Position numbers and translations under genes: made by a program
Part shown: positions 1 to 64,000 of the stretch, piece after piece
Layout: each line of letters opens with the position of its first letter
Numbering within the stretch: the stretch's first letter is position 1
Assembly (NCBI GenBank): GCA_021414085.1
Contig: JAIOPC010000004.1
Coordinates: 1 to 64,000 of the forward strand
Direction of reading: 5' to 3'
From: Actinomycetes bacterium
GTDB lineage: Bacteria; Actinomycetota; Acidimicrobiia; Acidimicrobiales; Ilumatobacteraceae
DNA length: 64,000 bases
The notes under the pieces: generated by a model
What the model saw: only the letters and a program-made list of their open reading frames with translations
What the model was told of the DNA's origin: nothing
Database searches by the model: none

Positions 1-258
1 CTGCGCGACGCGGTGATGCTGCTCAGCCACCGATGTATCTGGCCCGGCTGCTACCGGCCCGCATCCCAATGCGAAGCCGACCACCTGCTCCCGTTCTCCC
101 ACGCCGGCCCCACCGCAGCACACAACGGTGGCCCCGCCTGCGGACATCACAACCGATGGAAAACCCGCGGCTACCGAACCCGGCGCGACCCCAACGGCCA
201 ATGGCACCACTACCGACCCGACCACACCGAAATCGGATGGCGCGCGGCCGCGGCCTAA
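1..258 (+). CDS. HNH endonuclease (DUF222/13E12-type), C-terminal fragment
   Basis: This is the last 85 codons of a gene that begins before the window; the reading frame is open from base 1. The peptide carries a compact HNH core: a CxxxxC zinc knuckle (CIWPGC), then CEADHLLPFSHAG, then a GHHNRWK stretch. This matches the C-terminal HNH domain of the DUF222/13E12-repeat proteins that are numerous in actinobacteria. The family is presumed to cut DNA, but the physiological role is unknown. The catalytic HNH residues all appear present. Because the N-terminal DUF222 part lies outside the window, the family assignment rests on the HNH domain alone. It ends 26 bp before a convergent gene. Confidence 0.75.
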   Translation: MRDAVMLLSHRCIWPGCYRPASQCEADHLLPFSHAGPTAAHNGGPACGHHNRWKTRGYRTRRDPNGQWHHYRPDHTEIGWRAAAA

Positions 259-284
259 TCCGTTAACTACTCGGCCGTTAACTA

Positions 285-692
285 CTAGCGCAGCAGCCAG
301 TCACCCTCGGGTAGTCGACGCACAAGCAGTTGATCGTCGCCGCATTCGTACGCCCACGCTTCCGGACCAGCCGCCGTGCGAACAACGACCCGGTGATACA
401 AACCGCGTACCGCGCCTTCTACCTCGTCGAGCCGCGCAAGCGCTGCTTCGCGCTGCGCTTCGTCGAACTCGTAGACGCGGCCCTGAATCACGTTGGGAAT
501 CACGCCGTCAGAATCAATAGCCGAAAACTTCGCGGCCGGATAGTCGAGACCTGTGTCGTAAACCGTTCCTGGCACCGTCGTGCGCACACCCTCGCCCTGC
601 ACGAACTTGGCGAGTTCATGCCAACGCGATTCACCCGGCTGCAGCGTTCCGTAAACGAACAGATGCCGAATCGTGGCGGACGATTCCGTCAC
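285..692 (-). CDS. gamma-glutamylcyclotransferase-like (AIG2/GGCT) family protein
   Basis: Predicted 135-residue cytoplasmic protein of the GGCT/AIG2 fold. The N-terminal FVYGTLQPGE matches the family's substrate-loop signature (YGSL/YGTL), and the LDEVEG near residue 97 supplies the acidic residue usually used as catalytic base. Family members release 5-oxoproline from gamma-glutamyl compounds, but the substrate of small bacterial paralogues is generally unknown. I place the start at GTG 692-690, which overlaps the TGA of the upstream DUF5318 gene (GTGA, 4 nt). An earlier in-frame start at 773 would lie inside that gene. The 4-nt overlap indicates a two-gene operon with translational coupling. 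Confidence 0.8.
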   Translation of the reverse strand: MTESSATIRHLFVYGTLQPGESRWHELAKFVQGEGVRTTVPGTVYDTGLDYPAAKFSAIDSDGVIPNVIQGRVYEFDEAQREAALARLDEVEGAVRGLYHRVVVRTAAGPEAWAYECGDDQLLVRRLPEGDWLLR

Positions 693-1099
693 GAGCTGGC
701 GGCGACGCGCCGCGGCTTGCCGCGACCAACTGGCAGCACGCGCAACAGGTGGTGCCAACGACACTGGATGCACGCCTCAACCACGTACGCGGTCAGCTCT
801 TCGGTGCGCGCGTTGAGCGTGTTCAGTTCCTTCGCGGTGCTGACACAACGACCGTGCGCTGGCAGGCGCGGCCCAAACACATATGTCACCAATCGCAAAC
901 CGGGCTCCGCACAAATCGGACACGCACTGGTTGCTTCATTGCCGAGGTTCTTCGCCGCGCGAATCAGTTCCGGGTGGGCATCGCAGACTTGATCTTGGCG
1001 CAAGCGACCGCGGCGAAACTCGTTGATCAGGTGGCGGCGGGCGAGCCGATGATCGACTACGCCGCCTGCTCCACGTAGCGCGCTGATCGCGAACGTCAT
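689..1099 (-). CDS. DUF5318 family protein
   Basis: About 136 residues. It matches the actinobacterial DUF5318 family, with the segments VCDAHPELIRAAKN, CPICAEPGL, VTYVFGPRLPAHGRC and CIQCRWHHLLR. The CPIC and CIQC pairs look like a zinc-binding knuckle. Function is unknown. The ATG at 1099 is preferred over the one at 1120 because a TATCCT hexamer lies 8 nt upstream (1108-1113), the geometry of leaderless promoters seen repeatedly in this window. It is the first gene of a pair with the GGCT-like gene downstream. The divergent methyltransferase gene reads away from it. Confidence 0.8.
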   Translation of the reverse strand: MTFAISALRGAGGVVDHRLARRHLINEFRRGRLRQDQVCDAHPELIRAAKNLGNEATSACPICAEPGLRLVTYVFGPRLPAHGRCVSTAKELNTLNARTEELTAYVVEACIQCRWHHLLRVLPVGRGKPRRVAASS

Positions 1100-1107
1100 G
1101 GCCGCGA

Positions 1108-1113
1108 AGGATA
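1108..1113 (-). promoter_or_regulatory. -10 element for DUF5318 (leaderless)
   Basis: TATCCT on the minus strand, followed by 8 nt and then the ATG at 1099. Fits the TAnnnT-start spacing shared by many first genes here; transcription would begin at or next to the start codon. Confidence 0.5.
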
Positions 1114-1157
1114 TACGCATCCATCAACGGGCGGCACGAGCGCGACAGACTGAGCGC

Positions 1158-1748
1158 GTGCGTATTTGGTACGGCCAGAATGTGGCCGATGACGATGAGT
1201 TGCGCTTATGTGGCGATGTCGCCGGCAAACGGGTGATTGAGCTCGGCATTGCCAAGAACCCGAACTCGATTGTGATGGCCACCGAAGGTGCGAAGGCAAT
1301 GGCCGTCGATCCCGACGCTCACCGGATCGCCACGCTGCGTGGTGCCGCCGAGAAGGCGGAGGTGATCGTGCAATGCCACCACGGCGATCTCGCCGATCTC
1401 GGCTTCGCCACCAGCGCGTCGGTTGATCTTGTGGTAGCGGTGAACTCGCTGAGCTCGGTCGACGACCTGCCGCGTGTACTGCGGCAAGTGCATCGCGTGC
1501 TCAAGCCGAACGCTGCATTCGTCATCGCTGGGTTACACCCGGTGTACGCGATGTTCGGCGATCGCTCGGCAGCAACGACCGCGACCGGTGCGTATGGCGC
1601 GAGTGGTCATTCGTTCAGCGAGCTGTATATGGCGATCGAGCGCAGCAACTTTCATCTCGACGCGATCCACGAACTGAACGACAGCCGCGCCCGCGACCCC
1701 TTGTCGCCGACGGTCTTGGTAATGCGGACGCGCAAGCAAGGCGTCTAG
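1158..1748 (+). CDS. class I SAM-dependent methyltransferase
   Basis: Predicted 196-residue methyltransferase of the Methyltransf_11 type. Motif I appears as KRVIELGIAKNPNS (a slightly unusual glycine loop), followed by an acidic residue in MAVDPDAHRI, the GDLADLGF segment and the post-II strand VDLVVAVNSLSSV, then VHRVLKPNAAFVIAG. Substrate unknown. The ATG at 1098 would give 20 more residues and overlaps the divergent DUF5318 start. I prefer GTG 1158 because homology begins at RIWYGQNVADDDEL and a CAGACT hexamer sits 6 nt upstream, but the earlier start cannot be excluded. It ends 6 bp before the convergent CCA nucleotidyltransferase gene. Confidence 0.8.
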   Translation: MRIWYGQNVADDDELRLCGDVAGKRVIELGIAKNPNSIVMATEGAKAMAVDPDAHRIATLRGAAEKAEVIVQCHHGDLADLGFATSASVDLVVAVNSLSSVDDLPRVLRQVHRVLKPNAAFVIAGLHPVYAMFGDRSAATTATGAYGASGHSFSELYMAIERSNFHLDAIHELNDSRARDPLSPTVLVMRTRKQGV

Positions 1749-1754
1749 TCGACG

Positions 1755-3182
1755 CTAAGACTGCGACTTCGCCCAATCGTCGAGACGCCTCCGGATCTCG
1801 GGCTCGCCCAGCATTCCTTCGTCAAGACGAATCTCGAGCAAGTAAGCGAGTGCCTTGCCAACCATCCGGCCGGGCGCGATACCGAGCTGTTCCATCACCT
1901 GGCTGCCGTCGAGCTCGGGTCGAATTGCCGCCAACTCCTCCTTCTCGGCCAACACTGCGATGCGGGCCTCCAGGTCGTCCATCCGATCCGACAAGATCTG
2001 CGCCTTCTTCTCGTTGCGGGTCGTGCAGTCGCACCGCGTCAATACGTTCAACTCGCGCAGCAACGGCCCTGCATCACGCACGTAACGGCGCACGGCCGAG
2101 TCGGTCCAGCCCATCGCATACGTGTGGAAACGCAAGTGCAGGGCGACTAACTCGGTGATCGCCTCGACGTCGTCGTTGCTATAGCGCAGTGCCTCGAGTC
2201 GCTTGCGTGTCATGCGCGCGCCGACCGCATCGTGGTGATGAAAGGTGACGCCCTTGCCCTTTAGGTAGCCGCGTGTGCGCGGCTTGCCAACATCGTGGAA
2301 CAGCGCAGCCAAGCGTGTGCGCCGAAAGTCGAAATCGGCCTGCGCGTCGGGGCGCACGTTCTCGACAACAGCAAGCGTGTGTGTGAGAACGTCCTTATGC
2401 CGATGAATCGGATCCTGTTCCAACCGCATCGCTGGCAACTCGGGCAGGAAGTGATCGCACAGTCCGGTCTCGATCGTGAACCACAAACCTGCCGACGGGC
2501 TTGGCACCGTCAGCAGCTTGTCGAGTTCGTCGCGAACACGTTCGGCAGAAACGATCGCCAATCGCCCCGACATCTCGCGCACTGCCGCCACCAGTTCGGG
2601 CACGGGGACAACGGCGAGGCGTGCGATGAAGCGCGCTGCGCGCAGCATGCGCAGCGGGTCGTCGCCGAAGCTGACTTCCGGCGCTAGTGGTGTGCGCAGC
2701 GTGCGCGTCGCCAGATCGACCGCACCGTTGTATGGGTCGACCAGCGTTGGCGAGTCGCTGGTGAGTTCCAACGCCATGGCGTTGATCGTGAAGTCGCGAC
2801 GCGACAGATCGAGGTTGATGTCGCGGCTGAACTCCACGACCGGCTTACGCGAATCGTCGGTGTACGCCTCCGCCCGATGGGTCGTGATCTCGTAGATGCG
2901 TTCGCCGTGGGGACCCTGCTTCTTGGCCCCGATCGTTCCGAAGCGCTCGCCTTGCGTCCAGATGGCATCGGCCCATCCGTGCAACAAAGCCTTCACCTCA
3001 TCGGGCTTCGCGTCGGTAGTCGCGTCGAAGTCGTCGATCTCCCCCGAGCCAGGCAACGCTTCGCCACCGAGCAACTCGCGCACCGAGCCGCCGACGAGGT
3101 ACAACCGGTGACCGGCCGCGCGAAAACGATCGCTGAGTGGCGCTAACTCCGCGAGAACTGGTTGGAAACGAGCGGGGATCAC
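1755..3182 (-). CDS. CCA tRNA nucleotidyltransferase / poly(A) polymerase family with HD domain
   Basis: 475-residue class II nucleotidyltransferase that adds or repairs the 3' CCA of tRNA. Visible features in order: nucleotide-binding loop LVGGSVRELLGG (about residue 29), the DFDATTDAKPDE metal-binding segment, RRDFTINAMAL, and FGDDPLRMLRAARF. An HD phosphohydrolase domain follows with FHDVGKPRTR near residue 297. This architecture matches mycobacterial PcnA (Rv3907c), which holds the same position next to the origin. The start is GTG 3182-3180, overlapping the TGA of the upstream deacetylase gene (GTGA); the longer ORF from 3203 would read back into that gene. The 4-nt overlap implies co-transcription with the deacetylase. 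Confidence 0.93.
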   Translation of the reverse strand: MIPARFQPVLAELAPLSDRFRAAGHRLYLVGGSVRELLGGEALPGSGEIDDFDATTDAKPDEVKALLHGWADAIWTQGERFGTIGAKKQGPHGERIYEITTHRAEAYTDDSRKPVVEFSRDINLDLSRRDFTINAMALELTSDSPTLVDPYNGAVDLATRTLRTPLAPEVSFGDDPLRMLRAARFIARLAVVPVPELVAAVREMSGRLAIVSAERVRDELDKLLTVPSPSAGLWFTIETGLCDHFLPELPAMRLEQDPIHRHKDVLTHTLAVVENVRPDAQADFDFRRTRLAALFHDVGKPRTRGYLKGKGVTFHHHDAVGARMTRKRLEALRYSNDDVEAITELVALHLRFHTYAMGWTDSAVRRYVRDAGPLLRELNVLTRCDCTTRNEKKAQILSDRMDDLEARIAVLAEKEELAAIRPELDGSQVMEQLGIAPGRMVGKALAYLLEIRLDEGMLGEPEIRRRLDDWAKSQS

Positions 3183-4195
3183 AGCAAGCCGTCGCGTACC
3201 CAATGGTCGACGACCTGCTGCACAGAAGCCATACCTGGGCCGCCAGAAGTGGCGTGCTCGATCGGCGCCCCGGCGACATCGGCCAACTCGCGTAGCACGG
3301 TGGCCGAAGAGAACGTCAGCGCTTCCAGGTCGTAGCCGCCTTCCAGCATGATCAATCGCCGACCGGCCGGAACCAACGACAGCACTCGCCGCGTGAGTGG
3401 CGCATAGTCGCCGGCGGCGAGCCCGAGTTCAGTGATCGGGTCGTTGCGATGCGCGTCGAAGCCGGCCGAGATGATCACCCATGTCGGCTCGAACTTGGCC
3501 GCCAGCGGCGCTACCAGTTGATCGAACGCGTGTAGATACACGTCGCCGGTGGCCCCGGGTGGCAAAGGAATGTTGAGGGTGTGCCCGCGGCCCTCGCCCT
3601 CGCCAACCTCGCTGTAGTGGCCGGTGCCCGGGTAGAGCGGCCATTGATGAAGGCTGACAAACAAGACCCGCGGATCGTCGTAAAACACGTCTTGCGTGCC
3701 ATTGCCGTGATGCGCGTCGTAGTCGAAGATGAGGACGCGTTCGCCCTGCGCGGCCAGCGCTGCCGCTGCCACAGCCACGTTGTTGACGAAACAGAAGCCC
3801 ATCGACTCGTGTTTCGTTGCGTGGTGACCGGGAGGCCGCACCGCGCAGAACGCGGCATCGGCACGACCATCCTGCATTGCCCGAACGGCGGCGAGGCCCG
3901 CCCCGGCCGCCAAGGTTGCCGCGTGCCATGAACCGGAACTGGCGTAGGTGTCGGGGTCGAGACGACCGCCCCCGGCCGCACAAATCCCCTCAATGCGATC
4001 GAGATACGCCACCGGATGCACACGTTCGAGATCGCCGCGCGAGGCCGCGACGGGCACCAAAGGTTCCATCGCGTCGCCAAGCCCTGCCAACTGCACGCCG
4101 TCGAGCACCGCCTGCAAACGCTCGGGTCGCTCGGGATGGCGCGGCCCAGCCAAATGGTCGAGGTACGCGGCATGGGTGGCGAACAGGACAGTCAC
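3179..4195 (-). CDS. histone deacetylase-family (AcuC/HDAC class II-like) deacetylase
   Basis: 338-residue arginase/deacetylase-fold enzyme predicted to remove acyl groups from lysines or small amines with a zinc ion. The His pair is in RPPGHHATKHES (about residue 120), the zinc-binding Asp and His in FDYDAHHGNGTQD (about 160), the third ligand in SAGFDAHRND (about 244), and the glycine-rich loop is MLEGGYDLEAL. All catalytic and zinc residues are present. Natural substrates in actinobacteria are largely unproven. The start at GTG 4195 is chosen over the ORF start at 4339 because family homology begins there (VTVLFATHAAYLDH) and a TAGCGT hexamer lies 8 nt upstream. It is coupled by a 4-nt overlap to the CCA enzyme gene. 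Confidence 0.9.
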   Translation of the reverse strand: MTVLFATHAAYLDHLAGPRHPERPERLQAVLDGVQLAGLGDAMEPLVPVAASRGDLERVHPVAYLDRIEGICAAGGGRLDPDTYASSGSWHAATLAAGAGLAAVRAMQDGRADAAFCAVRPPGHHATKHESMGFCFVNNVAVAAAALAAQGERVLIFDYDAHHGNGTQDVFYDDPRVLFVSLHQWPLYPGTGHYSEVGEGEGRGHTLNIPLPPGATGDVYLHAFDQLVAPLAAKFEPTWVIISAGFDAHRNDPITELGLAAGDYAPLTRRVLSLVPAGRRLIMLEGGYDLEALTFSSATVLRELADVAGAPIEHATSGGPGMASVQQVVDHWVRDGLL

Positions 4196-4203
4196 GAAAC
4201 GAG

Positions 4204-4209
4204 ACGCTA
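4204..4209 (-). promoter_or_regulatory. -10 element for deacetylase gene (leaderless)
   Basis: TAGCGT on the minus strand, 8 nt before GTG 4195. Its TA dinucleotide (4208-4209) is shared with the plus-strand -10 of the divergent GNAT gene. Confidence 0.55.
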
Positions 4210-4213
4210 CCGT
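4208..4213 (+). promoter_or_regulatory. -10 element for GNAT gene (leaderless)
   Basis: TACCGT followed by 7 nt and the ATG at 4221. Overlaps the minus-strand TAGCGT by two bases, forming a symmetrical divergent promoter. Confidence 0.55.
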
Positions 4214-4220
4214 CGGGCCA

Positions 4221-5024
4221 ATGAGCAGCGAACGACGCGATTCCGCACCCGGTGCGGCCACCGCGCCGGGCCGCGATGTACAACGCTCGCCAATTGAATT
4301 GAAAACCACTGATCGTCGTGGCCGCCCGAGTAACAACAATGGCTGCCGCGTTCAACCGTGGTCGTTCCAACCGCACATCGCACATCTCGTAGTGAACCAC
4401 CAGCAACCGGTCCCATCACTCTCCGACATTCGGCACTGGACCGAGCGGGTCCACGAACTTGGCTACAGCATCGTGCGCACTAACGCGCTGAGTCGCGGGA
4501 CGAGTCGCCAGATGGAATGTGCCGGCTACACCGTGCTGCAAGAGTTGGTGCTTCTGGAGTTGAACTCACCGCGCGCCGCCCTGAATTCGGCAATTACTCA
4601 GTCTGGTGAACGGCTCACCACGAACCATGTCGGCCCCGAACAGATTCCCGACATCAGCGCGATCGATGTCGACGCGTTCGGCACCGGCTGGGGCCTCTCG
4701 GAGACGGCCGTTGCCGATGTTTGTGCCGCGACTCCACGTCATCGTCTGCGTGGCGCGGGCGAGCCACTCGCAGCCTTTGCGATCAGTGGCCGCGACGGAC
4801 GGCAAGGCTTCTTACAACGACTGTCGGTGTCGTCGGCGCGACAACGCCAAGGGCTCGGCCGGGCGTTGGTTCTCGATTCGTTGGAGTGGATGACGCGCTG
4901 GCGCGTACAGCGCGTGCTAGTGAATACGGCGTTCGACAATCACGCCGCTCTCGCGTTGTATCAAGGCTTGGGATTTCGTCGCATCGGTGAGCGTCTGCGC
5001 GTTTACGAGCGGACATTGCCGTGA
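4221..5024 (+). CDS. GNAT family N-acetyltransferase
   Basis: 267-residue protein. The C-terminal half is a GNAT domain with the acetyl-CoA pyrophosphate-binding motif RQRQGLGRALV (about residue 206) and the C-terminal FDNHAALALYQGLGFRRIGE that characterises the family. The N-terminal 120 residues show no recognisable domain. Acceptor substrate unknown. Start ATG 4221 is supported by a TACCGT hexamer 7 nt upstream; the ORF from 3948 runs back into the divergent deacetylase gene. In mycobacteria this slot is held by the Nudix gene mutT4. It overlaps the next gene by 4 nt (GTGA at 5021-5024), so the two are likely co-translated. Confidence 0.85.
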   Translation: MSSERRDSAPGAATAPGRDVQRSPIELKTTDRRGRPSNNNGCRVQPWSFQPHIAHLVVNHQQPVPSLSDIRHWTERVHELGYSIVRTNALSRGTSRQMECAGYTVLQELVLLELNSPRAALNSAITQSGERLTTNHVGPEQIPDISAIDVDAFGTGWGLSETAVADVCAATPRHRLRGAGEPLAAFAISGRDGRQGFLQRLSVSSARQRQGLGRALVLDSLEWMTRWRVQRVLVNTAFDNHAALALYQGLGFRRIGERLRVYERTLP

Positions 5025-7090
5025 ATAGACACGTGAACAAGCTCGCTGCCGCGGTGGCTCTTGGGCTAAGTGTTGGTCTTGTTGCGATCGCGCCCACGCC
5101 AACCGCAGGTGCCGCCGGTGAGCTGACGTTGGTCTCACAGGACTTCAATCTGATCAAGGACGGCACGTTTCGATTCATCGTCGACTTTCCCGACGACCTC
5201 GCGCTCGACGGATTGCCCAATGCAACGCTGGTCGTCACCGCTTACCGTGCGATCGCTACCCGCGAAGCCGTCACCGACGCGCTCAACGGCACGTTGCCGC
5301 GCAGCGCAGACAGCATCGACCTGCCCCTCGCGCAATTGCCGCGCACGGCGGCCGACTCTGTGCAGGGCTTCGTGCAACTGGAGTCGACGACACGGACACC
5401 CGAAAAGCTGCAGTTGTCGCTGCCAGGGCTGTACCCCGTGACATTGGAAGTACGCGACGGTAACGAAGTGATCGCTGAGCTGATCACCTTCGTGTACCGA
5501 GTGCCGGATGCTGCTGACAGCGACTCCGCTGACGACCTGCGCGTCGCATTGGCAATGCGTCCGACAACGCCCGTACGGCTCACCGGCGCCGGGGAAGTGA
5601 TCGTCGACGACGACGTGATCACCGAATTGACGCAACTGGCCGACCTACTCGATGTGCTCGCGCCGACCGAAGTGCCCGCAACGATCAGCGTGCCACCAGC
5701 ATGGTTGGAGGCGCTCGCCACCAACGGGCAAACCCGACTCGCCGATCGGCTCGCGGCCGGGCTCGCACGTCACGAGCTGTTGTCTGCCCCGCGACTGCCG
5801 CTCGATGCGTCGCAGGCTGCCGATGCCGGGCAACAAGCGTTGTACACCGACTGGCTGCGCGACGGCGACGACATCCTCGCGGCTGCCGTAGCCAAGCCCT
5901 CGGTGCGGACGGTCACGTTCATCGACACGCCGCTCGACGAGGGTGGTGCCGCGTTACATCGCGACCTCGGCAGTCGTTTGCTGGTTGTAACGAGCGACCT
6001 CTACGACGGACTGCCGGGCTCACTTGGCACGCGCGCCGACACGAGTCGGCTCTTGACAGTCGAACTGGCAACCGATGTGCGCCTGGATGCGACTGTTCCT
6101 GATCGTCGCGCATCTGCACTGTTGGCAGCCACCACGGATCCCGCACACACGGCAATCCTGCTCGTCGCCGACCTGCTCGCCGCGCGTCAGGAGTTAATCG
6201 ACAACGACGAGTTACCAAGCCGCAGAGGCATCACGCTCGCGACGCCGGATCTCTCGCTGCCGGCAACGGCCACATTGGACGCGATCGCATCGTTGCTCGC
6301 CGCCACGCCGGGCCTCGTTGCAACCACGCTCGACGAACTCGCATTGCGCACCGATGAGTTGACCGACGATGGTGATTTGGTGATCGTCGGTTTGCCCGCG
6401 ACAGTCGACGGTTCACTCGCTCTTCGCCTGACGCCAACGAAGAGTCTCGAGGACGAAGAGGTGGCGACCGCCAGCATGCTGCCGATCAGTGACCCGCGAC
6501 CCGCCGAATGGCAGCGAATGATCGACCTGCTGCCAACGAGCGCGCTCACCGATGCGCAGGTGACGCTGATCATCGCCGACCTGCAACAGCAGTTCCTTGC
6601 GATTCGCAGCGCAGTAGAGGTTCCCACCGGCTATTCGTTCACCCTCACTGGCCGACGCACACCGGTGCGCATCAAGCTGCATAACACCAGCGACACTCCC
6701 CTCACCGTGCGCGTGCGCATGACCTCGTCGAAGTTGCTGTTTCCAGATGGGGATCAGACCGTGACGCTGCCAGCGCAGGCGTTCTTCGATGTCGAGATCC
6801 CAATCGAAATGCGCAGCAACGGACGCTTTCCGGTGACGCTGGAGGTCTTCACGCCCGCCGGCGACGACATCCACATCGCGCCACCCGTTCCTTTGACCGC
6901 CCGCGTGACCGCGATTAGTGGGCTCGCCAACTTGATCACCGGCGCGTTCTTGTTGGTGGTGATCACGTGGTGGGCGCGACATGTCCGACAGAACCGTCGT
7001 CGCCGCGCTGCGCAGAAAGCGTCGCTGAATCACCCACTACGCGGTTCCGACGGCGATCCTCTTTCTGGCGACACCGTAGATGACGGCTAA
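5021..7090 (+). CDS. DUF6049-like secreted/membrane protein (Rv3909-like position)
   Basis: 689-residue protein with an N-terminal signal peptide (positively charged start, hydrophobic AAVALGLSVGLVAIAP, cleavage near AGA), a very long extracytoplasmic region rich in beta-type sequence, one transmembrane segment near residues 635-655 (LANLITGAFLLVVITWW) and a basic cytoplasmic tail (RQNRRRRAAQK). This topology, the length and the position upstream of the sigma/trx/cwlM cluster match mycobacterial Rv3909, a DUF6049 protein near murJ. A role in envelope assembly is inferred from context. GTG start overlaps the GNAT stop by 4 nt. Confidence 0.7.
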   Translation: MNRHVNKLAAAVALGLSVGLVAIAPTPTAGAAGELTLVSQDFNLIKDGTFRFIVDFPDDLALDGLPNATLVVTAYRAIATREAVTDALNGTLPRSADSIDLPLAQLPRTAADSVQGFVQLESTTRTPEKLQLSLPGLYPVTLEVRDGNEVIAELITFVYRVPDAADSDSADDLRVALAMRPTTPVRLTGAGEVIVDDDVITELTQLADLLDVLAPTEVPATISVPPAWLEALATNGQTRLADRLAAGLARHELLSAPRLPLDASQAADAGQQALYTDWLRDGDDILAAAVAKPSVRTVTFIDTPLDEGGAALHRDLGSRLLVVTSDLYDGLPGSLGTRADTSRLLTVELATDVRLDATVPDRRASALLAATTDPAHTAILLVADLLAARQELIDNDELPSRRGITLATPDLSLPATATLDAIASLLAATPGLVATTLDELALRTDELTDDGDLVIVGLPATVDGSLALRLTPTKSLEDEEVATASMLPISDPRPAEWQRMIDLLPTSALTDAQVTLIIADLQQQFLAIRSAVEVPTGYSFTLTGRRTPVRIKLHNTSDTPLTVRVRMTSSKLLFPDGDQTVTLPAQAFFDVEIPIEMRSNGRFPVTLEVFTPAGDDIHIAPPVPLTARVTAISGLANLITGAFLLVVITWWARHVRQNRRRRAAQKASLNHPLRGSDGDPLSGDTVDDG

Positions 7091-7093
7091 CCT
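7088..7093 (+). promoter_or_regulatory. -10 element for DegV gene (leaderless)
   Basis: TAACCT with 9 nt to GTG 7103; the hexamer overlaps the stop codon of the preceding gene. Confidence 0.4.
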
Positions 7094-7102
7094 GCCCCGC
7101 TT

Positions 7103-7957
7103 GTGAGCAACAACAGCGTTCGCATTGTCACCGATTCAGCGTGCGATCTCCCACAGTCCGTCGCCGACGAGTGGGGAATCTCCATCGTTCCACTCACCAT
7201 CCGTATTGATGGCCACGAGTACGTCGATCGCGCCGACCTAACTCCTGCCGAGTTTTGGGCGAAGTGCTCGACCTCTGCGGCCTTGCCTGAGACCGCGGCC
7301 CCGGCACCGGGTCTCTTCGAGGCCACCTATCGCAAGCTCGCCGCCGAAGGCGCGGGCAGCATCGTGGTGATCAACCTCAGCTCAGGGTTGTCGGCAACGA
7401 TGCAGTCGGCCGAGTTGGCCGCCCGCGACTTCAACGCCGATCCCTCCAGCAAAGTAAAGGTGAGCGTGGTCGATAGCTGCTCGGCGACGCTGGGCCTCGG
7501 CTCGATCGTTACCGACTGTGCCCGACTCGCGCGAAGTGGTGCAAGCCACGACGAGGTCGTGCTCCGCGCCGCCGATCTGGCCACACGCACAAAGGTGTGG
7601 GGTGCGCTCGACACCCTCGAGAACCTCAAGAAGGGCGGCCGCATCGGTGGCGCCAAGGCCATGCTCGCCTCGGCGTTGGCGATCAAGCCGATCATCGAGG
7701 TGCGCGACGGCAAGGTGGAACAGGGCGGCAAGCAACGCACCCGCAGCAAGGCACTCGCGTTCCTGGTCGAGACTCTCATCGAGGCCGGCGCAGTTGAAAA
7801 CCTGATGGTCATGCACGCCGATTGCAGCGACGTCGACGCTTTTGTCGAAATGCTGCGGCCGCATTACGACGGCACGATCGTCGTCGGCGACATCGGACCC
7901 GTCGTTGGCACACACGCCGGACGCGGCACGATCGGTATCGCCTACTCCAAGTTGTGA
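7103..7957 (+). CDS. DegV family fatty acid-binding protein
   Basis: 284-residue cytosolic protein of the DegV family. The N-terminal IVTDSACDLP and the segments INLSSGLSATMQSAE and LENLKKGGRIGGAKAM are family signatures; the TDS and SSGLS serines contact the bound fatty acid carboxylate in known structures. Members deliver fatty acids to fatty-acid kinase in firmicutes; in actinobacteria the partner is often unknown, and no FakA-type DAK2 gene is visible here. The GTG start is 12 nt after the stop of the DUF6049-like gene. DegV is an addition relative to the mycobacterial order at this point. Confidence 0.9.
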   Translation: MSNNSVRIVTDSACDLPQSVADEWGISIVPLTIRIDGHEYVDRADLTPAEFWAKCSTSAALPETAAPAPGLFEATYRKLAAEGAGSIVVINLSSGLSATMQSAELAARDFNADPSSKVKVSVVDSCSATLGLGSIVTDCARLARSGASHDEVVLRAADLATRTKVWGALDTLENLKKGGRIGGAKAMLASALAIKPIIEVRDGKVEQGGKQRTRSKALAFLVETLIEAGAVENLMVMHADCSDVDAFVEMLRPHYDGTIVVGDIGPVVGTHAGRGTIGIAYSKL

Positions 7958-8030
7958 GCTGCGTACTGAGTTAACGGCAAGCGATTGCCCGATATCGGTA
8001 CGCGCTCGCCACTATCGTCGTGTGGCGGAC

Positions 8031-9803
8031 ATGTCAGCCACCCTTCCCGGCGCGAATCCCGCGTCGTTGCCCCCTGCAATTCTCGGCCAGCGCTATCGGC
8101 TGGAACGAAAACTCGCGCAAGGAGGCATGGCCGAAGTGTGGCTCGGCACCGACCTGTCGCTGACGCGACATGTGGCGGTGAAGCTGCTGAAGTCGAATCT
8201 CGCGGCCGACCCAATCGTGGCCGAACGCTTTCGCCGAGAGGCAATTGCGGTCGCACAATTGAGCCATCCGAACATCGTCGCCGTCTACGACGCGATCGAC
8301 GATGTCATCGGCGGTGCCAGGCGCCAAGCGGTGGTGATGCAACTGGTTGACGGCAAGAGCCTGCGTCAGTTGCTTGACGAACAGAACCGGCTGAGCCCGG
8401 AACTGACGATGCACATCGGCATCTGTGTCGGCGCGGCACTCGACTGCGCGCACCGGGCCAACCTCGTGCATCGCGACATCAAGCCGGGCAACATCCTGAT
8501 CACCTTGGATGGGCGGGTACTACTTACCGACTTCGGCATCGCCAAGGGCCTCGATGGCGGCGACGACGACCTCACCAGCCCGAACGTGATGATGGGCACC
8601 GCCAAGTACCTCTCACCCGAGCAGGTACGGGGCCGCAAGCTCGATGGTCGCGCCGATCTGTACTCACTCGGCCTCGTGCTGTACGAGTGCCTTGCCGGCC
8701 GCGTTCCGTTCTTGGGCGAGACCGATGCCGACACAGCGTTGGCGAGGCTGAACCGCGATCCAACCGACATCACTCGTCTGCGGCCGACGCTCCCCCAGGG
8801 GTTGGCAGCACTGATCCATCGGCTGCTCGCCTTGCGCCCGAGCGACCGTTACGCGACAGGTGCCGAGCTGCGCACCGAACTGCAGCGCATCGCCGGTCAG
8901 CCCAAGCAGGACTACGGCAACGACACCAGCCGCGATGTCTCACGCGGCACGCCTTCGCGCGGCCGACCCGCCGGCCCAGCGCTCAGTGGCGCCACCACGC
9001 TGCCCAGTGCAACCGGGCCCGGCGCCGCCCGCCGCGGCACGCCCGTGCACGGAGGTCGCGCGCCGACACCCGTCGGCGGCTACCAACCACGCCCGGGCCG
9101 ACCTGCTGGCGCCGCCGTTCGCGCCGACCGCACACCGCCTTCCACCGTTCGTCCACGTCAGCAACCGAACCGCAAGTTCGAACACCGCGCCGGGCCATCG
9201 TCGATCGTCGTCGGCGTGTTGCTGGTCACCGCATTCATTGTTGCCGTGGTCCTCTGGGTCACTATCGGGCGCGACGACCCAGGTTCGAACCCCGGATCCG
9301 ACTCGGTGGTTCCTGGCGACTCGACCGCCCTCACCGCTCTTACCGGGTCGGGCGCGGCCGACATTGTGAGCGTCCAGACCTTCGACCCCGAGGGCACCGA
9401 CCCTGAAGAGCGCGACGACTTGATTGCGAATGCCACCGACGGCAACGTGGCAACGGCGTGGACCACGCTGTGTTACGAGAACCGTTTCATGAGCGGCAAG
9501 ACCGGCGTCGGTCTGGTCGCTGATTTGGGCAGCGCCCGCAGCGGCACCTTCACCGTTGTGCTCGGCAGTGCCCCGTATCAAGTAAAGGTCTTCGCGAGCG
9601 CACAGGGCACCGCACCGGGGACGTTTGGCGGGTGGGGCACACCGATCGGCGAATTCAACGGGCTAGAGGCGCAAACGGTCTCCGTCGAGTTGACGACCCC
9701 GGCTCGCTTCGTGCTCGTTTCATTCAACGAACTCGGTACCGACGCTGGGTGCACCAACGACAACGACTTCCGCGGCAGCATCCAAGAGATGTACATCGCC
9801 TAA
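8031..9803 (+). CDS. membrane Ser/Thr protein kinase with extracellular discoidin-like domain
   Basis: 590 residues. Kinase domain residues 20-290: glycine loop LAQGGMAEVW, Lys in HVAVKLLKS (about 49), catalytic loop HRDIKPGN (147-154), DFG (about 166) and MGTAKYLSPEQV activation-loop end, so all catalytic residues are present. A proline/arginine-rich linker follows, one TM segment about 390-410 (VGVLLVTAFIVAVVLWV), then an extracellular domain with FDPEGTD, DGNVATAWTT and TGVGLVADLGSA. That C-terminal domain closely resembles the one at the end of mycobacterial MurJ (MviN), which follows an inactive kinase domain. Start ATG 8031 chosen; GTG 8022 is an alternative. No murJ gene occurs at this locus. 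Confidence 0.87.
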   Translation: MSATLPGANPASLPPAILGQRYRLERKLAQGGMAEVWLGTDLSLTRHVAVKLLKSNLAADPIVAERFRREAIAVAQLSHPNIVAVYDAIDDVIGGARRQAVVMQLVDGKSLRQLLDEQNRLSPELTMHIGICVGAALDCAHRANLVHRDIKPGNILITLDGRVLLTDFGIAKGLDGGDDDLTSPNVMMGTAKYLSPEQVRGRKLDGRADLYSLGLVLYECLAGRVPFLGETDADTALARLNRDPTDITRLRPTLPQGLAALIHRLLALRPSDRYATGAELRTELQRIAGQPKQDYGNDTSRDVSRGTPSRGRPAGPALSGATTLPSATGPGAARRGTPVHGGRAPTPVGGYQPRPGRPAGAAVRADRTPPSTVRPRQQPNRKFEHRAGPSSIVVGVLLVTAFIVAVVLWVTIGRDDPGSNPGSDSVVPGDSTALTALTGSGAADIVSVQTFDPEGTDPEERDDLIANATDGNVATAWTTLCYENRFMSGKTGVGLVADLGSARSGTFTVVLGSAPYQVKVFASAQGTAPGTFGGWGTPIGEFNGLEAQTVSVELTTPARFVLVSFNELGTDAGCTNDNDFRGSIQEMYIA

Positions 9804-9806
9804 TCT
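9801..9806 (+). promoter_or_regulatory. candidate -10 element for the ECF sigma gene
   Basis: TAATCT, formed partly by the TAA stop of the kinase gene, then 6 nt, then an in-frame ATC at 9813. Same geometry as the leaderless promoters elsewhere in the window, but with an unusual start codon. Confidence 0.35.
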
Positions 9807-9842
9807 CGCCACATCGCTGCACCACTCGACGACCAATCGCTG

Positions 9843-10412
9843 GTGACCGCAGCACAAGCCGGTGATCGCGGAGCTCTCGATCAGTTGCTGCGTCGCCACT
9901 ACGACCGCATGCACGCGGTTTGCCGACGAATTACCGGCAACGAGGCCGACGCAGCGGATGCAGCACAGGAGGCAATGATCGCCGTCGTGCGCGGGCTTGC
10001 TCGCTTCGACGGACGATCTGCGTTCGGAACCTGGGTCTACCGCATTGCCACCAACGCCAGCCTCGACGAGTTGCGTCGGCGTCGGCGCCGACCTCAGCTG
10101 GCAGGCCGCGATCGCGAGGAGTTTCAGGAGCCGATCGATCACGACGGCGAGCTGCGTATCGACCACATGGCGGATCGCTTCCAACTCGATGCCGCGTTGG
10201 CTGACCTGCCGGAGGACTTTCGCGTCCCGGTGGTGCTGCGCGATGTCGCCGACCTCGATTACGCGGAGATTGCCGAAGTGCTCAACGTGCCGATCGGCAC
10301 CGTCAAGAGCCGCATCGCTCGCGGTCGGGCGCAGGTGGCCGACGCGATTTCCAGGGGTAATGGGAACCAAGTACAGGATCCTGATCGTCCAACACCTGGT
10401 AACTCGACATGA
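9843..10412 (+). CDS. ECF RNA polymerase sigma factor (SigM-like)
   Basis: 189-residue ECF sigma-70 factor. Region 2 includes ALDQLLRRHYDRMHAVC and the AADAAQEAMIAVVRGLARFDGRSAFGTWVYRIATN segment; region 4 includes LPEDFRVPVVLRDVADLDYAEIAEVL and PIGTVKSRIARGR. It recruits RNA polymerase to a stress or envelope regulon. It sits where mycobacteria have sigM, immediately before its anti-sigma factor (ATGA overlap). GTG 9843 is the first conventional start, but the frame stays open upstream and encodes DDQSLV just before it, typical of ECF N-termini, so translation may begin at an ATC codon at 9813. Confidence 0.9.
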   Translation: MTAAQAGDRGALDQLLRRHYDRMHAVCRRITGNEADAADAAQEAMIAVVRGLARFDGRSAFGTWVYRIATNASLDELRRRRRRPQLAGRDREEFQEPIDHDGELRIDHMADRFQLDAALADLPEDFRVPVVLRDVADLDYAEIAEVLNVPIGTVKSRIARGRAQVADAISRGNGNQVQDPDRPTPGNST

Positions 10413-11197
10413 AGCCACACCCAACCCCCGAGCAAGCACTCGCGAGCGCCTATCTGGACGGCGACGTGACCGCCGCGGAACGCGCCCGTGTTGATGGATC
10501 GCCGGAGTTACTGGCTTTGGTCGCATCGATGCGCCATGCCGTCTCGTTGATTGCGGCCGTCACCCCGCCCCCAGATGCCGGCCGCGAGGCCGCGCTCGCC
10601 GCCGCGCTCGCCGAGTTCGATACCCGCACCAACGGCAATCTCAACAGCACGAGCAACGTGATCTCGCTCGATAGCCATCGGCGGTGGCCAGCCGCTGTTC
10701 TCACCGCCGCTGCGGCCGTCGTCCTGGTTGGCGTGGTGGGAATCAGCGTGTTGCGCGACACCAGCGACCACAAGTCGGAGTCCGCCGCGCTGGCAACCGA
10801 CGACGAAGCGACCAAACGATCCGATACCGGCGTGGCCGACGGCGCAGTCGCCGGTGCGCAGCCGACAGGCGGCGCCGACGAGGTCATCTTGCAGTCGTCC
10901 GTCGCCACGCTTGAGATCGACGACCCACAAGATCTGCTCACGCTCGCACCCCCGGCGCCCTACGCCGACACAGCGCCGGTCGCCGACACAACCGGCATCG
11001 CGGCGGAAACGGCGACCTCGGCAGAACGACTCGACTCGTACAACGTCGACGCTCTCGCATGCATGACCGACACCCAGGTCTTCCTTGCCGACATCTCGTA
11101 CCGAGGCATGCTCGCGATCGCCGTACGCGATACGGTCACCGGCGTGACCGAGGCGATCGACAGCAACTGCCGAGTGCTCGCCCGCGTCAACTCGTAG
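10409..11197 (+). CDS. membrane anti-sigma factor
   Basis: 262 residues. The N-terminal cytoplasmic part (residues 1-85) begins with a helix ALASAYLDGDVTAAERARVD typical of anti-sigma factors. A single TM segment (about 93-115, AVLTAAAAVVLVGVVGISVL) leads to an extracytoplasmic C-terminal domain with two cysteines (DALACMTD and DSNCRVL). No HxxxCxxC zinc motif is visible, so it would be a non-ZAS type. The ATG overlaps the sigma factor stop by 4 nt, the usual coupling that keeps the pair stoichiometric. Corresponds by position to mycobacterial RsmA (Rv3912). Signal sensed is unknown. Confidence 0.82.
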   Translation: MKPHPTPEQALASAYLDGDVTAAERARVDGSPELLALVASMRHAVSLIAAVTPPPDAGREAALAAALAEFDTRTNGNLNSTSNVISLDSHRRWPAAVLTAAAAVVLVGVVGISVLRDTSDHKSESAALATDDEATKRSDTGVADGAVAGAQPTGGADEVILQSSVATLEIDDPQDLLTLAPPAPYADTAPVADTTGIAAETATSAERLDSYNVDALACMTDTQVFLADISYRGMLAIAVRDTVTGVTEAIDSNCRVLARVNS

Positions 11198-11205
11198 CGG
11201 CGACC

Positions 11206-11841
11206 ATGCAGGTCACACTGCTCACCGCCACGGCACTTGCCGCCATCACCAACTGGTTCGCGCGTTGGCGCGACGATGAACGGCTCGAGACATGGGTGAA
11301 GCCGTTGACCACCATGCTGGTCATCGGGTTGGCCATCGCCAACGATGCGGAGATCAAGTACTCCGGCATTGCCGTCGTCGCGCTCGTGTTGTGCCTGGAA
11401 GGCGATATCGCGCTGATGCCGGCCGTCGACAAGTTCATCGTCGGTCTTGCATCGTTCTTGCTCGGGCACTTGGCTTTCATCGTCTTGTTTGCGCGCTACG
11501 GCATGCCCCACCGCGGACTGGGCGCCATCGCAATCGGTGGCGCTGTCGTCCTGGCGGCGACGGCCGGACGCGTGATCGTGCGCGGTGCCGCGCGTAAGGA
11601 CCCCGCAATGCGGATACCCGTCGTCGCGTACCTGCTGGTGATCTGCACCATGACCGTGTGCGGTTGGGCAACAGGCCGTGGCTGGGTCATCGCTGGTACC
11701 ACGCTCTTCGTCATCAGCGACACCCTGCTCGGCTGGGGTCGCTTTGCTCGCGAGAGCGACAATGATTCGCGCTGGCATTCCGTTGCGGTGATGGTCACCT
11801 ATCACGGCGCAATCGCCGCGCTGGCCCTCAGTCTTTGGTAG
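11206..11841 (+). CDS. YhhN/TMEM86-family membrane protein (lysoplasmalogenase-like)
   Basis: 211-residue integral membrane protein with about seven to eight hydrophobic segments. Family-type features are the first loop TWVKPLTTMLVIGLA (a conserved KP in the second helix), CLEGDIALM and the late LFVISDTLLGWGRF with a conserved Asp. YhhN/TMEM86 proteins hydrolyse the vinyl ether bond of lysoplasmalogen in animals; in bacteria the substrate is not established. Start ATG 11206 follows the anti-sigma stop by 8 nt, so it is probably in the same transcript. Confidence 0.78.
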   Translation: MQVTLLTATALAAITNWFARWRDDERLETWVKPLTTMLVIGLAIANDAEIKYSGIAVVALVLCLEGDIALMPAVDKFIVGLASFLLGHLAFIVLFARYGMPHRGLGAIAIGGAVVLAATAGRVIVRGAARKDPAMRIPVVAYLLVICTMTVCGWATGRGWVIAGTTLFVISDTLLGWGRFARESDNDSRWHSVAVMVTYHGAIAALALSLW

Positions 11842-11870
11842 CGGGCCTTTGGCCTTCGTGACCTGATAGG

Positions 11871-11876
11871 TAGGCT
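11871..11876 (+). promoter_or_regulatory. -10 element for the 115-aa membrane protein / trxB operon (leaderless)
   Basis: TAGGCT, 7 nt before ATG 11884. First promoter-like sequence upstream of the thioredoxin reductase gene. Confidence 0.5.
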
Positions 11877-11883
11877 CGGCCCC

Positions 11884-12231
11884 ATGCCGGGTAATCCGTT
11901 GACTGATAGCAAATGGGCCCCCGACCTCGCCGACAGCGTCGAGCGCATGGTCGGCAAGGTGCGCAGCGTCGCCACCGACAACGCGGTGAAGGCGTCGCGC
12001 GGCATCGTCTTCGGAATCCTTGGCCTGATGGCACTGCTCGTCGCCGCACCGCTGGGGGTCATCGTCTTCACCCGCTTCGCCCAGATTGTGCTCAGCCGCG
12101 TCACGCGGACCGATCACGCCACCACGGTCTGGCTTTCGTATCTGATCACTGGTGGCTTGCTGATGCTCGCCGGCTTCTTCGCCCTCGCCAAGCGCCACCC
12201 CAAAAAGGTGAATGACGAGACCGGCAAGTGA
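11884..12231 (+). CDS. small two-TM membrane protein upstream of trxB
   Basis: 115 residues with two hydrophobic segments (about 42-65, VFGILGLMALLVAAPLGVIV, and 80-103, VWLSYLITGGLLMLAGFFAL), a charged N-terminal amphipathic stretch and a basic C-terminus. It resembles the small phage-holin-superfamily-like or DUF-type membrane proteins of actinobacteria, but I do not recognise a named family. The stop codon overlaps the trxB GTG start by 4 nt (12228-12231), so the two are translationally coupled; a link to redox control at the membrane is speculation. Confidence 0.75.
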   Translation: MPGNPLTDSKWAPDLADSVERMVGKVRSVATDNAVKASRGIVFGILGLMALLVAAPLGVIVFTRFAQIVLSRVTRTDHATTVWLSYLITGGLLMLAGFFALAKRHPKKVNDETGK

Positions 12232-13187
12232 GCCACCACCCCTTGAGCCACCACCATGTCATCATCATCGGTTCTGGCCCGGCCGGGCTGACGGCCGCGA
12301 TCTACACGGCTCGCGCCAACCTGGCCCCCTTGGTCATCGAGGGCGAGCCCTCCAGCACCAGCGATCAGCCGGGCGGCCAGTTGATGTTGACCACCGAAGT
12401 CGAGAACTTTCCAGGCTTTCCTACGGGCATCATGGGCCCCGAGTTGATGCTGCAGTGCCGCGATCAGGCCGCCCGCTTCGGCACCGAGTTCCTCACCGCC
12501 AAGGTGACGGCCGTCGATTTCAGTGAGCGCCCGTTCAAGGTCTGGGTGCGCGACGAGCTGTACACCGCCGACGCCATCATCGTCAGCACGGGTGCCCAAA
12601 GCCTGATGCTCGGTCTCGAAAACGAGAGTCGCCTGCTCGGACACGGCGTTTCCACGTGTGCAACCTGCGATGGTTTCTTCTTCCGCGGTCAAGAAATCGC
12701 GGTTGTCGGCGGCGGCGACAGTGCGATTGAAGAAGCGACCTTCCTCACCAAATTCGCCACCAAGGTCTTGCTGCTGGTGCGCCGCGACGAGTTGCGGGCC
12801 AGCAAGATCATGCAGCAGCGGGCGCTCAACAACCCCAAGATCGAGATCGTCTGGAACACCGTGGTCGACGACCTGCTCGGTACCGACAAGTTGGAAGGCG
12901 CAGTTGTGCGCAACCTGGCGACCGGCGCTGTCACCACGCTGCCGGTCACGGGACTCTTCGTTGCCATCGGTCACCGCCCGAACACCGATTTGTTCAAGGG
13001 CGTGCTGCAGATGGAGGACAACGGCTATCTGGTCACGCAGCCCGGAAGCACGTACACCAATGTTGAGGGCGTTTTCGCCTGTGGCGACGTGCAAGACCAC
13101 ACCTACCGCCAGGCCGTCACCGCCGCCGGCTCGGGGTGCATGGCGGCGATCGACACCGAGCGCTGGTTGGAAGCGGCACACGGCTGA
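12228..13187 (+). CDS. trxB: thioredoxin reductase
   Basis: 319-residue NADPH-dependent flavoprotein that reduces thioredoxin. FAD-binding GSGPAGLTAAIYTARA near residue 16, the redox-active CATC (VSTCATCDGFF, about 143-146), NADPH-binding VVGGGDSAIEEA (about 158) and the C-terminal FAD motif GVFACGDVQD. Length is typical. It starts with a GTG overlapping the upstream gene and lies 83 bp before trxA, the arrangement seen in mycobacteria and streptomycetes close to oriC. Confidence 0.97.
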   Translation: MSHHPLSHHHVIIIGSGPAGLTAAIYTARANLAPLVIEGEPSSTSDQPGGQLMLTTEVENFPGFPTGIMGPELMLQCRDQAARFGTEFLTAKVTAVDFSERPFKVWVRDELYTADAIIVSTGAQSLMLGLENESRLLGHGVSTCATCDGFFFRGQEIAVVGGGDSAIEEATFLTKFATKVLLLVRRDELRASKIMQQRALNNPKIEIVWNTVVDDLLGTDKLEGAVVRNLATGAVTTLPVTGLFVAIGHRPNTDLFKGVLQMEDNGYLVTQPGSTYTNVEGVFACGDVQDHTYRQAVTAAGSGCMAAIDTERWLEAAHG

Positions 13188-13270
13188 ATCGGTTACGAGG
13201 CTGGAATGCTTGCTCCGCTGCGCCGGTTGCACAGAGATAGCATCACGATCCCGACCGAAAGGACCCCAAG

Positions 13271-13606
13271 ATGGCCGACGGCATCGTCACCCTCACAACT
13301 TCCAACTTCGACGAACAGGTCACCGGTAGCGACAAGCCCGTAGTGGTCGACTTCTGGGCCGAATGGTGCGGTCCGTGCAAGATGATCGCCCCCATCCTCG
13401 CCGAAATCGCCACCGAGCAGCCGGGCGTCACCATCGCCAAGCTCAACGTCGACGAAAACCCCGATCTCGCCATGCGTTTCAACGTGATGAGCATTCCCAC
13501 CCTGCTGATCTTCGACAAGGGTGAGGTGCGCAAGCGCATCGTCGGTGCGAAAGGCAAGAGCCAACTCCTTCAGGAGCTGAACGAATTCCTGCCTACCTCC
13601 CGCTGA
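13271..13606 (+). CDS. trxA: thioredoxin
   Basis: 111-residue thioredoxin with the active site [10 protein letters not shown] (Cys at about 34 and 37), the conserved cis-proline in MSIPTLLIF and the N-terminal FDEQV helix. It reduces protein disulphides in the cytoplasm using TrxB and NADPH. Unlike many genes here it has a leader with a Shine-Dalgarno sequence (AAAGGA, about 12 nt before the ATG) and a possible TAGCAT -10 about 38 nt upstream, so it may also be transcribed separately from trxB. Its last 22 nt overlap the cwlM-like gene. Confidence 0.97.
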
Positions 13607-14592
13607 CACCCGGTCAGCGCGGCGAGGCCATTCGCGATCTTCAACGCCGCCTCGGTGCCGCCGGGTTGCTGTCGGCGGATTCTGCCGCGAGCTCGGCCGA
13701 GGCGGGGGTGTTCTGTGCCGCCACTGAGGCAGCGGTGCGCGCCTTCCAGCACACCCGCGGGCTCCCCGAGACCGGCATCTGCGATCAGGCCACCTGGACC
13801 GCCTTGGTCGAGGCCTCATGGAAATTCGGTGATCGCCAACTGATCCTGACCGCCCCGAACATGCGCGGCGACGACATCGCCGAGCTGCAATCTCGGCTCG
13901 CCCGCCTCGGCTTCGACTGTGGCCGAGTCGATGGCATCTTCGGACCGCGCACCAACCGCGCCCTGGTCGACTTTCAATCCAACTGCGGTATCCGAAGCGA
14001 TGGCGTCTGCGGGCCCAAGACGGTGCGCGCCATCATGTTGGTCAGCTCCCAATCGGGCGACGGCCCTGGAGTGGGGGCCGTGCGCGACCGCGAGCAGTTG
14101 CGCATCGGTTTGGCCTCAGTTGCCCATTGTCGGGTCGTGGTCGGTCAGTTCGGTGGGCTGAGCGGTCTCACCCGTTCGTTGGCCGGCGAGCTGCGCCAGC
14201 GGGGCGCCACGGTGATGTCGCTCGATGAGCCCGAGGCCGTTGCCCAGGCTGTCGTTGCCAATCACTTCAACGCTCATGCCTACGTCGGTTTCGAGGCCAG
14301 GGCTGAGGCGTCGGCGGTCGCATACTTCTACCAAGTGCCGACCTACGAATCCGCTGGCGGGCGCGCGCTTGCTGAGCTGATTGTTGATCAGCTCAACGAA
14401 CAGCAAGTGCTCGCCGGGGTTGCCGGTCTCGTTCCGACCGCACGCGGGCGGCGTTTGCCGGTGTTGCGCGAGACCCGGATGCCCGCAGTGCTGTTGCAGG
14501 TCGGCCCGGTGAGAGCCGCGACCGACGCAACGTCGCAGATAGCGACGGCGGTGCTGCACGCAATCGAGCTGTGGACATTACGAACAGGTTGA
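13585..14592 (+). CDS. CwlM-like peptidoglycan-binding/amidase_3-fold regulator
   Basis: 335 residues, no signal peptide, so cytoplasmic. Two N-terminal peptidoglycan-binding-1 repeats ([16 protein letters not shown] and [19 protein letters not shown]) are followed by an amidase_3-type domain (from about residue 168). The domain appears degenerate: the first zinc His of the usual DPGHGG is missing ([11 protein letters not shown]), and the usual VELGF Glu reads LLQVGP. Mycobacterial CwlM, in the same place, is a cytoplasmic regulator of MurA controlled by PknB, so a regulatory role is likely. Homology begins at [13 protein letters not shown]; the best start is ATT 13585, 8 nt after AGGAG (13572-13576) within trxA. 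CTG 13603 is an alternative. Confidence 0.8.
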
Positions 14593-14647
14593 GACTTTTT
14601 CCACAGCGTTGTCCACCGGTGTGCGTAAGGCTCAAGCAAAGGTTCCG

Positions 14648-14699
14648 CGCAGAATACCACTCTGCGTCTACAAGCTGGTGCTATTTACCACTCGCAGAG
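14648..14699. terminator. possible bidirectional terminator/alternative hairpins between cwlM-like gene and parB
   Basis: CGCAGA (14648-14653) pairs with TCTGCG (14661-14666) across a 7-nt loop, and the same CTCTGCG (14660-14666) can pair instead with CGCAGAG (14693-14699). The genes converge here. No T-tract follows, so termination is only suggested. Confidence 0.3.
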
Positions 14700-15622
14700 G
14701 TCATTTGGTGATAGATCCTCTCGAGATCCTCAAGATCGGCAAAGTTGATCACGACCTTGCCTTTGCCTGCGCCCATGGTAATGCTCACGCGTGTGGACAA
14801 GTGTTCGGCCAGTAGGCCCTCGAGTTCCAAGAGTCCTGGCGGACGAAGGCGGGTGGCGTCGGTGAGGCCAGCGCCGTCGGCAACCCGAGCACCGGAACCG
14901 ATCGCCTTTTCATCCTTGCTGGCGTCAGACGCTCCCCCACGATCACGCACGGCATCTTCCAGCATGCGCACCGACCACTGTTCGTTCACAGCCCGGCGCG
15001 CCAACTGCTCTTGGAACGCTCGATCGGGTGTGCCCAGCAATGCTTTGGCATGGCCGGCGCTCAGACGCCCGTCGGCGAGCAATGCCTGAATCGAAGGCGG
15101 CAGCGACATCAGCCGCAGGGTGTTGGTAACCGCCGAGCGACTCTTGCCCACCCGGGTTGCTACCTGCTCGTGGGTCAGCGAGAAGTCCTCAATCAGCTGC
15201 TGATAGGCAGCGGCTTCCTCCAACGGTGTCAGATCCTGGCGATGCAGGTTTTCGATCAATGCCCGCTCGATGGAACCCAGGTCGTCGGTGTCGCGAATGA
15301 TCGCTGGAATCACTGCCAAACCCGCCCGGGTGGCTGCCCGCCACCGGCGCTCGCCAGCAATCAGTTGGTAGGTGCCATCGCCCAATGGGCGCACCAGCAC
15401 TGGTTGCAGCACACCGATCTCGCGCACCGATTCGGCGAGTTCGCCCAACGCCTCCTCGTCGAAGTGCAGGCGTGGCTGCAGCGGATTGGGCTCGATTGCC
15501 GAGACAGCAATCTCCTCCAGCCGCGGCTGATCGCCTGGCGCCGCTGACGCACCAAATGCAGCAGTTGAGTCGCTGGGAATCAGCGCCCCCAAACCCTTAC
15601 CGAGTCCGCTCAGCCGGGCCAC
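14681..15622 (-). CDS. parB: chromosome partitioning protein ParB (CTPase clamp)
   Basis: 313-residue ParB. The N-terminal domain has the CTP-binding motif IAGERRWRAA (about 90), preceded by NPLQPR and followed by IENLHRQDLTPLEEA. The central HTH (THEQVATRVGKSRSAVTNTLRLMSLP) binds parS, and the last 60 residues form the dimerisation domain. It loads at parS and spreads as a sliding clamp for origin segregation and SMC loading. The start is one of two adjacent GTG codons (15625 or 15622) after a strong AAGGAGGTGA; spacing favours 15622. The 5' end overlaps parA. Two parS sites lie upstream of parA. Confidence 0.96.
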   Translation of the reverse strand: MARLSGLGKGLGALIPSDSTAAFGASAAPGDQPRLEEIAVSAIEPNPLQPRLHFDEEALGELAESVREIGVLQPVLVRPLGDGTYQLIAGERRWRAATRAGLAVIPAIIRDTDDLGSIERALIENLHRQDLTPLEEAAAYQQLIEDFSLTHEQVATRVGKSRSAVTNTLRLMSLPPSIQALLADGRLSAGHAKALLGTPDRAFQEQLARRAVNEQWSVRMLEDAVRDRGGASDASKDEKAIGSGARVADGAGLTDATRLRPPGLLELEGLLAEHLSTRVSITMGAGKGKVVINFADLEDLERIYHQMTSASGK

Positions 15623-16400
15623 CACTCACCTCCTTGGCAACTGCTCGGTACGAAACCGCACCGCGCGAGGTTGGATCGAACGTAATGATCGACTGACCAA
15701 AAGACGGAGCCTCCGACAGGCGCACCGTACGGGGCACAACCGTCTTGCAGACCTTGTCACCGAAGTGCTCACGAACCTCGGCAACCACCTGATCAGCCAG
15801 CTTTGTGCGGCCGTCGTACATCACACACACAATCGTGCTGACCTCCAACTGCGGGTTCAGGTTGCGCTTCACCAGGTCGACGTTGCGCAGCAATTGCCCC
15901 AAACCCTCCAATGCGTAGTACTCGCATTGGATGGGAACTAGCACTTCCGCCGCCGCGTTGAGGCCGTTGACCGTCAACAAGCCGAGCGACGGTGGACAAT
16001 CGATGAGCACGTAGTCGTAGTCGGCCACGACGCCCTCGATGGCCCGCTTGAGGCGGCTCTCACGACCGAACGCCGGAACCAACTCGATCTCCGCTCCGGC
16101 TAGATCAAGGCTGGCCGGGGCCACGAACAGATTCTTGACCGCCGCTGGTTCTACGCAGTTCTCGAGCGGCAACTCATTCATGATCACGTTGTACATCGAC
16201 GTTTCCAGGCCCCGATTGTCGATACCGAGACCGGTGGAAGCGTTCCCTTGCGGGTCCAGGTCGACAATCAGCGTCCGGTAACCGAGTTCGGCAAGGCAAG
16301 CACCCAGATTGACGGTGGTTGTGGTCTTACCCACGCCGCCTTTCTGGTTGGCAATTGCGATCACTCGTGGCAATGCACGGCGAGAGGAAGCTACAGCCAT
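15597..16400 (-). CDS. parA: chromosome partitioning ATPase ParA (Soj)
   Basis: 267-residue Walker-type ATPase. Deviant Walker A NQKGGVGKTTTTVNLG at about 18-33, switch I LDPQGNAST, Walker B YDYVLIDCPPSLGLLT. It forms an ATP-dependent nucleoid gradient that pulls ParB-parS complexes. The length is that of chromosomal ParA lacking the extra N-terminal DNA-binding domain of plasmid types. It overlaps parB by 26 nt. An AGGAG sits about 13 nt upstream of the ATG. Confidence 0.97.
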   Translation of the reverse strand: MAVASSRRALPRVIAIANQKGGVGKTTTTVNLGACLAELGYRTLIVDLDPQGNASTGLGIDNRGLETSMYNVIMNELPLENCVEPAAVKNLFVAPASLDLAGAEIELVPAFGRESRLKRAIEGVVADYDYVLIDCPPSLGLLTVNGLNAAAEVLVPIQCEYYALEGLGQLLRNVDLVKRNLNPQLEVSTIVCVMYDGRTKLADQVVAEVREHFGDKVCKTVVPRTVRLSEAPSFGQSIITFDPTSRGAVSYRAVAKEVSGGPAERTR

Positions 16401-16475
16401 CGAATTACGACTCCTGCTCGCTGATGGTCAACGGCATCAGGCGACTTGGCGGGGGTGGATTTGGCGAAGGATAGC

Positions 16476-16491
16476 GGTTCCACGTGGAACA
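16476..16491. promoter_or_regulatory. parS: parS site (one mismatch)
   Basis: GGTTCCACGTGGAACA, matching the palindrome of the neighbouring site in 15 of 16 positions. Lies upstream of parA, 33 bp from the perfect site. Confidence 0.85.
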
Positions 16492-16518
16492 TTCCCGTGA
16501 TCGGGCAAACCTGTTGCG

Positions 16519-16544
16519 CGGATTGTTCCACGTGGAACAATCCG
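16519..16544. promoter_or_regulatory. parS: parS site (perfect palindrome)
   Basis: The 16-bp core TGTTCCACGTGGAACA (16524-16539) is the actinobacterial parS sequence and is a perfect palindrome; symmetry extends to 26 bp. Located just after the rsmG stop. Confidence 0.92.
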
Positions 16545-16551
16545 TCCGAGT

Positions 16552-17112
16552 TCAGACAGCGACCGACTTCTGAAACTGCCTGATGCCGCCAAGCGGCCCG
16601 CGATCAGCGAGGCCCGCAGACCTCAGCACCGATGCCGGCCATCGTTGAGCCGTCGGCTGTGGAGGTTCGCTGACCAGCAACATTCCGTCGGGGACCAGCA
16701 ATTCCCCGGCCCAACGGGCGGTCACTTCCGGAGCCGCAAAGCTACGGGCTGTCACGACATCGAAGCTGTGTGGTTGCACAGCCGCCACCTCACGTACGTC
16801 GCCGCTGTGCACGGTCACGTGATCCAAACGCAGCGCCCGAACCGCTCGTTCCAGCAAATCTGCCCTGCTGCGCCGACGCTCCACCAGGGTGATCGCAAGG
16901 GCTGGACGCCTGACGGCGATCACCAGGCCGGGGAGTCCGCCACCGGACCCGAGATCAACCAATCGTTGCGCCTGCGCCGGAATAGCCGTAACAAATTGAT
17001 CGGCATGGGCCACCGCCGCGGTCAGCGAGCCCTCACCAATCGCCCCGCGCCGCTGAATATCGGCAAGCGCCGCCAGCAGTGTGCTGTCGTTGAGTTGCGG
17101 CCCGTCAGCCAT
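16552..17112 (-). CDS. rsmG: 16S rRNA (guanine527-N7)-methyltransferase RsmG (GidB)
   Basis: 186-residue SAM methyltransferase that modifies G527 of 16S rRNA. SAM-binding LVDLGSGGGLPGLVIA (about 54-69), DVREVAAVQPHSFDVVTARSFA with the family's TARA-like signature, and a C-terminal strand. It is shorter at the N-terminus than most RsmG proteins (about 205-240). Start ATG 17112 overlaps the end of jag by 8 nt; the longer ORF to 17472 is a shadow of jag. Confidence 0.93.
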   Translation of the reverse strand: MADGPQLNDSTLLAALADIQRRGAIGEGSLTAAVAHADQFVTAIPAQAQRLVDLGSGGGLPGLVIAVRRPALAITLVERRRSRADLLERAVRALRLDHVTVHSGDVREVAAVQPHSFDVVTARSFAAPEVTARWAGELLVPDGMLLVSEPPQPTAQRWPASVLRSAGLADRGPLGGIRQFQKSVAV

Positions 17113-17980
17113 TCGCCGGGGCGATAACAACCCTGCGGTAGGGGTCGTCGCCTTCCGAACGAGTCGAGATCTCCTCGATGGTCGCCAACGTGTCGTGGAT
17201 GACCTTGCGGTCGGCCGACGACATCGGTTCCAGCACCCGCGCCACGCCGGACGCCTTGACTTCGTCGGCCATTTGCGTCGCAAACGTGCCGAGTGCGGCG
17301 CGACGACGCTCGCGGTAACCGCCAACGTCGACCCGTAGGCGTGTGTCGTGGTCGCCCAGGCGTCGCTGCGACGCCACTCGCGTGAGGTCTTGTACGGCTT
17401 GCAGCGTCGTGCCCCGGGGGCCGACCAACAAACCAAGCTCTTGGCCGTGGACGCGAATCTCCAGGTCGTCACCGTCGGAGATCAGTTCGGTCGTTCCGGT
17501 GAGTCGGAAGGCGGCGACCAATTCGTCGACAAAACGGCGGGCTTCCTCGCCCACTTGAACTGGATCCACGGTGTTCTCTCCCTCTGAAGACTTCGCTGAA
17601 TTCTTGGATTCTCGAGCTGGGCTCGACTTCGCGGCTGCACCGGAACCGCTTCCTGCGCTCCGCGGCGCTTTTGCGGCGCTCTTCGCCGGACGAGACTGTG
17701 CCGCGGACGGTTTGTCCGACACCGTGCGAGTGGTCTCGCCTTTGTCCGTCTTTTCCGCACGTTCGGCGCGTTTGCGATCACGACGATCGACTTTTTGGCG
17801 AGCCTGCGCCGGGCGCACCCGGGCACGTACCCGAGCCTCGCCACGAACACGGCCAAACAAGCCGAGTTGTGGCTCTTCAAGAACGTCGAATTCGGCGTCT
17901 TCTTCGTGCACACCAAGTTGATCGAGCGCTGCGTCCTTGGCTTCGGCCAGCGTCTTACCCGTGGTTTCTACCCATTCCAT
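17105..17980 (-). CDS. jag: Jag/KhpB-like RNA-binding protein
   Basis: 291 residues with the three-part Jag architecture: Jag_N (residues 1-50, MEWVETTGKTLAEAKDAAL), a long basic, Ala/Ser/Lys-rich linker (about 55-135), KH-II domain with LLVGPRGTTLQAVQDL (about 185) and a C-terminal R3H domain (SSADRKVIHDTL...SEGDDPYRRVVI). It binds RNA and in other bacteria works with KhpA in cell-envelope and cell-division control. It follows yidC by 12 nt and overlaps rsmG by 8 nt. The linker is less conserved and probably disordered. Confidence 0.93.
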   Translation of the reverse strand: MEWVETTGKTLAEAKDAALDQLGVHEEDAEFDVLEEPQLGLFGRVRGEARVRARVRPAQARQKVDRRDRKRAERAEKTDKGETTRTVSDKPSAAQSRPAKSAAKAPRSAGSGSGAAAKSSPARESKNSAKSSEGENTVDPVQVGEEARRFVDELVAAFRLTGTTELISDGDDLEIRVHGQELGLLVGPRGTTLQAVQDLTRVASQRRLGDHDTRLRVDVGGYRERRRAALGTFATQMADEVKASGVARVLEPMSSADRKVIHDTLATIEEISTRSEGDDPYRRVVIAPANG

Positions 17981-17992
17981 ACGTCTGACCTG

Positions 17993-19024
17993 CTATTTCT
18001 TCTTGGGAGCGCGGCCGGAACCATCAGGACGAGCGAACTTGCCGCTCGAGGCTGGACGTCCCTTGCTTTGGCCGGCGCTGGGGGTTGGTTTGTTCTTCGG
18101 CGGCGTAAACCGCCCACTCGTCGTGCCTGCCGTTGACTTACTGGCGGGCGGCTTCTGCCCTTGCTTGCTCGCAGCCAATTCACGCTTGGCCTGGGCAAAC
18201 ATGCCGCCACCACCGCCATCTTTCTTGGCGAGTTCGCGGGCTTCCTCGCCCGCACGCTGGGCGACGCGGCCCAGGGAGTGGTCGCCCTTATAGAAGCGGA
18301 ACGTGATGTAGTAGTTCAATCCGATACGGAACACCGCTTGTGCCGCGTAGTACACGGCCAAGCCGGTGAGGTAGAAGAACGAGAACACGCCGAACATCAC
18401 CGGCAGGTACTGCATGACCTTCTGCATGGTCGGCGACATGGAGGGCGAAGCCGTGTTGCGGCTGGCAATCATGCGCTGCTGAGCGAAGTACAACACGCAC
18501 AGCAGGGCCACCAAACCCGTATAAATCAAGCCTTTGGCGAACGAATCGCCCACGACTTGGTAGGGCCGAACGGCCAAGTCGAGGAACCACGACTTCATCT
18601 GCGTCTTGCCCACCAGCGACTGATAGAGCTCGGTGTCGGTGTTGAGATACTTCGGCACAAACGTGCCGTCGGCTCCCTTGCTGGTGAGGCCGTAGAGCAC
18701 CCGGAACATGATCAAGAACACCGGCATTTGCAACAGCAACGGCAGGCAGGAGGCGAGCGGGTTCACCTTGTGCTGCTGATACAGCTTCATCATTTCTTCG
18801 TTGAGCTTCTGGCGGTCGCCGCGGTACAGGTTCTGCAGCTTGCGCATCTCGGGCTGCAGTTTCTGCATCTCGAGCATCCCCTTGGTGCTCTTCAGCACCA
18901 GGGGAGCGGTGACCAGCATCACCACGAGGGCGATCATGGCGATCGACAAGATGTAGTCGTGGGTCAGGCTGTAGAACCAGTTCAGCAACTTTGCTGGCTG
19001 TTCGAAGAACTGAATGGCAATCAT
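17993..19024 (-). CDS. yidC: membrane protein insertase YidC
   Basis: 343 residues. Core 60KD_IMP domain: first TM about 27-47 ([20 protein letters not shown]), cytoplasmic coiled hairpin ([20 protein letters not shown]), TM with [23 protein letters not shown], two further TM segments around residues 165-235, and a C-terminal basic tail of about 90 residues rich in Lys, Pro and Ser. It inserts membrane proteins alone or with SecYEG. The ATG overlaps the yidD stop (ATGA), continuing the rpmH-rnpA-yidD-yidC chain. Confidence 0.96.
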
Positions 19025-19263
19025 GTGTGCAAGCCCTTATCTGTTGCATGTGAAGTATGACGATGGGGGAGCGGCACTGGGTCCCAGCCGGAGGGGCCAA
19101 AGGGCCGACAGCGCAGAATCCGACGCAGCGACAGCCGCAAGCCACGCCAAGTGCCATGCACTTGCAACGCCTCTTTGGCGTACGAGCTGCACGAGGGTGT
19201 GAACCGACACGGCGACGGCTTACCTTCCAGCGCCCTTTGGTAGGCGTTGATCAGGCGGATCAG
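19021..19263 (-). CDS. yidD: membrane protein insertion efficiency factor YidD
   Basis: About 80 residues matching Yid[14 protein letters not shown], then [15 protein letters not shown] and the [19 protein letters not shown] signature with conserved cysteines. A small amphipathic inner-membrane-associated protein assisting YidC. Homology begins at LIRLINAYQ, where no ATG, GTG or TTG is available. The in-frame CTG at 19263-19261 overlaps the rnpA TGA as CTGA, the same 4-nt geometry as its neighbours, so CTG is the likely start. The stop overlaps the yidC ATG. Confidence 0.85.
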
Positions 19264-19607
19264 ACGGGAGTTTTGGACGTAATCTTGGCCAACAAAAGTT
19301 TCAGATCGAACTGCAGTTCGCTGAACGATCGTCCTGCCGCACTTGCCTGCCCGCCGAACAGGTAGTCGCCCGGCTGTAATTGGCCGCCGGAAGCCGCCGA
19401 GCGCAGCATGACCCGCAACTGGCGCCGAACACGATTGCGAACGACGGCGGGTCCGAACGCGCGACCGAACGCGAACGCCACCCGCGGCGGCGTTGCGCTG
19501 TCTAGAGGATCGAGGAAGTAGGTGCACCACAGCACTCCGGCCCGAGCGCGCCGACCATCGGACGCGATGCGCGTGAAGGCGCTGCGCTCTCGGATGCGCC
19601 AGATCAA
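19260..19607 (-). CDS. rnpA: ribonuclease P protein component
   Basis: 115-residue basic protein subunit of RNase P, which matures the 5' end of tRNAs. The RNR signature appears as [20 protein letters not shown], and the N-terminal [20 protein letters not shown] follows the family pattern. The start is TTG 19607-19605, which overlaps the rpmH TGA as TTGA. The 3' end overlaps yidD. Order rpmH-rnpA-yidD-yidC is conserved across bacteria next to dnaA. Confidence 0.93.
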
Positions 19608-19738
19608 GCCGACAGTCGGTGCCGACCCTTGGCACGGCGGGCCTTCAACACTGCCCGGCCGGCGCGGGTGCTCATGCGGTTGCGGAAGCCGTGCTTCTTG
19701 GCACGACGTCGGTTGTTTGGTTGGTAGGTGCGCTTCAC
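19604..19738 (-). CDS. rpmH: 50S ribosomal protein L34
   Basis: 44 codons, start GTG 19738, strong GGAGGAGG about 9 nt upstream. The peptide begins [19 protein letters not shown] and ends GRHRLSA, the invariant pattern of L34. Head of the minus-strand operon that runs through rnpA, yidD, yidC, jag and rsmG, divergent from dnaA. Confidence 0.96.
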
Positions 19739-20017
19739 GCCACCCCTCCTCCAGCCACGTTCGGTGGCGGTTCAGTAGATCTCAGGTTTTCGGCAACTTG
19801 CGCCACACAGATTGGCCACTCGTCACACTGCTTAGTTCACGACTAAACAAGACTACGGGCGCGCGGGTGGTAATTCGCGATTTCTCTCGTTACCACGTCC
19901 CCGTTTTTAGGGGTCGATGAACCCTGCTAGCGTGCGCCCTTCTCGCCCCAACGTGACTTGTCCACATCGTGTGGACAAGCATGTGGACAATGCGGGTCGA
20001 TTGGGAAGGAGATGCTG
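19739..20017. other. oriC: oriC left part: rpmH-dnaA intergenic region with three DnaA boxes
   Basis: 279 bp without a gene. Three exact TTGTCCACA boxes lie within 33 bp: 19958-19966 (plus), 19970-19978 (minus) and 19982-19990 (minus), directly upstream of the dnaA ribosome binding site. A TAGCGT at 19928-19933 could be the dnaA -10 element, which would put the boxes in the 5' leader and suggest autorepression by DnaA. The rpmH promoter must also lie here. Confidence 0.75.
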
Positions 20018-21394
20018 GTGAGCGACCATGAACAGCTGTGGACAGCCGTTGCCCAATTGCTGCGCGCACAGGTCTCCGAGGCGGTGTGGTTCTCCACCTT
20101 TCAAGACGTCGTCGCACTCGACAGCGACTCATCGATGCTGCGCGTCAGCGCACCCAATGCGCACGCACGCGATCGAATCCTGTCCCGCTACCTGCCGTTG
20201 GTTCGCGACGCTCTCGAAGAAATCGGTGCCGCCGGCGTTCAGTTCGTCATCGAGGTGCAAGTCGCTGATCAGGTCGAGCCCCAGGAATGGGTAGCGGAAT
20301 CACCCGAGCGCGACTCGGTCGCCGCCACCGAGCCGGCGTCGGGATCAAGCAGCAGCCGGGTCGATACCGGCGGCATGAACCCGCGTTACACGTTCGAGGC
20401 GTTCGTGAAGGGTGCCAGCAACCAGTTTGCGCTGGCGGCTGCATTACGGGTCGCCGAAACGCCCGGACGGAGCTACAACCCGCTGTTTATCTATGGCTCC
20501 GCAGGTTTGGGCAAAACCCACCTACTGCACGCCATCGGGCACTACGTGCACAACCACTACCAGCACGACGTCGTCCGGTACGTCACCACTGAGACATTCC
20601 TCAACGAGTACGTCGACGCCATCCGTACGAACACGACGGCCAACTTCAAACGTCGCTACCGCGACATCGACGTGCTGCTCATCGACGACATCCAGTTCAT
20701 GGAAGGCAAAGAGGGCCTCCAGGAGGAGTTCTTCCATACCTTCAACGCGCTGCACGGATCCAACAAACAGGTCGTGATCTCCAGCGACCGCATGCCCGAC
20801 GCGATCCCAACGCTTGAGGAACGACTGCGCGGCCGCTTCAAGTGGGGCCTGATCACCGATATTCAGCCCCCCGACCTCGAAACCCGCCTGGCTATCTTGC
20901 GCAACAAGGCCGAGCGCGACCACAGCCCGGTGCCAGCCGACACGCTCGAGTTCATCGCTTCGCGAATCACCACCAACATTCGTGAACTCGAAGGCGCTCT
21001 CATCCGCGTCACCGCCTACGCCAGCCTCAACCACGTGCCCATCAGCATGCACATGGCAGAGGGTTTGCTCGGCGACCTAATGACCGACTCGTACGTCAAG
21101 CCACGCACCGATGATGAAATGCTCAGCGAGATCGCGATCATCCTTGGCCACAGTGTCGATGCCTTGCGCGGTAAGAGCCGACAGCGCCCACTCGTCACCG
21201 CCCGCCAGATGGCGATGTATGTGTTCCGTGAGCTCACCGACCTCAGCTATCCAGCGATCGCCCGCCTCTTCGGCGGTCGTGATCACACCACCGTCATTCA
21301 TGCCGTCGACAAGATCCAGCGCCTCATGAAGGAACGCAAGCAGATCTACGACCAAGTCACCGACCTGGTGCAACGCCTCAAGAAGGCGGCCTAA
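20018..21394 (+). CDS. dnaA: chromosomal replication initiator DnaA
   Basis: 458 residues. Domain I (1-85), short linker domain II (about 90-115), AAA+ domain III with Walker A GSAGLGKTHLLHAIGHY (about 160), Walker B DVLLIDDIQFMEGKEG and the RGRFKWGLITDI box, and domain IV with the signature FGGRDHTTVIHAVDKI. Start GTG 20018 lies 6 nt after AAGGAG (20006-20011); the ATG at 20012 is too close to that site and the ORF start at 19958 lies in the DnaA boxes. Opens duplex DNA at oriC and controls its own gene. Confidence 0.97.
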   Translation: MSDHEQLWTAVAQLLRAQVSEAVWFSTFQDVVALDSDSSMLRVSAPNAHARDRILSRYLPLVRDALEEIGAAGVQFVIEVQVADQVEPQEWVAESPERDSVAATEPASGSSSSRVDTGGMNPRYTFEAFVKGASNQFALAAALRVAETPGRSYNPLFIYGSAGLGKTHLLHAIGHYVHNHYQHDVVRYVTTETFLNEYVDAIRTNTTANFKRRYRDIDVLLIDDIQFMEGKEGLQEEFFHTFNALHGSNKQVVISSDRMPDAIPTLEERLRGRFKWGLITDIQPPDLETRLAILRNKAERDHSPVPADTLEFIASRITTNIRELEGALIRVTAYASLNHVPISMHMAEGLLGDLMTDSYVKPRTDDEMLSEIAIILGHSVDALRGKSRQRPLVTARQMAMYVFRELTDLSYPAIARLFGGRDHTTVIHAVDKIQRLMKERKQIYDQVTDLVQRLKKAA

Positions 21395-21653
21395 GCGTGA
21401 CCGATACCTTGTGGGGTAGCTGGGGAGCAAACCGCTCACGCGGGGGACAACCTCGTCTTGTACACCGAATCACACACATGGCATTTCTTGGCTGTGCGCG
21501 CGTGTGGAAACCCGTGTGCACAGACTTTCGCCACCTACGCTGGGCAAAGACTCACTTGTCCACAATCCACAGCCCTTATTAGTCCTATTAGGTTTTCTCC
21601 GCACACATGCCACTCAATGACAATCCAGATCCAAACCTGGGAAAGGGAACGCT
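21395..21653. other. oriC: oriC right part: dnaA-dnaN intergenic region
   Basis: 259 bp without a gene. One exact TTGTCCACA box at 21556-21564 is followed at once by an imperfect copy, then by the most AT-rich stretch in the area (21573-21598), a plausible unwinding element. Degenerate box-like sequences (TGTGGAAAC at 21503-21511) lie further upstream. The dnaN promoter and ribosome binding site are at the right end. Confidence 0.65.
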
Positions 21654-22748
21654 GTGAAGTTCCGCTGTGAACGTGAAGTACTCGCCGACGCGCTTGCCAC
21701 TGCTGGTCGCGCGGCCACAGGTCGTACAGGTGCACTTCCAGTGCTGTCGGGTCTGAAGCTCGAGCAAAAGGGCAACAAGCTCACCGTCACTGGCACGGAT
21801 CTCGATCTCACAATCCAACTGTCCATCGAAGTCGGTGGCGATCGCGATGGTGGTGTCGTCCTTCCGGCACGTTTGTCGGCCGACATTGTTCGTTCGCTGG
21901 GCCAGGGCAAGGTCGAAGTCGCAGTCGAAGGCGAAGAAGTCAGCATCAGCAATGGGCGCTCCAACTTCGTCGTGCGACCGTTGAACTTCGAGGACTACCC
22001 GAAGCTGGCTTCGCCGGCCGCGAGTTCAGTCACGCTGCCTGCCACGCAGTTTGGCGATGCGTTGCGTCAGGTTGTGCGTGCGGCGAGCACCGACGAAGCA
22101 CGCCCGATTCTCACTGGCGTGATGATGACCGCCGAGGGCGATGGCTTGCGCATGGTTGCCACCGACTCGTATCGGTTGGCGGTCCGCGACCTTGTCGGCC
22201 AGCAAGTCCTATCGGCAGATCAGAAAGTGCTGGTGCCTGGCCGTGCCCTCACCGAGTTGCAGCGCTTGGTCAGCGGTGGCGACGACGTCACGATGCGGCT
22301 CGGCGATCGCGACGCGACGTTCGAGGTCGGCTCGACGCGGCTGACGACACGTCTGATCGAAGGCGAGTTCCCGAACTATCGCCAACTGATTCCGGCATCG
22401 CACCCGAACTCGCTCACCGTCGAGCGCGAGCCGCTGCTGGAAGCCATCCGGCGCGTGAAGATCTTGGCGAAAGATGCCACACCGGTTCGTCTGCAGATGG
22501 GCGGCGACACATTGCGGCTCACGGCGATTACGCAAGATGTGGGCAACGCCACCGAGGAACTTGATGCGGAGTTCAAAGGCAGCGAGCTGACGGTTGCGTT
22601 CAACCCCGACTACTTGGCCGCCGGCGTAGAAGCGTGCAACGGCACTTCGATCACGCTGTTTACGCTTGACGCCTTGAAGCCAGCGGTAGTGCGTGGCGTC
22701 GGGCACGACGACTACCTCTACCTGCTGATGCCCGTTCGCGTCCCGTAA
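21654..22748 (+). CDS. dnaN: DNA polymerase III beta subunit (sliding clamp)
   Basis: 364 residues, three-domain beta clamp: MKFRCEREVLADALATAGRA at the start, then DNFED-like NFVVRPLNFEDYPKL in domain 1, TDSYRLAVRD in domain 2, and the typical C-terminal YLYLLMPVR ending. Tethers the replicative polymerase. GTG start after a GGGAA ribosome binding site. The next gene, recF, begins 10 nt downstream. Confidence 0.97.
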   Translation: MKFRCEREVLADALATAGRAATGRTGALPVLSGLKLEQKGNKLTVTGTDLDLTIQLSIEVGGDRDGGVVLPARLSADIVRSLGQGKVEVAVEGEEVSISNGRSNFVVRPLNFEDYPKLASPAASSVTLPATQFGDALRQVVRAASTDEARPILTGVMMTAEGDGLRMVATDSYRLAVRDLVGQQVLSADQKVLVPGRALTELQRLVSGGDDVTMRLGDRDATFEVGSTRLTTRLIEGEFPNYRQLIPASHPNSLTVEREPLLEAIRRVKILAKDATPVRLQMGGDTLRLTAITQDVGNATEELDAEFKGSELTVAFNPDYLAAGVEACNGTSITLFTLDALKPAVVRGVGHDDYLYLLMPVRVP

Positions 22749-22758
22749 GGGAATCGCC

Positions 22759-23844
22759 GTGATTGTTTCGCGGCTGGAGCTGACTGACTTTCGCAACTAC
22801 ACGAATGCGACGTTTGAGTTTCATCCGGGCACTACTGCAGTAGTTGGGCTCAACGGCCAGGGCAAGACCAACCTCGCCGAAGCGCTCGCGTATCTCGCCT
22901 CACTCGACAGCTTTCGCGGCGCGCCAGTCGAGGCACTGATTCGTGTTGGAAGCGACACCGCGATTGTGCGGGCGACGGTCAATCACCCCGACGGCCGCGA
23001 CGTTTTGGTTGAACTTGAGATCAATCGCCACGGTCGCAATCGTGCGCAGGTGAATGGCAACAAGCTCGGTCGTGCCCGCGACCTACTCGGCGTCATGCGC
23101 GTCACCGTGTTCTCGCCCGACGACCTGGAGTTGGTGAAGGGCGGGCCCAACGATCGCCGTCGTTTCATGGACGACACGCTCGTCTCCACGGCGCTGAAGT
23201 ACGACGCGATGCGTCTGGAACTGGATCGCATCGTCAAGCAGCGCAACACGTTGTTGAAGCAGGCGAATGGTCGCTTGAACGCCGACCTGGAGACAACGCT
23301 CGATGTGTGGGACGCGAAACTTGCCGACGTTGGTGACCAATTTGGGCGCGCCCGTGCAGAGTTGGCGACGCGGTTGCTGCCGATAGTCAGCGAGGCGTAT
23401 GAACAACTCGCTGATCGCCCGAGCCAAATCGAGTTGTGTTATGCGCCGCAGTGGCGCGAGCCCGGTTTGGCCGCAGCGTTGGCCGCCGCGCGCGCGAACG
23501 ATGTGCGTCGCGGAGTCAGCACGGTCGGCCCGCATCGCGATGATGTCGATCTCCTTATCGGGGGATTGCCAGCACGCACTCACGCATCGCAAGGCGAGCA
23601 ACGAACGCTCGCGCTCGCGCTGCGCCTGGCTGCCCATCGGTTAGTAGCGCAGCTCGCCGATAGTTCGCCGGTGCTGGTGCTCGACGATGTGCTGAGCGAA
23701 CTCGACCCAACACGTTGCGCGGCGCTGTTGCATCACTTGCCACCCGGTCAGGTCGTGCTGACGACCGCGGGTGTGCTGCCGGACGCAGCACACCCTGACG
23801 CAACGATCCGCATTTCTCGCGGCGGCCAAGTTCCGGAGTCGTAG
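22759..23844 (+). CDS. recF: DNA replication/repair protein RecF
   Basis: 361-residue SMC-like ATPase. Walker A VVGLNGQGKTNLAEAL (about 28-43), ABC signature SQGEQRTLALALRLA (about 276) and Walker B SPVLVLDDVLSELD (about 310). Loads RecA at gaps in recombinational repair. GTG start, 10 nt after dnaN. In most actinobacteria dciA follows directly; here a three-gene insert intervenes. Confidence 0.96.
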   Translation: MIVSRLELTDFRNYTNATFEFHPGTTAVVGLNGQGKTNLAEALAYLASLDSFRGAPVEALIRVGSDTAIVRATVNHPDGRDVLVELEINRHGRNRAQVNGNKLGRARDLLGVMRVTVFSPDDLELVKGGPNDRRRFMDDTLVSTALKYDAMRLELDRIVKQRNTLLKQANGRLNADLETTLDVWDAKLADVGDQFGRARAELATRLLPIVSEAYEQLADRPSQIELCYAPQWREPGLAAALAAARANDVRRGVSTVGPHRDDVDLLIGGLPARTHASQGEQRTLALALRLAAHRLVAQLADSSPVLVLDDVLSELDPTRCAALLHHLPPGQVVLTTAGVLPDAAHPDATIRISRGGQVPES

Positions 23845-23868
23845 GTCGCCTGGTCGCCTAGTTGCCTA
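23845..23868. repeat. short 8-bp tandem repeat between convergent genes
   Basis: Three imperfect copies of GTCGCCTA-like octamers plus a degenerate fourth directly after the recF stop; they run into the 3' end of the convergent membrane-protein gene. Confidence 0.5.
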
Positions 23869-24435
23869 GTTGGCGGTTACGGCAACAGCGCAGGACCAGG
23901 CCGAGGCAAGCAACGACACGACCATCGCGATGGCGACAGTCGCGAGGAGCGCCTCCCCCGTCATCAGCACCGGGAGCGCAAGGGAAGCGACAGTCGCCGC
24001 GACACCGATGATGCTGACCTTCTGGATCTGCAACGGCCGGCCAAAGCCGACGAGGAAGACACCGATCGTCGTGGCAACGATCGGGATCTGCCACTGATCC
24101 GCGCCAATCAGCGTGGCTACTACAGGCAGAACAACACTCGCTGCGATTTGCCAGAGCGTCAGTCGCGTCACCGGCCGCAAGAAGCGGCGGCCCTCGGGGC
24201 TACGAAACGCATCACGAGCTCTTGGTCCATCGACCGCCAGCCAAACTTTGCGCGCGTGACGGAGCCCTAGGGCGATCGCACCACCGACCACAACGAATCC
24301 CCATGCCTCGTCGACGGCAGCAACAAAGCGAAGCGACCACAGCACCGCGAACACGACTTGAATGACAACGGCGTTGCGGCGCAGCAGCTGCACCAGAGTG
24401 AGCTGCGAAAAGACTGCTGTCTCGGTGATTGTCAT
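23866..24435 (-). CDS. hypothetical multi-pass membrane protein
   Basis: 189 residues with about five hydrophobic segments: two before residue 60 (AVVIQVVFAVLWSLRFVAA and WGFVVVGGAIALGL), one near 95-115, and two near the C-terminus. No recognisable family. Start ATG 24435 is taken because it overlaps the stop of the upstream epimerase gene (ATGA), with MTITETAVFS as N-terminus; the longer ORF is a shadow. Co-transcribed with the epimerase-like gene and opposite to the TetR gene. Likely works with that enzyme, function unknown. Confidence 0.7.
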   Translation of the reverse strand: MTITETAVFSQLTLVQLLRRNAVVIQVVFAVLWSLRFVAAVDEAWGFVVVGGAIALGLRHARKVWLAVDGPRARDAFRSPEGRRFLRPVTRLTLWQIAASVVLPVVATLIGADQWQIPIVATTIGVFLVGFGRPLQIQKVSIIGVAATVASLALPVLMTGEALLATVAIAMVVSLLASAWSCAVAVTAN

Positions 24436-25382
24436 TTCGTCGCCCCTGGCTTTGTGGACTCTGCGCGCCACCACGCCGCAGTTGCTGAGGCGGCGTCGGC
24501 GAGCGATGTGGCGCGCAGCCCGAAGGTCTGCTCGGTCAACGAACTGTCGGTGATCCAAGGTTCGCTGAACTGATACTCGGTCTCGCGTAGGGCCTTTAAC
24601 AACGGGCTAAACACACCCAATGCCCGAAGAATCGACTTCGGTACGGCACCGACCTTGGCGGTCGTGCCGGCCGCTACAGCGAACGCATTGATGACTTCCC
24701 GTTGTGTGCACGCTGGCGCGTTCGGAACGTGCCACGGCTTGCCCCAGGCGCGTTCATCGCCAGCGATAGTGATCATGGTCTGCACGACATCCGGCATGTA
24801 GCTGATGCTGTGCGGGGTATCGAGTTCACCGAGCACAGAGACCTTCTTGCCGGCCAACAACTTGTTCCACACTCGTTCTCCGAGGCCCGCGTCACGAACC
24901 CCAGGGCCGTAGAAATCGCTGGCCCGGGCAAAGGTCGCCCGCAAAGTGCCAGCAGCGTGAGCCTCCAGCAGGTCCTTTTCCATTGCGGCGCGCACGGCAC
25001 CTTTCACACCCGTGGTGTTGGTCGGGTCGAGTTCGTGCATCGGCATCGCCGTGCCGCGACCGAAGCCGTACAGATTGTCCATCATCACCAGCACGGCCCC
25101 GGTCTTTTCCGCAGCAGCCATCAGGGCGCTGTGGATGGGCGGCCAGTCGGTGTCCCACCGGTGATAGGGCGGATTGGCACAGTTGTAAATGGCAACGGCG
25201 CCTTGTGCCAGTTGCGCGAGTTGGTCGCTGTCACCCGCGTCTGCTCTGGCTTTTGTGATCAGTGGATGTTCCGGGCCGGAACCACTGCGGGTAACAACCG
25301 TGACGGCTTCACCGCGCTCGGCGAGCGTGCATGCAATCCCGGAACCGACCGGGCCGGCCCCGATTACTACTTGCTGGTTCAT
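24432..25382 (-). CDS. NAD-dependent epimerase/dehydratase family protein (extended SDR)
   Basis: 316 residues. N-terminal Rossmann motif VVIGAGPVGSGIACTLAERG (a GxGxxG variant, GAGPVGSG), then NCANPPYHRWDTDWP, a conserved NLYGFG that supplies the Tyr region, and RASDFYGPGVRD, all as in NAD-dependent epimerase-like proteins of actinobacteria. The usual YxxxK pair is not obvious, so activity may differ. Start ATG 25382 follows AGGAGAAG. It is divergent from a TetR gene with two operators between them, so it is probably controlled by that repressor. Confidence 0.8.
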   Translation of the reverse strand: MNQQVVIGAGPVGSGIACTLAERGEAVTVVTRSGSGPEHPLITKARADAGDSDQLAQLAQGAVAIYNCANPPYHRWDTDWPPIHSALMAAAEKTGAVLVMMDNLYGFGRGTAMPMHELDPTNTTGVKGAVRAAMEKDLLEAHAAGTLRATFARASDFYGPGVRDAGLGERVWNKLLAGKKVSVLGELDTPHSISYMPDVVQTMITIAGDERAWGKPWHVPNAPACTQREVINAFAVAAGTTAKVGAVPKSILRALGVFSPLLKALRETEYQFSEPWITDSSLTEQTFGLRATSLADAASATAAWWRAESTKPGATK

Positions 25383-25426
25383 CGTCTTCTCCTGTGCGTT
25401 CAATAGAGGTCTCATCCGCTCTTAGT

Positions 25427-25437
25427 GAGCAGTGCTC
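25427..25437. promoter_or_regulatory. TetR operator 1 (palindrome)
   Basis: GAGCAGTGCTC, palindromic around 25432. With operator 2 it forms a pair whose centres are 42 bp apart, four helical turns. Confidence 0.6.
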
Positions 25438-25467
25438 TCAGTTTGCAAGCACCCGGCGATAAAAGCA

Positions 25468-25480
25468 AGAGCACTGCTCT
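25468..25480. promoter_or_regulatory. TetR operator 2 (palindrome)
   Basis: AGAGCACTGCTCT, 13-bp palindrome around 25474; the minus-strand copy of operator 1 reads AGAGCACTGCTC, so both sites share one consensus. Confidence 0.6.
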
Positions 25481-25500
25481 CGTTTCGGTGTGACATCCGC

Positions 25501-25506
25501 TACGGT
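25501..25506 (+). promoter_or_regulatory. -10 element for TetR gene (leaderless)
   Basis: TACGGT, 6 nt before ATG 25513 and 21 bp downstream of operator 2. Confidence 0.45.
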
Positions 25507-25512
25507 GTGGCG

Positions 25513-26190
25513 ATGGCCGGAAAACGGGAGCGCGTGCGGGCGGAGAACACCGCCGAAATTCTGCGCCTCGCTCGCGCACAGGTCGAACGTGACGGAGCCG
25601 GCAACCTCTCGCTGCGCGAAGTCGCCCGCGATCTCGGAATGGTGAGCTCGGCCATCTACAGATACTTCGCCAGTCGCGACGAACTGCTCACCAGGCTGAT
25701 CATCGATTCTTACGATCGTTTAGGCGCGATTGTTGAGGCGGCCGACAGTGCACTTTCCTCGCGTGACGACTTCCGTGGGAGGTGGCGAGCTATGAGCCAT
25801 TCGATCCGTAACTGGGCGCTGGAGAGCCCAGCTGAGTACACACTGCTCTTTGGAACCCCAGTTCCCGGCTACGCCGCGCCGCAGGACACAATCGGCCCCG
25901 CTTCTCGCTACACCAACGTTCTCGTCGGTTTGGTGCTCGACATGGAGGCCGCCGGACACACTGCCAGCGAGGTCGTCCCCGCCGCACTGCGCCGCGACTT
26001 TGCAGCACTCAGACAACGACTGGCGGTACCGGCCAACGATGCGATGCTGATGCGCGGCATGGTCGCCTGGGCCAACTTGATGGGCGCGATCAGCCTCGAG
26101 TTGTTTGGTCATCTGCACAACGTGGTCGACACACCGGGAGCCCTCTTCGACGCAATCGTTGAGGTTCAGGCAGAGCGCCTCTTTGCGTAG
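25513..26190 (+). CDS. TetR/AcrR family transcriptional regulator
   Basis: 225 residues. N-terminal TetR helix-turn-helix (LSLREVARDLGMVSSAIYRYFASRDELLTRLI, about 35-66) followed by a TetR_C_13-like/WHG-type ligand-binding domain (ESPAEYTLLFGTPVPGY is typical). Start ATG 25513 fits homology and the TACGGT element; GTG 25507 is possible. Divergent from the epimerase/membrane protein pair with two palindromic operators in between, so it most likely represses that pair and itself. Ligand unknown. Confidence 0.87.
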   Translation: MAGKRERVRAENTAEILRLARAQVERDGAGNLSLREVARDLGMVSSAIYRYFASRDELLTRLIIDSYDRLGAIVEAADSALSSRDDFRGRWRAMSHSIRNWALESPAEYTLLFGTPVPGYAAPQDTIGPASRYTNVLVGLVLDMEAAGHTASEVVPAALRRDFAALRQRLAVPANDAMLMRGMVAWANLMGAISLELFGHLHNVVDTPGALFDAIVEVQAERLFA

Positions 26191-26242
26191 TGACACCTGA
26201 AACCTCCACACAAAGTGGGGCGATGGGTGGCAGAGTGGTCTG

Positions 26243-26581
26243 GTGCGCGACGACGAGCCAGTGCGTTTGGGCGAGAGCCTGCACGATGTGGTTCGTTCGC
26301 TGCGTCCCGACGGCAACCCCAGTAGCAACGGGATTGCCGGTGGCAGCAATGCCTCGGCGAGCGCACTAGGTGGCGTGTTCGGCCGCTGGGATGAAGCCGT
26401 CGGCGATGCACTCGCTGCCCATGTGCAACCGGTGAAACTCGACGGCACGACGTTGGTCGTGCAGGTCGACGATCCGGCGTGGGCGACCCAGCTGAAGTTC
26501 CTCGAGTCCACGTTGAAGCAACGGCTGGCAGAGATCGCCGGTGCAACGATCGAGCGCATCGAGGTCCGCGTCGCTCGCTGA
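26243..26581 (+). CDS. dciA: DUF721/DciA-family replicative helicase loader
   Basis: 112 residues. The DUF721 core VFGRWDEAVGDALAAHVQPVKLDGTTLVVQVDDPAWATQL is complete, followed by a helix and a short strand (IERIEVRV). DciA loads DnaB helicase in bacteria that lack DnaC/DnaI. Corresponds to mycobacterial Rv0004. Normally directly after recF and before gyrB; here it is separated from both, by 2.4 kb on the left and 21 kb on the right. GTG start. Confidence 0.88.
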   Translation: MRDDEPVRLGESLHDVVRSLRPDGNPSSNGIAGGSNASASALGGVFGRWDEAVGDALAAHVQPVKLDGTTLVVQVDDPAWATQLKFLESTLKQRLAEIAGATIERIEVRVAR

Positions 26582-26648
26582 TCGATCGGCGAGGCGAACC
26601 GCCGATATCGGCGGCAACCGCCCGGACCTCAAGGCCGACTTGGCCTAA

Positions 26649-26703
26649 TTCATCTTGGCGCTGCCCTGCGCTCATGTTCCATTCATCTTGGCTTCACCCG
26701 TGA
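26649..26703 (+). promoter_or_regulatory. PHO-box-like array of 11-bp direct repeats
   Basis: Five consecutive 11-mers: TTCATCTTGGC (26649-26659), a degenerate unit, CTCATGTTCCA, an exact second TTCATCTTGGC (26682-26692) and TTCACCCGTGA (26693-26703). Actinobacterial PhoP/RegX3-type regulators bind tandem 11-bp units with a TCA core. It ends 4 bp before the -10 of the pst operon. Confidence 0.65.
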
Positions 26704-26707
26704 CTTT

Positions 26708-26713
26708 TACGAT
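26708..26713 (+). promoter_or_regulatory. -10 element of the enlarged pst operon (leaderless)
   Basis: TACGAT, 9 nt before ATG 26723, directly downstream of the PHO-box-like array, which would cover the -35 position. Confidence 0.5.
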
Positions 26714-26722
26714 TCCGCGTCC

Positions 26723-27745
26723 ATGGACACCAGCGCCGGGTTTCAAGACGAGGGTCCCGCCGACGCCGGTGATGCGCGGGTCGATGCGTTCTTCGCCAAG
26801 CTGTGTCGCGAGCAGGCTCGATATCTGCAGACGTTCGGCCACGCTCGATCGCTGCTGGGCAGCGAATCGGGGCAACTCGCGCACGTCACCGCGATCCAGG
26901 GCCGTCTCACCCGACAGTTCTTCGATGCACAGCGCGGCATCATGCTGCGTCGTGCGGATGTCGACGCGGAGGTGGCGGCAATCGTTGCGGCGGCAGCCGA
27001 GCATTCTTTGGCTCTCGTTGAAAGCGCCCGCGCACAGGTGGCCGCCGGTCTGATTCCGCCCGCAGGCGACCAGCGCATCAGCGCGCCTATCTCGGGTGTG
27101 GTCCCCGTCATTCCTGCCGACGGCGAGCTGTGTGACCAGCAGAAGATCGCCTCGCTCGGCGTGTCTGCCCTGCACACAATGGAAGAAGCAGACGTGTTGG
27201 CGTCGGTCATCAACGACGCCTTCGAATCTCGCGAACCCGACGGTGCCGTCGCCGAGCGGCAACTTGCCGCCCTGCTCGACGAATGGTGGGCGGTCGAGGT
27301 TCAAGAAGGTGGTGCAGTGATCGACGACGCCAATGCTCGGGCCGCGGTGCGTCGACACGTTGGCACCATCGAAGCCGGCGAGATCTTTGAGAACGCGCGT
27401 GTAGCCCGGGCCGGCCAGGTGCCTGAACCAAAGCCCACCGGAGTCCCCCCGACAGGTCTCGCGGTCACGGCTCGGCCAATCGCTCAACTGCCACACAGCG
27501 TCGTCGACCTCACCAACAACGCCGACACCTCCGACCTCGCCACCTTGTTTGCCGAGCTGGCTGCGTCATTGGAGGAACCAACAGCGGCTCGACCAACGCT
27601 GCCCGTTTTGGCGGTCGCGCCAGCGATCGACGTCGATCGTTCGACCGAGTTGCAGTTGCCGGTCGCCGACCCCGACGATCCATTCCGTCGGTTCTGGGAG
27701 CAAGGGCCGTTTCCGAACGCTTCGTCGAATCGCTGGACCGCGTGA
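26723..27745 (+). CDS. hypothetical helical protein, first gene of pst operon
   Basis: 340 residues, no signal peptide and no TM segment. The first 110 residues are strongly helical (CREQARYLQTFGHARSLLG and DVDAEVAAIVAAAAEHSLAL). A middle region is rich in acidic residues (AALLDEWWAVEVQEGG) and the C-terminal third is proline-rich and low-complexity, ending DPFRRFWEQGPFP. I recognise no family. It is the first gene downstream of the PHO-box-like array and is followed after 4 nt by the next coiled-coil gene, so it should be induced with the phosphate transporter. It may be a cytoplasmic scaffold partner of the three following proteins. Confidence 0.7.
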   Translation: MDTSAGFQDEGPADAGDARVDAFFAKLCREQARYLQTFGHARSLLGSESGQLAHVTAIQGRLTRQFFDAQRGIMLRRADVDAEVAAIVAAAAEHSLALVESARAQVAAGLIPPAGDQRISAPISGVVPVIPADGELCDQQKIASLGVSALHTMEEADVLASVINDAFESREPDGAVAERQLAALLDEWWAVEVQEGGAVIDDANARAAVRRHVGTIEAGEIFENARVARAGQVPEPKPTGVPPTGLAVTARPIAQLPHSVVDLTNNADTSDLATLFAELAASLEEPTAARPTLPVLAVAPAIDVDRSTELQLPVADPDDPFRRFWEQGPFPNASSNRWTA

Positions 27746-27749
27746 CGTC

Positions 27750-28088
27750 GTGGCCGAACTAAACGGTGCAGGGTTGAGCGGGACGCTGGTGAACGGTACG
27801 CCCGCGCCGAATGAGCAGCAAGCCCTCTTGGAGGCAGAAATCGCCGCCGCCCAGGCACGAGTGGCCACTGCCCGGCAGTTGGCGACGCTTCGCGACGCCG
27901 ACATGCGCGCGGCGTTGCGCGCCGAACTGGACGCGTCGCGCGCTGCACTCGCCGCGATGGAGCTTGAGTACGAAACGACCATCACGAGCATCCGCGAAGA
28001 AGCCCGCCTCGAGGTGGATCGAATTCTCGCCGAGGCGCGATCGAAGGCAGTCGAGTTGCCAGTCGGGGGTCGATCTGATGCTGAGTGA
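27750..28088 (+). CDS. small coiled-coil protein A of the pst operon
   Basis: 112 residues, start GTG 27750, 4 nt after the previous stop. After a 25-residue Gly/Pro-containing start the protein is one long predicted coiled coil (LLEAEIAAAQARVATARQLA, then LDASRAALAAMELEYETTIT, then EARLEVDRILAEARSKA). This segment is related to the C-terminal half of the next protein (LEVEQILA end, same heptad pattern and length). No TM segment. Overlaps the next gene by 11 nt. Confidence 0.68.
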   Translation: MAELNGAGLSGTLVNGTPAPNEQQALLEAEIAAAQARVATARQLATLRDADMRAALRAELDASRAALAAMELEYETTITSIREEARLEVDRILAEARSKAVELPVGGRSDAE

Positions 28089-28701
28089 GACGCTCTCGAC
28101 AGGGGACTCGGAACCGTCGCTTTCCGCCCCCAGCCTTGCTACTCAACAGGCACCGGTGTTGCCGCCGCATGTCAGCATCGCGCGCCTGACGTTGCAGCTG
28201 CGCGCCTCACTGCAAGAGGCCGCCGACGCTGAGGCCATCGTTGCTGGCGCCAATGAGGAGACCGCACGCGCCGAGTTACGAGCGCGACTCGATCCGCTCA
28301 TGGCGGAACGACGAGCTGTTCTTGAGGAAGCGCTCCGCGTCGCGCGCGAGGAGGCCGCCGCGCACGTGTCCAACGCGCATCGTGAGGCCGCCGCTCTGTT
28401 GGCACCTGCGCCGGCGGTTACGGATTTGATGACTGACCAACAGTCGGGCGCTCACCAGGAACTGCAAGCCCAGATCGACGCAACTCTGGCTCGGGCCGCG
28501 GCAGCACGCGAGCGCACCTTGATCAAAGAAGCTGCAGTTCAGGTTGCGTTGAACGAAGAGCTCACCATCGGACGTGATGCGCTCGCTGCAATCGAGCACG
28601 AGCACGCGCTGGCTATCGCGGAGGTTCGTCGGGCGGCGCAGCTCGAAGTCGAGCAGATTCTCGCTACCGACCCGCAAGGGAACGTCGATGATGCTCGTTG
28701 A
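28078..28701 (+). CDS. two-module coiled-coil protein B of the pst operon
   Basis: 207 residues, ATG 28078. Module 1 (about 33-105) begins VSIARLTLQLRASLQEAADA and contains RARLDPLMAERRAVLEEAL; it is clearly paralogous to the N-terminal half of the following membrane protein. Module 2 (about 120-198, LQAQIDATLARAAAARERT ... AQLEVEQILATD) is paralogous to protein A. Thus B joins the modules found separately in its two neighbours. Overlaps both neighbours (11 and 14 nt). No known family. Confidence 0.7.
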   Translation: MLSETLSTGDSEPSLSAPSLATQQAPVLPPHVSIARLTLQLRASLQEAADAEAIVAGANEETARAELRARLDPLMAERRAVLEEALRVAREEAAAHVSNAHREAAALLAPAPAVTDLMTDQQSGAHQELQAQIDATLARAAAARERTLIKEAAVQVALNEELTIGRDALAAIEHEHALAIAEVRRAAQLEVEQILATDPQGNVDDAR

Positions 28702-29269
28702 ACAGCCATCGTCTGGTGACTCAGGCACGCCAATGCCCGCTGCCACGGAGCTGCCAGCGCGTGCAGTGACTGCCCGCCTCACGTTGCAGTTACGCGCCGC
28801 GACCCGCGACGCGGACGCCGCTGAAGAGGCCGAGGCGGCGGTCGATGCCGAAGCGGCGCGACTCCAGTTGCGCGAGCGACTGAACCCAATGCTGGAAGAT
28901 CGGCGGCGCGTGTTGCAGCAAGCGCTTGTCGCCGAGCAAGCCGAGGCCGCCGCACTCGTCGCCGATACGCGTCGCCAGGCCGCGGAGAAAAGCACCGAAA
29001 CGTACGAACTTGCGTGGGCGTCGGCAGTGCCGGCAGTGCCGGCAGTGCCGGCACTGCCGGAAGCAACAGCGGGCCTTGACCCGGCGGCGATGGCGACGCT
29101 GTTCACGTCGGTCGCCGGCAAGTTGCTCGACGAACGACTGGAACGCCTGCTTCCGGCACCGGAACCCAAGAAGCCATCGTTCTGGAAGCACCTCTTTCAT
29201 ACCGATGTTGTGATCGTCGGGCTGATCATGGTCTTTTGCTTGGTCGTTGTCGTGTCGTGGATGAGCTGA
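28688..29269 (+). CDS. tail-anchored coiled-coil membrane protein C of the pst operon
   Basis: 193 residues; start at one of two adjacent ATGs (28688 or 28691). Residues about 28-100 repeat module 1 of protein B (AVTARLTLQLRAATRDADAA, RERLNPMLEDRRRVLQQAL). A VPA repeat follows, then a helix (LFTSVAGKLLDERLERLLP) and a C-terminal TM segment (VVIVGLIMVFCLVVVVSWM) ending two residues before the stop, a tail anchor with the rest cytoplasmic. It could tether the coiled-coil proteins to the membrane next to PstC/PstA. Ends 16 nt before pstC. Confidence 0.7.
   Translation: MMLVEQPSSGDSGTPMPAATELPARAVTARLTLQLRAATRDADAAEEAEAAVDAEAARLQLRERLNPMLEDRRRVLQQALVAEQAEAAALVADTRRQAAEKSTETYELAWASAVPAVPAVPALPEATAGLDPAAMATLFTSVAGKLLDERLERLLPAPEPKKPSFWKHLFHTDVVIVGLIMVFCLVVVVSWMS
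29024..29059 (+). repeat. 9-bp tandem repeat inside protein C
   Basis: Four copies of GCAGTGCCG (the last with one change), encoding Ala-Val-Pro repeats between the coiled coil and the tail anchor. Confidence 0.85.
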
Positions 29270-29285
29270 GTCAGGAAGCTTTCGG

Positions 29286-30308
29286 ATGACTGCGACCACG
29301 GTGCTGAGGGAGTCCGAGCGCGATGGCACACCTGCTTCGCCGCGCAAGTTGTTCCAGCGCGGCGGCCGCGGTGATCGCATGTTCGATGCCTTGACCGGAA
29401 CGAGCGGACTGTTGGTGTTGAGCATCATGGTCGCGGTTGGTGTCTTCTTGGCCGTGCAAGCGATGCCCGCGCTACGCCGCACCGGCTTCTCATTCCTCAC
29501 TACTGCGGAGTGGCAGCCCGATCGCGGCCAGTTCGGCATAGCGGCCGTGATGCTCGGCACCGTGCTGATCGCGGCGGTGGCGGTTGCCGCCGCGTTGCCT
29601 ATCTCGATGGGAACCGCGCTGTTCATCACCGAGGTTGCACCACGCTGGCTGCGTGCGACGCTCGTCGCGCTTGTTGATCTGATGGCCGCCGTTCCTAGCG
29701 TCGTGTACGGGTTGTGGGGGGCCAAGTTGCTGCAGGGCAACGTGATTGGCATCTCGCGCTGGATCAATCGTTGGCTCGGGTGGATCCCGATCTTCTCTGT
29801 GAAGGGTGCCGACCCCAGCAGTCCGCTTTCCTCCGCGAGCGTGTACACGGCGTCGACCTTCATCGCTGGTCTGGTGGTCGCGATGATGGTGATGCCCATT
29901 CAGTGCGTTGTCATGCGCGAGGTGTTCTCGCAGGTTCCGCCCGGTGAACGCGAAGGTGCCTATGCACTCGGCTCCACCAGGTGGGGAATGATCCGCGTCG
30001 TCGCACTGCCGTTTGGCCGCGGCGGCATTATTGGCGGATCGATGCTTGGCCTCGGCCGCGCGCTCGGCGAAACCATCGCGGTGCTGCTCATCATCTCGCC
30101 CCGTTTCGACATGAACTTCCACATTCTCGAGGCTGGCGGCAACTCGGTGTCCGCACTGATCGCCGGTCGCTACAACGAGTCGAACGGGTTCGGGTTGTCC
30201 GCCCTGATGGCGGCGGGCTTGGCGTTGTTCGCCGTGACATTGGTGGTCAACTTCACCGCGTCGTGGTTCATCGCACGGTCCCGCAGCGGAGCGAGTAGCG
30301 ACGCATGA
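29286..30308 (+). CDS. pstC: phosphate ABC transporter permease PstC
   Basis: 340-residue inner-membrane permease with six TM segments; the first is about 40-60 (LLVLSIMVAVGVFLAVQAM), followed by a periplasm-facing loop and the BPD_transp_1 core (VMLGTVLIAAVAVAAALPIS onward). The coupling EAA loop is GEREGAYALGSTRWGMIRVVALPF. GLGRALGETIAVLLI is the PstC signature. Partners: PstA, PstB and PstS. ATG start 16 nt after protein C; overlaps pstA by 4 nt. Confidence 0.95.
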   Translation: MTATTVLRESERDGTPASPRKLFQRGGRGDRMFDALTGTSGLLVLSIMVAVGVFLAVQAMPALRRTGFSFLTTAEWQPDRGQFGIAAVMLGTVLIAAVAVAAALPISMGTALFITEVAPRWLRATLVALVDLMAAVPSVVYGLWGAKLLQGNVIGISRWINRWLGWIPIFSVKGADPSSPLSSASVYTASTFIAGLVVAMMVMPIQCVVMREVFSQVPPGEREGAYALGSTRWGMIRVVALPFGRGGIIGGSMLGLGRALGETIAVLLIISPRFDMNFHILEAGGNSVSALIAGRYNESNGFGLSALMAAGLALFAVTLVVNFTASWFIARSRSGASSDA

Positions 30309-31513
30309 GTACCGCTGTTGCTTCCAGGCTCACTGGGCTGACCACGCTGCCACCGACTCCGGAGCCGCTCGACGTCCCGCAGCAGCGACGCGTCACCGGC
30401 AAGTTGGCGCGGCACGACCTACTGATGATGGGTGGCGCCGGTGTGAGTGCCATCAGCACGACGATGCTCTTGTTCGGCCGGCTCACCCCGATGTCGGGAA
30501 CATTTGGGTTCCTGATCGTCGCGTTTGTGCTGTACATCGTGATCTACGCGGTGATTGCCTCCGTCACCGAGTCGCGGCCGACAGTTGTCGACAAGGTGAT
30601 GAACGTGCTGCTGACCTCGTCTGCAGTCATCGCGCTCTTCGCCCTCGCGACCGTGATCATCTTCGTGATCATCCGCGGCTGGCCGGCGTTGAAGCACTCC
30701 AACTTTTACACGGAGGATCTCAGCACCACTGGCCCCCTCGATCCGCTGACGCAAGGCGGCATTTCGCACGCGATCGTGGGCACGCTCATTATCACCGCGC
30801 TGTCGCTCGTGTTCACCGTGCCACTGGCGGTCGTCTGCGCCGTGTTCCTCAACGAGTCGAAGAGTCGTTCAGCCCAACTGGTACGCACGGTTGTCACCGC
30901 AATGACGGCCCTCCCGTCGATTCTTGCTGGCTTGTTCGTCTTCGTCGTGTGGATCCTGGTTTTCGACTTTCAACGCTCGGGCCTTGCCGCGTCAATCGCG
31001 GTCAGCATCATGATGCTGCCGATCATCATTCGTTCGGCCGACGTCGTGCTGCGGCTAGTGCCTGGCGGTTTGCGTGAGGCCGCAGCGGCGCTCGGCGCGC
31101 CGCGGTGGCGCACCGTGTGGCACGTCGTGTTGCCGACCGCTCGTTCCGGAATCATGACTTCCGTCATCCTCGGTGTTGCACGCGGCATTGGCGAGACGGC
31201 GCCGGTGCTGTTGACGGCGGGCTATACGGCGGCGATGAACACCAACCCGTTTGAGAATCCGATGGTCAACCTTCCGCTTGCGGCGTTCGAGTTGGTGAAG
31301 TCGCCGCAACCGGATCAGATCGCTCGAGGCTTTGGCGCCGCGGCAACGTTGATGGTGCTGGTGCTGATCCTGTTCTTCCTCGCCCGCATCCTCGGCGGAC
31401 GGCAGCCCGGCCAACTGTCGCAACGACAGTCCAAGCGCCGCTTGGTGCAGTCGCGTCACGATCTCGAACGCATTGAAGGTCGCCACAAGTTGCAAGGAGT
31501 CCACGGGTCATGA
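30305..31513 (+). CDS. pstA: phosphate ABC transporter permease PstA
   Basis: 402 residues, longer than usual (about 280-300) because of an N-terminal extension with two extra TM segments (about 40-100) before the conserved core. Core features: GTLIITALSLVFTVPLAVVCAVFL, EAA loop REAAAALGAPRWRTVWHVVLPTA, and VARGIGETAPVLLTAGYTAAMN, the PstA signature. ATG overlaps the pstC stop (ATGA), and its stop overlaps the pstS start, so all three are translationally coupled. Confidence 0.94.
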   Translation: MSTAVASRLTGLTTLPPTPEPLDVPQQRRVTGKLARHDLLMMGGAGVSAISTTMLLFGRLTPMSGTFGFLIVAFVLYIVIYAVIASVTESRPTVVDKVMNVLLTSSAVIALFALATVIIFVIIRGWPALKHSNFYTEDLSTTGPLDPLTQGGISHAIVGTLIITALSLVFTVPLAVVCAVFLNESKSRSAQLVRTVVTAMTALPSILAGLFVFVVWILVFDFQRSGLAASIAVSIMMLPIIIRSADVVLRLVPGGLREAAAALGAPRWRTVWHVVLPTARSGIMTSVILGVARGIGETAPVLLTAGYTAAMNTNPFENPMVNLPLAAFELVKSPQPDQIARGFGAAATLMVLVLILFFLARILGGRQPGQLSQRQSKRRLVQSRHDLERIEGRHKLQGVHGS

Positions 31514-33252
31514 AGTTGCGCCTTGTCCAACTCGCGTGTGCTGCGGTTCTCGTCGCTGCTACTGGCTCGCTGGCGGCGCCCCCGCGCGTTCAGGCGGATA
31601 CTTACCAACGCATCAGCGGCTCAGGCTCGTCGTGGGCGGCCAACGCGATCGATGCCATGCGTGTGAACGTGAAGCAGTTCGGTATCACCGTCGACTTCAA
31701 CCCCAATGGCTCGACTGCTGGCCGCAAGGACTACCTCAACGGCGTGGTCGACTTCGCCGCCTCCGACATCCCGTTTCAGTTCAACCCGGAGGATGGTTCG
31801 GCTCCCGAGAATCCCGCGGCGGGGAGTTACGCCTACATCCCTGTGACGGCCGGCGGCACCGCGTTTATGTACAACCTGAAGATCAACGGCAAGCGGGTCA
31901 CCAACCTGCGGCTCTCTGGCGAGAACGTCGCCAAGATCTTCACCGGCGCGATCACGATGTGGAACGATCCCGCGATCGTGGCCGACAATCCCGGCCTCAC
32001 CCTGCCCGCGCGTACCGTCGTGCCGGTCGTGCGCTCCGACGGTTCCGGTTCCAGCGCGCAGTTCACAGCGTGGATGATCAAGACGCACGAGCCGGTCTGG
32101 AACAATTTCTGCCAACGCTCCGGTCGCGCTCCAGCGTGCGGATTCACCTCCTTCTATCCGACCGTTCAAGGCATGATCGCCCAGCAGGGCGACTTGGGTG
32201 TCGCGGGCTACGTCTCTCAAAACTTCGCCGAGGGTGCGATCGGCTATGTCAACTATTCGTACGCGCTCGGGTCCCAGTTTCCTGTTGTAAAGCTGCTGAA
32301 TGCGGCCGGCTACTACACCGAGCCGACACCCGAGAAGGTCGCCGTTTCGTTGCTGAAGGCGCAGATCAACACCGACGCGAGCAATCCATCGTTGTACCTC
32401 ACCCAAAATCTCGATGGGGTCTACGCGGACACCGATCCTCGTAACTATCAACTCTCCTCGTACTCGTATCTGATCGTTCCGACGATTGTGCAAGGCCAGT
32501 TCAACCTGGAGAAGGGCAAGACACTCGGAGCATTTGCGTACTACGCGATGTGTGAAGCACAGCAACAATCGGCATCGCTCGGGTACTCGCCGATGCCGGT
32601 GAACCTCGTGGAAGCGAGCTTCGACCAGATCAGGAAGATTCCGGGTGTGGTCGTGGAGAACGTCAACATCGCGCAGTGCCAGAACCCAACGTTCTCGGCC
32701 GACGGAACGAACACGTTGGCGCAGAACGCTGCGGCCCCGAAGTCGTGCGATCAACAAGGCCCTACCCAATGCCCGGACGGCACCGCCGGTATGGCCAACG
32801 TTCCGACTGCGATCAACCCGAGTGCGCAAGCCCCAACGGCCACAGTTCCGGCGAGTGGCGGTGCAACCCCGACCACGGTCGCGTCGGGCGGTGCCACCAA
32901 GACCACGACGGCACCCGGTGCTGGCGGTGCGACCGGCACCACCGTCGTTGATCCGAACAACCCGAACGGCGTGACCGACCCCAACGTGACGCTGCCCGAT
33001 GGTTCGCCGGTCGTGATCGAAGGCGTTGGAACCGTGACTTGCATCGACCCGAGTGCCTGCGGTGCCACGTCACCCGATGGTGTGGCAACACCACAAGGTG
33101 CCCTCACGGCGGCGCCTGCTGTCGCCACAATGATTGCTGATTCGTCCAGCACCGGCACGCTCGGACTGGAGTTGCTCGTCGTGTTCCTCACTCTCGGCAT
33201 GGTTCTTGGTCCCGCAATCGCATGGCGCTACTTCACGGAGCGTCGCTCGTGA
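31510..33252 (+). CDS. membrane-anchored phosphate-binding protein, PstS family
   Basis: 580 residues. Signal peptide (MKLRLVQLACAAVLVAATGS, cleavage near VQA), then a PBP-type phosphate-binding domain with ISGSGSSWAANAIDAM, PNGSTAGRKDYLNGVVDFAASD and VRSDGSGSSAQFTAWM, which carry the Ser/Thr/Asp ligands of PstS proteins. From about 430 a Pro/Thr/Gly-rich low-complexity stalk, then a C-terminal TM segment (LGLELLVVFLTLGMVLGPAIA) and a short basic tail. Most PstS proteins are lipoproteins or soluble; this one is anchored by its C-terminus. Overlaps pstA and the next gene by 4 nt each. Confidence 0.88.
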   Translation: MKLRLVQLACAAVLVAATGSLAAPPRVQADTYQRISGSGSSWAANAIDAMRVNVKQFGITVDFNPNGSTAGRKDYLNGVVDFAASDIPFQFNPEDGSAPENPAAGSYAYIPVTAGGTAFMYNLKINGKRVTNLRLSGENVAKIFTGAITMWNDPAIVADNPGLTLPARTVVPVVRSDGSGSSAQFTAWMIKTHEPVWNNFCQRSGRAPACGFTSFYPTVQGMIAQQGDLGVAGYVSQNFAEGAIGYVNYSYALGSQFPVVKLLNAAGYYTEPTPEKVAVSLLKAQINTDASNPSLYLTQNLDGVYADTDPRNYQLSSYSYLIVPTIVQGQFNLEKGKTLGAFAYYAMCEAQQQSASLGYSPMPVNLVEASFDQIRKIPGVVVENVNIAQCQNPTFSADGTNTLAQNAAAPKSCDQQGPTQCPDGTAGMANVPTAINPSAQAPTATVPASGGATPTTVASGGATKTTTAPGAGGATGTTVVDPNNPNGVTDPNVTLPDGSPVVIEGVGTVTCIDPSACGATSPDGVATPQGALTAAPAVATMIADSSSTGTLGLELLVVFLTLGMVLGPAIAWRYFTERRS

Positions 33253-35933
33253 GGCGCCGGTTTGTCGTTTCGTTCGTGGTGGGTGTGGTCGGCACTTCGC
33301 TGCTCACCACCAACTTTGTTGCGACTACCGAGGTCGCAGCCGACGGCACCGTCGGGGTGCAGGGGACAGACACGTCACTGCCGCTGACGGACTCGGCAGT
33401 GACCCTCGCGGGGCGAGGTCGCTTCGCGGACCTGGAGGTGACCGTCAATCAGACGGAGAGTCTGACCAACCAAGCGTTGTCCCTGACGTGGACCGGCGCT
33501 GATCCGACACAGGAAGGCGCGTCGGGCCGGTTCGGCAACAACTTCCTGCAGATCTTTCAGTGCTGGGGAGACGACGACGGCACGAACCCAGACAATCCAG
33601 GCCCGCCGCCGACGCAGTGCCAGCAAGGTGCCGTTGGTGGCAGCTATCAGTTCAGCGACAGTTCGTACCCCGGGCGCTACTCGATCGGCCGGATCATCTA
33701 CCAGAACCTGTGGGACAACTTCGACCCCGACGCGGGAACATACGACACGGGCAGCGGATTCGTGTGGTTGCCGTTCAAGGCGGTCGATGGCACGACCATC
33801 CCGATTCAGGAAGATCCAACTTGGCGGCCCTTCAAAACCGGCAGCTACTGGATGAACCCGTACTACAACCAGATCACGACCAACGAGATCGCGGCTGCGG
33901 CAACACGCCCCGACGGCACGGGTGCCGAGTTGTTCCAGGTCAACACTGGGCTTGAGGCGTCAGGGCTCGGCTGCGGTCAGAAGGTGCAGCCGTTGCCCGA
34001 TGGCACCACGAAGGTCCCGAAGTGCTGGCTGGTCGTCGTGCCGCGCGGGATGGGCAGCGACGAGAACGCGAATACCTCCTACGGCGGCGCCGACGCCGAC
34101 GTGAACGGTGTCGTCACCTCGCCGCTGATGCCCGGAGTTTGGGAGAACCGAATCGCGTTCCCGCTTGAGTTCAACCCACTCGATTCGCCCTGCAAGTTGG
34201 GCCAGAACGAGCGGCGCCTGTCGGGCACCGAGTTGGCGTTTCCGGCGATCGCCAGTTGGCAGCCGCAGCTCTGCACGACCGGGTCGCAGGTTCCCTACTC
34301 GTTCGCACCGGTCGGCGACGCGCAGGCTCGCCAACAACTGACGGGCTTGTCCGGCGCACCCGGCATGGTGGTTGTGCAGCGTCCACAGAACCCCGAGTTC
34401 GTCGATGCCGCGAACCCCGTGGTGTATTCGCCGCTCACCGTCTCGGGTATCACCATCGGTTTCAACATCGATCGCATCCTTGCTCCGAATCCAGACCCCG
34501 CCGAAGCGCAGTTCGCCGCGATCCGTGTTGCGGATATCTATCTGACACCGCGACTTGTGGCGAAGCTGCTCACGCAGTCGTATCGGGCGGCAGTCACGAT
34601 GTACGAGCTACCGACGTACTCGTGGGTGCCGGGCAACCCCTTGGATCTCACCAAGGATCCCGACTTCTTGCAGTTCAACCCCGAGTTCGTGAACCTCACC
34701 GTCTTCGACACACGAGCCTTCAGCGGGCTGAGCGTTCCGGCTGGAACATCGGATGCCGCACAAACTGTGTGGGAGTGGATCTTCGCGGACCCGGAGGCGA
34801 AGGCGTGGCTCGACGGCGAGGACGATCCATGGGGCATGAGCGTGAACCCGGTGTACTCGACGAACGCGTCCGTCAACCCGAACGGCACGGCGTTCAACGA
34901 TCCGACTCCCACGTCGTTCCCCAAGAGCGACCCTTACTGCTATCAGGCACCAGCCGTTGGTACCGGAGAAGGGATCACGCCGCCCGCGCTGTGTTCAACG
35001 GACTGGAATCCGTATCAGCGCAATTTCGCCGTGACGGCGCAGGTCGGCCGCTCGGCCAACGATGGTGCCAAAGTCATTCAAAACCCATTTCCGATCTCGA
35101 CCGTCGACACTTGGTCCAAGGCAGCGCCGCAATCGCTCGGGCGTCACACGATGTTGGTGTTGACCGATACTCCCAACGCCGCCTTGTTCGGTTTGCAAAC
35201 CGCCAGCCTCAGCCGCGCCGGCGACAACGGCGCTAATCGAGTGTTTGTTGAACCGAACAGCGTGGGTCTCGCAGCCGGCCTCGCCGCGATGCGGCCCGCA
35301 AGTGTGTCGACGGTGCTGGAACCAACACCATCGGTGACGGCCGCTGGCGCGTATCCGCTGACGACGGTGGCGTACGCGATGACCAAGCCGCTGGCGCTGG
35401 ACAGCACGGCTCGTACGCAATATGCAGCGTTCCTGCAGTTCGCGACGACGACTGGTCAGACGCCAGGGCTGGACTTCGGTCAGTTGCCCCGTGGCTACCT
35501 TCCGCTGCCACAGAGCCTGCAGCAGCAGGCGGCGAGCAGCATTGACAGCATCCTGCACCTCGAAGCCCCGCCGACGACTACCACCACGACGGTGCCCACG
35601 ACGACAGTTCCCGCCACGGTGCCCACGGTGGCGACAACGCCCAAACCGCGAACGTCGGGTGGGGTGCCGGCTGCTCAGCCCAGCGCGACCCCGGAAGTTT
35701 CGGAAACCTCTGCGCCAATTTCGGTCGTGGTTGTCGTGGAACTACCAGAGAGCACCTCGCCGCCGACGGCTTCATCGACGACCGTCGCGGCGTCCGTCAC
35801 CCCGTCGACAGCGGATGGGAAGTCGCGCTTGGTGGTCCCATTCGCTGGCGGGCTCACTGTGCTCTCTGCAGTCGGCGCGCTGGAGATCACCAAACGCCCG
35901 CGTCGGCGTCTCCCGAAGCGTGGCGCGCCATGA
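33249..35933 (+). CDS. large secreted PstS-like surface protein with C-terminal anchor
   Basis: 894 residues. Start GTG 33249 overlaps the upstream TGA. Signal peptide VVSFVVGVVGTSLLTTNFVA; large exported region with several cysteine pairs (FQCWGDD ... PTQCQQG; LGCGQKV ... PKCWLV); a long central part with aromatic-rich segments; a stretch near 690-760 (YPLTTVAYAMTKPLALD) that resembles the end of PstS-type binding domains; a Thr/Pro stalk (about 775-870) and a TM segment followed by ITKRPRRRLPKRG. Role inferred from context as a surface binding or docking protein for phosphate compounds; the family assignment is tentative. Confidence 0.7.
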   Translation: MRRRFVVSFVVGVVGTSLLTTNFVATTEVAADGTVGVQGTDTSLPLTDSAVTLAGRGRFADLEVTVNQTESLTNQALSLTWTGADPTQEGASGRFGNNFLQIFQCWGDDDGTNPDNPGPPPTQCQQGAVGGSYQFSDSSYPGRYSIGRIIYQNLWDNFDPDAGTYDTGSGFVWLPFKAVDGTTIPIQEDPTWRPFKTGSYWMNPYYNQITTNEIAAAATRPDGTGAELFQVNTGLEASGLGCGQKVQPLPDGTTKVPKCWLVVVPRGMGSDENANTSYGGADADVNGVVTSPLMPGVWENRIAFPLEFNPLDSPCKLGQNERRLSGTELAFPAIASWQPQLCTTGSQVPYSFAPVGDAQARQQLTGLSGAPGMVVVQRPQNPEFVDAANPVVYSPLTVSGITIGFNIDRILAPNPDPAEAQFAAIRVADIYLTPRLVAKLLTQSYRAAVTMYELPTYSWVPGNPLDLTKDPDFLQFNPEFVNLTVFDTRAFSGLSVPAGTSDAAQTVWEWIFADPEAKAWLDGEDDPWGMSVNPVYSTNASVNPNGTAFNDPTPTSFPKSDPYCYQAPAVGTGEGITPPALCSTDWNPYQRNFAVTAQVGRSANDGAKVIQNPFPISTVDTWSKAAPQSLGRHTMLVLTDTPNAALFGLQTASLSRAGDNGANRVFVEPNSVGLAAGLAAMRPASVSTVLEPTPSVTAAGAYPLTTVAYAMTKPLALDSTARTQYAAFLQFATTTGQTPGLDFGQLPRGYLPLPQSLQQQAASSIDSILHLEAPPTTTTTTVPTTTVPATVPTVATTPKPRTSGGVPAAQPSATPEVSETSAPISVVVVVELPESTSPPTASSTTVAASVTPSTADGKSRLVVPFAGGLTVLSAVGALEITKRPRRRLPKRGAP

Positions 35934-36631
35934 ACCGGGTCACGGGTGCGTTGTTGGTGTTGGTTGCTGCCGGAGTCCCGTCTGTTGTCGCGCAAGCTGC
36001 TCCGTCGGTTCCGACGGCGAGCCTCGCCATCGTGAACCCCAGTGACGCGTCGCAGGCAATCACCGACGGCGACGAGAACACGCAGTTCGTGGTGCGGCCT
36101 CCCGATGGGGCTAGCTGCCCGGGCGACACGCGGCACGACGGGTGGCAACTCGCTGGGTTCATCCTCCCTGAAGAAGAGGACCCCGCCACGCAGATCTACA
36201 CCGCATTGGGTCCGGTCGAGCGCTACATCGACGATGTCACGCGTCGCCTCGCGCTGTACCGCGTGGAGCGATCTCCGGTCGGCCTCGCGAATCTTCCGCT
36301 CAACGATGTCGCCGGCAAACCGGCGCGCATTCCTGCGATCCCGACGCTCAGTTTTCAGCAGGTGGCGACGCTGGGCTTGGCCGGTGGGCGCTATCAACTC
36401 GGTATTGCCTGCGTGTTCGACGGGACCCAACTGGGCGATTACTGGACGGCGATCGTCACGATCACTCGGCCGACCGATCTGAAGAGCACCGAGCTCTCAT
36501 GGACCGTCGAAGTGGCCGCCCCCGCTCCCGAGTCTTCGGACTCGTCATCTACCACCCTCCTTGTTGTCGCAGTCGTCGTTGGCGCCGCGGCAATTGGCTT
36601 TGTCATCCTCCGTCTCCGAAAGGGCAAGTAA
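35930..36631 (+). CDS. secreted, C-terminally anchored protein with a novel domain (copy 1)
   Basis: 233 residues, ATG overlapping the upstream stop. Signal peptide (GALLVLVAAGVPSVVAQAA), one extracellular domain (about 25-185), Ser-rich spacer and a C-terminal TM (LLVVAVVVGAAAIGFVIL) with RLRKGK tail. The domain ends GGRYQLGIACVFDGTQLGDY plus WTAIVTI, which corresponds to the GTYHMGIACV and FWDTAIVI of the two other copies at 36638 and 41427. Function unknown. Part of the same start/stop-overlapping operon as pstCA. Confidence 0.72.
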   Translation: MNRVTGALLVLVAAGVPSVVAQAAPSVPTASLAIVNPSDASQAITDGDENTQFVVRPPDGASCPGDTRHDGWQLAGFILPEEEDPATQIYTALGPVERYIDDVTRRLALYRVERSPVGLANLPLNDVAGKPARIPAIPTLSFQQVATLGLAGGRYQLGIACVFDGTQLGDYWTAIVTITRPTDLKSTELSWTVEVAAPAPESSDSSSTTLLVVAVVVGAAAIGFVILRLRKGK

Positions 36632-36637
36632 CCCATC

Positions 36638-37516
36638 ATGTCGCTCATCCATCGACGCGCCGTCTCGCTGATCACGCTGGTCCTTGCCGCGTGCTTCGGT
36701 TTTGCGTCCATCGTTTCCGCCGATACGGCGACCCTCGCACCTGCTTCGGGTACGTCGGCGATCGACGGCAGTGGTCTGCGCGACACCGCGTTGGACACCG
36801 CCTTCAACCTGACCTTGGCCCCAGGAGCGCACTGCACTGGTAACGCCGCCGGCGGTTACCAAGTTCGCAGCTACTTCATTGGTTCCGGTGTCACCTTGTC
36901 GTCGGTCGACTTCGGGCCGCTCGGTTTGCCGTTGCCGCAGTCCGGCACGGGCAGTGGCACGACGTTCATCTCGACGCTGCCGAACTTCTCTGGTTCGGCA
37001 TTCACCCTCAACCCCGGTACGTCGGCACCGTTCCTGGTGACAGGCTTGCCGCAGTTGTCGCTGTATCGGATGGTGAACAAGGTCGCCATCCCGAACGGCA
37101 CGTATCACATGGGCATTGCTTGTGTGGATTCGACTAATCACGTTGATGGTGCCAACTTCTGGGACACCGCGATCGTGATCAGCGGCCAGTCGGCGACCAG
37201 CATGGGTTGGGCGCTCGACACGGCGACGACCACAACGACGACTACGACATCGACGACCTCCACCTCAACTACCACCACGACAACGGTGGGTGGTTCGTCG
37301 ACCACGACGACGTCGACGACCTCGACGGTGGCGGGCGGTTCGACGACATCGACCACGCGGCCAACCACGACCTCGACCACGATTCCGACGGGCACCATCC
37401 CGCGCACAGGGGGTTCGTCCTCGACGCCGTTCCTCGCCCTCGCCCTCCTGACGCTGCTGATCGGTCGCGTGGTCTTGCTCGTTTCTCGACCGGTGCGGGT
37501 CCTGCCGCCATCATGA
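36638..37516 (+). CDS. secreted protein with novel domain (copy 2) and IPRTGG sorting-like tail
   Basis: 292 residues. Signal peptide (SLITLVLAACFGFASIVSA), domain of about 160 residues starting DTATLAPASGTSAIDG and ending HMGIACVDSTNHVDGANFWD, then a Thr/Ser stalk of about 55 residues, then IPRTGGSSS, a hydrophobic segment (LALALLTLLIGRVVLLV) and a basic-ended tail. This order resembles an LPXTG-type cell-wall sorting signal. The domain is nearly identical to the N-terminus of the protein at 41427. The next gene encodes a sortase-fold protein without catalytic residues, so whether this tail is cleaved is doubtful. Confidence 0.78.
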   Translation: MSLIHRRAVSLITLVLAACFGFASIVSADTATLAPASGTSAIDGSGLRDTALDTAFNLTLAPGAHCTGNAAGGYQVRSYFIGSGVTLSSVDFGPLGLPLPQSGTGSGTTFISTLPNFSGSAFTLNPGTSAPFLVTGLPQLSLYRMVNKVAIPNGTYHMGIACVDSTNHVDGANFWDTAIVISGQSATSMGWALDTATTTTTTTTSTTSTSTTTTTTVGGSSTTTTSTTSTVAGGSTTSTTRPTTTSTTIPTGTIPRTGGSSSTPFLALALLTLLIGRVVLLVSRPVRVLPPS

Positions 37517-38481
37517 CGATGACCGCATTCGCACTCATGCGCGGCGACGCGGCGAACCCATTTGATGACTTTGCGACGAACGACTCGTTGCCAGTCAGCT
37601 CGGGGCGCCGTCGTCGCGAGCGCGACATCCCACCGCTGTCGCCGCGCAAGGAAACAGCACGCGTCGTCGCGATCGTTGTCTGTGTTCTTTCGGGAGCGTT
37701 CTTCCTGCAGCTCACCGTGATCGGTTCCTTCCAGGCGCGCGCCGCGCAGCGTCAGGCGTTCGACCGCTTTCGCGAGCGGCTCGCGTTCGGCACCGCCCCC
37801 ACATCGGGAGCCGACGAGGAAGGGCATCTGCTCGCTCTCGGTACGCCGATCGCACTCCTCGAGATTCCCGCGCTCGGGCTGAAGCAGATCATCGGCGAGG
37901 GCACAACCGCCGGGGTCTTGCTCGACGGGCCGGGGCACGAACGCGACACAGTGTTTCCGGGACAGTTCGGCACCAGCGTGATCATGGGTCGCCGCGCAGG
38001 GTTCGGAGGCGCGTTCTCAGATATCGGTTCACTGAAAGCCGGTGACGACTTGAACTTCACGACTGCTCAGGGCACCTTTGTGTATGAGGTCGTCGGAGTT
38101 CGGCGTGAAGGCGATGTAATTCCCGCAGTCCCCGCAGGTTCCGCGCGCCTGATTCTCGCCACGGCTGGCGGCTCCGCGTTCGTGCCCAACGGCGTGTTGC
38201 GCGTCGACGCCAATTTGGTTGGCACGCCGGTTGTCGGAGTGACACCACCGTTTCGGTCCTCGAATCTCCCCGCCAGGGAACGGGTGATGCACAACGACAC
38301 ATCGACGCTCTGGGTATTGGCATTTTGGCTGCAGGTGTTGTTGTTGTTTGCGCTCGCCGCGATCTGGGCGTGGCATCGCTGGGGTCACATTCAGGCCTGG
38401 ATCGTGTTCTTCCCCACCCTGTTGTTCGTTGGCCTGGCCGTTTCGGGAGAAGCAGCGCGGCTGCTTCCAAACCTGCTGTGA
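37513..38481 (+). CDS. sortase-fold membrane protein lacking catalytic His and Cys (pseudo-sortase)
   Basis: 322 residues. Start ATG 37513 overlaps the upstream TGA. N-terminal TM about 50-70, sortase-like beta barrel about 110-240, two C-terminal TM segments (about 264-285 and 295-313). Sortase landmarks are visible: [41 protein letters not shown], and LKAGDDLNF. At the catalytic His the sequence is MGRRAG (R160 in place of His), at the catalytic Cys it is LILATAGG (A218), while the Arg is kept (R230). Class E/F-type architecture, probably inactive as a transpeptidase; could serve as a docking or chaperone protein for the IPRTGG substrate. Confidence 0.75.
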
Positions 38482-39773
38482 TGAACGATCCGCTCTTGCA
38501 AGTCGCGGCTGAGAGTGACGCCTCACCGGTGTCGTTCCCGGGCTCGGCTGTTGTGCAACTCATTGCCGAGGGCGACAACTTTTCGCGCCCCATCGTCGCC
38601 GAACTCCAGGGAGCAGTGGTGACTGTCACCGCGAGAGGAATCGAGGCGAGCGACGGTGGCGGTGCTTGGTCGTGGTCGTTCGCGGAACTGGAGCGGGTTG
38701 TCCATGGGGCCGACGAGCCATGGAGCATCTTGGCGGTGCCCGGGGTTGAGGATTTCGGCGTCGCGGTCCCCCCTGCGCGGGTGGCCGAGTTCCGTCGACT
38801 GGTCGATGGTCGCGGCGCCGCGCTGCGACCCGCGCCCGCCGCCAATCAGCCGTTGTCAACGGCACCTGCTTTGCCGCTGCTGCAGATGCCGCGTCTGGAA
38901 CCCAGCCCCCTTCGGCCGGAACCGATTCCCGTCCCGCCGTTAACCATGCGCACCGAAATCCTGCCCACCAGCGCACCGATAGGCGCACCGATGGGCGGGC
39001 CGAGCGACCTGGTGGCTACCGACATCTCCGCGTGGTTCGGAAACCACCAGGTATTAGATCGGGTCTCGCTCGCTATGCCGGCCGGCAAGGTGACCGCCCT
39101 GATCGGTCCCTCGGGCTGCGGCAAGTCCACGTTCCTCCGCATCCTCAACCGAATGCACGAGATGATTCCTTCGGCCAGCCTTGCCGGCGAGGTACGTCTT
39201 GATGGTGACGACATCTACGACCCGGAGAAGAAGCTGACGGATGCCCGGCGGCACATCGGCATGGTCTTTCAGAAGCCCAATCCGTTCCCCGCCATGTCGA
39301 TCTACGACAACGTCATTGCCAGCTTCCGCCTGACCGGGTTCAAGGCGTCGTCGGCGACGAAGGACGAAGTCGTCGAACAGTGCCTGACCAAGGCAGGTCT
39401 GTGGAAAGAAGTACGCGATCGCCTACAGCAGCCTGGCGGTGGCCTTTCGGGTGGTCAACAGCAACGGCTGTGCATCGCCCGCGCCTTGGCGATCAAGCCC
39501 AAGGTGTTGCTGATGGACGAGCCGTGCTCGGCGCTCGACCCCACATCGACGCGGCGCATCGAGGAAACGATCGGGCAATTGGCGGCCGACCTCACGATCG
39601 TGATCGTGACCCACAACATGCAGCAGGCCGCACGTGTGTCGGACCTTTGTGCCTTCTTTCTCGCCGAGCAGGGCACCCCCGGTTACATCGTCGAGCACGG
39701 CCCGACCGACGCGTTGTTCTCCGTGCCCCAGGATCCACGCACGAACGATTACGTCAACGGCCGGTTCGGCTGA
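38481..39773 (+). CDS. pstB: phosphate ABC transporter ATP-binding protein PstB with N-terminal extension
   Basis: 430 residues. The last 255 form a standard PstB: Walker [21 protein letters not shown]-loop [11 protein letters not shown], signature [18 protein letters not shown], Walker [14 protein letters not shown], switch [12 protein letters not shown]. PstB normally has about 250-260 residues; here about 175 extra residues precede it. They contain a predicted all-beta domain (about 25-112, [20 protein letters not shown] through [12 protein letters not shown]) that looks PH-like, then a Pro-rich linker. Start ATG 38481 overlaps the pseudo-sortase stop by one base (TGATG). Last gene of the operon; no phoU in the window. 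Confidence 0.92.
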
Positions 39774-39830
39774 CGCTACGCAAGTCGTGCACTAAGGGTG
39801 AGCAATGACTTCCGCCAGTAGCCATTGAGC

Positions 39831-39863
39831 GTTCATCTTGCCTTCAGTTGATGGTCAGACGGG
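39831..39863 (+). promoter_or_regulatory. PHO-box-like direct repeats upstream of the second pstS-like gene
   Basis: Three 11-mers in register: GTTCATCTTGC (39831-39841), CTTCAGTTGAT (39842-39852), GGTCAGACGGG (39853-39863), each with a TCA at the same place. The first matches the repeated 11-mer of the array at 26649 in 9 of 11 positions. A -10-like TACGAA follows at 39875-39880. Confidence 0.62.
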
Positions 39864-39940
39864 AGTGAGACCCTTACGAAGTACGGGCATTCTCCTGTCG
39901 GTGCACTTCCACACTCCTTGAAAGGAATCGTCAACTCATC

Positions 39941-41353
39941 ATGCGAATCTCATCTAAGAAGCGAATTGCGCTCGGCTTGGTGGCAATCACCATGGCCACC
40001 GGCGCATTCAGCGGCGGATCGTCCGTCGTACAAGCAGATCCGCCGGCATCGCTCGGCCTGTCGTACTCCGGTGTCGGCTCCGACACCACCCAGGCTGTCA
40101 TGGACGCCTTCTCCGGCCAGGCCAACGGGATCGCTTATCCCCGTGCCATCTCCCAGGGCGCGGTCATCGAGAGCTACGACGCAGACATCGCAACCCCCGG
40201 CTCGACCGACCCGTGCATCACGACCACCTTCAACGGTGTCGCATTCACCCGTCCGAACGGTTCCGGTGCCGGCCAAAAGGCACTCGCCGCAGCCAACGGT
40301 CAGGGCGCTGTTGGCAACCCGACCAGGTGGCTCGGCAACAACAACGTTTTCGCCAACGCAATCTGCGGCCAGGCCGCCTTCGTTGCTCCGAACAACACGC
40401 CAGCAATCGCGATTGCGAACTCGGTGAACATCGCCGGTCAGGTTGCGTTCGCCCGCTCGTCGAGCGGCCCGGTTGCGGGTTCCGGCCTCACCTGGGTGCC
40501 GTTCGCGCAGGACGGCATCAGCGCCGGCTACGTGTTCAAGAACATCACTGGCCCGGCCGGTGCCGCGGTTACGACGGTCACCCGCAAGGACCTGATCGAC
40601 ATCTACAACACTGGTCCGAAGGCAATCGTCAGCGGTGGCCAGCCGGTCCTCTTGATGGCTTGTGACCTCAACGTGCTCTCGGGTACCCGCAAGTTCTGGG
40701 GTACTGCGGTGCAGAACACCCTGATGTCGGGCAGCGTTCCTGCTGCGTTGCCGGCCGCCGTGCCGACCGACGCCAATGGCATCTGCAACTCGGTGTTCCA
40801 GGAGAACACCCTCGCTCCCGTGGCCGCCCGCGCCAACGCGTTGGCCGCTGCTAACCCGACCGGCATCGTGTTCAACTCGGTCAACTACACCAACTTCCAG
40901 TTGATCGTGGGCCACTCGGCTGCTGGGTTCATCGCGCAGAAGAACGGCGCAATCTCCGCCGCTCTGCTGCCGGCGTCCGGCGACTACGGCCTCACCTCCA
41001 TCAGCGACAACAGCCTCACCGGCACCGGCGGCGTCAACCTCGGCGCCCCGTATTCCGTCGCTGGTCCCGTGTACAGCGCAAACTCGACGTTCTACACCAC
41101 CGACGCTGTCTTCGGTCGCAAGGTGTACAACGTGCTGCCCAGCTCGGTCATGACCGCGTTGGCTGGCGACTCGACCGACGTCGTGCTGCGCTCGCTGTTC
41201 TTCGGGCCAACCTCGCCGATCTGCCTGGGCACGTCGATCATCTCGACGTTCGGTTACTTGAACCTGGCAGCAGGCACCGGCTCGGGTACGACCACCTGCG
41301 GTTCCATCGGAGCCACCGGCGGCTGGACGGCCCCGAACAGCACGCTGAGCTGA
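39941..41353 (+). CDS. secreted soluble PstS-like (PBP superfamily) protein
   Basis: 470 residues. Signal peptide (KKRIALGLVAITMATGAFSG, cleavage near VQA) and no lipobox or C-terminal TM, so released or wall-retained. The mature part begins with SYSGVGSDTTQAVMDAF and contains RPNGSGAGQKAL, VAFARSSSGP and TRKDLIDIYN, all arranged as in phosphate-binding PBP domains; GSDTTQ and NGSGAG would supply ligand residues. A PHO-box-like array and an AAAGGA ribosome binding site precede it with a 55-nt leader, so it is expected to be expressed strongly under phosphate limitation, separately from the pst operon. Confidence 0.8.
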   Translation: MRISSKKRIALGLVAITMATGAFSGGSSVVQADPPASLGLSYSGVGSDTTQAVMDAFSGQANGIAYPRAISQGAVIESYDADIATPGSTDPCITTTFNGVAFTRPNGSGAGQKALAAANGQGAVGNPTRWLGNNNVFANAICGQAAFVAPNNTPAIAIANSVNIAGQVAFARSSSGPVAGSGLTWVPFAQDGISAGYVFKNITGPAGAAVTTVTRKDLIDIYNTGPKAIVSGGQPVLLMACDLNVLSGTRKFWGTAVQNTLMSGSVPAALPAAVPTDANGICNSVFQENTLAPVAARANALAAANPTGIVFNSVNYTNFQLIVGHSAAGFIAQKNGAISAALLPASGDYGLTSISDNSLTGTGGVNLGAPYSVAGPVYSANSTFYTTDAVFGRKVYNVLPSSVMTALAGDSTDVVLRSLFFGPTSPICLGTSIISTFGYLNLAAGTGSGTTTCGSIGATGGWTAPNSTLS

Positions 41354-41354
41354 T

Positions 41355-41380
41355 GCCGAGTCTTTCGGCTCTCAAATTTT
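41355..41380 (+). terminator. weak hairpin after the PstS-like gene
   Basis: GCCGA (41355-41359) pairs with TCGGC (41365-41369), followed by an AAATTTT stretch. A five-bp stem would allow partial read-through into the next gene. Confidence 0.35.
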
Positions 41381-41426
41381 CCCCCAACTCACTTTCAATC
41401 ACAACGTCTCGAAAGGACAACGATTC

Positions 41427-43406
41427 ATGAAACCCTCAATCAAGCGTGCGGGAGGTGTGCTGGCGGCGATCCTCGCGATCTCCTTCGGCGCCGTCCCCGC
41501 CGCCCAAGCGGATACAGCAACGCTGAGTCCGCTGTCGGGCACCGCGGCCATCGACGGCGGCGGTCTGCGCGACATTGCCCTGGACACAGGCTTCAACCTG
41601 TCGTTGACACCGGGTGCGCACTGCAGCGGTAACGCTGCCGGCGGTTACGTGGTCCGCAGCTACTTCATTGGTTCCGGCGTAACGCTTTCGTCGGTCAACT
41701 TCGGAGCTACAGGATTGCCGTTGCCGCAGTCCGGCACGGGAAGCGGTTCGACCTTCGTGTCGACGCAGCCGAACGTGTCGGGTGCCGCGTTCTCCGTCAA
41801 CCCCGGCTCGTCGGCGCCGTTCTTGGTGACCGGCCTCCCGCAGTTGTCGCTGTACCGCATGGTGAACAAGCCGGCCATCACGGCTGGTGCGTATCACTTG
41901 GGCATCGCCTGTGTGAACACGGCCACCAACACCGTTGACGGTGCCAACTTCTGGGACACGGTCGTCACGATCAGCGCCCAGACGGCGACACAGTTCAGCT
42001 GGCAGTTCGGCTCGGCACCGACGGGCGCCGCAATCAGCGGTTCCGCCGGTGACGCGCAGGTCACGCTCGACTACACCATCCCGACATCGACGCCGGCAAT
42101 CACCAGCGCCACGATCACGTATGGCTCGGGCCCGACCACCATCACCCTGGCCGGTGGCCAGCTGACCCCCGGTGTCCACACCGGTCTCAACGTTGGCAGC
42201 CTCACCAACGGCACGGCCTACACCTTTACGCTCACTGCGAGCAACGGTGTCGCTCCTGCCAGCACTGCCAACGTCACCCTGACGCCGTCGCTGTCGACGC
42301 TGAACAACATCAGCGGCTTGACGGTCACCAACGTGGCCGCCACTTCAGCAACGGTTTCGTGGTCTGCTCCGGCAGCCAACGGTGGCGGTCAGGTTCCGAC
42401 CGGTTACCTCGTCACCGTCACCGTCACGGGCAGCGGCGCTCCGGCACCGTTCACTGTGGCCACGACGTCGACACCGCTCAGCGGCCTGACGGCAGAGACT
42501 GCCTACTCGGTCACGGTGACCGCGCAGTACAGCCAGGCAAACCCGGTTGCTGCTGCCCCGTCGGCAAGCTTCACCACCACCCCGAACACGATCATCTACC
42601 AGGACATCTCGGTGAATCGCCCCAACGGTCTGCTCGTCATGACCCAGCGTTGCGTTTCGACCTCGCCGGGTGTTGGCCAGACGATCAACGGGTCGATCCC
42701 GGCTGAGGGTGCCCAAATCGGGTTCCCGACCGGTATTCCCGCAACTTCGGCCACCTCGACCGCTTCTATCCCCGGCGGCCCTGGTGACAATGGTGTTGCT
42801 CCGGCAGCGTCGAACGTTCCGTTCGCCACGACTCCGCCAGATGGCACATTCACTGCGAACATTTCGTTGCTCTCGGGTTACCCATACCCGCAGAACACCG
42901 ATGGCACGCCGCAAGCTCCGGCTTATCCGACACGCTGCACCATTAACTTGGGCAACGCCAGTCTGGTAACCACCGGCGCCAACGCTGGTCAGTACTTCGT
43001 CGTCTCTGGTCAGATCGACCAGGTCACGGTTGTCAACACACAAGACAACGACGCTGGCTGGCACGTGACGGGCACGATGTCGAACTTCCAGAACACGTTG
43101 CAGACCGGCGCCAACACGTCGTTCAGCGCTGACTACCTGGGTTGGACACCGAAGCGCAGCTACATCACGCCCCCGCAGAACGATGGCCTTGGTGCGAACT
43201 ACACCATGGCTGTAACGGCTGGCACGGGTACGACGCAGGGCACTGCTGGTGGTTTGTCGAATGGCGACGTGCTCGCCACTTCGCCTGCGACCCAGAGCCT
43301 TGGCATCACGCAACTCGATGCCCGTCTGAAGCTCCTCATTCCGACCCAGATCAAGAGCGGTACGTACCACGGCACGCTCACGTTCTCGGCCCTTAACGGA
43401 GCCTGA
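41427..43406 (+). CDS. secreted multi-domain surface protein: novel domain (copy 3), FN3-like repeats, WxL-like C-terminus
   Basis: 659 residues. Signal peptide (GGVLAAILAISFGAVPAAQA), residues about 30-190 a near-identical copy of the domain in the protein at 36638 (DTATLSPLSGTAAIDG; HLGIACVNTATNTVDGANFWD). Two fibronectin-III-like repeats follow (about 195-285 and 290-385, with VSWSAPAANGGG and YLVTVTVTG). The last 260 residues contain SADYLGWTPKRSYITP and a C-terminal LKLLIPTQIKSGTYHGTLTFS, reminiscent of WxL-type wall-binding domains. No membrane anchor. AAAGGA precedes the ATG. It ends just before a strong terminator. Confidence 0.75.
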   Translation: MKPSIKRAGGVLAAILAISFGAVPAAQADTATLSPLSGTAAIDGGGLRDIALDTGFNLSLTPGAHCSGNAAGGYVVRSYFIGSGVTLSSVNFGATGLPLPQSGTGSGSTFVSTQPNVSGAAFSVNPGSSAPFLVTGLPQLSLYRMVNKPAITAGAYHLGIACVNTATNTVDGANFWDTVVTISAQTATQFSWQFGSAPTGAAISGSAGDAQVTLDYTIPTSTPAITSATITYGSGPTTITLAGGQLTPGVHTGLNVGSLTNGTAYTFTLTASNGVAPASTANVTLTPSLSTLNNISGLTVTNVAATSATVSWSAPAANGGGQVPTGYLVTVTVTGSGAPAPFTVATTSTPLSGLTAETAYSVTVTAQYSQANPVAAAPSASFTTTPNTIIYQDISVNRPNGLLVMTQRCVSTSPGVGQTINGSIPAEGAQIGFPTGIPATSATSTASIPGGPGDNGVAPAASNVPFATTPPDGTFTANISLLSGYPYPQNTDGTPQAPAYPTRCTINLGNASLVTTGANAGQYFVVSGQIDQVTVVNTQDNDAGWHVTGTMSNFQNTLQTGANTSFSADYLGWTPKRSYITPPQNDGLGANYTMAVTAGTGTTQGTAGGLSNGDVLATSPATQSLGITQLDARLKLLIPTQIKSGTYHGTLTFSALNGA

Positions 43407-43437
43407 TTAGTTGTAGTTCTTGTATCCCGAGCGTTGT

Positions 43438-43477
43438 GGTGTGGGGGCTCCGGCCCCCACACCGCTTCGCCGTTTTT
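43438..43477 (+). terminator. Rho-independent terminator
   Basis: A perfect 11-bp GC-rich stem, 43438-43448 with 43453-43463, 4-nt loop TCCG, followed 9 nt later by TTTTT at 43473-43477. It closes the PstS-like/FN3 transcript. Confidence 0.9.
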
Positions 43478-43503
43478 CCGCCTCAACTGAAAGCCCCCAA
43501 CAA

Positions 43504-44604
43504 ATGAACCTTCGCGTCAAGCCCGTCTCCGCCGTCCTCGCCATGCTGTTGCTGTCGGGGGCCATGATTGCGCCGTTTGCGTACGCGGAGGACGCGGCGC
43601 CGCCCACGACTGAGCCGACGCCAGCTCCTACACCTACCGACGACACGGCCGTGCCCCCCGAGAATGTGATCGTCGAGAGCTTCTCCATTGGTCCGACTGG
43701 TTCGCTGGATCCGAGCCAGCCCGGCGACCGCGTCAATTTCTCCTACGACGCCGCGCCCGGCGTCGTGATCCACGACTCCGTCACCGTGTACAACGTCGGC
43801 AACGTGGCACTGCCGTTCCACGTGTACTCCACTGACGGCTTCAACCAGACCGACGGAACTTTCGACTTGCTGACCGGTGACGAACTCCCGACCGATGTCG
43901 GCAGTTGGGTGACGTTCGACGCGCAGGACCTCACGATCCCTGCGGGCAAGCAAGCACTCATCCCGATCACCATCACGGTGCCAGCCGATGCGAGCCCAGG
44001 CGACCATGTTGGCGGCATCGTCGCCTCAAGTCCGATCGAAGGTAAGAACGACACCGGCCAGATCATCACGGTCGATCGCCGCGTCGGTGCCAAGCTCTAC
44101 ATTCGGGTCACGGGCACGCTGCACGCCGAATTGGCTGTCACGCAACTCAACGGCGATTACTCCCACGCTCTCAACCCGCTCGGTGGGGGCGCGAAGGTCA
44201 GCTTCCGAATCGAAAACCGCGGCGACGTCCGCCTGGGCGGTTCGCCAGTCGTGACCGTGTCGGGCCCATTCGGTTTCGGTGAGCAATCGATCGACCTGCC
44301 ACCGCTCGTCGATCTACTCCCGGGCGAGACCGCCGACTTGTCGGTGGACTTCGACGATGTAGGTGCATGGTTCATCGACTCGGTCTCAGTCGAGATCACA
44401 GCGGTTGGTGCGACAGAAAACGAATCCGTCGACCCAGTGCGCGGCGAGTCGTCGATGTTTGCGCCTCCGATCACGCTGCTCGTCGTACTTGCGTTACTCG
44501 TCGCCCTCTGGCTGTGGTTGCGCTCTCGACGACAGCGCCGTGCGGATGCGCAGTCCGACGGCGATCAGTCCAACGAACCCGAGAACGCGTTGTCGCGTAG
44601 CTGA
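43504..44604 (+). CDS. DUF916-like (WxL-interacting type) surface protein with C-terminal TM
   Basis: 366 residues. Signal peptide (LAMLLLSGAMIAPFAYA), an acidic Pro/Thr spacer, a DUF916-like beta domain (about 60-200) with HDSVTVYNVGNVALPFHVYS and ITITVPADASPGDHVGGIVA, a second beta domain (about 205-310), then a TM (ITLLVVLALLVALWLWL) and a basic, acidic-ended tail. In firmicutes DUF916/DUF3324 proteins work with WxL-domain and LPXTG-type surface proteins; here the neighbours have analogous features. Start ATG 43504 lies 26 bp after the terminator, so it needs its own promoter or read-through. One-base stop/start overlap with the next gene. Confidence 0.75.
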   Translation: MNLRVKPVSAVLAMLLLSGAMIAPFAYAEDAAPPTTEPTPAPTPTDDTAVPPENVIVESFSIGPTGSLDPSQPGDRVNFSYDAAPGVVIHDSVTVYNVGNVALPFHVYSTDGFNQTDGTFDLLTGDELPTDVGSWVTFDAQDLTIPAGKQALIPITITVPADASPGDHVGGIVASSPIEGKNDTGQIITVDRRVGAKLYIRVTGTLHAELAVTQLNGDYSHALNPLGGGAKVSFRIENRGDVRLGGSPVVTVSGPFGFGEQSIDLPPLVDLLPGETADLSVDFDDVGAWFIDSVSVEITAVGATENESVDPVRGESSMFAPPITLLVVLALLVALWLWLRSRRQRRADAQSDGDQSNEPENALSRS

Positions 44605-45671
44605 TGAAGCGCTTGCTGTTGGTTGCAGGGATCGCGCTGGCACTCTGCGGTGCCACCGCGTGCTCGTCCGCTGATCGCGATGAGGCGGCCTCATCGGTGA
44701 CCGATACAACTCCGACGTTGCTTCCGGTCGACGAGCCGACTGATCCAACGGACACGGTCGCGGAAGTGGTGGTTGCAACACCTGGGGCACCGACAGTGAC
44801 CGGGCCGAGCGTCATCGTCGAGCCGAACGTCGTGAAGCCGGGCGAGCGAGCGATGATCACAGTTGCCGGATTCGAGGCGCATCTCATCACCATCTCGATT
44901 TGTGGCAACGAAGCCCGCCGTGGGTCGGCGGACTGCAATATGCCCCAGAGTCAGGGGATGGGACTCACCGCCGGCAAACCGAGCGGCATCGCCCTGGTCA
45001 TCAACGAGCCGGATGTCACGTGTCCGTGCATCGTTCGTGTCACGTCGGACGGCAGCGACGAGATCGCCGCGGCTCCGATCACTATCACGGGCCATCCGGT
45101 TGGACCGGTTGTCGACCCACCGACGTTCGGCGATCTGGTTGCGGTGAAGATTCAAGCCGAGGAAGCTCAGAAGAGCCTGTGGGGGCACATCCGACCGGAG
45201 CTCGGTGGCCCGACGCCGTACGACGTGACGGTGTCGGTGAAGAATTTAACGACGACCACGATGTACAACCTCCGTGTGTCGGCGGCGGTGGGCCACGACG
45301 AGAACGATTATCTCAGCGACATCGCCTTCGATGTGCCCGAAGCGCTGCCGCCGGGCCAGACATGGACGCAGACCGTGCGCGCAGTGGTCAAGGCTCCTGT
45401 CTTCGGCACCTTGCTGTGGCGCGCCGCTGTGTCCGGTGCCGGCCCCACCGTGTATGTGCAGGACCGTGTTGAACACAGACCGCTGCTACTGATGATCGGG
45501 TCTCTGGCGGCGATCGTCGGTTTGTTCACGGTGATTATCCGAGCGTTGGTACGCCGGCACATTCGTATCGAGCAACGCCGCCTAGCGGAGCTCGAGGCAC
45601 TCAACACAGAAGCGGCGGCGCTGTCTGAAGCACCGATGGCGACTATGCAGCAAGAGCCAGTCAACGCCTGA
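44604..45671 (+). CDS. lipoprotein-like surface protein with neocarzinostatin-like domain and C-terminal TM
   Basis: 355 residues. The N-terminus MKRLLLVAGIALALCGATAC ends in a plausible lipobox cysteine (residue 20). An immunoglobulin-like domain (about 65-160) with VIVEPNVVKPGERAMITVAG, two cysteine pairs (SICGNEARRGSADC; TCPCIVRV) is reminiscent of neocarzinostatin-fold domains. A second beta domain (about 185-285) includes YDVTVSVKNLTTTTMYNLRV. A TM segment (LLLMIGSLAAIVGLFTVIIRAL) and a charged cytoplasmic helix follow. Coupled to the DUF916-like gene (TGATG). Function unknown. Confidence 0.65.
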   Translation: MKRLLLVAGIALALCGATACSSADRDEAASSVTDTTPTLLPVDEPTDPTDTVAEVVVATPGAPTVTGPSVIVEPNVVKPGERAMITVAGFEAHLITISICGNEARRGSADCNMPQSQGMGLTAGKPSGIALVINEPDVTCPCIVRVTSDGSDEIAAAPITITGHPVGPVVDPPTFGDLVAVKIQAEEAQKSLWGHIRPELGGPTPYDVTVSVKNLTTTTMYNLRVSAAVGHDENDYLSDIAFDVPEALPPGQTWTQTVRAVVKAPVFGTLLWRAAVSGAGPTVYVQDRVEHRPLLLMIGSLAAIVGLFTVIIRALVRRHIRIEQRRLAELEALNTEAAALSEAPMATMQQEPVNA

Positions 45672-45707
45672 CGCGTTTCGCTCGCCGAGCACGCTGACGG
45701 GGCAATG

Positions 45708-45713
45708 TATTCT
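45708..45713 (+). promoter_or_regulatory. -10 element for the beta-lactamase-fold lipoprotein gene (leaderless)
   Basis: TATTCT, 8 nt before ATG 45722. Confidence 0.5.
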
Positions 45714-45721
45714 GCACCGCC

Positions 45722-46990
45722 ATGTTGCCTCGTCGGTCCACGATTGCCTGTTTGTTAGTCGCTGTGCTTTCGCTCGCCGGCTGTGGTGGTCGCGGTTCGA
45801 ACAGCAAGGGCGACGGCGGGACGAACGCCTCGCAGGCGACGACCGCTGGAACCGCTTTGACCGACTCCGCAGACTCATCGCCAGCAACGACACAGGGCGC
45901 GTATCAGTCAGCGATCACCGACGCGGTGGTCGACAACGCCGACTTCGACGCGTTCGAGGAGCAGATCACCGGCCTGATCAACCAAACGGGCTTGCCCGGG
46001 GCGTCTTTGCTGGTGGTGCAACACGGCGAGTTGATCGAGCAAGAGGCGTGGCTGGACTACACGCTCGACACTGTGGTACCGATTGCCTCGGCCAGCAAGT
46101 GGCTCACCGCGGCAACGATCATGACGTTGGTCGACGAAGGATTGATCGCGCTCGATGAACCGATCTCGACGTACATACCGGGCGCAGTTGGCAGTCGCGC
46201 CGGTGGGATCACGATGCGGCAACTGTTGTCGTTCACGTCTGGCCTCGTCAGCGAAGACGACGTGCCATGCGTCAGCGATCCCACCAGCACATTGGTGGAG
46301 TGTGCGACAACATTGGCTTCGTTGCCGTTGGTTCATGAGCCCGGCGAAGTGTTTCGGTACGGCGGCCAGCACCTTTACGTCGCCGGTGCGATCGCCGAGG
46401 TCGTCACCGGAGTTCCCTACGCGGAACTCTTTCGTCAGCGCATCGCCGAGCCACTGGGAATGGCCAAGACCTTTTTCGTGCAAGTCGATGGCAGCCGTTA
46501 CACCGATGTCACCAACACGAAGCCAGCAGCTGCTGCCGTGACAACGCTCGGCGACTACGGGCGCTTTCTCGAGATGATTACGCACGGCGGTGTCGCCCCG
46601 GACGGCACGCGACTGCTCCAGTCGGCGACCATCGCCGAGATGCAGACCAACCAGATCACCGAGGCGCGTTATGGCAACGCGGCGCCGTTCCGGGTGAAGG
46701 ACGAGTCTCCATACGGACTTGGCGAGTGGCTCGACTGGACCAACCCTGATGGGTCGGCCCTGGTGCTGTCCAGCGATGGTTCACTCGGCTTTCGACCGTG
46801 GATCGACAAGCAGAACGACCTGTTCGGTGTCTACTTGGTCAAAGACGACGGGTCGGCGGCAGTCGATGGCAACCCGACGCCCGACGCCGACGATGCGAAC
46901 CAGGTGTACGTGAGTGGCAACTGGATCTTCGAGCTCGTTGCCGAAGCGTTGAACAATCCGCTTCCGAAGGACAAATACCCGGACCGCTGA
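45722..46990 (+). CDS. serine hydrolase of the beta-lactamase (class C/esterase) superfamily, lipoprotein
   Basis: 422 residues. Lipobox LSLAGC (Cys 21), then a disordered Ser/Thr spacer, then a Beta-lactamase family domain. The nucleophile motif SxxK is SASK (S123-K126); the second motif is YGG (Y213) instead of the YxN of class C enzymes; ITMRQLLSFTSGL is a typical superfamily segment. Probably a peptidase or esterase acting outside the membrane rather than a drug-resistance enzyme. A monocistronic gene with its own promoter. Confidence 0.87.
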   Translation: MLPRRSTIACLLVAVLSLAGCGGRGSNSKGDGGTNASQATTAGTALTDSADSSPATTQGAYQSAITDAVVDNADFDAFEEQITGLINQTGLPGASLLVVQHGELIEQEAWLDYTLDTVVPIASASKWLTAATIMTLVDEGLIALDEPISTYIPGAVGSRAGGITMRQLLSFTSGLVSEDDVPCVSDPTSTLVECATTLASLPLVHEPGEVFRYGGQHLYVAGAIAEVVTGVPYAELFRQRIAEPLGMAKTFFVQVDGSRYTDVTNTKPAAAAVTTLGDYGRFLEMITHGGVAPDGTRLLQSATIAEMQTNQITEARYGNAAPFRVKDESPYGLGEWLDWTNPDGSALVLSSDGSLGFRPWIDKQNDLFGVYLVKDDGSAAVDGNPTPDADDANQVYVSGNWIFELVAEALNNPLPKDKYPDR

Positions 46991-47008
46991 CGCTCTGCGG
47001 GTCTCCCA

Positions 47009-47014
47009 TAAGCT
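47009..47014 (+). promoter_or_regulatory. -10 element for the FMN-binding protein gene (leaderless)
   Basis: TAAGCT, 6 nt before ATG 47021. Confidence 0.5.
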
Positions 47015-47020
47015 CGCCAT

Positions 47021-47632
47021 ATGGCAACCATTCGCACGCTCGCGGAACTGGAGGCGTTGTATGAGGCGCCGGTGCCGACGTCACTCACCAAAGAGGTCGA
47101 TCACCTCATCGAACTGCATCGCGAATATGTCGCGGCGGCTCCGTTCGTCGTTGTCGCCACATCGGGTCCGGGTGGATTGGATTGTTCACCTCGCGGCGAC
47201 CCGGCTGGTTTCGTTCGCGTTCTTGACGAACGAACGCTGCTGATTCCTGACCGACGTGGCAATAACCGGCTGGACACGTTGCGCAACTTGGTGGCCGACC
47301 CGCGAATTGGGCTGCTGTTCCTCGTCCCAGGCGTCGGTGTGACGTTGCGCGTCAACGGCACCGCGCAACTCTCCACGGATCAGGCCTTGCGCGAGTCGTT
47401 TGCAATGGGCGACAAGCTGCCAACGACAGTCATCGTCGTGACCATCACCTCGGTGTACACGCAATGTCCGAAGGCGCTGATTCGCTCGCGATTGTGGGAC
47501 GCGACCCAGCATCGCGATCCCGCCGATTTGCCGACCGTTGGCCAAATCATGGAGGCAATCACCGACGGTGCCTTCGACGGTAAGGCCCACGACGACGCGT
47601 ATCCCGAGCGCGTTCGGCAAACGATTTACTGA
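47021..47632 (+). CDS. pyridoxamine 5'-phosphate oxidase-like FMN-binding protein (MSMEG_1061-type)
   Basis: 203 residues with the split-barrel flavin fold. Key segments: PFVVVATSGPGGLDCSPRGD, FVRVLDERTLLIPDRRGNNR (FMN phosphate contacts), IGLLFLVPGVGVTLRVNGTA and a late YTQCPKALIRSRLW, the pattern of the MSMEG_1061 subgroup. Likely an FMN- or F420-linked reductase with unknown substrate. Monocistronic, with a TAAGCT element and no leader. Followed by 163 bp before gyrB that hold the gyrB promoter region; a TAGGCT at 47688-47693 is a candidate -10. Confidence 0.85.
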   Translation: MATIRTLAELEALYEAPVPTSLTKEVDHLIELHREYVAAAPFVVVATSGPGGLDCSPRGDPAGFVRVLDERTLLIPDRRGNNRLDTLRNLVADPRIGLLFLVPGVGVTLRVNGTAQLSTDQALRESFAMGDKLPTTVIVVTITSVYTQCPKALIRSRLWDATQHRDPADLPTVGQIMEAITDGAFDGKAHDDAYPERVRQTIY

Positions 47633-47795
47633 CCGCGCGACACGCAAAACACGCCGCGAATTACACCTCTTGCGAACACCCCTCGGGTAGGCTGTGCGCT
47701 CGTCGCGACGATGGCTGCCGGGCAGGGCGCCAGCTCAGAAGTCGCCAACATCATCGCAGGTCACGGCCTGTTTTTTCCGAGCGAACGAGGTAAGA

Positions 47796-49754
47796 GTGCC
47801 GCCTAAGGACAAGCAGCCCAGTGCCGACTACGGCGCGAAAGACATTCAGGTTTTGGAAGGGCTCGATCCGGTTCGCAAACGGCCCGGAATGTACATCGGT
47901 TCCACCGGTTTGGCTGGTCTGCATCACCTCATTTGGGAAGTCGTCGATAACGCAGTCGACGAAGCGATGGCGGGCTTCTGCACTCGCATCAACGTCACAC
48001 TGCTGGCCGACGGTGGCTGCCGTGTCGAAGACAACGGTCGCGGCATTCCAGTCGATCCGTACCCTTCTGGCCCGCACAAGGGCAAGAGCGCCACCGAGGT
48101 TGTGCTCACCGTGTTGCACGCTGGCGGCAAGTTTGGCGGCGGCGGCTACAAAGTGTCGGGCGGCTTGCACGGTGTTGGCGTCAGCGTCGTCAACGCACTC
48201 AGCGAGCGCCTCGTCGTCGAGATCGATAAGAACGGAACGCGCTACCAACAGGAATACGCGAAGGGCGGCAAGCCGCAAGGCAAGCTCGCGAAGGTCGGCC
48301 CGACGCCGGCGAAGGGTCGCAAGAGCGGCAGCACCGTTTCGTTCTGGCCCGACCCGACGGTGTTCGTCGCCGAGGGCACCGAGTTCGTTGCGCGCACCGT
48401 GCTCGAGCGCTTGCAGACGATGGCGTTCCTCAACAAGGGCCTCGAGATTGTCTTTAAAGATCTGCGGTCCGACAAGGAACAAGAGGTCACGTACCAATAC
48501 CGCGGCGGCATCGTCGATTTCGTGAAGCATCTCAACACTTCTAAAGAGGCGTTGTTCAGCAAGGTCGCCCATTACGAAGACGAAGACGATGAAGGTGGCC
48601 AAACGCTCGACATCGCGATTCAGTGGAACACCGGTTACTACGAGGGCATTCACGGCTATGCCAACGGCATCTCCACTATCGAGGGTGGCATGCACGTCGA
48701 GGGGTTCAAGACAGCGCTCACCAGCGTCGTCAACAAGTACGCCCGCGCCAAGAACTTGCTGAAAGAGAAGGAAGACAACCTGCTCGGCGAAGACATTCGC
48801 GAGGGCATCACCGCCATCATCGCGGTGAAGTTGCGGGATCCGCAGTTCGAAGGCCAGACCAAGGCCAAGTTGGGCAACGTGCCCATGCGCAGCTTTGTGC
48901 AGAAGGCAACCAACGAGCGCCTTGCCGAGTGGCTGGAAGAGAATCCCACTGAGGCCAACAAGTTGGTCAAGAAGGCTGTTTCTGCTGCGCAAGCTCGCGT
49001 CGCCGCCAAGAACGCGCGTAATGCGATTCGGCGCAAGACCGCGCTGGCCGGTGCTGGCATGCCCGACAAGCTCAAGGACTGCAGCAGCGGCAACCCCGAC
49101 GAGAGCGAGTTGTTCATCGTCGAGGGCGACTCGGCTGGCGGTTCCGCACTCAACGCGCGCGATCCGCGCACACAAGCGCTGTTGCCGATTCGCGGCAAGA
49201 TCCTCAACGTCGAACGCGCTCGCCTCGACAAGATGCTCAAGAACAACGAGATCCAGGCGCTCATCACGGCGATTGGTGGCGGTGTCGGCGCCGAGTTCGA
49301 TGCGGCCAAGGCGCGCTATCACAAGGTGATCATCCTGTGCGACGCCGATGTCGATGGCAGCCACATCCGCACCTTGCTGCTCACATTCTTCTACCGGCAG
49401 ATGCGCACGTTGGTCGAGGCCGGCTTCGTCTACATCGCGCAGCCGCCCCTGTTCTCCACGCTGGTCGGCAAAGAGAAGGTGTACCTGAAGGACGAACACG
49501 CCAAGAACGTGTTTCTCGAAATGCACCCCAACCACAAGAACGACTTCAACCGGCTGAAGGGTCTCGGCGAGATGGACTGGCAAGAGTTGAAGCCGACGAC
49601 GATGGATCTCAGCACCCGCACGCTGCTGCGCATCAACGTCGTCGACGCGGCGCTGGCCGACGACATCACCAGCACGCTGATGGGCGACGACGTCGACCTG
49701 CGCAAACAGTTCATCACCACCAACGCCCGCGACGTGAGGAACCTGGACTTCTGA
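47796..49754 (+). CDS. gyrB: DNA gyrase subunit B
   Basis: 652-residue ATPase subunit of type II topoisomerase. GHKL ATPase features: IWEVVDNAVDEAMAGF, VEDNGRGIPVD, and the lid YKVSGGLHGVGVSVVNALSE. TOPRIM part: FIVEGDSAGGSAL, ILCDADVDGSHIRTLLLTF, and C-terminal GLGEMDWQELKPTTMD. Start GTG 47796, 6 nt after GAGG; the longer ORF from 47694 has no homology at its N-terminus. gyrA begins after one base. Confidence 0.97.
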   Translation: MPPKDKQPSADYGAKDIQVLEGLDPVRKRPGMYIGSTGLAGLHHLIWEVVDNAVDEAMAGFCTRINVTLLADGGCRVEDNGRGIPVDPYPSGPHKGKSATEVVLTVLHAGGKFGGGGYKVSGGLHGVGVSVVNALSERLVVEIDKNGTRYQQEYAKGGKPQGKLAKVGPTPAKGRKSGSTVSFWPDPTVFVAEGTEFVARTVLERLQTMAFLNKGLEIVFKDLRSDKEQEVTYQYRGGIVDFVKHLNTSKEALFSKVAHYEDEDDEGGQTLDIAIQWNTGYYEGIHGYANGISTIEGGMHVEGFKTALTSVVNKYARAKNLLKEKEDNLLGEDIREGITAIIAVKLRDPQFEGQTKAKLGNVPMRSFVQKATNERLAEWLEENPTEANKLVKKAVSAAQARVAAKNARNAIRRKTALAGAGMPDKLKDCSSGNPDESELFIVEGDSAGGSALNARDPRTQALLPIRGKILNVERARLDKMLKNNEIQALITAIGGGVGAEFDAAKARYHKVIILCDADVDGSHIRTLLLTFFYRQMRTLVEAGFVYIAQPPLFSTLVGKEKVYLKDEHAKNVFLEMHPNHKNDFNRLKGLGEMDWQELKPTTMDLSTRTLLRINVVDAALADDITSTLMGDDVDLRKQFITTNARDVRNLDF

Positions 49755-49755
49755 C

Positions 49756-52242
49756 ATGGCAACTAAGAAACCACCCACGCCACCACCGCCCTCGGAACCG
49801 CCGGCCGCTGGCGGCCCCGGCAACGACGAGGTCGAACCGATTCAGTTGCAAGACGAGATGGAGCGCAGCTTCCTCGACTATGCGATGTCGGTCATCATGT
49901 CGCGCGCTCTTCCCGATGTGCGCGACGGGCTCAAGCCGGTGCATCGCCGCATCATCTGGGACATGGAGCAACAGGGCTTTCGCCCGAACCGCGCACACGT
50001 CAAGTCGGCGCGCGTCACCGGCGACACGATGGCCAAGTACCACCCGCACGGCAACAGCGCGATCTACGACGCTCTTGTGCGAATGGCGCAGCCGTTCAGC
50101 CTGCGCCACCCGCTGATCGACTTCCACGGAAACTATGGAAGCCCCGACTTCGGAGCAGCTGCGGAACGGTACACAGAGTGCCGTTTGCACCCGTTGGCGA
50201 TGCAGATGCTGGCCGACATCGATGAAGACACCGTCGACATGTTGCCCAACTACGACAACACGACTGAAGAGCCAGCTGTTTTGCCGTCGCGTTTCCCGAA
50301 CTTGCTGGTCAACGGCAGCCAGGGCATCGCGGTGGGTATGGCCACCAGCATCCCGCCACACAACTTGGGCGAGGTGATCGACGCGGCGATCCATCTGATC
50401 GACAATCCAACCGCAACGCCCGACGACCTCATGCAGTTCGTCAAGGGTCCCGACTTCCCAACCGGCGGCACCATCCTCGGTCGTGCGGGCATCATCGACG
50501 CGTATCGCACCGGCCGCGGCAGCATCAAGATGCGCGCGACAGCCACAATCGAAGAAGGCAAGCGCGGCCAGATGCACATCCTGGTCACCGAGTTGCCGTA
50601 CCAGACCAGCTGTAACGCCATTGCCAGTCGCATTCAAGAGCTGGTCGATGCTGGCGATCTCGATGGCATCGCCGATGTCAACGACGCGTCCGCGGCAGCG
50701 AAGACCAACCTGGTCATCACGCTGAAGCGCGATGCCAACGCGAACGTGGTGCTGAACAACCTGTTCAAGCTCACCCAGCTGCAAACCAGCTTCCCGGTCA
50801 ACATGGTGGCGCTCGTCGATGGCGTGCCGCGCACGCTGAACCTGACGCAGGCACTCGAGGGCTACATCCGCCATCAGGTGGAGGTCATCACTCGCCGTAG
50901 CGAGTTCCGTTTGAAGCGCGCGAAGGAGCGCGAGCACAAGCTCGAAGGCCGGATCAAGGCGCTCGACGTGCTCGACCAAGTCATCGCGCTGATTCGTGCC
51001 AGCGACGATGCCAGTGCGGCCAAGGACGGCTTGATGAAGAAGCCGTTCAAGTTCAGCGAGATTCAAGCGATCGACATTCTGGAAATGCGGCTTTCACAGC
51101 TCACTCGCCTCAGCCGCATCGATCTTGAGACCGAACTCACCGATGTCAAAGCTCGCATTGTCGAACTGCAAAGCATTCTCGACAGTCCGAAGAAGTTGCG
51201 CACCGTCATCAAGACCGAGATGACCGCGATCAAGGAAGGCTTCGCGACACCGCGCGTGTGCCCCATCACCTTCGACTCTGGCGAGATGTCGATGACCGAT
51301 CTGGTCGACGACAAGGAACTCGTCGTCGTGATGACCGAGGCGCAATACGTGAAGTCGGTGCCTGCAAGCTCGTTCAAGACGCAGGGCCGAGGTGGCCGTG
51401 GTGTTAGCGGCGCCAAACTGAAGAGCGAAGACATCGTGCGTCACGTCATCTTCACCACTGCGCACGCCTATCTGTTGTTCTTCAGCAACCGCGGCAAGGT
51501 CTACCGCCTGCGAGCGCTCGATCTACCCGAGCGCGAGCGCACGGCCAAGGGCATGCCGATCGTCAACCTGTTGCCGTTGCAACCGGGCGAATCGATCCAA
51601 GCGATCATCGACACACGCGACTTCGCCAGCGAGCGTTACCTGTTCTTCGCCACGCGCAAGGGTGTGGTGAAGAAGACGGCCTTCAACGAGTACGACAGTG
51701 GCCGTCGCGATGGTTTGATTGCGATCAACCTGCGCAAGGGCGACGAGCTGGTGAAGGTCATCGAGACCAGCGGCAGCGACGACATCTTCATCGTGACCCG
51801 CAAGGGCATGAACATTCGCTTCCACGAGAAGGCCGTACGTGCGATGGGCCGCAATGCCTCTGGCGTGATCGGTATCAAGCTGAAGGCCGGCGACGAGGTC
51901 GTGTCGGTCGATGTTGCTCGCGACGACACCGCCATTCTCATCGTCACCGAATCTGGTTACGGCAAACGCACGCAACTCGAGCACTTCAACGTGCAGGGCC
52001 GTGGCGGCATGGGCGTGATCGGTATCAAGCTCACCGGCAAGAAGGGCCATGTGGTCGCCGCGTTCATGGTCGGTCTCGACGACGAAATCGTCGCCGTTTC
52101 CAGCGGTGGTGTCACCATCCGCATGCCAGTGCGCGACATCAGCTCGCAGGGCCGTGCGGCCACGGGCGTGCGCGTGATGCACCTCGACAGCGGACACTCC
52201 GTTGCCTCGGTGGCACCGATCCTCGCAACCGACGAGGAATAA
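49756..52242 (+). CDS. gyrA: DNA gyrase subunit A
   Basis: 828 residues. An acidic/proline-rich N-terminal extension of about 25 residues precedes [20 protein letters not shown]. The winged-helix catalytic Tyr lies in [10 protein letters not shown] (Y139). The quinolone region reads [10 protein letters not shown] with Ser101 and Asp105, the susceptible-type residues. The C-terminal pinwheel has the GyrA box as QGRGGRG and repeated blade motifs ([14 protein letters not shown]). Forms A2B2 gyrase with GyrB. Confidence 0.97.
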
Positions 52243-52307
52243 ACCATCGCGCCATCTGGCGCCAGCGTTCGCGTGGCCCGTCAGGGCCGGTCCCGACGGA
52301 GAATGTG

Positions 52308-52622
52308 ATGGTCGACGTTCCGACCCGCGATCGTGATCGCGGGCAAGCGATTGTGTTGTTATTGGCTGTTGTGGTCGTCGTCGTGGTGTGCGCAGTGGCG
52401 ATGGGCCACTTCAGCGCTCGCCTGATCGACAAGCAGCAGGCGCAGCTGGCTGCCGATGCTGCTGCGCTCGCTGGCGTGGTGGGTGGTCGAGTTGCTGCCG
52501 ACCGTTTGGCAACAGCGAACGACGCTGTGCTCACCGACTTTGTGGTCACCGGCGACGAGGTGCTGGTTGTCGTTCGAGTCGGCGACGAGTCGGCGCGGGC
52601 CCGTGCCACTCGCGCCCCCTGA
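52308..52622 (+). CDS. TadE/TadG-like pseudopilin-type membrane protein
   Basis: 104 residues. A charged DRDRGQAIVLLLAVVVVVVVC segment forms the single N-terminal TM of Flp pilus TadE/TadG-like proteins; the GQA motif before the hydrophobic stretch and the following helix with DKQQAQLAADAAALAG are the family signature. ATG 52308 lies 6 nt after GGAG. It stands alone here, without other tad genes, so its role is unclear. Confidence 0.72.
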   Translation: MVDVPTRDRDRGQAIVLLLAVVVVVVVCAVAMGHFSARLIDKQQAQLAADAAALAGVVGGRVAADRLATANDAVLTDFVVTGDEVLVVVRVGDESARARATRAP

Positions 52623-52637
52623 CGGCAGGGGCTTGCC

Positions 52638-52643
52638 TACACT
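52638..52643 (+). promoter_or_regulatory. -10 element for the DUF3566 gene (leaderless)
   Basis: TACACT, 6 nt before GTG 52650. Confidence 0.5.
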
Positions 52644-52649
52644 CGCTTC

Positions 52650-53783
52650 GTGGACAACGGCGTACCTCCGGTCGCAGACCAGACCGAAGATGAGGTTGTA
52701 GCGCCGGTTAAGCGGCAGGTCGAGCGCCGCGCTGCCCCGAGGTCGCGATCGGCTTCATCGAATGGCAACCCGCCTGCCACAGGTGAACGACGCAAGTCGC
52801 CCCCGCGGCCGCGAAAGCCGGCGGGCACTGTTGCGACGGAAACTGAGGGCGATGTTGCAGTCGCGGATCACATCGACCCACTGTTGGCGGCTTCGTCGGC
52901 CGCGCTCGATCAAGCCGCGGCCGCAAAAGCAGAAGCGGGGGCAGAGGCAAAGCCTGTTCGTCGTCGTCCGCCTGCTCGTAAGCCAGCGCCGGTCGTCTCT
53001 GACGTTGTCACTGATGTCGTCGCGCCAGATCCGCCGACTGCAGAACTGAAGGTCATCGACGACTTCTTCGCCGAACCGGCTGTCGCCGAGCCGCCTGTCG
53101 TTGAATCACTGGTCGCCGAGCCGCCGGTCGTTGAGCGGTACGTACTGCCCAAGATCATTCCCGGCGAACCAGAACCAGAACCAGAACGCGAGCGAGAGGT
53201 TGAGTCGATCTCCGCGAAGGTTGCGTCGCTTCTCAAGTACCGGCCGCAATTCCGTGGGGTCACCAAACAACTGCGGCGTTCCTTGGAACCGGTCGTGCTT
53301 CCACGGCACCGGCCACGGGTTCGGCGAGTCACGCGCGTGGTGCGCCACATCGACACATGGAGTGTGTTCAAGATCGCGGTGCTGTTCAACATCTTCCTGT
53401 ACGCCGTGTGCCTGACGGCTGGCGCGATGTTGTGGCGTGTGGCGCTGAACACCGGCACGATCGAGAACATCGAGCGCTTCTTCGAGAGCTTTGGCTGGCA
53501 GACCTTCGAGTTGAAGGGTGGCGAGATTTATCACAATGCCTGGATTGTTGGTCTGTTCGGGGTGGTTGGTCTTACCGGTCTGGCGGTGCTGGCCGCGACG
53601 ATGTTCAACCTGATTACCGACCTGGTCGGGGGCGTACGCATCACGGTGCTGGAGGAAGAAGTCGTCGCCCGCGAGCAGCGCGTCGTGACTTGGCCGCGCC
53701 TGATTCGGCCAGCGACACCGCCAGGAGGCCAGCCATATCGCCGCCCGCGGCCCCAACCCCCGGCCGAGCCGCCAATCGATTGA
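52650..53783 (+). CDS. DUF3566 membrane protein
   Basis: 377 residues. A long, disordered, Ala/Pro/charged N-terminal region (1-220) is followed by the DUF3566 domain (about 225-345): VVRHIDTWSVFKIAVLFNIF, first TM, RVALNTGTIENIERFFESFG, then a second TM ending FNLITDLVGGVRITVLEEEV. The gene directly follows gyrA in many actinobacteria (mycobacterial Rv0007). Function poorly known; possibly linked to envelope or division. GTG start with TACACT upstream. The N-terminal part is longer than in most relatives. Confidence 0.9.
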   Translation: MDNGVPPVADQTEDEVVAPVKRQVERRAAPRSRSASSNGNPPATGERRKSPPRPRKPAGTVATETEGDVAVADHIDPLLAASSAALDQAAAAKAEAGAEAKPVRRRPPARKPAPVVSDVVTDVVAPDPPTAELKVIDDFFAEPAVAEPPVVESLVAEPPVVERYVLPKIIPGEPEPEPEREREVESISAKVASLLKYRPQFRGVTKQLRRSLEPVVLPRHRPRVRRVTRVVRHIDTWSVFKIAVLFNIFLYAVCLTAGAMLWRVALNTGTIENIERFFESFGWQTFELKGGEIYHNAWIVGLFGVVGLTGLAVLAATMFNLITDLVGGVRITVLEEEVVAREQRVVTWPRLIRPATPPGGQPYRRPRPQPPAEPPID

Positions 53784-53823
53784 GGGTTTCGGGCCGTGCC
53801 CGCTAGCCTTGCCTACCGCTACT

Positions 53824-53897
53824 GGGGCTATAGCTCAGTTGGTTAGAGCGCATCCCTGATAAGGATGAGGTCACAAGTTCGATTCTTGTTAGCCCCA
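53824..53897 (+). tRNA. ileT: tRNA-Ile (GAT)
   Basis: Cloverleaf by inspection: acceptor GGGGCTA/TAGCCCC (53824-53830 with 53890-53896), D arm GCTC AGTTGGTTAGA GCGC, anticodon stem CATCC/GGATG with loop CTGATAA (anticodon GAT), T arm with GTTCGATTC. Discriminator A at 53897; the full 3' CCA is not encoded (the next bases are CCG). Same position relative to gyrA as in mycobacteria. Confidence 0.95.
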
Positions 53898-53945
53898 CCG
53901 CGTTTCTCCCAGTAGCCGGTCGTAGCGCTGTGCGAAACTTGCCTC

Positions 53946-54317
53946 GTGCTGCGTCTTGGAACAGTCGTCATGGGTGCCGAGGATGCCGATCGCGCCTCCG
54001 CTTTTTGGGCTGCTGTGTTTGGCTACGAAGTCGTCAAGTTCCCCGACGACGCCGATGACTTCACAATTCTCGTCCCCCCGGATCGCGTCGGAACCCGCAT
54101 CGCGGTGCATCGGTCCGCCGTGCCTGTGCAGCAGGAGCCTCGCGTTCACCTCGACTTGATTGTCGATAGTGCAGCAGAGCAAGAATCAGAGATCGACCGG
54201 CTGTTGCGGCTCGGTGCCTCACGCGTTACGTGGGAGTACCCGGAGAACCCAGACTTCGTTGTCTTGGCGGATACAGAAGGCAACCGGTTTTGCATCGTCG
54301 ACTCGAGCCATCACTGA
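53946..54317 (+). CDS. VOC superfamily (glyoxalase-like) protein
   Basis: 123 residues, one glyoxalase/bleomycin-resistance fold with two beta-alpha-beta-beta-beta units: LRLGTVVMGAEDADRASAFW at the start and DFVVLADTEGNRFCIVDSS at the end, including the conserved D(T/P)EGN pattern. The VHLDLIV strand includes a His and Asp where metal ligands are found. Substrate unknown. GTG start 49 nt after the tRNA gene. Converges with a second, unrelated VOC gene. Confidence 0.82.
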   Translation: MLRLGTVVMGAEDADRASAFWAAVFGYEVVKFPDDADDFTILVPPDRVGTRIAVHRSAVPVQQEPRVHLDLIVDSAAEQESEIDRLLRLGASRVTWEYPENPDFVVLADTEGNRFCIVDSSHH

Positions 54318-54329
54318 ACCGCTAGCCCG

Positions 54330-54689
54330 TCACGAGATCCGCTGAAAATGCACCAGTTCGATGCCGGTGGGGTCGTGCACGGCGAACGAACGGTGCCCCC
54401 ACGTCATGTCCGCCAGGCTGCGCAAGATGGGCACACCGGCAGCAGCCAGGCGATCGTGAACCGCCACCACGTCGAGGTGCTCCACCGAGACGAAGATGCC
54501 GTTGACTGGCTCGTCGTCCTCACGCTCGACGAACTCGAGGCGGGCCGCGTCGCCGTAGCCGAACAGGCAGCCTCGTCCGCCGCCTTCGCCAGCGGGCCAC
54601 TGATGGGTGATCGGCCAATCGAGCAGATCGCCGTAGAAGTGGCACGCCGCATCGAAGCGCGTGGTGAAGCGGACAATACGCAGTTCCAT
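54330..54689 (-). CDS. VOC superfamily (glyoxalase-like) protein
   Basis: 119 residues, single VOC domain: RIVRFTTRFDAACHFYGDLL at the N-terminus, GRGCLFGYGDAARLEFV in the middle, and WGHRSFAVHDPTGIELVHFQ at the C-terminus, with the conserved DPTGIELV strand. Start ATG 54689, as homology begins MELRIVRF; the longer ORF to 54809 lies over the divergent genes. A TACCCT hexamer lies 6 nt upstream. Confidence 0.85.
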   Translation of the reverse strand: MELRIVRFTTRFDAACHFYGDLLDWPITHQWPAGEGGGRGCLFGYGDAARLEFVEREDDEPVNGIFVSVEHLDVVAVHDRLAAAGVPILRSLADMTWGHRSFAVHDPTGIELVHFQRIS

Positions 54690-54695
54690 TAACCC

Positions 54696-54701
54696 AGGGT
54701 A
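54696..54701 (-). promoter_or_regulatory. -10 element for the VOC gene (leaderless)
   Basis: TACCCT on the minus strand, 6 nt before ATG 54689; shares its TA with the opposite-strand -10 at 54700. Confidence 0.55.
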
Positions 54702-54705
54702 CGCT
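54700..54705 (+). promoter_or_regulatory. -10 element for the small peptide/dehydrogenase operon (leaderless)
   Basis: TACGCT, 8 nt before ATG 54714; overlaps the minus-strand TACCCT by two bases. Confidence 0.55.
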
Positions 54706-54713
54706 CGCGCACC

Positions 54714-54848
54714 ATGAAGACGTTGCGCCGATTCCTCGTCGCCCTGTCGTTGGCTGGCACCATCGCCAGCGTGTTGCGTATGCGCGGAAAGGGCGGCGTA
54801 CCGCCGCAAGAAGGTGGCTGGCGCGAAGTCAGCGTGCCGCCGAAGTGA
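54714..54848 (+). CDS. small membrane-type peptide coupled to a dehydrogenase gene
   Basis: 44 codons. A basic start (MKTLRRF), a hydrophobic stretch (LVALSLAGTIASVL) and a polar Pro-rich tail ending VSVPPK. Supported by a TACGCT element 8 nt before the ATG and by a 4-nt GTGA overlap with the following gene. No homology recognised. It could be a genuine short membrane protein or a leader peptide for translation of the downstream gene. Confidence 0.6.
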   Translation: MKTLRRFLVALSLAGTIASVLRMRGKGGVPPQEGGWREVSVPPK

Positions 54849-55858
54849 CCCGTCGAACTCAAGGCGGCAACGGCAAGGCCCAGGCAGACATCGTCGGCGT
54901 TGTCGGTTGCGGAGTCACCGGTAGTCGCGTCGTCAGCAACCTGGCGGGGGTCGGGCGTCGTGTCGCTGCTTACGATCCGTTGCCGGTCAGTCTTCCTAGC
55001 GGCGTCGTGCGTGTTGACGACGCAACCGATCTCGCAGTGTGTGATGTGGTGGTGCTGGCGCACCCCGCGCCGCATGCGTCACTCGCGAAACGGTTACTGC
55101 GGTCAGGCGCGTCAGTGGTGTCGATCAGTGACGACCTAGACGACGTCCGAGAACTCCTCACCTTGCAAACCGAGGCCGAAGTCAACGACGCGGTGCTGGT
55201 GGTTGGCTGCGGGGTTGCGCCAGGGTTGTCGGGCCTACTGGCGCGCTATCTCGCCGCGCAACTGCACTCACTCGACGAGTTGCACGTCGCGATCCACGGA
55301 ACAGCTGGGCCCGAGTGCGCTCGCCAGCACCACAAGGCGCTCGGCGACGGTGCTTTGGGTTGGCACGACAACGAATGGATTGAACCGCCGGGAGGTAGTG
55401 GTCGCGATCTTGTGTGGTTCCCGGAACCGATCGCCGCTCACGACTGCTACCGCGCCGCGCTCGCCGACCCACTGCTGCTGCAGCGCGCGTTTTCGACGGC
55501 GGCGCGGATCTCGGCACGAGTTTCCGCAACTCGTCGCGACCGGTTGACCGCCCGCTTGCCGATGTTGCTGCCGCCGCACGCGTCGGGCGACCTCGGTGCG
55601 GTGCGCGTGGAAGCGCGCGGCGCCAATGCCACTGGCGGGCGCGAGACGGTGATTGCCGGGGCGTCGGCGCCAACCGCCGAGTTGGCGGCGGCGGTTGCAG
55701 TCGCCGTCGCGCTCACACTCGTGGATCATCGGCCTGCCGTTGGTGTCTACGGCACGGCCGACGCTGCGCTGGAACCACTCGAGTTGTTGCGCCTGGCAAC
55801 CGACTTCGGCGTACGCGTGCAGGAGTTCACCGGAGTCGCAAGAGCTACCAGTTGGTAA
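54845..55858 (+). CDS. NAD(P)-binding dehydrogenase-like protein (saccharopine dehydrogenase/Gfo-like fold)
   Basis: 337 residues. Rossmann motif IVGVVGCGVTGSRVVSNLAG at about 16-35, a second nucleotide-fold strand DVVVLAHPAPHASLAKRLL and VVGCGVAPGLSGLLARYLA, which resembles the start of the second domain of saccharopine dehydrogenase-type proteins. Substrate and reaction are not identifiable. GTG start overlaps the small peptide gene. C-terminal region contains a long hydrophobic helix (APTAELAAAVAVAVALTLVD). Confidence 0.7.
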   Translation: MTRRTQGGNGKAQADIVGVVGCGVTGSRVVSNLAGVGRRVAAYDPLPVSLPSGVVRVDDATDLAVCDVVVLAHPAPHASLAKRLLRSGASVVSISDDLDDVRELLTLQTEAEVNDAVLVVGCGVAPGLSGLLARYLAAQLHSLDELHVAIHGTAGPECARQHHKALGDGALGWHDNEWIEPPGGSGRDLVWFPEPIAAHDCYRAALADPLLLQRAFSTAARISARVSATRRDRLTARLPMLLPPHASGDLGAVRVEARGANATGGRETVIAGASAPTAELAAAVAVAVALTLVDHRPAVGVYGTADAALEPLELLRLATDFGVRVQEFTGVARATSW

Positions 55859-55861
55859 CTT
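55856..55861 (+). promoter_or_regulatory. -10 element for the alpha/beta hydrolase gene (leaderless)
   Basis: TAACTT, formed in part by the stop codon of the preceding gene, 6 nt before ATG 55868. Confidence 0.4.
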
Positions 55862-55867
55862 GAACAA

Positions 55868-56704
55868 ATGATCACGCCGTGGCTGCCACCCGGCCACACC
55901 CATTGTCTTGTCGGCCGCGGCGAGGTGTTCTATCGCCACCATCGTCACGCCGATGCGTCGGCGCCAACGGTGTTGCTGTTGCACGGCTGGACGGCAAGCG
56001 CCGACTTGCAATTCTTCAGTGCCTACGAGGCCTTGGCCGAGCACTATTCGTTTATCGCAATCGATCATCGAGGTCATGGGCGGGGAATGCGCACTGGCGA
56101 CAAGTTCGATATCGCCGACGCCGCCGAGGATGCTGCGCTACTGGTGCAGCACCTTGCCGTCGGGCCGGTGATCACCGTCGGTTACTCGATGGGTGGGCCA
56201 ATCAGCATGTTGCTCGCGCGTAGCCACCCTGAGTTGGTACGTGGATTGGTGGTGCAGGCGACTGCCCTCGAATGGAAGTCAGCGTGGTTTGAACGAGCGC
56301 GCTGGAAGACCGTCCATTTACTCGGTCCCTACTTGCGCTCGCACGTGTATCCGCGGTCCATGCGATGGGGGATCAAGCGTCTCCTCGGGCACAACCATCC
56401 AACAGCGCAGTACATCCCGTGGCTGGCCAGCGAACTGCGGCGCAACGACTCGTTCAACATGGTGCAAGCCGGTCAATCGCTCAGCCACTACGACGCCCGC
56501 GAGTGGGCGGCATCATTGGGTAAGCCAGCGGCCAGCGTTGTGATGACGCGTGATCGACTGGTGCGGCCGCGCAAACAGCGCGCGCTTGCCGACGCACTGA
56601 ACGCGTTCGTTATCGAACTTCCCGACGATCACCTAGCCGCGTGGACTTCGCCCGACGCGTTCGCGAAGGCGGCAGTCGAGTCGGTACGCAGCGTTACCAG
56701 CTAA
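55868..56704 (+). CDS. alpha/beta hydrolase
   Basis: 278 residues. Oxyanion strand VLLLHGWTASADLQFF, then FIAIDHRGHGRG, nucleophile elbow TVGYSMGGPISMLLAR (Ser about 108), Asp in VVMTRDRLVRP (about 224) and His in LPDDHLAAW (about 247), so the triad is complete. Cap region between about 130 and 205. Substrate unknown. Its TAA overlaps the TAG of the convergent DUF1003 gene. Confidence 0.88.
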   Translation: MITPWLPPGHTHCLVGRGEVFYRHHRHADASAPTVLLLHGWTASADLQFFSAYEALAEHYSFIAIDHRGHGRGMRTGDKFDIADAAEDAALLVQHLAVGPVITVGYSMGGPISMLLARSHPELVRGLVVQATALEWKSAWFERARWKTVHLLGPYLRSHVYPRSMRWGIKRLLGHNHPTAQYIPWLASELRRNDSFNMVQAGQSLSHYDAREWAASLGKPAASVVMTRDRLVRPRKQRALADALNAFVIELPDDHLAAWTSPDAFAKAAVESVRSVTS

Positions 56705-57210
56705 TCGCCCTTGGCGCGCTGCGCCTCCATCTCGTCAAGACGCGCATTCATGCGCTCGACTGCTTGGGCCAGGCGCTCCAGTTGATCGCCGAGGTCGGCG
56801 CTAGTTGGCACGTCGGCGAGCGACAAGCGCACGCTCGCGATCTCGCGTGCGAGAAACTCGGTGTCGGCCTGGGTCCGCTCTGCGACTCGGCGATCGATGT
56901 CGATGGTCGCGCGGTCGCGCTGCTCTTGCCGTGTTTGCGCAAGCAGGATCAGCGGCGCCGCGTACGACGCCTGTAGCGACAGCAGCAGCGTCAGGCCAAC
57001 GAACTGCCACTCGTCGAACTGCCATGCCTTCGGCCCGAGGAAGTTCCATGCGACCCACGCGACACAGAACACGCTTTGGTACACAAGAAAGCGTGCTGTG
57101 CCCATGAAGCGGGCGATGCTCTCGCTGAATTGGCCGAACGCATCGGGGTCGTAGTGCACTCCGATACGGCGACGCTGGCGCGGCGTGGTGAGGTCCTCTT
57201 TGCGCTTCAT
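56701..57210 (-). CDS. DUF1003 membrane protein
   Basis: 169 residues. N-terminal basic region, then FSESIARFMGTARFLVYQSV, two TM segments (VFCVAWVAWNFL and FVGLTLLLSLQASYAAPLIL) and a C-terminal coiled coil (LGDQLERLAQAVERMNARLDEMEA), the standard DUF1003 layout. Start ATG 57210 overlaps the stop of the CBS/MgtE_N gene (ATGA). In actinobacteria DUF1003 commonly follows an MgtE_N/CBS protein, suggesting a joint role in magnesium or other ion handling. Confidence 0.9.
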   Translation of the reverse strand: MKRKEDLTTPRQRRRIGVHYDPDAFGQFSESIARFMGTARFLVYQSVFCVAWVAWNFLGPKAWQFDEWQFVGLTLLLSLQASYAAPLILLAQTRQEQRDRATIDIDRRVAERTQADTEFLAREIASVRLSLADVPTSADLGDQLERLAQAVERMNARLDEMEAQRAKGD

Positions 57211-58448
57211 TGAGACACCGTCGCTGCATTCACCCGCCTGCGCTGGCGCCAACCGGTGGGAAGTGTGCGGTCGAGCACGTCGTCGACAGTGATTGCGCCG
57301 AGCAGACGCCCTGCTTCGTCGCACACGCCGACAGATAGCAGGTTGTAGCTCGCCAACCGCTCGGCAACCTCGCGCTCGAGGATCTCGGGAGTAATCGTTG
57401 GCTCGTTGGCGATGCACTGGCCCAGCTCGGTCGATGGTGGCTCGCGTAGCAGTCGCTGGAAGTGGACGACGCCGAGGTAGCGGCCCGTCGGTGGCTTGTA
57501 CGGCGGCCGCACCACGAAGACCTGGGCGGCGATGGTGGCCAGCCACTCGGCATCGCGAATCTCGGCGAGCGCCTCGGCAACCGTCGCGTTGGCGCCAAGA
57601 ATCACGATGTCGGGCGTCATCAACGCACCGGCAGTGCCTTCTTCGTAGGCCAACAGGCGACGCATGACATCGGCATCTTCCGCGTCCATCGCGTCGAGCA
57701 CACGCGTGCGTTGTTCGCCTGGCATCTCGACGAGCAAGTCGGCAAGGTCGTCGTATTCCATTTCTTCCAACACGCTGACGACGCGCTCGATGTCGAGCCC
57801 CTCGATGATGCGCAACTGCTCTGCTTCGGGCAGCTCTTCCAACAAGTCGGCGAGCCGTTCGTCGTCCATCGCTTCTGCCAACTGCTTGCGCTGTTGCATC
57901 GGTAGCGCGCGCACGACGCCAGCGACATCGCTGGGGTGCATGTCGCGCAACCGTGCTGCTTCGGCCGACATCGGAGTGGCGTCGCCAGACTGGAATAGGG
58001 ACGGCTGCTGAGCAATATCGATGAGGCGATAGGCCGCTCGCCGACCAAGCGCCTGCCGAGTAGCCAGGCGCACTTTGGCAGGCTCCCACCAACTCTGCCG
58101 GCCGTCGGTGGCCTCGGTGAGGGCAACATCGCTTACCGATTCGTCGCCAACTTTACGATCGATGACGTCGCGGCCGACGAGCAGTTCGCCGGCGCGCGGC
58201 TTGAACGGATTGAGATCGACGTCCCAACTGCGCAGGCGGGCGCCGTCGATGTCGAGCGAGGCGATGCGGCCGGCATTGACGAAAATGCGCCGACGCTGGC
58301 TGCTCGCCACGAACCCCAAGACACGCGGCTTGCCACCTCGCGCACCAGGGATGACAACGATGTCGTTGAGGCGTCCGATCGCCGCACCGCCAGCATCTAG
58401 CAGCGGAAGGCGCATGATTCGAGATGCATAGATCAGGTCGCCTGCCAT
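57207..58448 (-). CDS. PRC-barrel / MgtE_N / CBS domain protein
   Basis: 413 residues, soluble. PRC-like barrel (about 1-85, MRLPLLDAGGAAIGRLNDIV), MgtE N-terminal helical superhelix (about 160-280, with repeated LLEELPEAEQLRIIEGLD and MPGEQRTRVLDAMD), then two CBS repeats (about 285-405, AGALMTPDIVILGANATVAE and AGRLLGAITVDDVLDRTLP). It lacks the MgtE transmembrane domain, so it is a regulatory relative of Mg2+ transporters. Coupled by a 4-nt overlap to DUF1003. ATG start with TAGCCT 6 nt upstream. Confidence 0.9.
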   Translation of the reverse strand: MAGDLIYASRIMRLPLLDAGGAAIGRLNDIVVIPGARGGKPRVLGFVASSQRRRIFVNAGRIASLDIDGARLRSWDVDLNPFKPRAGELLVGRDVIDRKVGDESVSDVALTEATDGRQSWWEPAKVRLATRQALGRRAAYRLIDIAQQPSLFQSGDATPMSAEAARLRDMHPSDVAGVVRALPMQQRKQLAEAMDDERLADLLEELPEAEQLRIIEGLDIERVVSVLEEMEYDDLADLLVEMPGEQRTRVLDAMDAEDADVMRRLLAYEEGTAGALMTPDIVILGANATVAEALAEIRDAEWLATIAAQVFVVRPPYKPPTGRYLGVVHFQRLLREPPSTELGQCIANEPTITPEILEREVAERLASYNLLSVGVCDEAGRLLGAITVDDVLDRTLPTGWRQRRRVNAATVSQ

Positions 58449-58454
58449 CAGGCA

Positions 58455-58460
58455 AGGCTA
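58455..58460 (-). promoter_or_regulatory. -10 element for the PRC/MgtE_N/CBS gene (leaderless)
   Basis: TAGCCT on the minus strand, 6 nt before ATG 58448. Confidence 0.5.
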
Positions 58461-58488
58461 CCCGTGGCTCTCTACAGCCGGGGTCGGG

Positions 58489-60528
58489 TTACACCGGTGA
58501 AAGCGCGACCATCGTGTCGTAGTAGGCGACGCCGCCACCCCAGTCCGTCTGCGCGTCGCTAGTGAGCGAGTTGGCTACCTGACCGCTCCCGTGCTGGGCG
58601 GACCACCAACCCCACGGGATCGATACCACGCCCGGCCGCACTCGTTGGCTGAGCTTCACTGGCACCTCGACTGAACCGCGGTCGTTCCACACGCGCACGC
58701 GGCGACCCTCGGCCAGGTCGAGTGCTGCCGCATCGTCGGGGTGCAACTCAACGGTGGGGGTGCCCTCCAAAGGACCGTGCTTGGGGAGATGCGAGTAACT
58801 GCTGTTCAAGAAACGACCGTGTTGCTTGGGTGTCAGCAGCATGTACGGGAAACGATCGGCGCCAGCCCATTCGCTCGCCGGCGTATATGTCGGCAGTGCC
58901 GGGTGACCCTGCGCCGGCAGCGCATCACAGCGCAGTTCCACCTTGCCTGATGCAGTCGGGAAGCCGCCATTCGCCCATGGACGACCATCTTCGGGGTACG
59001 GCACCTTCACCCAACCGTCTGCTCGCAGTTGATCGAGATCGATCGTGGGAAAGGAGGCGCGCAGTGCGGTGATGTCGTCGTCGAACAGCGATGGCTCGTT
59101 GAAACCCATCGCTCGCGCGAGCCGTCGATGCAGCTCGCTGTTGCTGACCGACTCGCCCAAGGGTGCAATCGCTGGCTCGTTCCAGCCGGTGTACAAGCTT
59201 CCCCACGACAGAACGACGTCGACCGCTTCCAGATGTGTAGTCGCCGGCAACACGATGTCGGCGTAGCGCGCAGTATCGGTGATGAACTGCTCGTGCACGA
59301 CCGTGAACAGGTCGTCGCGCAGCAGTCCCTTGCGGAGCAGTTCAGTGCTCGGGAACGACACCAGTGCGTTGACGCCGATCATCACGACTGCTTTGAGTGG
59401 TTCGTCGTCGTTGTTCAACGCGCGGCCGACCTGACCCATGGGGATACCCCGCCGGGTGCGGCCCCCGCGCAGGTCGGGTCGCGAGAGCGCTGATTGGTCG
59501 ACAATCTGCTCGTTCCAGATGGCGACGCTGCGGGCGTAGCCGCCCCCTTGATCGCGCCATGCGCCGACCAGCGCGGGCAGGCAGGTGAGCGTGCGGAAGA
59601 ACATGGCACCGTGTTCGTGATGCTCGGCACCAACGAGCGTGCGAATCGCCGCCGGCCGAATCGTGCCGTACATCTGCGCCAAGCGTTCGATGTCGGCTTC
59701 GGCGAGACCACACACGTCGGCTGCACGAGCGGGGGTCCAGTCGGCAACATGCGCGGCGAGGTCGTCGAAGCCAATGGTGTGCGCCGCGACCCATTCGCTG
59801 TCGACCAGGTTGTCGCGGATCAGCACATGCATCATCGCCAGCATCAACGCAACGTCGGTGCCAGGCAGCGGCTGCAGGAACCAGTCGGCGGACTCAGCCG
59901 TCATCGTGCGCAATGGATCGATCACGACCACCTGCGCACCCTTCGCTCGTGCCGATTCGATGAAGGGCCACAAATGGCGATTGGTGAGCCGCGTGTTGGT
60001 GCCCCACAAGATGATGAGTTGGCTGTGCACGAGATCGCTGGGGTCGATGCCCATGCCGGTGCCGTTGGTGGTGATGGTGCCCGCGCCGGCGACAGCCCCG
60101 CACAACGAACCGGTGGTCTTGGCTGCCGCTACGTGATTCCAGAAGCGATCGCCGAAGGAGAGCGCCAAGACGCTCTGGTTGCCTGCGCTGACGATCGGAA
60201 GGATCGCGCCGGCACCGTGTTCGTCGATGATCTTGTGGAAGCGGTCGGCCATTTCGGTGAGCGCCTCATCCCACGTGATTTGCTTGAACTCGCCGGCACC
60301 TTTGGCCCCAACGCGCCGAAGCGGATGCAGCACGCGATCGCTGCTGTACGTGCGATCGAGGAACTTGTTCACCTTCGGGCACAACTCGCCCTTGCTGTAG
60401 GGGTGCGCCGGGTTGCCGCGCAACTGCACGGCGACGCCATCGGTGACCGTCGCCTGCCACCCACAGCTGTCGGGACAGTCGTGATGACACGTTCCGTTGA
60501 CGACATGCGTCGCGGCGGTCGTGCTCAT
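58489..60528 (-). CDS. molybdopterin-dependent oxidoreductase (DMSO reductase family)
   Basis: 679 residues. An N-terminal 4Fe-4S motif CHHDCPDSCGW with a fourth Cys in KGELCPKVNKF, then the molybdopterin domains (DRVLHPLRRVGAKG, TGSLCGAVAGAGTITTNGTG, LIILWGTNTRLTNRH) and a C-terminal MoCo-binding domain (TPKQHGRFLNSSYSH, DAAALDLAEGRRVRVWNDRG). No Tat signal, so cytoplasmic; SLCGA may place Cys or Ser at the metal. Substrate unknown. Start ATG 60528 overlaps the stop of the upstream LLM gene (ATGA), so the two form a coupled operon. Confidence 0.93.
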   Translation of the reverse strand: MSTTAATHVVNGTCHHDCPDSCGWQATVTDGVAVQLRGNPAHPYSKGELCPKVNKFLDRTYSSDRVLHPLRRVGAKGAGEFKQITWDEALTEMADRFHKIIDEHGAGAILPIVSAGNQSVLALSFGDRFWNHVAAAKTTGSLCGAVAGAGTITTNGTGMGIDPSDLVHSQLIILWGTNTRLTNRHLWPFIESARAKGAQVVVIDPLRTMTAESADWFLQPLPGTDVALMLAMMHVLIRDNLVDSEWVAAHTIGFDDLAAHVADWTPARAADVCGLAEADIERLAQMYGTIRPAAIRTLVGAEHHEHGAMFFRTLTCLPALVGAWRDQGGGYARSVAIWNEQIVDQSALSRPDLRGGRTRRGIPMGQVGRALNNDDEPLKAVVMIGVNALVSFPSTELLRKGLLRDDLFTVVHEQFITDTARYADIVLPATTHLEAVDVVLSWGSLYTGWNEPAIAPLGESVSNSELHRRLARAMGFNEPSLFDDDITALRASFPTIDLDQLRADGWVKVPYPEDGRPWANGGFPTASGKVELRCDALPAQGHPALPTYTPASEWAGADRFPYMLLTPKQHGRFLNSSYSHLPKHGPLEGTPTVELHPDDAAALDLAEGRRVRVWNDRGSVEVPVKLSQRVRPGVVSIPWGWWSAQHGSGQVANSLTSDAQTDWGGGVAYYDTMVALSPV

Positions 60529-61511
60529 GCAAAGACCTTCTTGAGCACGCTGCCCGCGAAGGCGACTGCGTCGAGGTCGTAAGCGTCGGGCATGTTGCAA
60601 ACGATGCCATCGAGGCCAGCATCGAGCAACGCTTGCACCTGGCCGCCCACTGCGTCGGCGTCGCCAACGATGAACATGCCCTTCACGCGTGCCTGCACAT
60701 CAGCGGGCAGGCTGTCGACGGCGGCACCGCCGAGGCGAGCACTCAACTTCTTCTGGGCTTCTTCCATCGTGCGACCGACGATCAACGTGGCTAGGCGCGT
60801 GCGGCAGATGTCGGCCTTGTTGCGGCCGATGCGATCGCAGTGCTCGTCGAGCACGCTCATCAGGTGGCGCACCTGGGTGGCATCGCCGAACACGTTGCAC
60901 GCATCGCCGTACTGCGCCACCATGCGCAGCGTCTTGCGCTCGCCGCTGCCACCGATGAGGACCGGCGGGCCACCAGCCTGGATCGGCTTGGGAACATTCA
61001 GCGCATTCTTCACCTGGAACCACTTGCCGTCGAACGTAGTGGTGTCGTTGACGAACATGCTCTTGGCGATCTGCAGACCTTCTTCCAACTTCTCGAAGCG
61101 GTCGCTGAAGGTCCCGAACTCGAAGCCGTATTCGTCGTGCTCCTTCTCGAACCATCCCGCGCCGATTCCCCAAATCGCACGGCCCTTTGAGATCACGTCG
61201 AGGCAGGTCACCGTCTTGGCCAGCAACGCGGGATTGCGATACGTCATACCGCCGACCATGCAGCCGAGCCGAACCGTGTGCGTGCAAGCAGCCAGCGCCG
61301 AGAGCAGCGTGTAGGCCTCGAACATGTTGTCGTCGGGTCGTCCAATCAATGGCAGTTGGTAGAAGTGATCCATCACGAACACGCTGTCGAATCCGTTGTC
61401 CTCCGCCGCCACCGCAATGTCCGAAACGCGTTCGAAGAGTTGTTGCGGCGCGACATCGGGGTAGGTGAACGAGGGGACCTGCAGGCCCATGCGGATGTTT
61501 GGATTCGTCAT
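60525..61511 (-). CDS. LLM-class F420-dependent oxidoreductase
   Basis: 328 residues, luciferase-like TIM barrel: RMGLQVPSFTYPDV at the start, FDSVFVMDHFYQLP, VRLGCMVGGMTYRNPALLAK, RAIWGIGAGWFEKEHDEYG, and PVLIGGSGERKTLRMVAQYGD, all typical of the F420-dependent group. Uses F420 or FMN to reduce or oxidise unknown substrates. Start ATG 61511 agrees with homology and with a TAGCGT element 7 nt upstream. First gene of an operon with the molybdopterin enzyme. Confidence 0.93.
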   Translation of the reverse strand: MTNPNIRMGLQVPSFTYPDVAPQQLFERVSDIAVAAEDNGFDSVFVMDHFYQLPLIGRPDDNMFEAYTLLSALAACTHTVRLGCMVGGMTYRNPALLAKTVTCLDVISKGRAIWGIGAGWFEKEHDEYGFEFGTFSDRFEKLEEGLQIAKSMFVNDTTTFDGKWFQVKNALNVPKPIQAGGPPVLIGGSGERKTLRMVAQYGDACNVFGDATQVRHLMSVLDEHCDRIGRNKADICRTRLATLIVGRTMEEAQKKLSARLGGAAVDSLPADVQARVKGMFIVGDADAVGGQVQALLDAGLDGIVCNMPDAYDLDAVAFAGSVLKKVFA

Positions 61512-61518
61512 GCACCAA

Positions 61519-61524
61519 ACGCTA
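61519..61524 (-). promoter_or_regulatory. -10 element for the LLM/molybdopterin operon (leaderless)
   Basis: TAGCGT on the minus strand, 7 nt before ATG 61511. Confidence 0.5.
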
Positions 61525-61552
61525 CGCCAGTCGGGCGGCGTGCCACACTGCG

Positions 61553-61759
61553 ATGATGATGTTGGATGTCGCCGCCACTGCACCTTTTGATTGCCCTCGC
61601 TGTGGAGCATCGACGAGCCAACGCTTCTACGGTCCTTGCGAGCCGTGTCGTGTTGCTCTGCGAGCGAAGTTCTTGACCGTCGGCCGCGATGTCGAGGTGG
61701 CCGAGTACGTGCCGAAGATGAACGTGACCCCAAACGCGGTCGCGCTAAAGGACGACTAG
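61553..61759 (+). CDS. small zinc-ribbon-like protein
   Basis: 68 residues, starting at one of three successive ATGs (61553, 61556, 61559). Two CxxC pairs (FDCPRCGAS and YGPCEPCRV) spaced 15 residues apart suggest a zinc ribbon; the C-terminus (VAEYVPKMNVTPNAVALKDD) is polar. It lies divergent from the LLM gene and converges with the second LLM gene, sharing the CTAG that encodes both stops. Small CxxC proteins of this kind are common in actinobacteria; function unknown. Confidence 0.65.
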   Translation: MMMLDVAATAPFDCPRCGASTSQRFYGPCEPCRVALRAKFLTVGRDVEVAEYVPKMNVTPNAVALKDD

Positions 61760-63018
61760 CCGGCGGCTGGCCCTGTGCCTGGCCGAAACGCAGGGTCGTT
61801 CTCGTTCTTGGCGGCACGCTCGGCCATTTGCGCCATCGTCGTCGCCAAAGCCGCGGCGGCGCCCTGGTGAGTCATGATCTTGTTCATCACCGCTGCCGTA
61901 GCGCCGGCGATCAACTCGCCCTTGTTCGCGGCCACATACTGAGCGCTCGCGATTTGTGGCGCGATCGTTCCGTTCACCGCGGGCACGACATAACGCGCAA
62001 CCAAGTCCCAGCTGCGGCGCGTGGCTTCGATGTTCGCCCAGTCGTGCGCGAACCCGAGCACAACACCAAATCCACCGGTGACGTGCTGCAGCTTGCGAAT
62101 TGCCTCGATGAGATCGTCGGGGGTTCCGATGACGGCTGCACCACCACCATCCGCTCCGCGTTCAGCGACCTGTTCCATCAACTCAAACGGATCGTCTACG
62201 TGGATCGCGCCCGGCCGACCGAGCACTGCGACGTTGTAGTCGTTGTGCCAGCGGTGCAGCCCATGCACCGCCTCCGCTCGCGCCTGCTCGCGCGTCTCGG
62301 CGATGTGCCACGCCATCATCACCCGCCAGTTGCGGCGATCGACTGTTTGGCCGTGCGTGGCCGCGGACTCCTCGGCGAAACCCCATTGCGTGGGAAGCGC
62401 CTGCAGACCTTCGGACGAGTTGCTGGCGATGCTGAGCACGCCGATCCCGTACTTGCCGGCCAAATGCATCCCCGACGGCGAGATGCTGCTCGCGGTGACC
62501 ATCGGCATGTGCTCTTGCCGCGGCAGGATGTGCAGCGCCGCATCGCGCAGCGAGAACCAATCGCAGTCGTAGTCGAAACGTTCCGCGCCGCTGAGTAAAC
62601 GGATGATGACGCCGAGGGCTTCGTCCTGGCGATCGCGCTGCACCATTGGGTCGATGTTCAGCGTGCGCGCATCGCTGGGTAAGGCGCCCGGGCCGCTGCC
62701 GAACATCGCCCGCCCACGCGTCATGTGATCGAGCTGCACCATCCGTTGCGCAACATTGAACGGGTGGTGATAGGGCAGCGAGATCACTCCGGTGCCCAAG
62801 CGGATGGTGTGCGTGTTCATGCCAGCGGCAGCGAGAAACATCTCTGGGCTGGCGATGGTTTCCCAGCCGGTGCTGTGGTGCTCGCCGACCCACAGTTCGT
62901 CGTAGCCGAGCCGATCGAGATGCGCCGCCAATTCCAGGTCGCGCTGGAACTGCAGTGTCGCGCTCTCACCCGTTGGGTGGTGAGGGGCGAGAAAGGCACC
63001 GAACTGTGTGCGGGTCAC
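61756..63018 (-). CDS. LLM-class flavin/F420-dependent oxidoreductase (bacterial luciferase-like)
   Basis: 420 residues. N-terminal TQFGAFLAPHHPTGES, YDELWVGEHHSTGWE, HTIRLGTGVISLPYHHPFNV, RAMFGSGPGALPSDAR and a C-terminal extension (from about 330) beyond the usual TIM barrel. The HHP/EHHSTGWE pattern resembles alkanal monooxygenase-like and limonene monooxygenase-type members. Start GTG 63018 chosen because homology begins VTRTQFGAFL; the longer ORF runs into the divergent phosphotransferase gene. A TAGTGT element lies 7 nt upstream. Confidence 0.9.
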   Translation of the reverse strand: MTRTQFGAFLAPHHPTGESATLQFQRDLELAAHLDRLGYDELWVGEHHSTGWETIASPEMFLAAAGMNTHTIRLGTGVISLPYHHPFNVAQRMVQLDHMTRGRAMFGSGPGALPSDARTLNIDPMVQRDRQDEALGVIIRLLSGAERFDYDCDWFSLRDAALHILPRQEHMPMVTASSISPSGMHLAGKYGIGVLSIASNSSEGLQALPTQWGFAEESAATHGQTVDRRNWRVMMAWHIAETREQARAEAVHGLHRWHNDYNVAVLGRPGAIHVDDPFELMEQVAERGADGGGAAVIGTPDDLIEAIRKLQHVTGGFGVVLGFAHDWANIEATRRSWDLVARYVVPAVNGTIAPQIASAQYVAANKGELIAGATAAVMNKIMTHQGAAAALATTMAQMAERAAKNENDPAFRPGTGPAAG

Positions 63019-63025
63019 GGTCGCG

Positions 63026-63031
63026 ACACTA
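63026..63031 (-). promoter_or_regulatory. -10 element for the LLM gene (leaderless)
   Basis: TAGTGT on the minus strand, 7 nt before GTG 63018; back-to-back with the plus-strand -10 at 63036, four bases apart. Confidence 0.55.
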
Positions 63032-63035
63032 GGGA

Positions 63036-63041
63036 TACTGT
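63036..63041 (+). promoter_or_regulatory. -10 element for the phosphotransferase gene (leaderless)
   Basis: TACTGT, 7 nt before GTG 63049. Confidence 0.55.
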
Positions 63042-63048
63042 CGGGGCT

Positions 63049-63885
63049 GTGTCGGGTCCAGCGCGAACGCGATTGCCGGGCGGATACCGCAACGAGGTTT
63101 GGAAGGTGCGCTCCGGTCGCGGTTGGTTGATCGAGAAGCGTTACGTGGAAGATCCGGGCGAAGCGAACCCGATGTATCCGAACCTGCCCGATCATGAGGC
63201 GCTGGCACTCGCCGCGTTGGGGCCGCGTGGGCTGGCACCAGAGTTAGTGGGCCACGAGCCGGGCGCGGTGACGTATCGGTTCGTGCCGGGCACGATGTGG
63301 CGCAGTGGGGTCGCCGACGTGGCGACGTTGCTGTCGGCTATCCATTCCGTGCCAGTTCCTCGTGGTTTGCGTCGCCTCTGTGAATCGGCGGCGCAAGCGC
63401 GGGATCACGGCGACGAGATGGTCGCGGGGGTGCCACGCAAAGCGGCATCGGAGTTGGTGGCTGTGCGACCGAAGGTTGGGTCGACGCTTGCCGTCCGTCG
63501 CGCAGCGTTGGTGCACACCGATTGTGGACCGGGCAATCTGGTGCGATCGCGTCATGGCTTGCTGTTGATCGATTGGCAGTGTCCCGGCCTCGGTGATCCG
63601 GTGGAAGACATTGCCTGCTTCCTCTCGCCGGCGATGATGATCCTGTACGAGCAACAGCCGCACACCGCTCGCGCTGTCGAGCAGTTTCTCGAGGTGTACG
63701 AAGACACAACGCACGGTCGCAGCGCGGTTGCGCGCTATCGCCGCGACGCGGCGGCCTGGCACTACCGCATCGGCGGCTACTGCGTGTGGCGCGCCGATCG
63801 GCTGGCCCGCCGACTACCCGATATCGCGGCCCGCTATCGGCGCGCGCTGATGGCCGAGATCGCACTACTGCAGGAGTTGTCGTGA
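63049..63885 (+). CDS. aminoglycoside/choline-kinase-family phosphotransferase
   Basis: 278 residues of the APH-type kinase fold. N-lobe GGYRNEVWKVRSGRGWLIEKRY with the ATP-site Lys, hinge-following helices, catalytic loop ALVHTDCGPGNLVRSR (HxDxxxxN) near residue 155 and the DWQCPGLGDPVEDIA metal-binding segment. Substrate unknown: choline, fructosamine, homoserine or sugar kinases share this fold. GTG start, back-to-back with the LLM gene; followed after 10 nt by a further gene on the same strand. Confidence 0.87.
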   Translation: MSGPARTRLPGGYRNEVWKVRSGRGWLIEKRYVEDPGEANPMYPNLPDHEALALAALGPRGLAPELVGHEPGAVTYRFVPGTMWRSGVADVATLLSAIHSVPVPRGLRRLCESAAQARDHGDEMVAGVPRKAASELVAVRPKVGSTLAVRRAALVHTDCGPGNLVRSRHGLLLIDWQCPGLGDPVEDIACFLSPAMMILYEQQPHTARAVEQFLEVYEDTTHGRSAVARYRRDAAAWHYRIGGYCVWRADRLARRLPDIAARYRRALMAEIALLQELS

Positions 63886-63895
63886 GGGAGAAACG

Positions 63896-64000
63896 GTGAA
63901 GCAGATCGAGTTCCACGTGCACAGCTTCTCGCTGCGCCATCACCTCCGTTACCGCGAACGCACCGGCTACGACGTGTTCTCGTACATCGCCGAAATGGCG
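63896..64000 (+). CDS. start of an unidentified gene (possible sugar-phosphate isomerase/epimerase), truncated by the window end
   Basis: First 35 codons only. GTG start at 63896, preceded by GAGGGAG. The peptide begins VKQIEFHVHSFSLRHHL and continues YRERTGYDVFSYIAEMA, a pattern compatible with the beginning of a TIM-barrel xylose-isomerase-like or amidohydrolase protein, but too short for a secure call. Ten nt after the phosphotransferase stop, so probably the same operon. Confidence 0.6.
   Translation, partial: MKQIEFHVHSFSLRHHLRYRERTGYDVFSYIAEMA

Follow-up and report, generated by a model that had tools for sequence, protein, structure and literature searches.

A tail-anchored helical gene cassette at the head of a Pst-sortase operon in Ilumatobacteraceae, with signs of remodelling by tandem duplication

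Introduction

The usual description of a Pst transporter comprises four proteins, with PhoU as a companion. What part might be played by four further genes directly ahead of pstC is the question raised by a locus from an actinomycete placed in the Ilumatobacteraceae (assembly GCA_021414085.1, contig JAIOPC010000004.1), analysed here within a window of 64,000 nucleotides (positions 1 to 64,000, forward strand). An initial annotation had read these genes as a cassette for coiled-coil proteins with shuffled modules, overlapping or 4 nt apart and lying between a PHO box and pstC; three of the products (A, B and C) could form mixed coiled coils tethered at the membrane through a tail anchor on C, with the first protein (P1) as partner. 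On its sequence, the locus is the cassette (P1-A-X, where X stands for C and its counterparts in relatives) at the 5′ end of a Pst-sortase operon, behind a PHO-type promoter; the operon represents a variant of a type already known, and the cassette family is uncharacterised in the libraries searched.

Gene order and host operon

The window holds dnaA and dnaN, both named from gene order, a recF-like gene and dciA, followed by the cassette and then by pstC, pstA and pstS, genes for secreted-looking proteins and for a sortase, and pstB (Table 1). The four frames proposed initially all stand, with the start of C more likely at 28691 than at 28688. A gene finder placed the starts of B and C further downstream (28156 and 28733, respectively), and the earlier ones were retained because their N-termini are common to the relatives described below. 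P1 and A are separated by 4 nt, A/B and B/C (C starting at 28691) overlap by 11 nt each, and 16 nt lie between C and pstC, so that the spacing first described holds inside the cassette but not at its border with pstC.

Domain matches, with names assigned by position, place pstC, pstA, pstS and pstB all in the operon. It shares these genes and a PHO-type box of 11-nt repeats with actinobacterial PstSCAB operons (PstSCAB is described in PMC7866108), and differs from them in opening with P1-A-X, in having pstS third, in carrying a sortase and large secreted-looking proteins, and in an extension of PstB. The long secreted-looking gene run after pstS (33222-46990) holds s1, an fn3 protein, the sortase, a WxLIP-like protein and a beta-lactamase-family protein.

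Table 1. Features of the cassette and its host operon, in window coordinates.
Feature	Position	Strand	Description
PHO-type promoter	26649..26713	+	TTCATCTTGGC at 26649 and 26682, 33 bp apart
P1	26723..27745	+	340 aa, helical
A	27750..28088	+	112 aa, no TM, N-terminus with NG; residues 47-94 (27888-28031) are the module repeated in B
B	28078..28701	+	207 aa; X-type module 1 (28078-28392) fused to second A-module copy (28522-28665)
C (X gene)	28691..29269	+	192 aa from 28691, or 193 aa from 28688
C, module 1	to about 28984		
C, DAD helix	about 29069-29143		
C, FW..H.DV motif	about 29174-29209		juxtamembrane
C, TM tail	29207-29263		
Duplicated unit, copy 1	27840..28400	+	A 3′ half and X 5′ half
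Duplicated unit, copy 2	28450..29010	+	apparently more diverged
pstC	29286..30308	+	BPD_transp_1 domain; name from position and homologous operons
pstA	30305..31513	+	BPD_transp_1 domain; name from position
pstS	31510..33252	+	phosphate-binding protein, PBP_like_2 domain; name from position
s1	33222..35933	+	about 900 aa, secreted-looking, without Pfam match; used here as marker of the Pst-sortase operon type
Sortase	37513..38481	+	PF04203
pstB	38481..39773	+	ABC ATPase; N-terminal extension of about 178 aa

Distribution in relatives

A search with C gave matches in 22 of 200 genomes of the family, its own included, and 20 of the 21 relatives were read at length, the 21st (G063, L105) ending inside X. 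An X gene, or the 3′ end of one, lies directly 5′ of pstC in all 20, a count that says nothing on pst operons without X, since it was a match to X that brought these genomes into the set. The X stop stands -4 to 12 nt from the pstC start (17 relatives measured). The cassette recurs before pstC, mostly as P1-A-X where contigs are long enough; the exceptions are G010, with a 75-aa frame in the place of P1, and L031, with a P1 fragment only.

The marker s1 matched 28 of the 200 family genomes, 20 of them (own included) at E<1e-100. X is present in 18 of these 20, and the other two (G023 and G042) carry before pstC a mini-X of 107 and 91 aa, respectively, made up of DAD helix and tail only, with module 1, P1 and A absent. 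X without a strong s1 match was seen in G040, G080 and G102, whose contigs end inside pstC or pstS, and in G063, which ends in X. The cassette tracks one type of Pst-sortase operon.

Outside the family, X precedes pstC at three loci (L067, L068, L069), and a fourth (L125) has a short protein with an X-like tail only. Strong s1 matches occur in 5 of 148 genomes: in G202 pstC is preceded by a 123-aa proline-rich protein whose tail is X-like, G253 carries X, G307 carries it at the end of a contig, on a stretch that does not include pstC, the G260 stretch begins at s1, and G263 (L126) has no tail-anchored gene before pstC. G387 and G357 also have X before pstC. Among the weaker s1 matches, leaving out G211, G304 and G311, four more diverged Pst operons of the order were opened (L127-L130), and the cassette is absent from them. 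All 12 named matches are MAGs, and they carry the labels Ilumatobacteraceae, Acidimicrobiaceae, Actinomycetes, Actinobacteria or Actinomycetota.

The profile of P1 matched 2 of 247 genomes across the class, both in the family and one of them its own. The X profile matched 9 of 248 genomes across the order, where the matches in G286, G309 and G218, with no pst gene in the surrounding 15-17 kb, were taken as chance. Across the phylum it matched 17 of 396, two in the family and the other 15 at E 5.7e-5 to 8.5e-4; the sole one opened of these 15 (L133) lies in 3.3 kb without a recognised pst gene and by eye resembles a generic coiled-coil protein. A second, diverged type of Pst-s1-sortase operon was also noticed (G124 contig C200, L106; G113, L107; G253 contig C139, L128), in which L128 has no cassette before pstC and the L106 and L107 contigs are cut before that point.

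A PHO-type promoter

Upstream of P1, TTCACC follows the second TTCATCTTGGC by 11 bp, and a -10-like TACGAT ends 9 nt 5′ of the ATG; the P1 transcript is perhaps leaderless. A 32-nt pattern composed after inspection of the promoters, TTCA-(11 bp)-TCA/ACA...TA...T, occurs once in the window (both strands scanned), ending 9 nt 5′ of the P1 start. It ends 8-9 nt 5′ of the P1 start in 12 of 15 P1 genes (missing in L037, L042 and L045), with 14 occurrences in total in 660,512 strand-bases (both strands, window and 20 loci). The spacing of TTCA pairs favours 11 and 33 bp (18 and 12 counts, respectively), which fits PHO boxes of 11-nt units, PMC7866108 describing a PHO box with two such repeat units. 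Both the box 5′ of the cassette and the place of the cassette ahead of pstC, as first annotated, are confirmed; the 11-nt direct repeats 5′ of the first gene mark a putative site of PhoP binding.

A PHO-type promoter would also suit a Pho-signalling adaptor, in which X, A and P1 inform PhoR or PhoU of how the Pst channel stands, and in G202 a gene that by eye is response-regulator-like (L125 7216-7920) immediately precedes the short tail-anchored gene and pstC. This neighbour is a single case and none of the four window proteins has a sensor or kinase domain above cut-off. We consider such an adaptor quite unlikely.

Modules and their tandem duplication

The initial annotation saw B as two modules, one akin to the N-terminal part of C and one akin to A, and this proves correct. 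The first half of B is 45% identical to C over 105 aa (E 7e-12) and its second half 44% identical to A over 48 aa (E 4e-8), scores reached by none of 500 composition-preserving shuffles in either case (z 18.2 and 12.8, respectively). The remaining module pairs score close to background (z 0.7 to 2.7), and P1 shows no clear whole-protein similarity to A, B or C (z -0.0 to 3.1, the top value against C).

At the DNA level, an alignment of 27840-28400 with 28450-29010 crosses both stop/start junctions at 57% identity (297/519), its best BLASTN pieces reaching E 7e-5, compared with a mean of 46% and a maximum of 53% in 40 codon shuffles, and of 46% and 51% in 40 gyrB/gyrA stretches. Given the starts chosen here, both window junctions (A/B and B/C) are of 11 nt, and the A/X overlap computed for 17 relatives measures 11 nt in 14 and 8 nt in 3, one of which (L033) becomes 11 nt with an alternative A stop (5334), its reference being one codon short. 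These figures include eight relatives in which the X start was moved from the gene finder's choice to near the A stop (L032, L033, L034, L037, L041, L042, L044 and L045); where it was left unmoved, the overlap is 11 nt in 8 of 9.

Similarity above controls across both junctions, together with the 11-nt overlap retained at both, makes it well supported by these sequences that one old tandem duplication of the A 3′ half plus the X 5′ half accounts for B and C. The window's B-type fusion is absent from all 16 relatives with aligned A and X, each of which has one A gene and one X gene. The claim of shuffled modules is upheld as regards the paralogy among A, B and C, but the arrangement is best explained by a single tandem duplication. 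Its products would be B (X module and A module, no anchor) and C (X module and anchor), in effect one extra soluble rod, and the window would exemplify how new protein architectures can arise through one tandem duplication with the start/stop junction retained. Module trees, mostly unresolved, leave the duplication undated and pair neither B1 with C1 nor A with B2; the branches of B2 and C1 (1.66 and 1.0) are longer than those of A and B1 (1.03 and 0.66), again with poor resolution. An apparently separate duplication is seen in the X of G149 (L044 3833-4897), which holds two copies of module 1.

The opposing explanation, that there are no true modules and the resemblance reflects the generic composition of Ala/Glu/Arg-rich helices, would agree with the richness of these sequences in those residues and with their weak Kyte-Doolittle periodicity. 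Already disfavoured by the shuffles and by the near-background cross-module controls, it also leaves unexplained a DNA similarity exceeding controls and the conserved 11-nt junctions, and we regard it as scarcely tenable. Mere helix composition was what the initial annotation had named as fatal to its modules, and the similarity went beyond it (0/500 shuffles).

Anchors, helices and conservation

As first proposed, C carries a tail anchor: a strong hydrophobic segment, with a mean of 3.0 over 19 residues from residue 174, is found only in C, P1, A and B remaining below 1.5. The layout of X is module 1, a variable linker, a DAEAFARVFATVFASLLDER helix (the DAD helix), SFW.HARHPDVLL, a TM segment and AW near the end. 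Mean pairwise identity, over 16 sequences with L044 excluded, is 0.50 in module 1, 0.61 in the DAD helix, 0.72 in FW-DV, the most conserved part, and 0.57 in the TM segment, with 0.26-0.27 in the linkers; DV is present in all 23 tails (20 X and three short forms). P1, taken initially as a partner of an anchored set, is itself tail-anchored (FW...VVLPM..AWIG) in 13 of 14 aligned relatives, though not in the window, nor in G149. P1 tails resemble X tails to a degree that no permutation of 400 reaches, in a comparison excluding the tailless P1 of the window and L044 and including one L068 protein taken as P1 counterpart.

A model of C (mean pLDDT 81, pTM 0.38) has a helix at 24-113, a short helix at 132-154 and the TM segment at 172-192. 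Kyte-Doolittle values gave no significant periodicity in eight tests (lowest 186 of 2000 shuffles). A core-residue measure, adopted only after that outcome, gave periodicity near 3.6 in X 56-105 (11 of 2000 shuffles), A (16), P1 50-107 (17), P1 17-44 (22) and X 25-105 (70), and none in X 25-60 (1622) or P1 173-229 (934). Since periodicity is significant in parts by this measure and not by Kyte-Doolittle, the cassette proteins are best described as predicted to be helical with partial amphipathic periodicity, a coiled coil not being proven; of the original coiled-coil claim, helicity is well supported for C by the model, and true heptads find support only in parts of X, A and P1 by one measure.

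Purifying selection on P1, A and X is indicated by their dN/dS among close relatives (four pairs, drawn from two groups): P1 gave 0.11-0.17, A 0.13-0.34 and X, the lowest, 0.05-0.10, compared with 0.05-0.07 for pstC in two pairs.

Family searches offered no established home. The four window proteins have no match above cut-off in Pfam or NCBIfam, nor do ten proteins of relatives in Pfam; PADLOC and PHROGs gave nothing convincing for the four and three L040 homologues (best PHROG E 0.019). A fold search with the P1 model (mean pLDDT 68.9) returned no match at E <= 0.001 among PDB or viral models, and no title in the open-licence PMC literature pointed to such a cassette. P1 also matches CHASE3 below cut-off (E 0.0018; 0.0002 in L040), which is regarded as a generic helix match. 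Profile matches of P1, X and A to solved structures, namely designed helical proteins (best E 2.4e-5), ribosome recycling factor and apolipoprotein (best 0.0077) and tropomyosin fusions (best 0.0063), are likewise ascribed to helix composition.

Weak matches to DivIVA and ATP synthase b subunits keep a scaffold role in view. The cassette might specify a DivIVA/SepIVA-like scaffold that labels poles or septa and brings the Pst-sortase machinery together there, its main partner being membrane or wall machinery and not the Pst channel. The L067 protein in the place of A matches Pfam DivIVA (PF05103) at E 0.001 and 19.5 bits, an anchored L068 protein does so at E 0.012 and 16 bits, and the phylum-wide X profile gives weak signals in other genomes, the one in L133 being a generic coiled coil by eye. 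Both matches fall below the curated cut-off of 28 bits, and the window proteins have none at E<=1; helical like DivIVA, they differ from it in sitting in a pst operon and in their tail anchor, which DivIVA is not known to have. We judge this scaffold improbable, if less so than the signalling adaptor.

A stalk like ATP synthase b subunits, holding PstB or surface proteins in place, seems very improbable. Common to both are a long helix tied to the membrane and weak profile matches (ATP-synt_B and V-ATPase_G in relatives, E 0.0006-0.035; A against NCBIfam subunit B′, E 0.039). All scores are below cut-off (A 13.8 bits against 186 for NF009988; the L068 protein 20.2 against 28 for PF00430) and could reflect generic Ala/Glu/Arg helix, the genes sit in a pst operon, and b subunits are anchored N-terminally, unlike the C-terminal anchors here.

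A possible accessory of the Pst transporter

Gene order, paralogy, signs of tandem duplication, the tail anchor, promoter layout, purifying selection and co-occurrence can all be read from the sequences. A partnership with the Pst transporter is suggested by the constant place before pstC, the overlapping genes, the PHO-type promoter and the good conservation of the tail. The reading that we favour, tentatively, is that the cassette may encode a phosphate-starvation-induced, membrane-tethered helical accessory of that transporter. Phosphate starvation would switch the operon on; X would insert through its C-terminal tail, keep its N-terminus cytoplasmic and project a helical rod of about 90 residues; A, soluble, helical and encoded by a gene overlapping X, may pair with X, and P1, tail-anchored in most aligned relatives, may join the bundle. 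H/Y-x-D-V at the membrane face and the TM segment could dock on the neighbouring PstC/PstA channel, and the set would serve as a membrane-tethered scaffold or activity regulator, with a possible effect on transport. Against an accessory role stand the absence of module 1, A and P1 from G023 and G042, that of any tail-anchored gene before pstC in G263, that of the cassette from L127-L130, and the Kyte-Doolittle periodicity, which is not significant. PhoU is moreover encoded elsewhere in the genome, so Pho signalling need not require the cassette.

A more specific version, which we hold to be doubtful, would make X a dedicated extra subunit of one Pst lineage. Its DV/TM part would bind PstC/PstA, its cytoplasmic helix would act with A and P1 to gate or cluster the transporter, and partial tandem duplication would have remodelled it in the window. 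If true, a conserved tail-anchored partner of one operon type would offer a new handle on the regulation or placement of actinobacterial phosphate uptake, and the minimal mini-X form (91 and 107 aa) makes its core testable.

Within the N-terminal extension of the window's PstB (38481-39014, residues 1-178), residues 45-110 match an N-terminal extension of PstC in G263 (L126 6009-7541; predicted from a TTG start) with 36% identity (E 5e-9). The two extensions are perhaps one accessory domain borne by different Pst subunits, and this domain may be PH-like.
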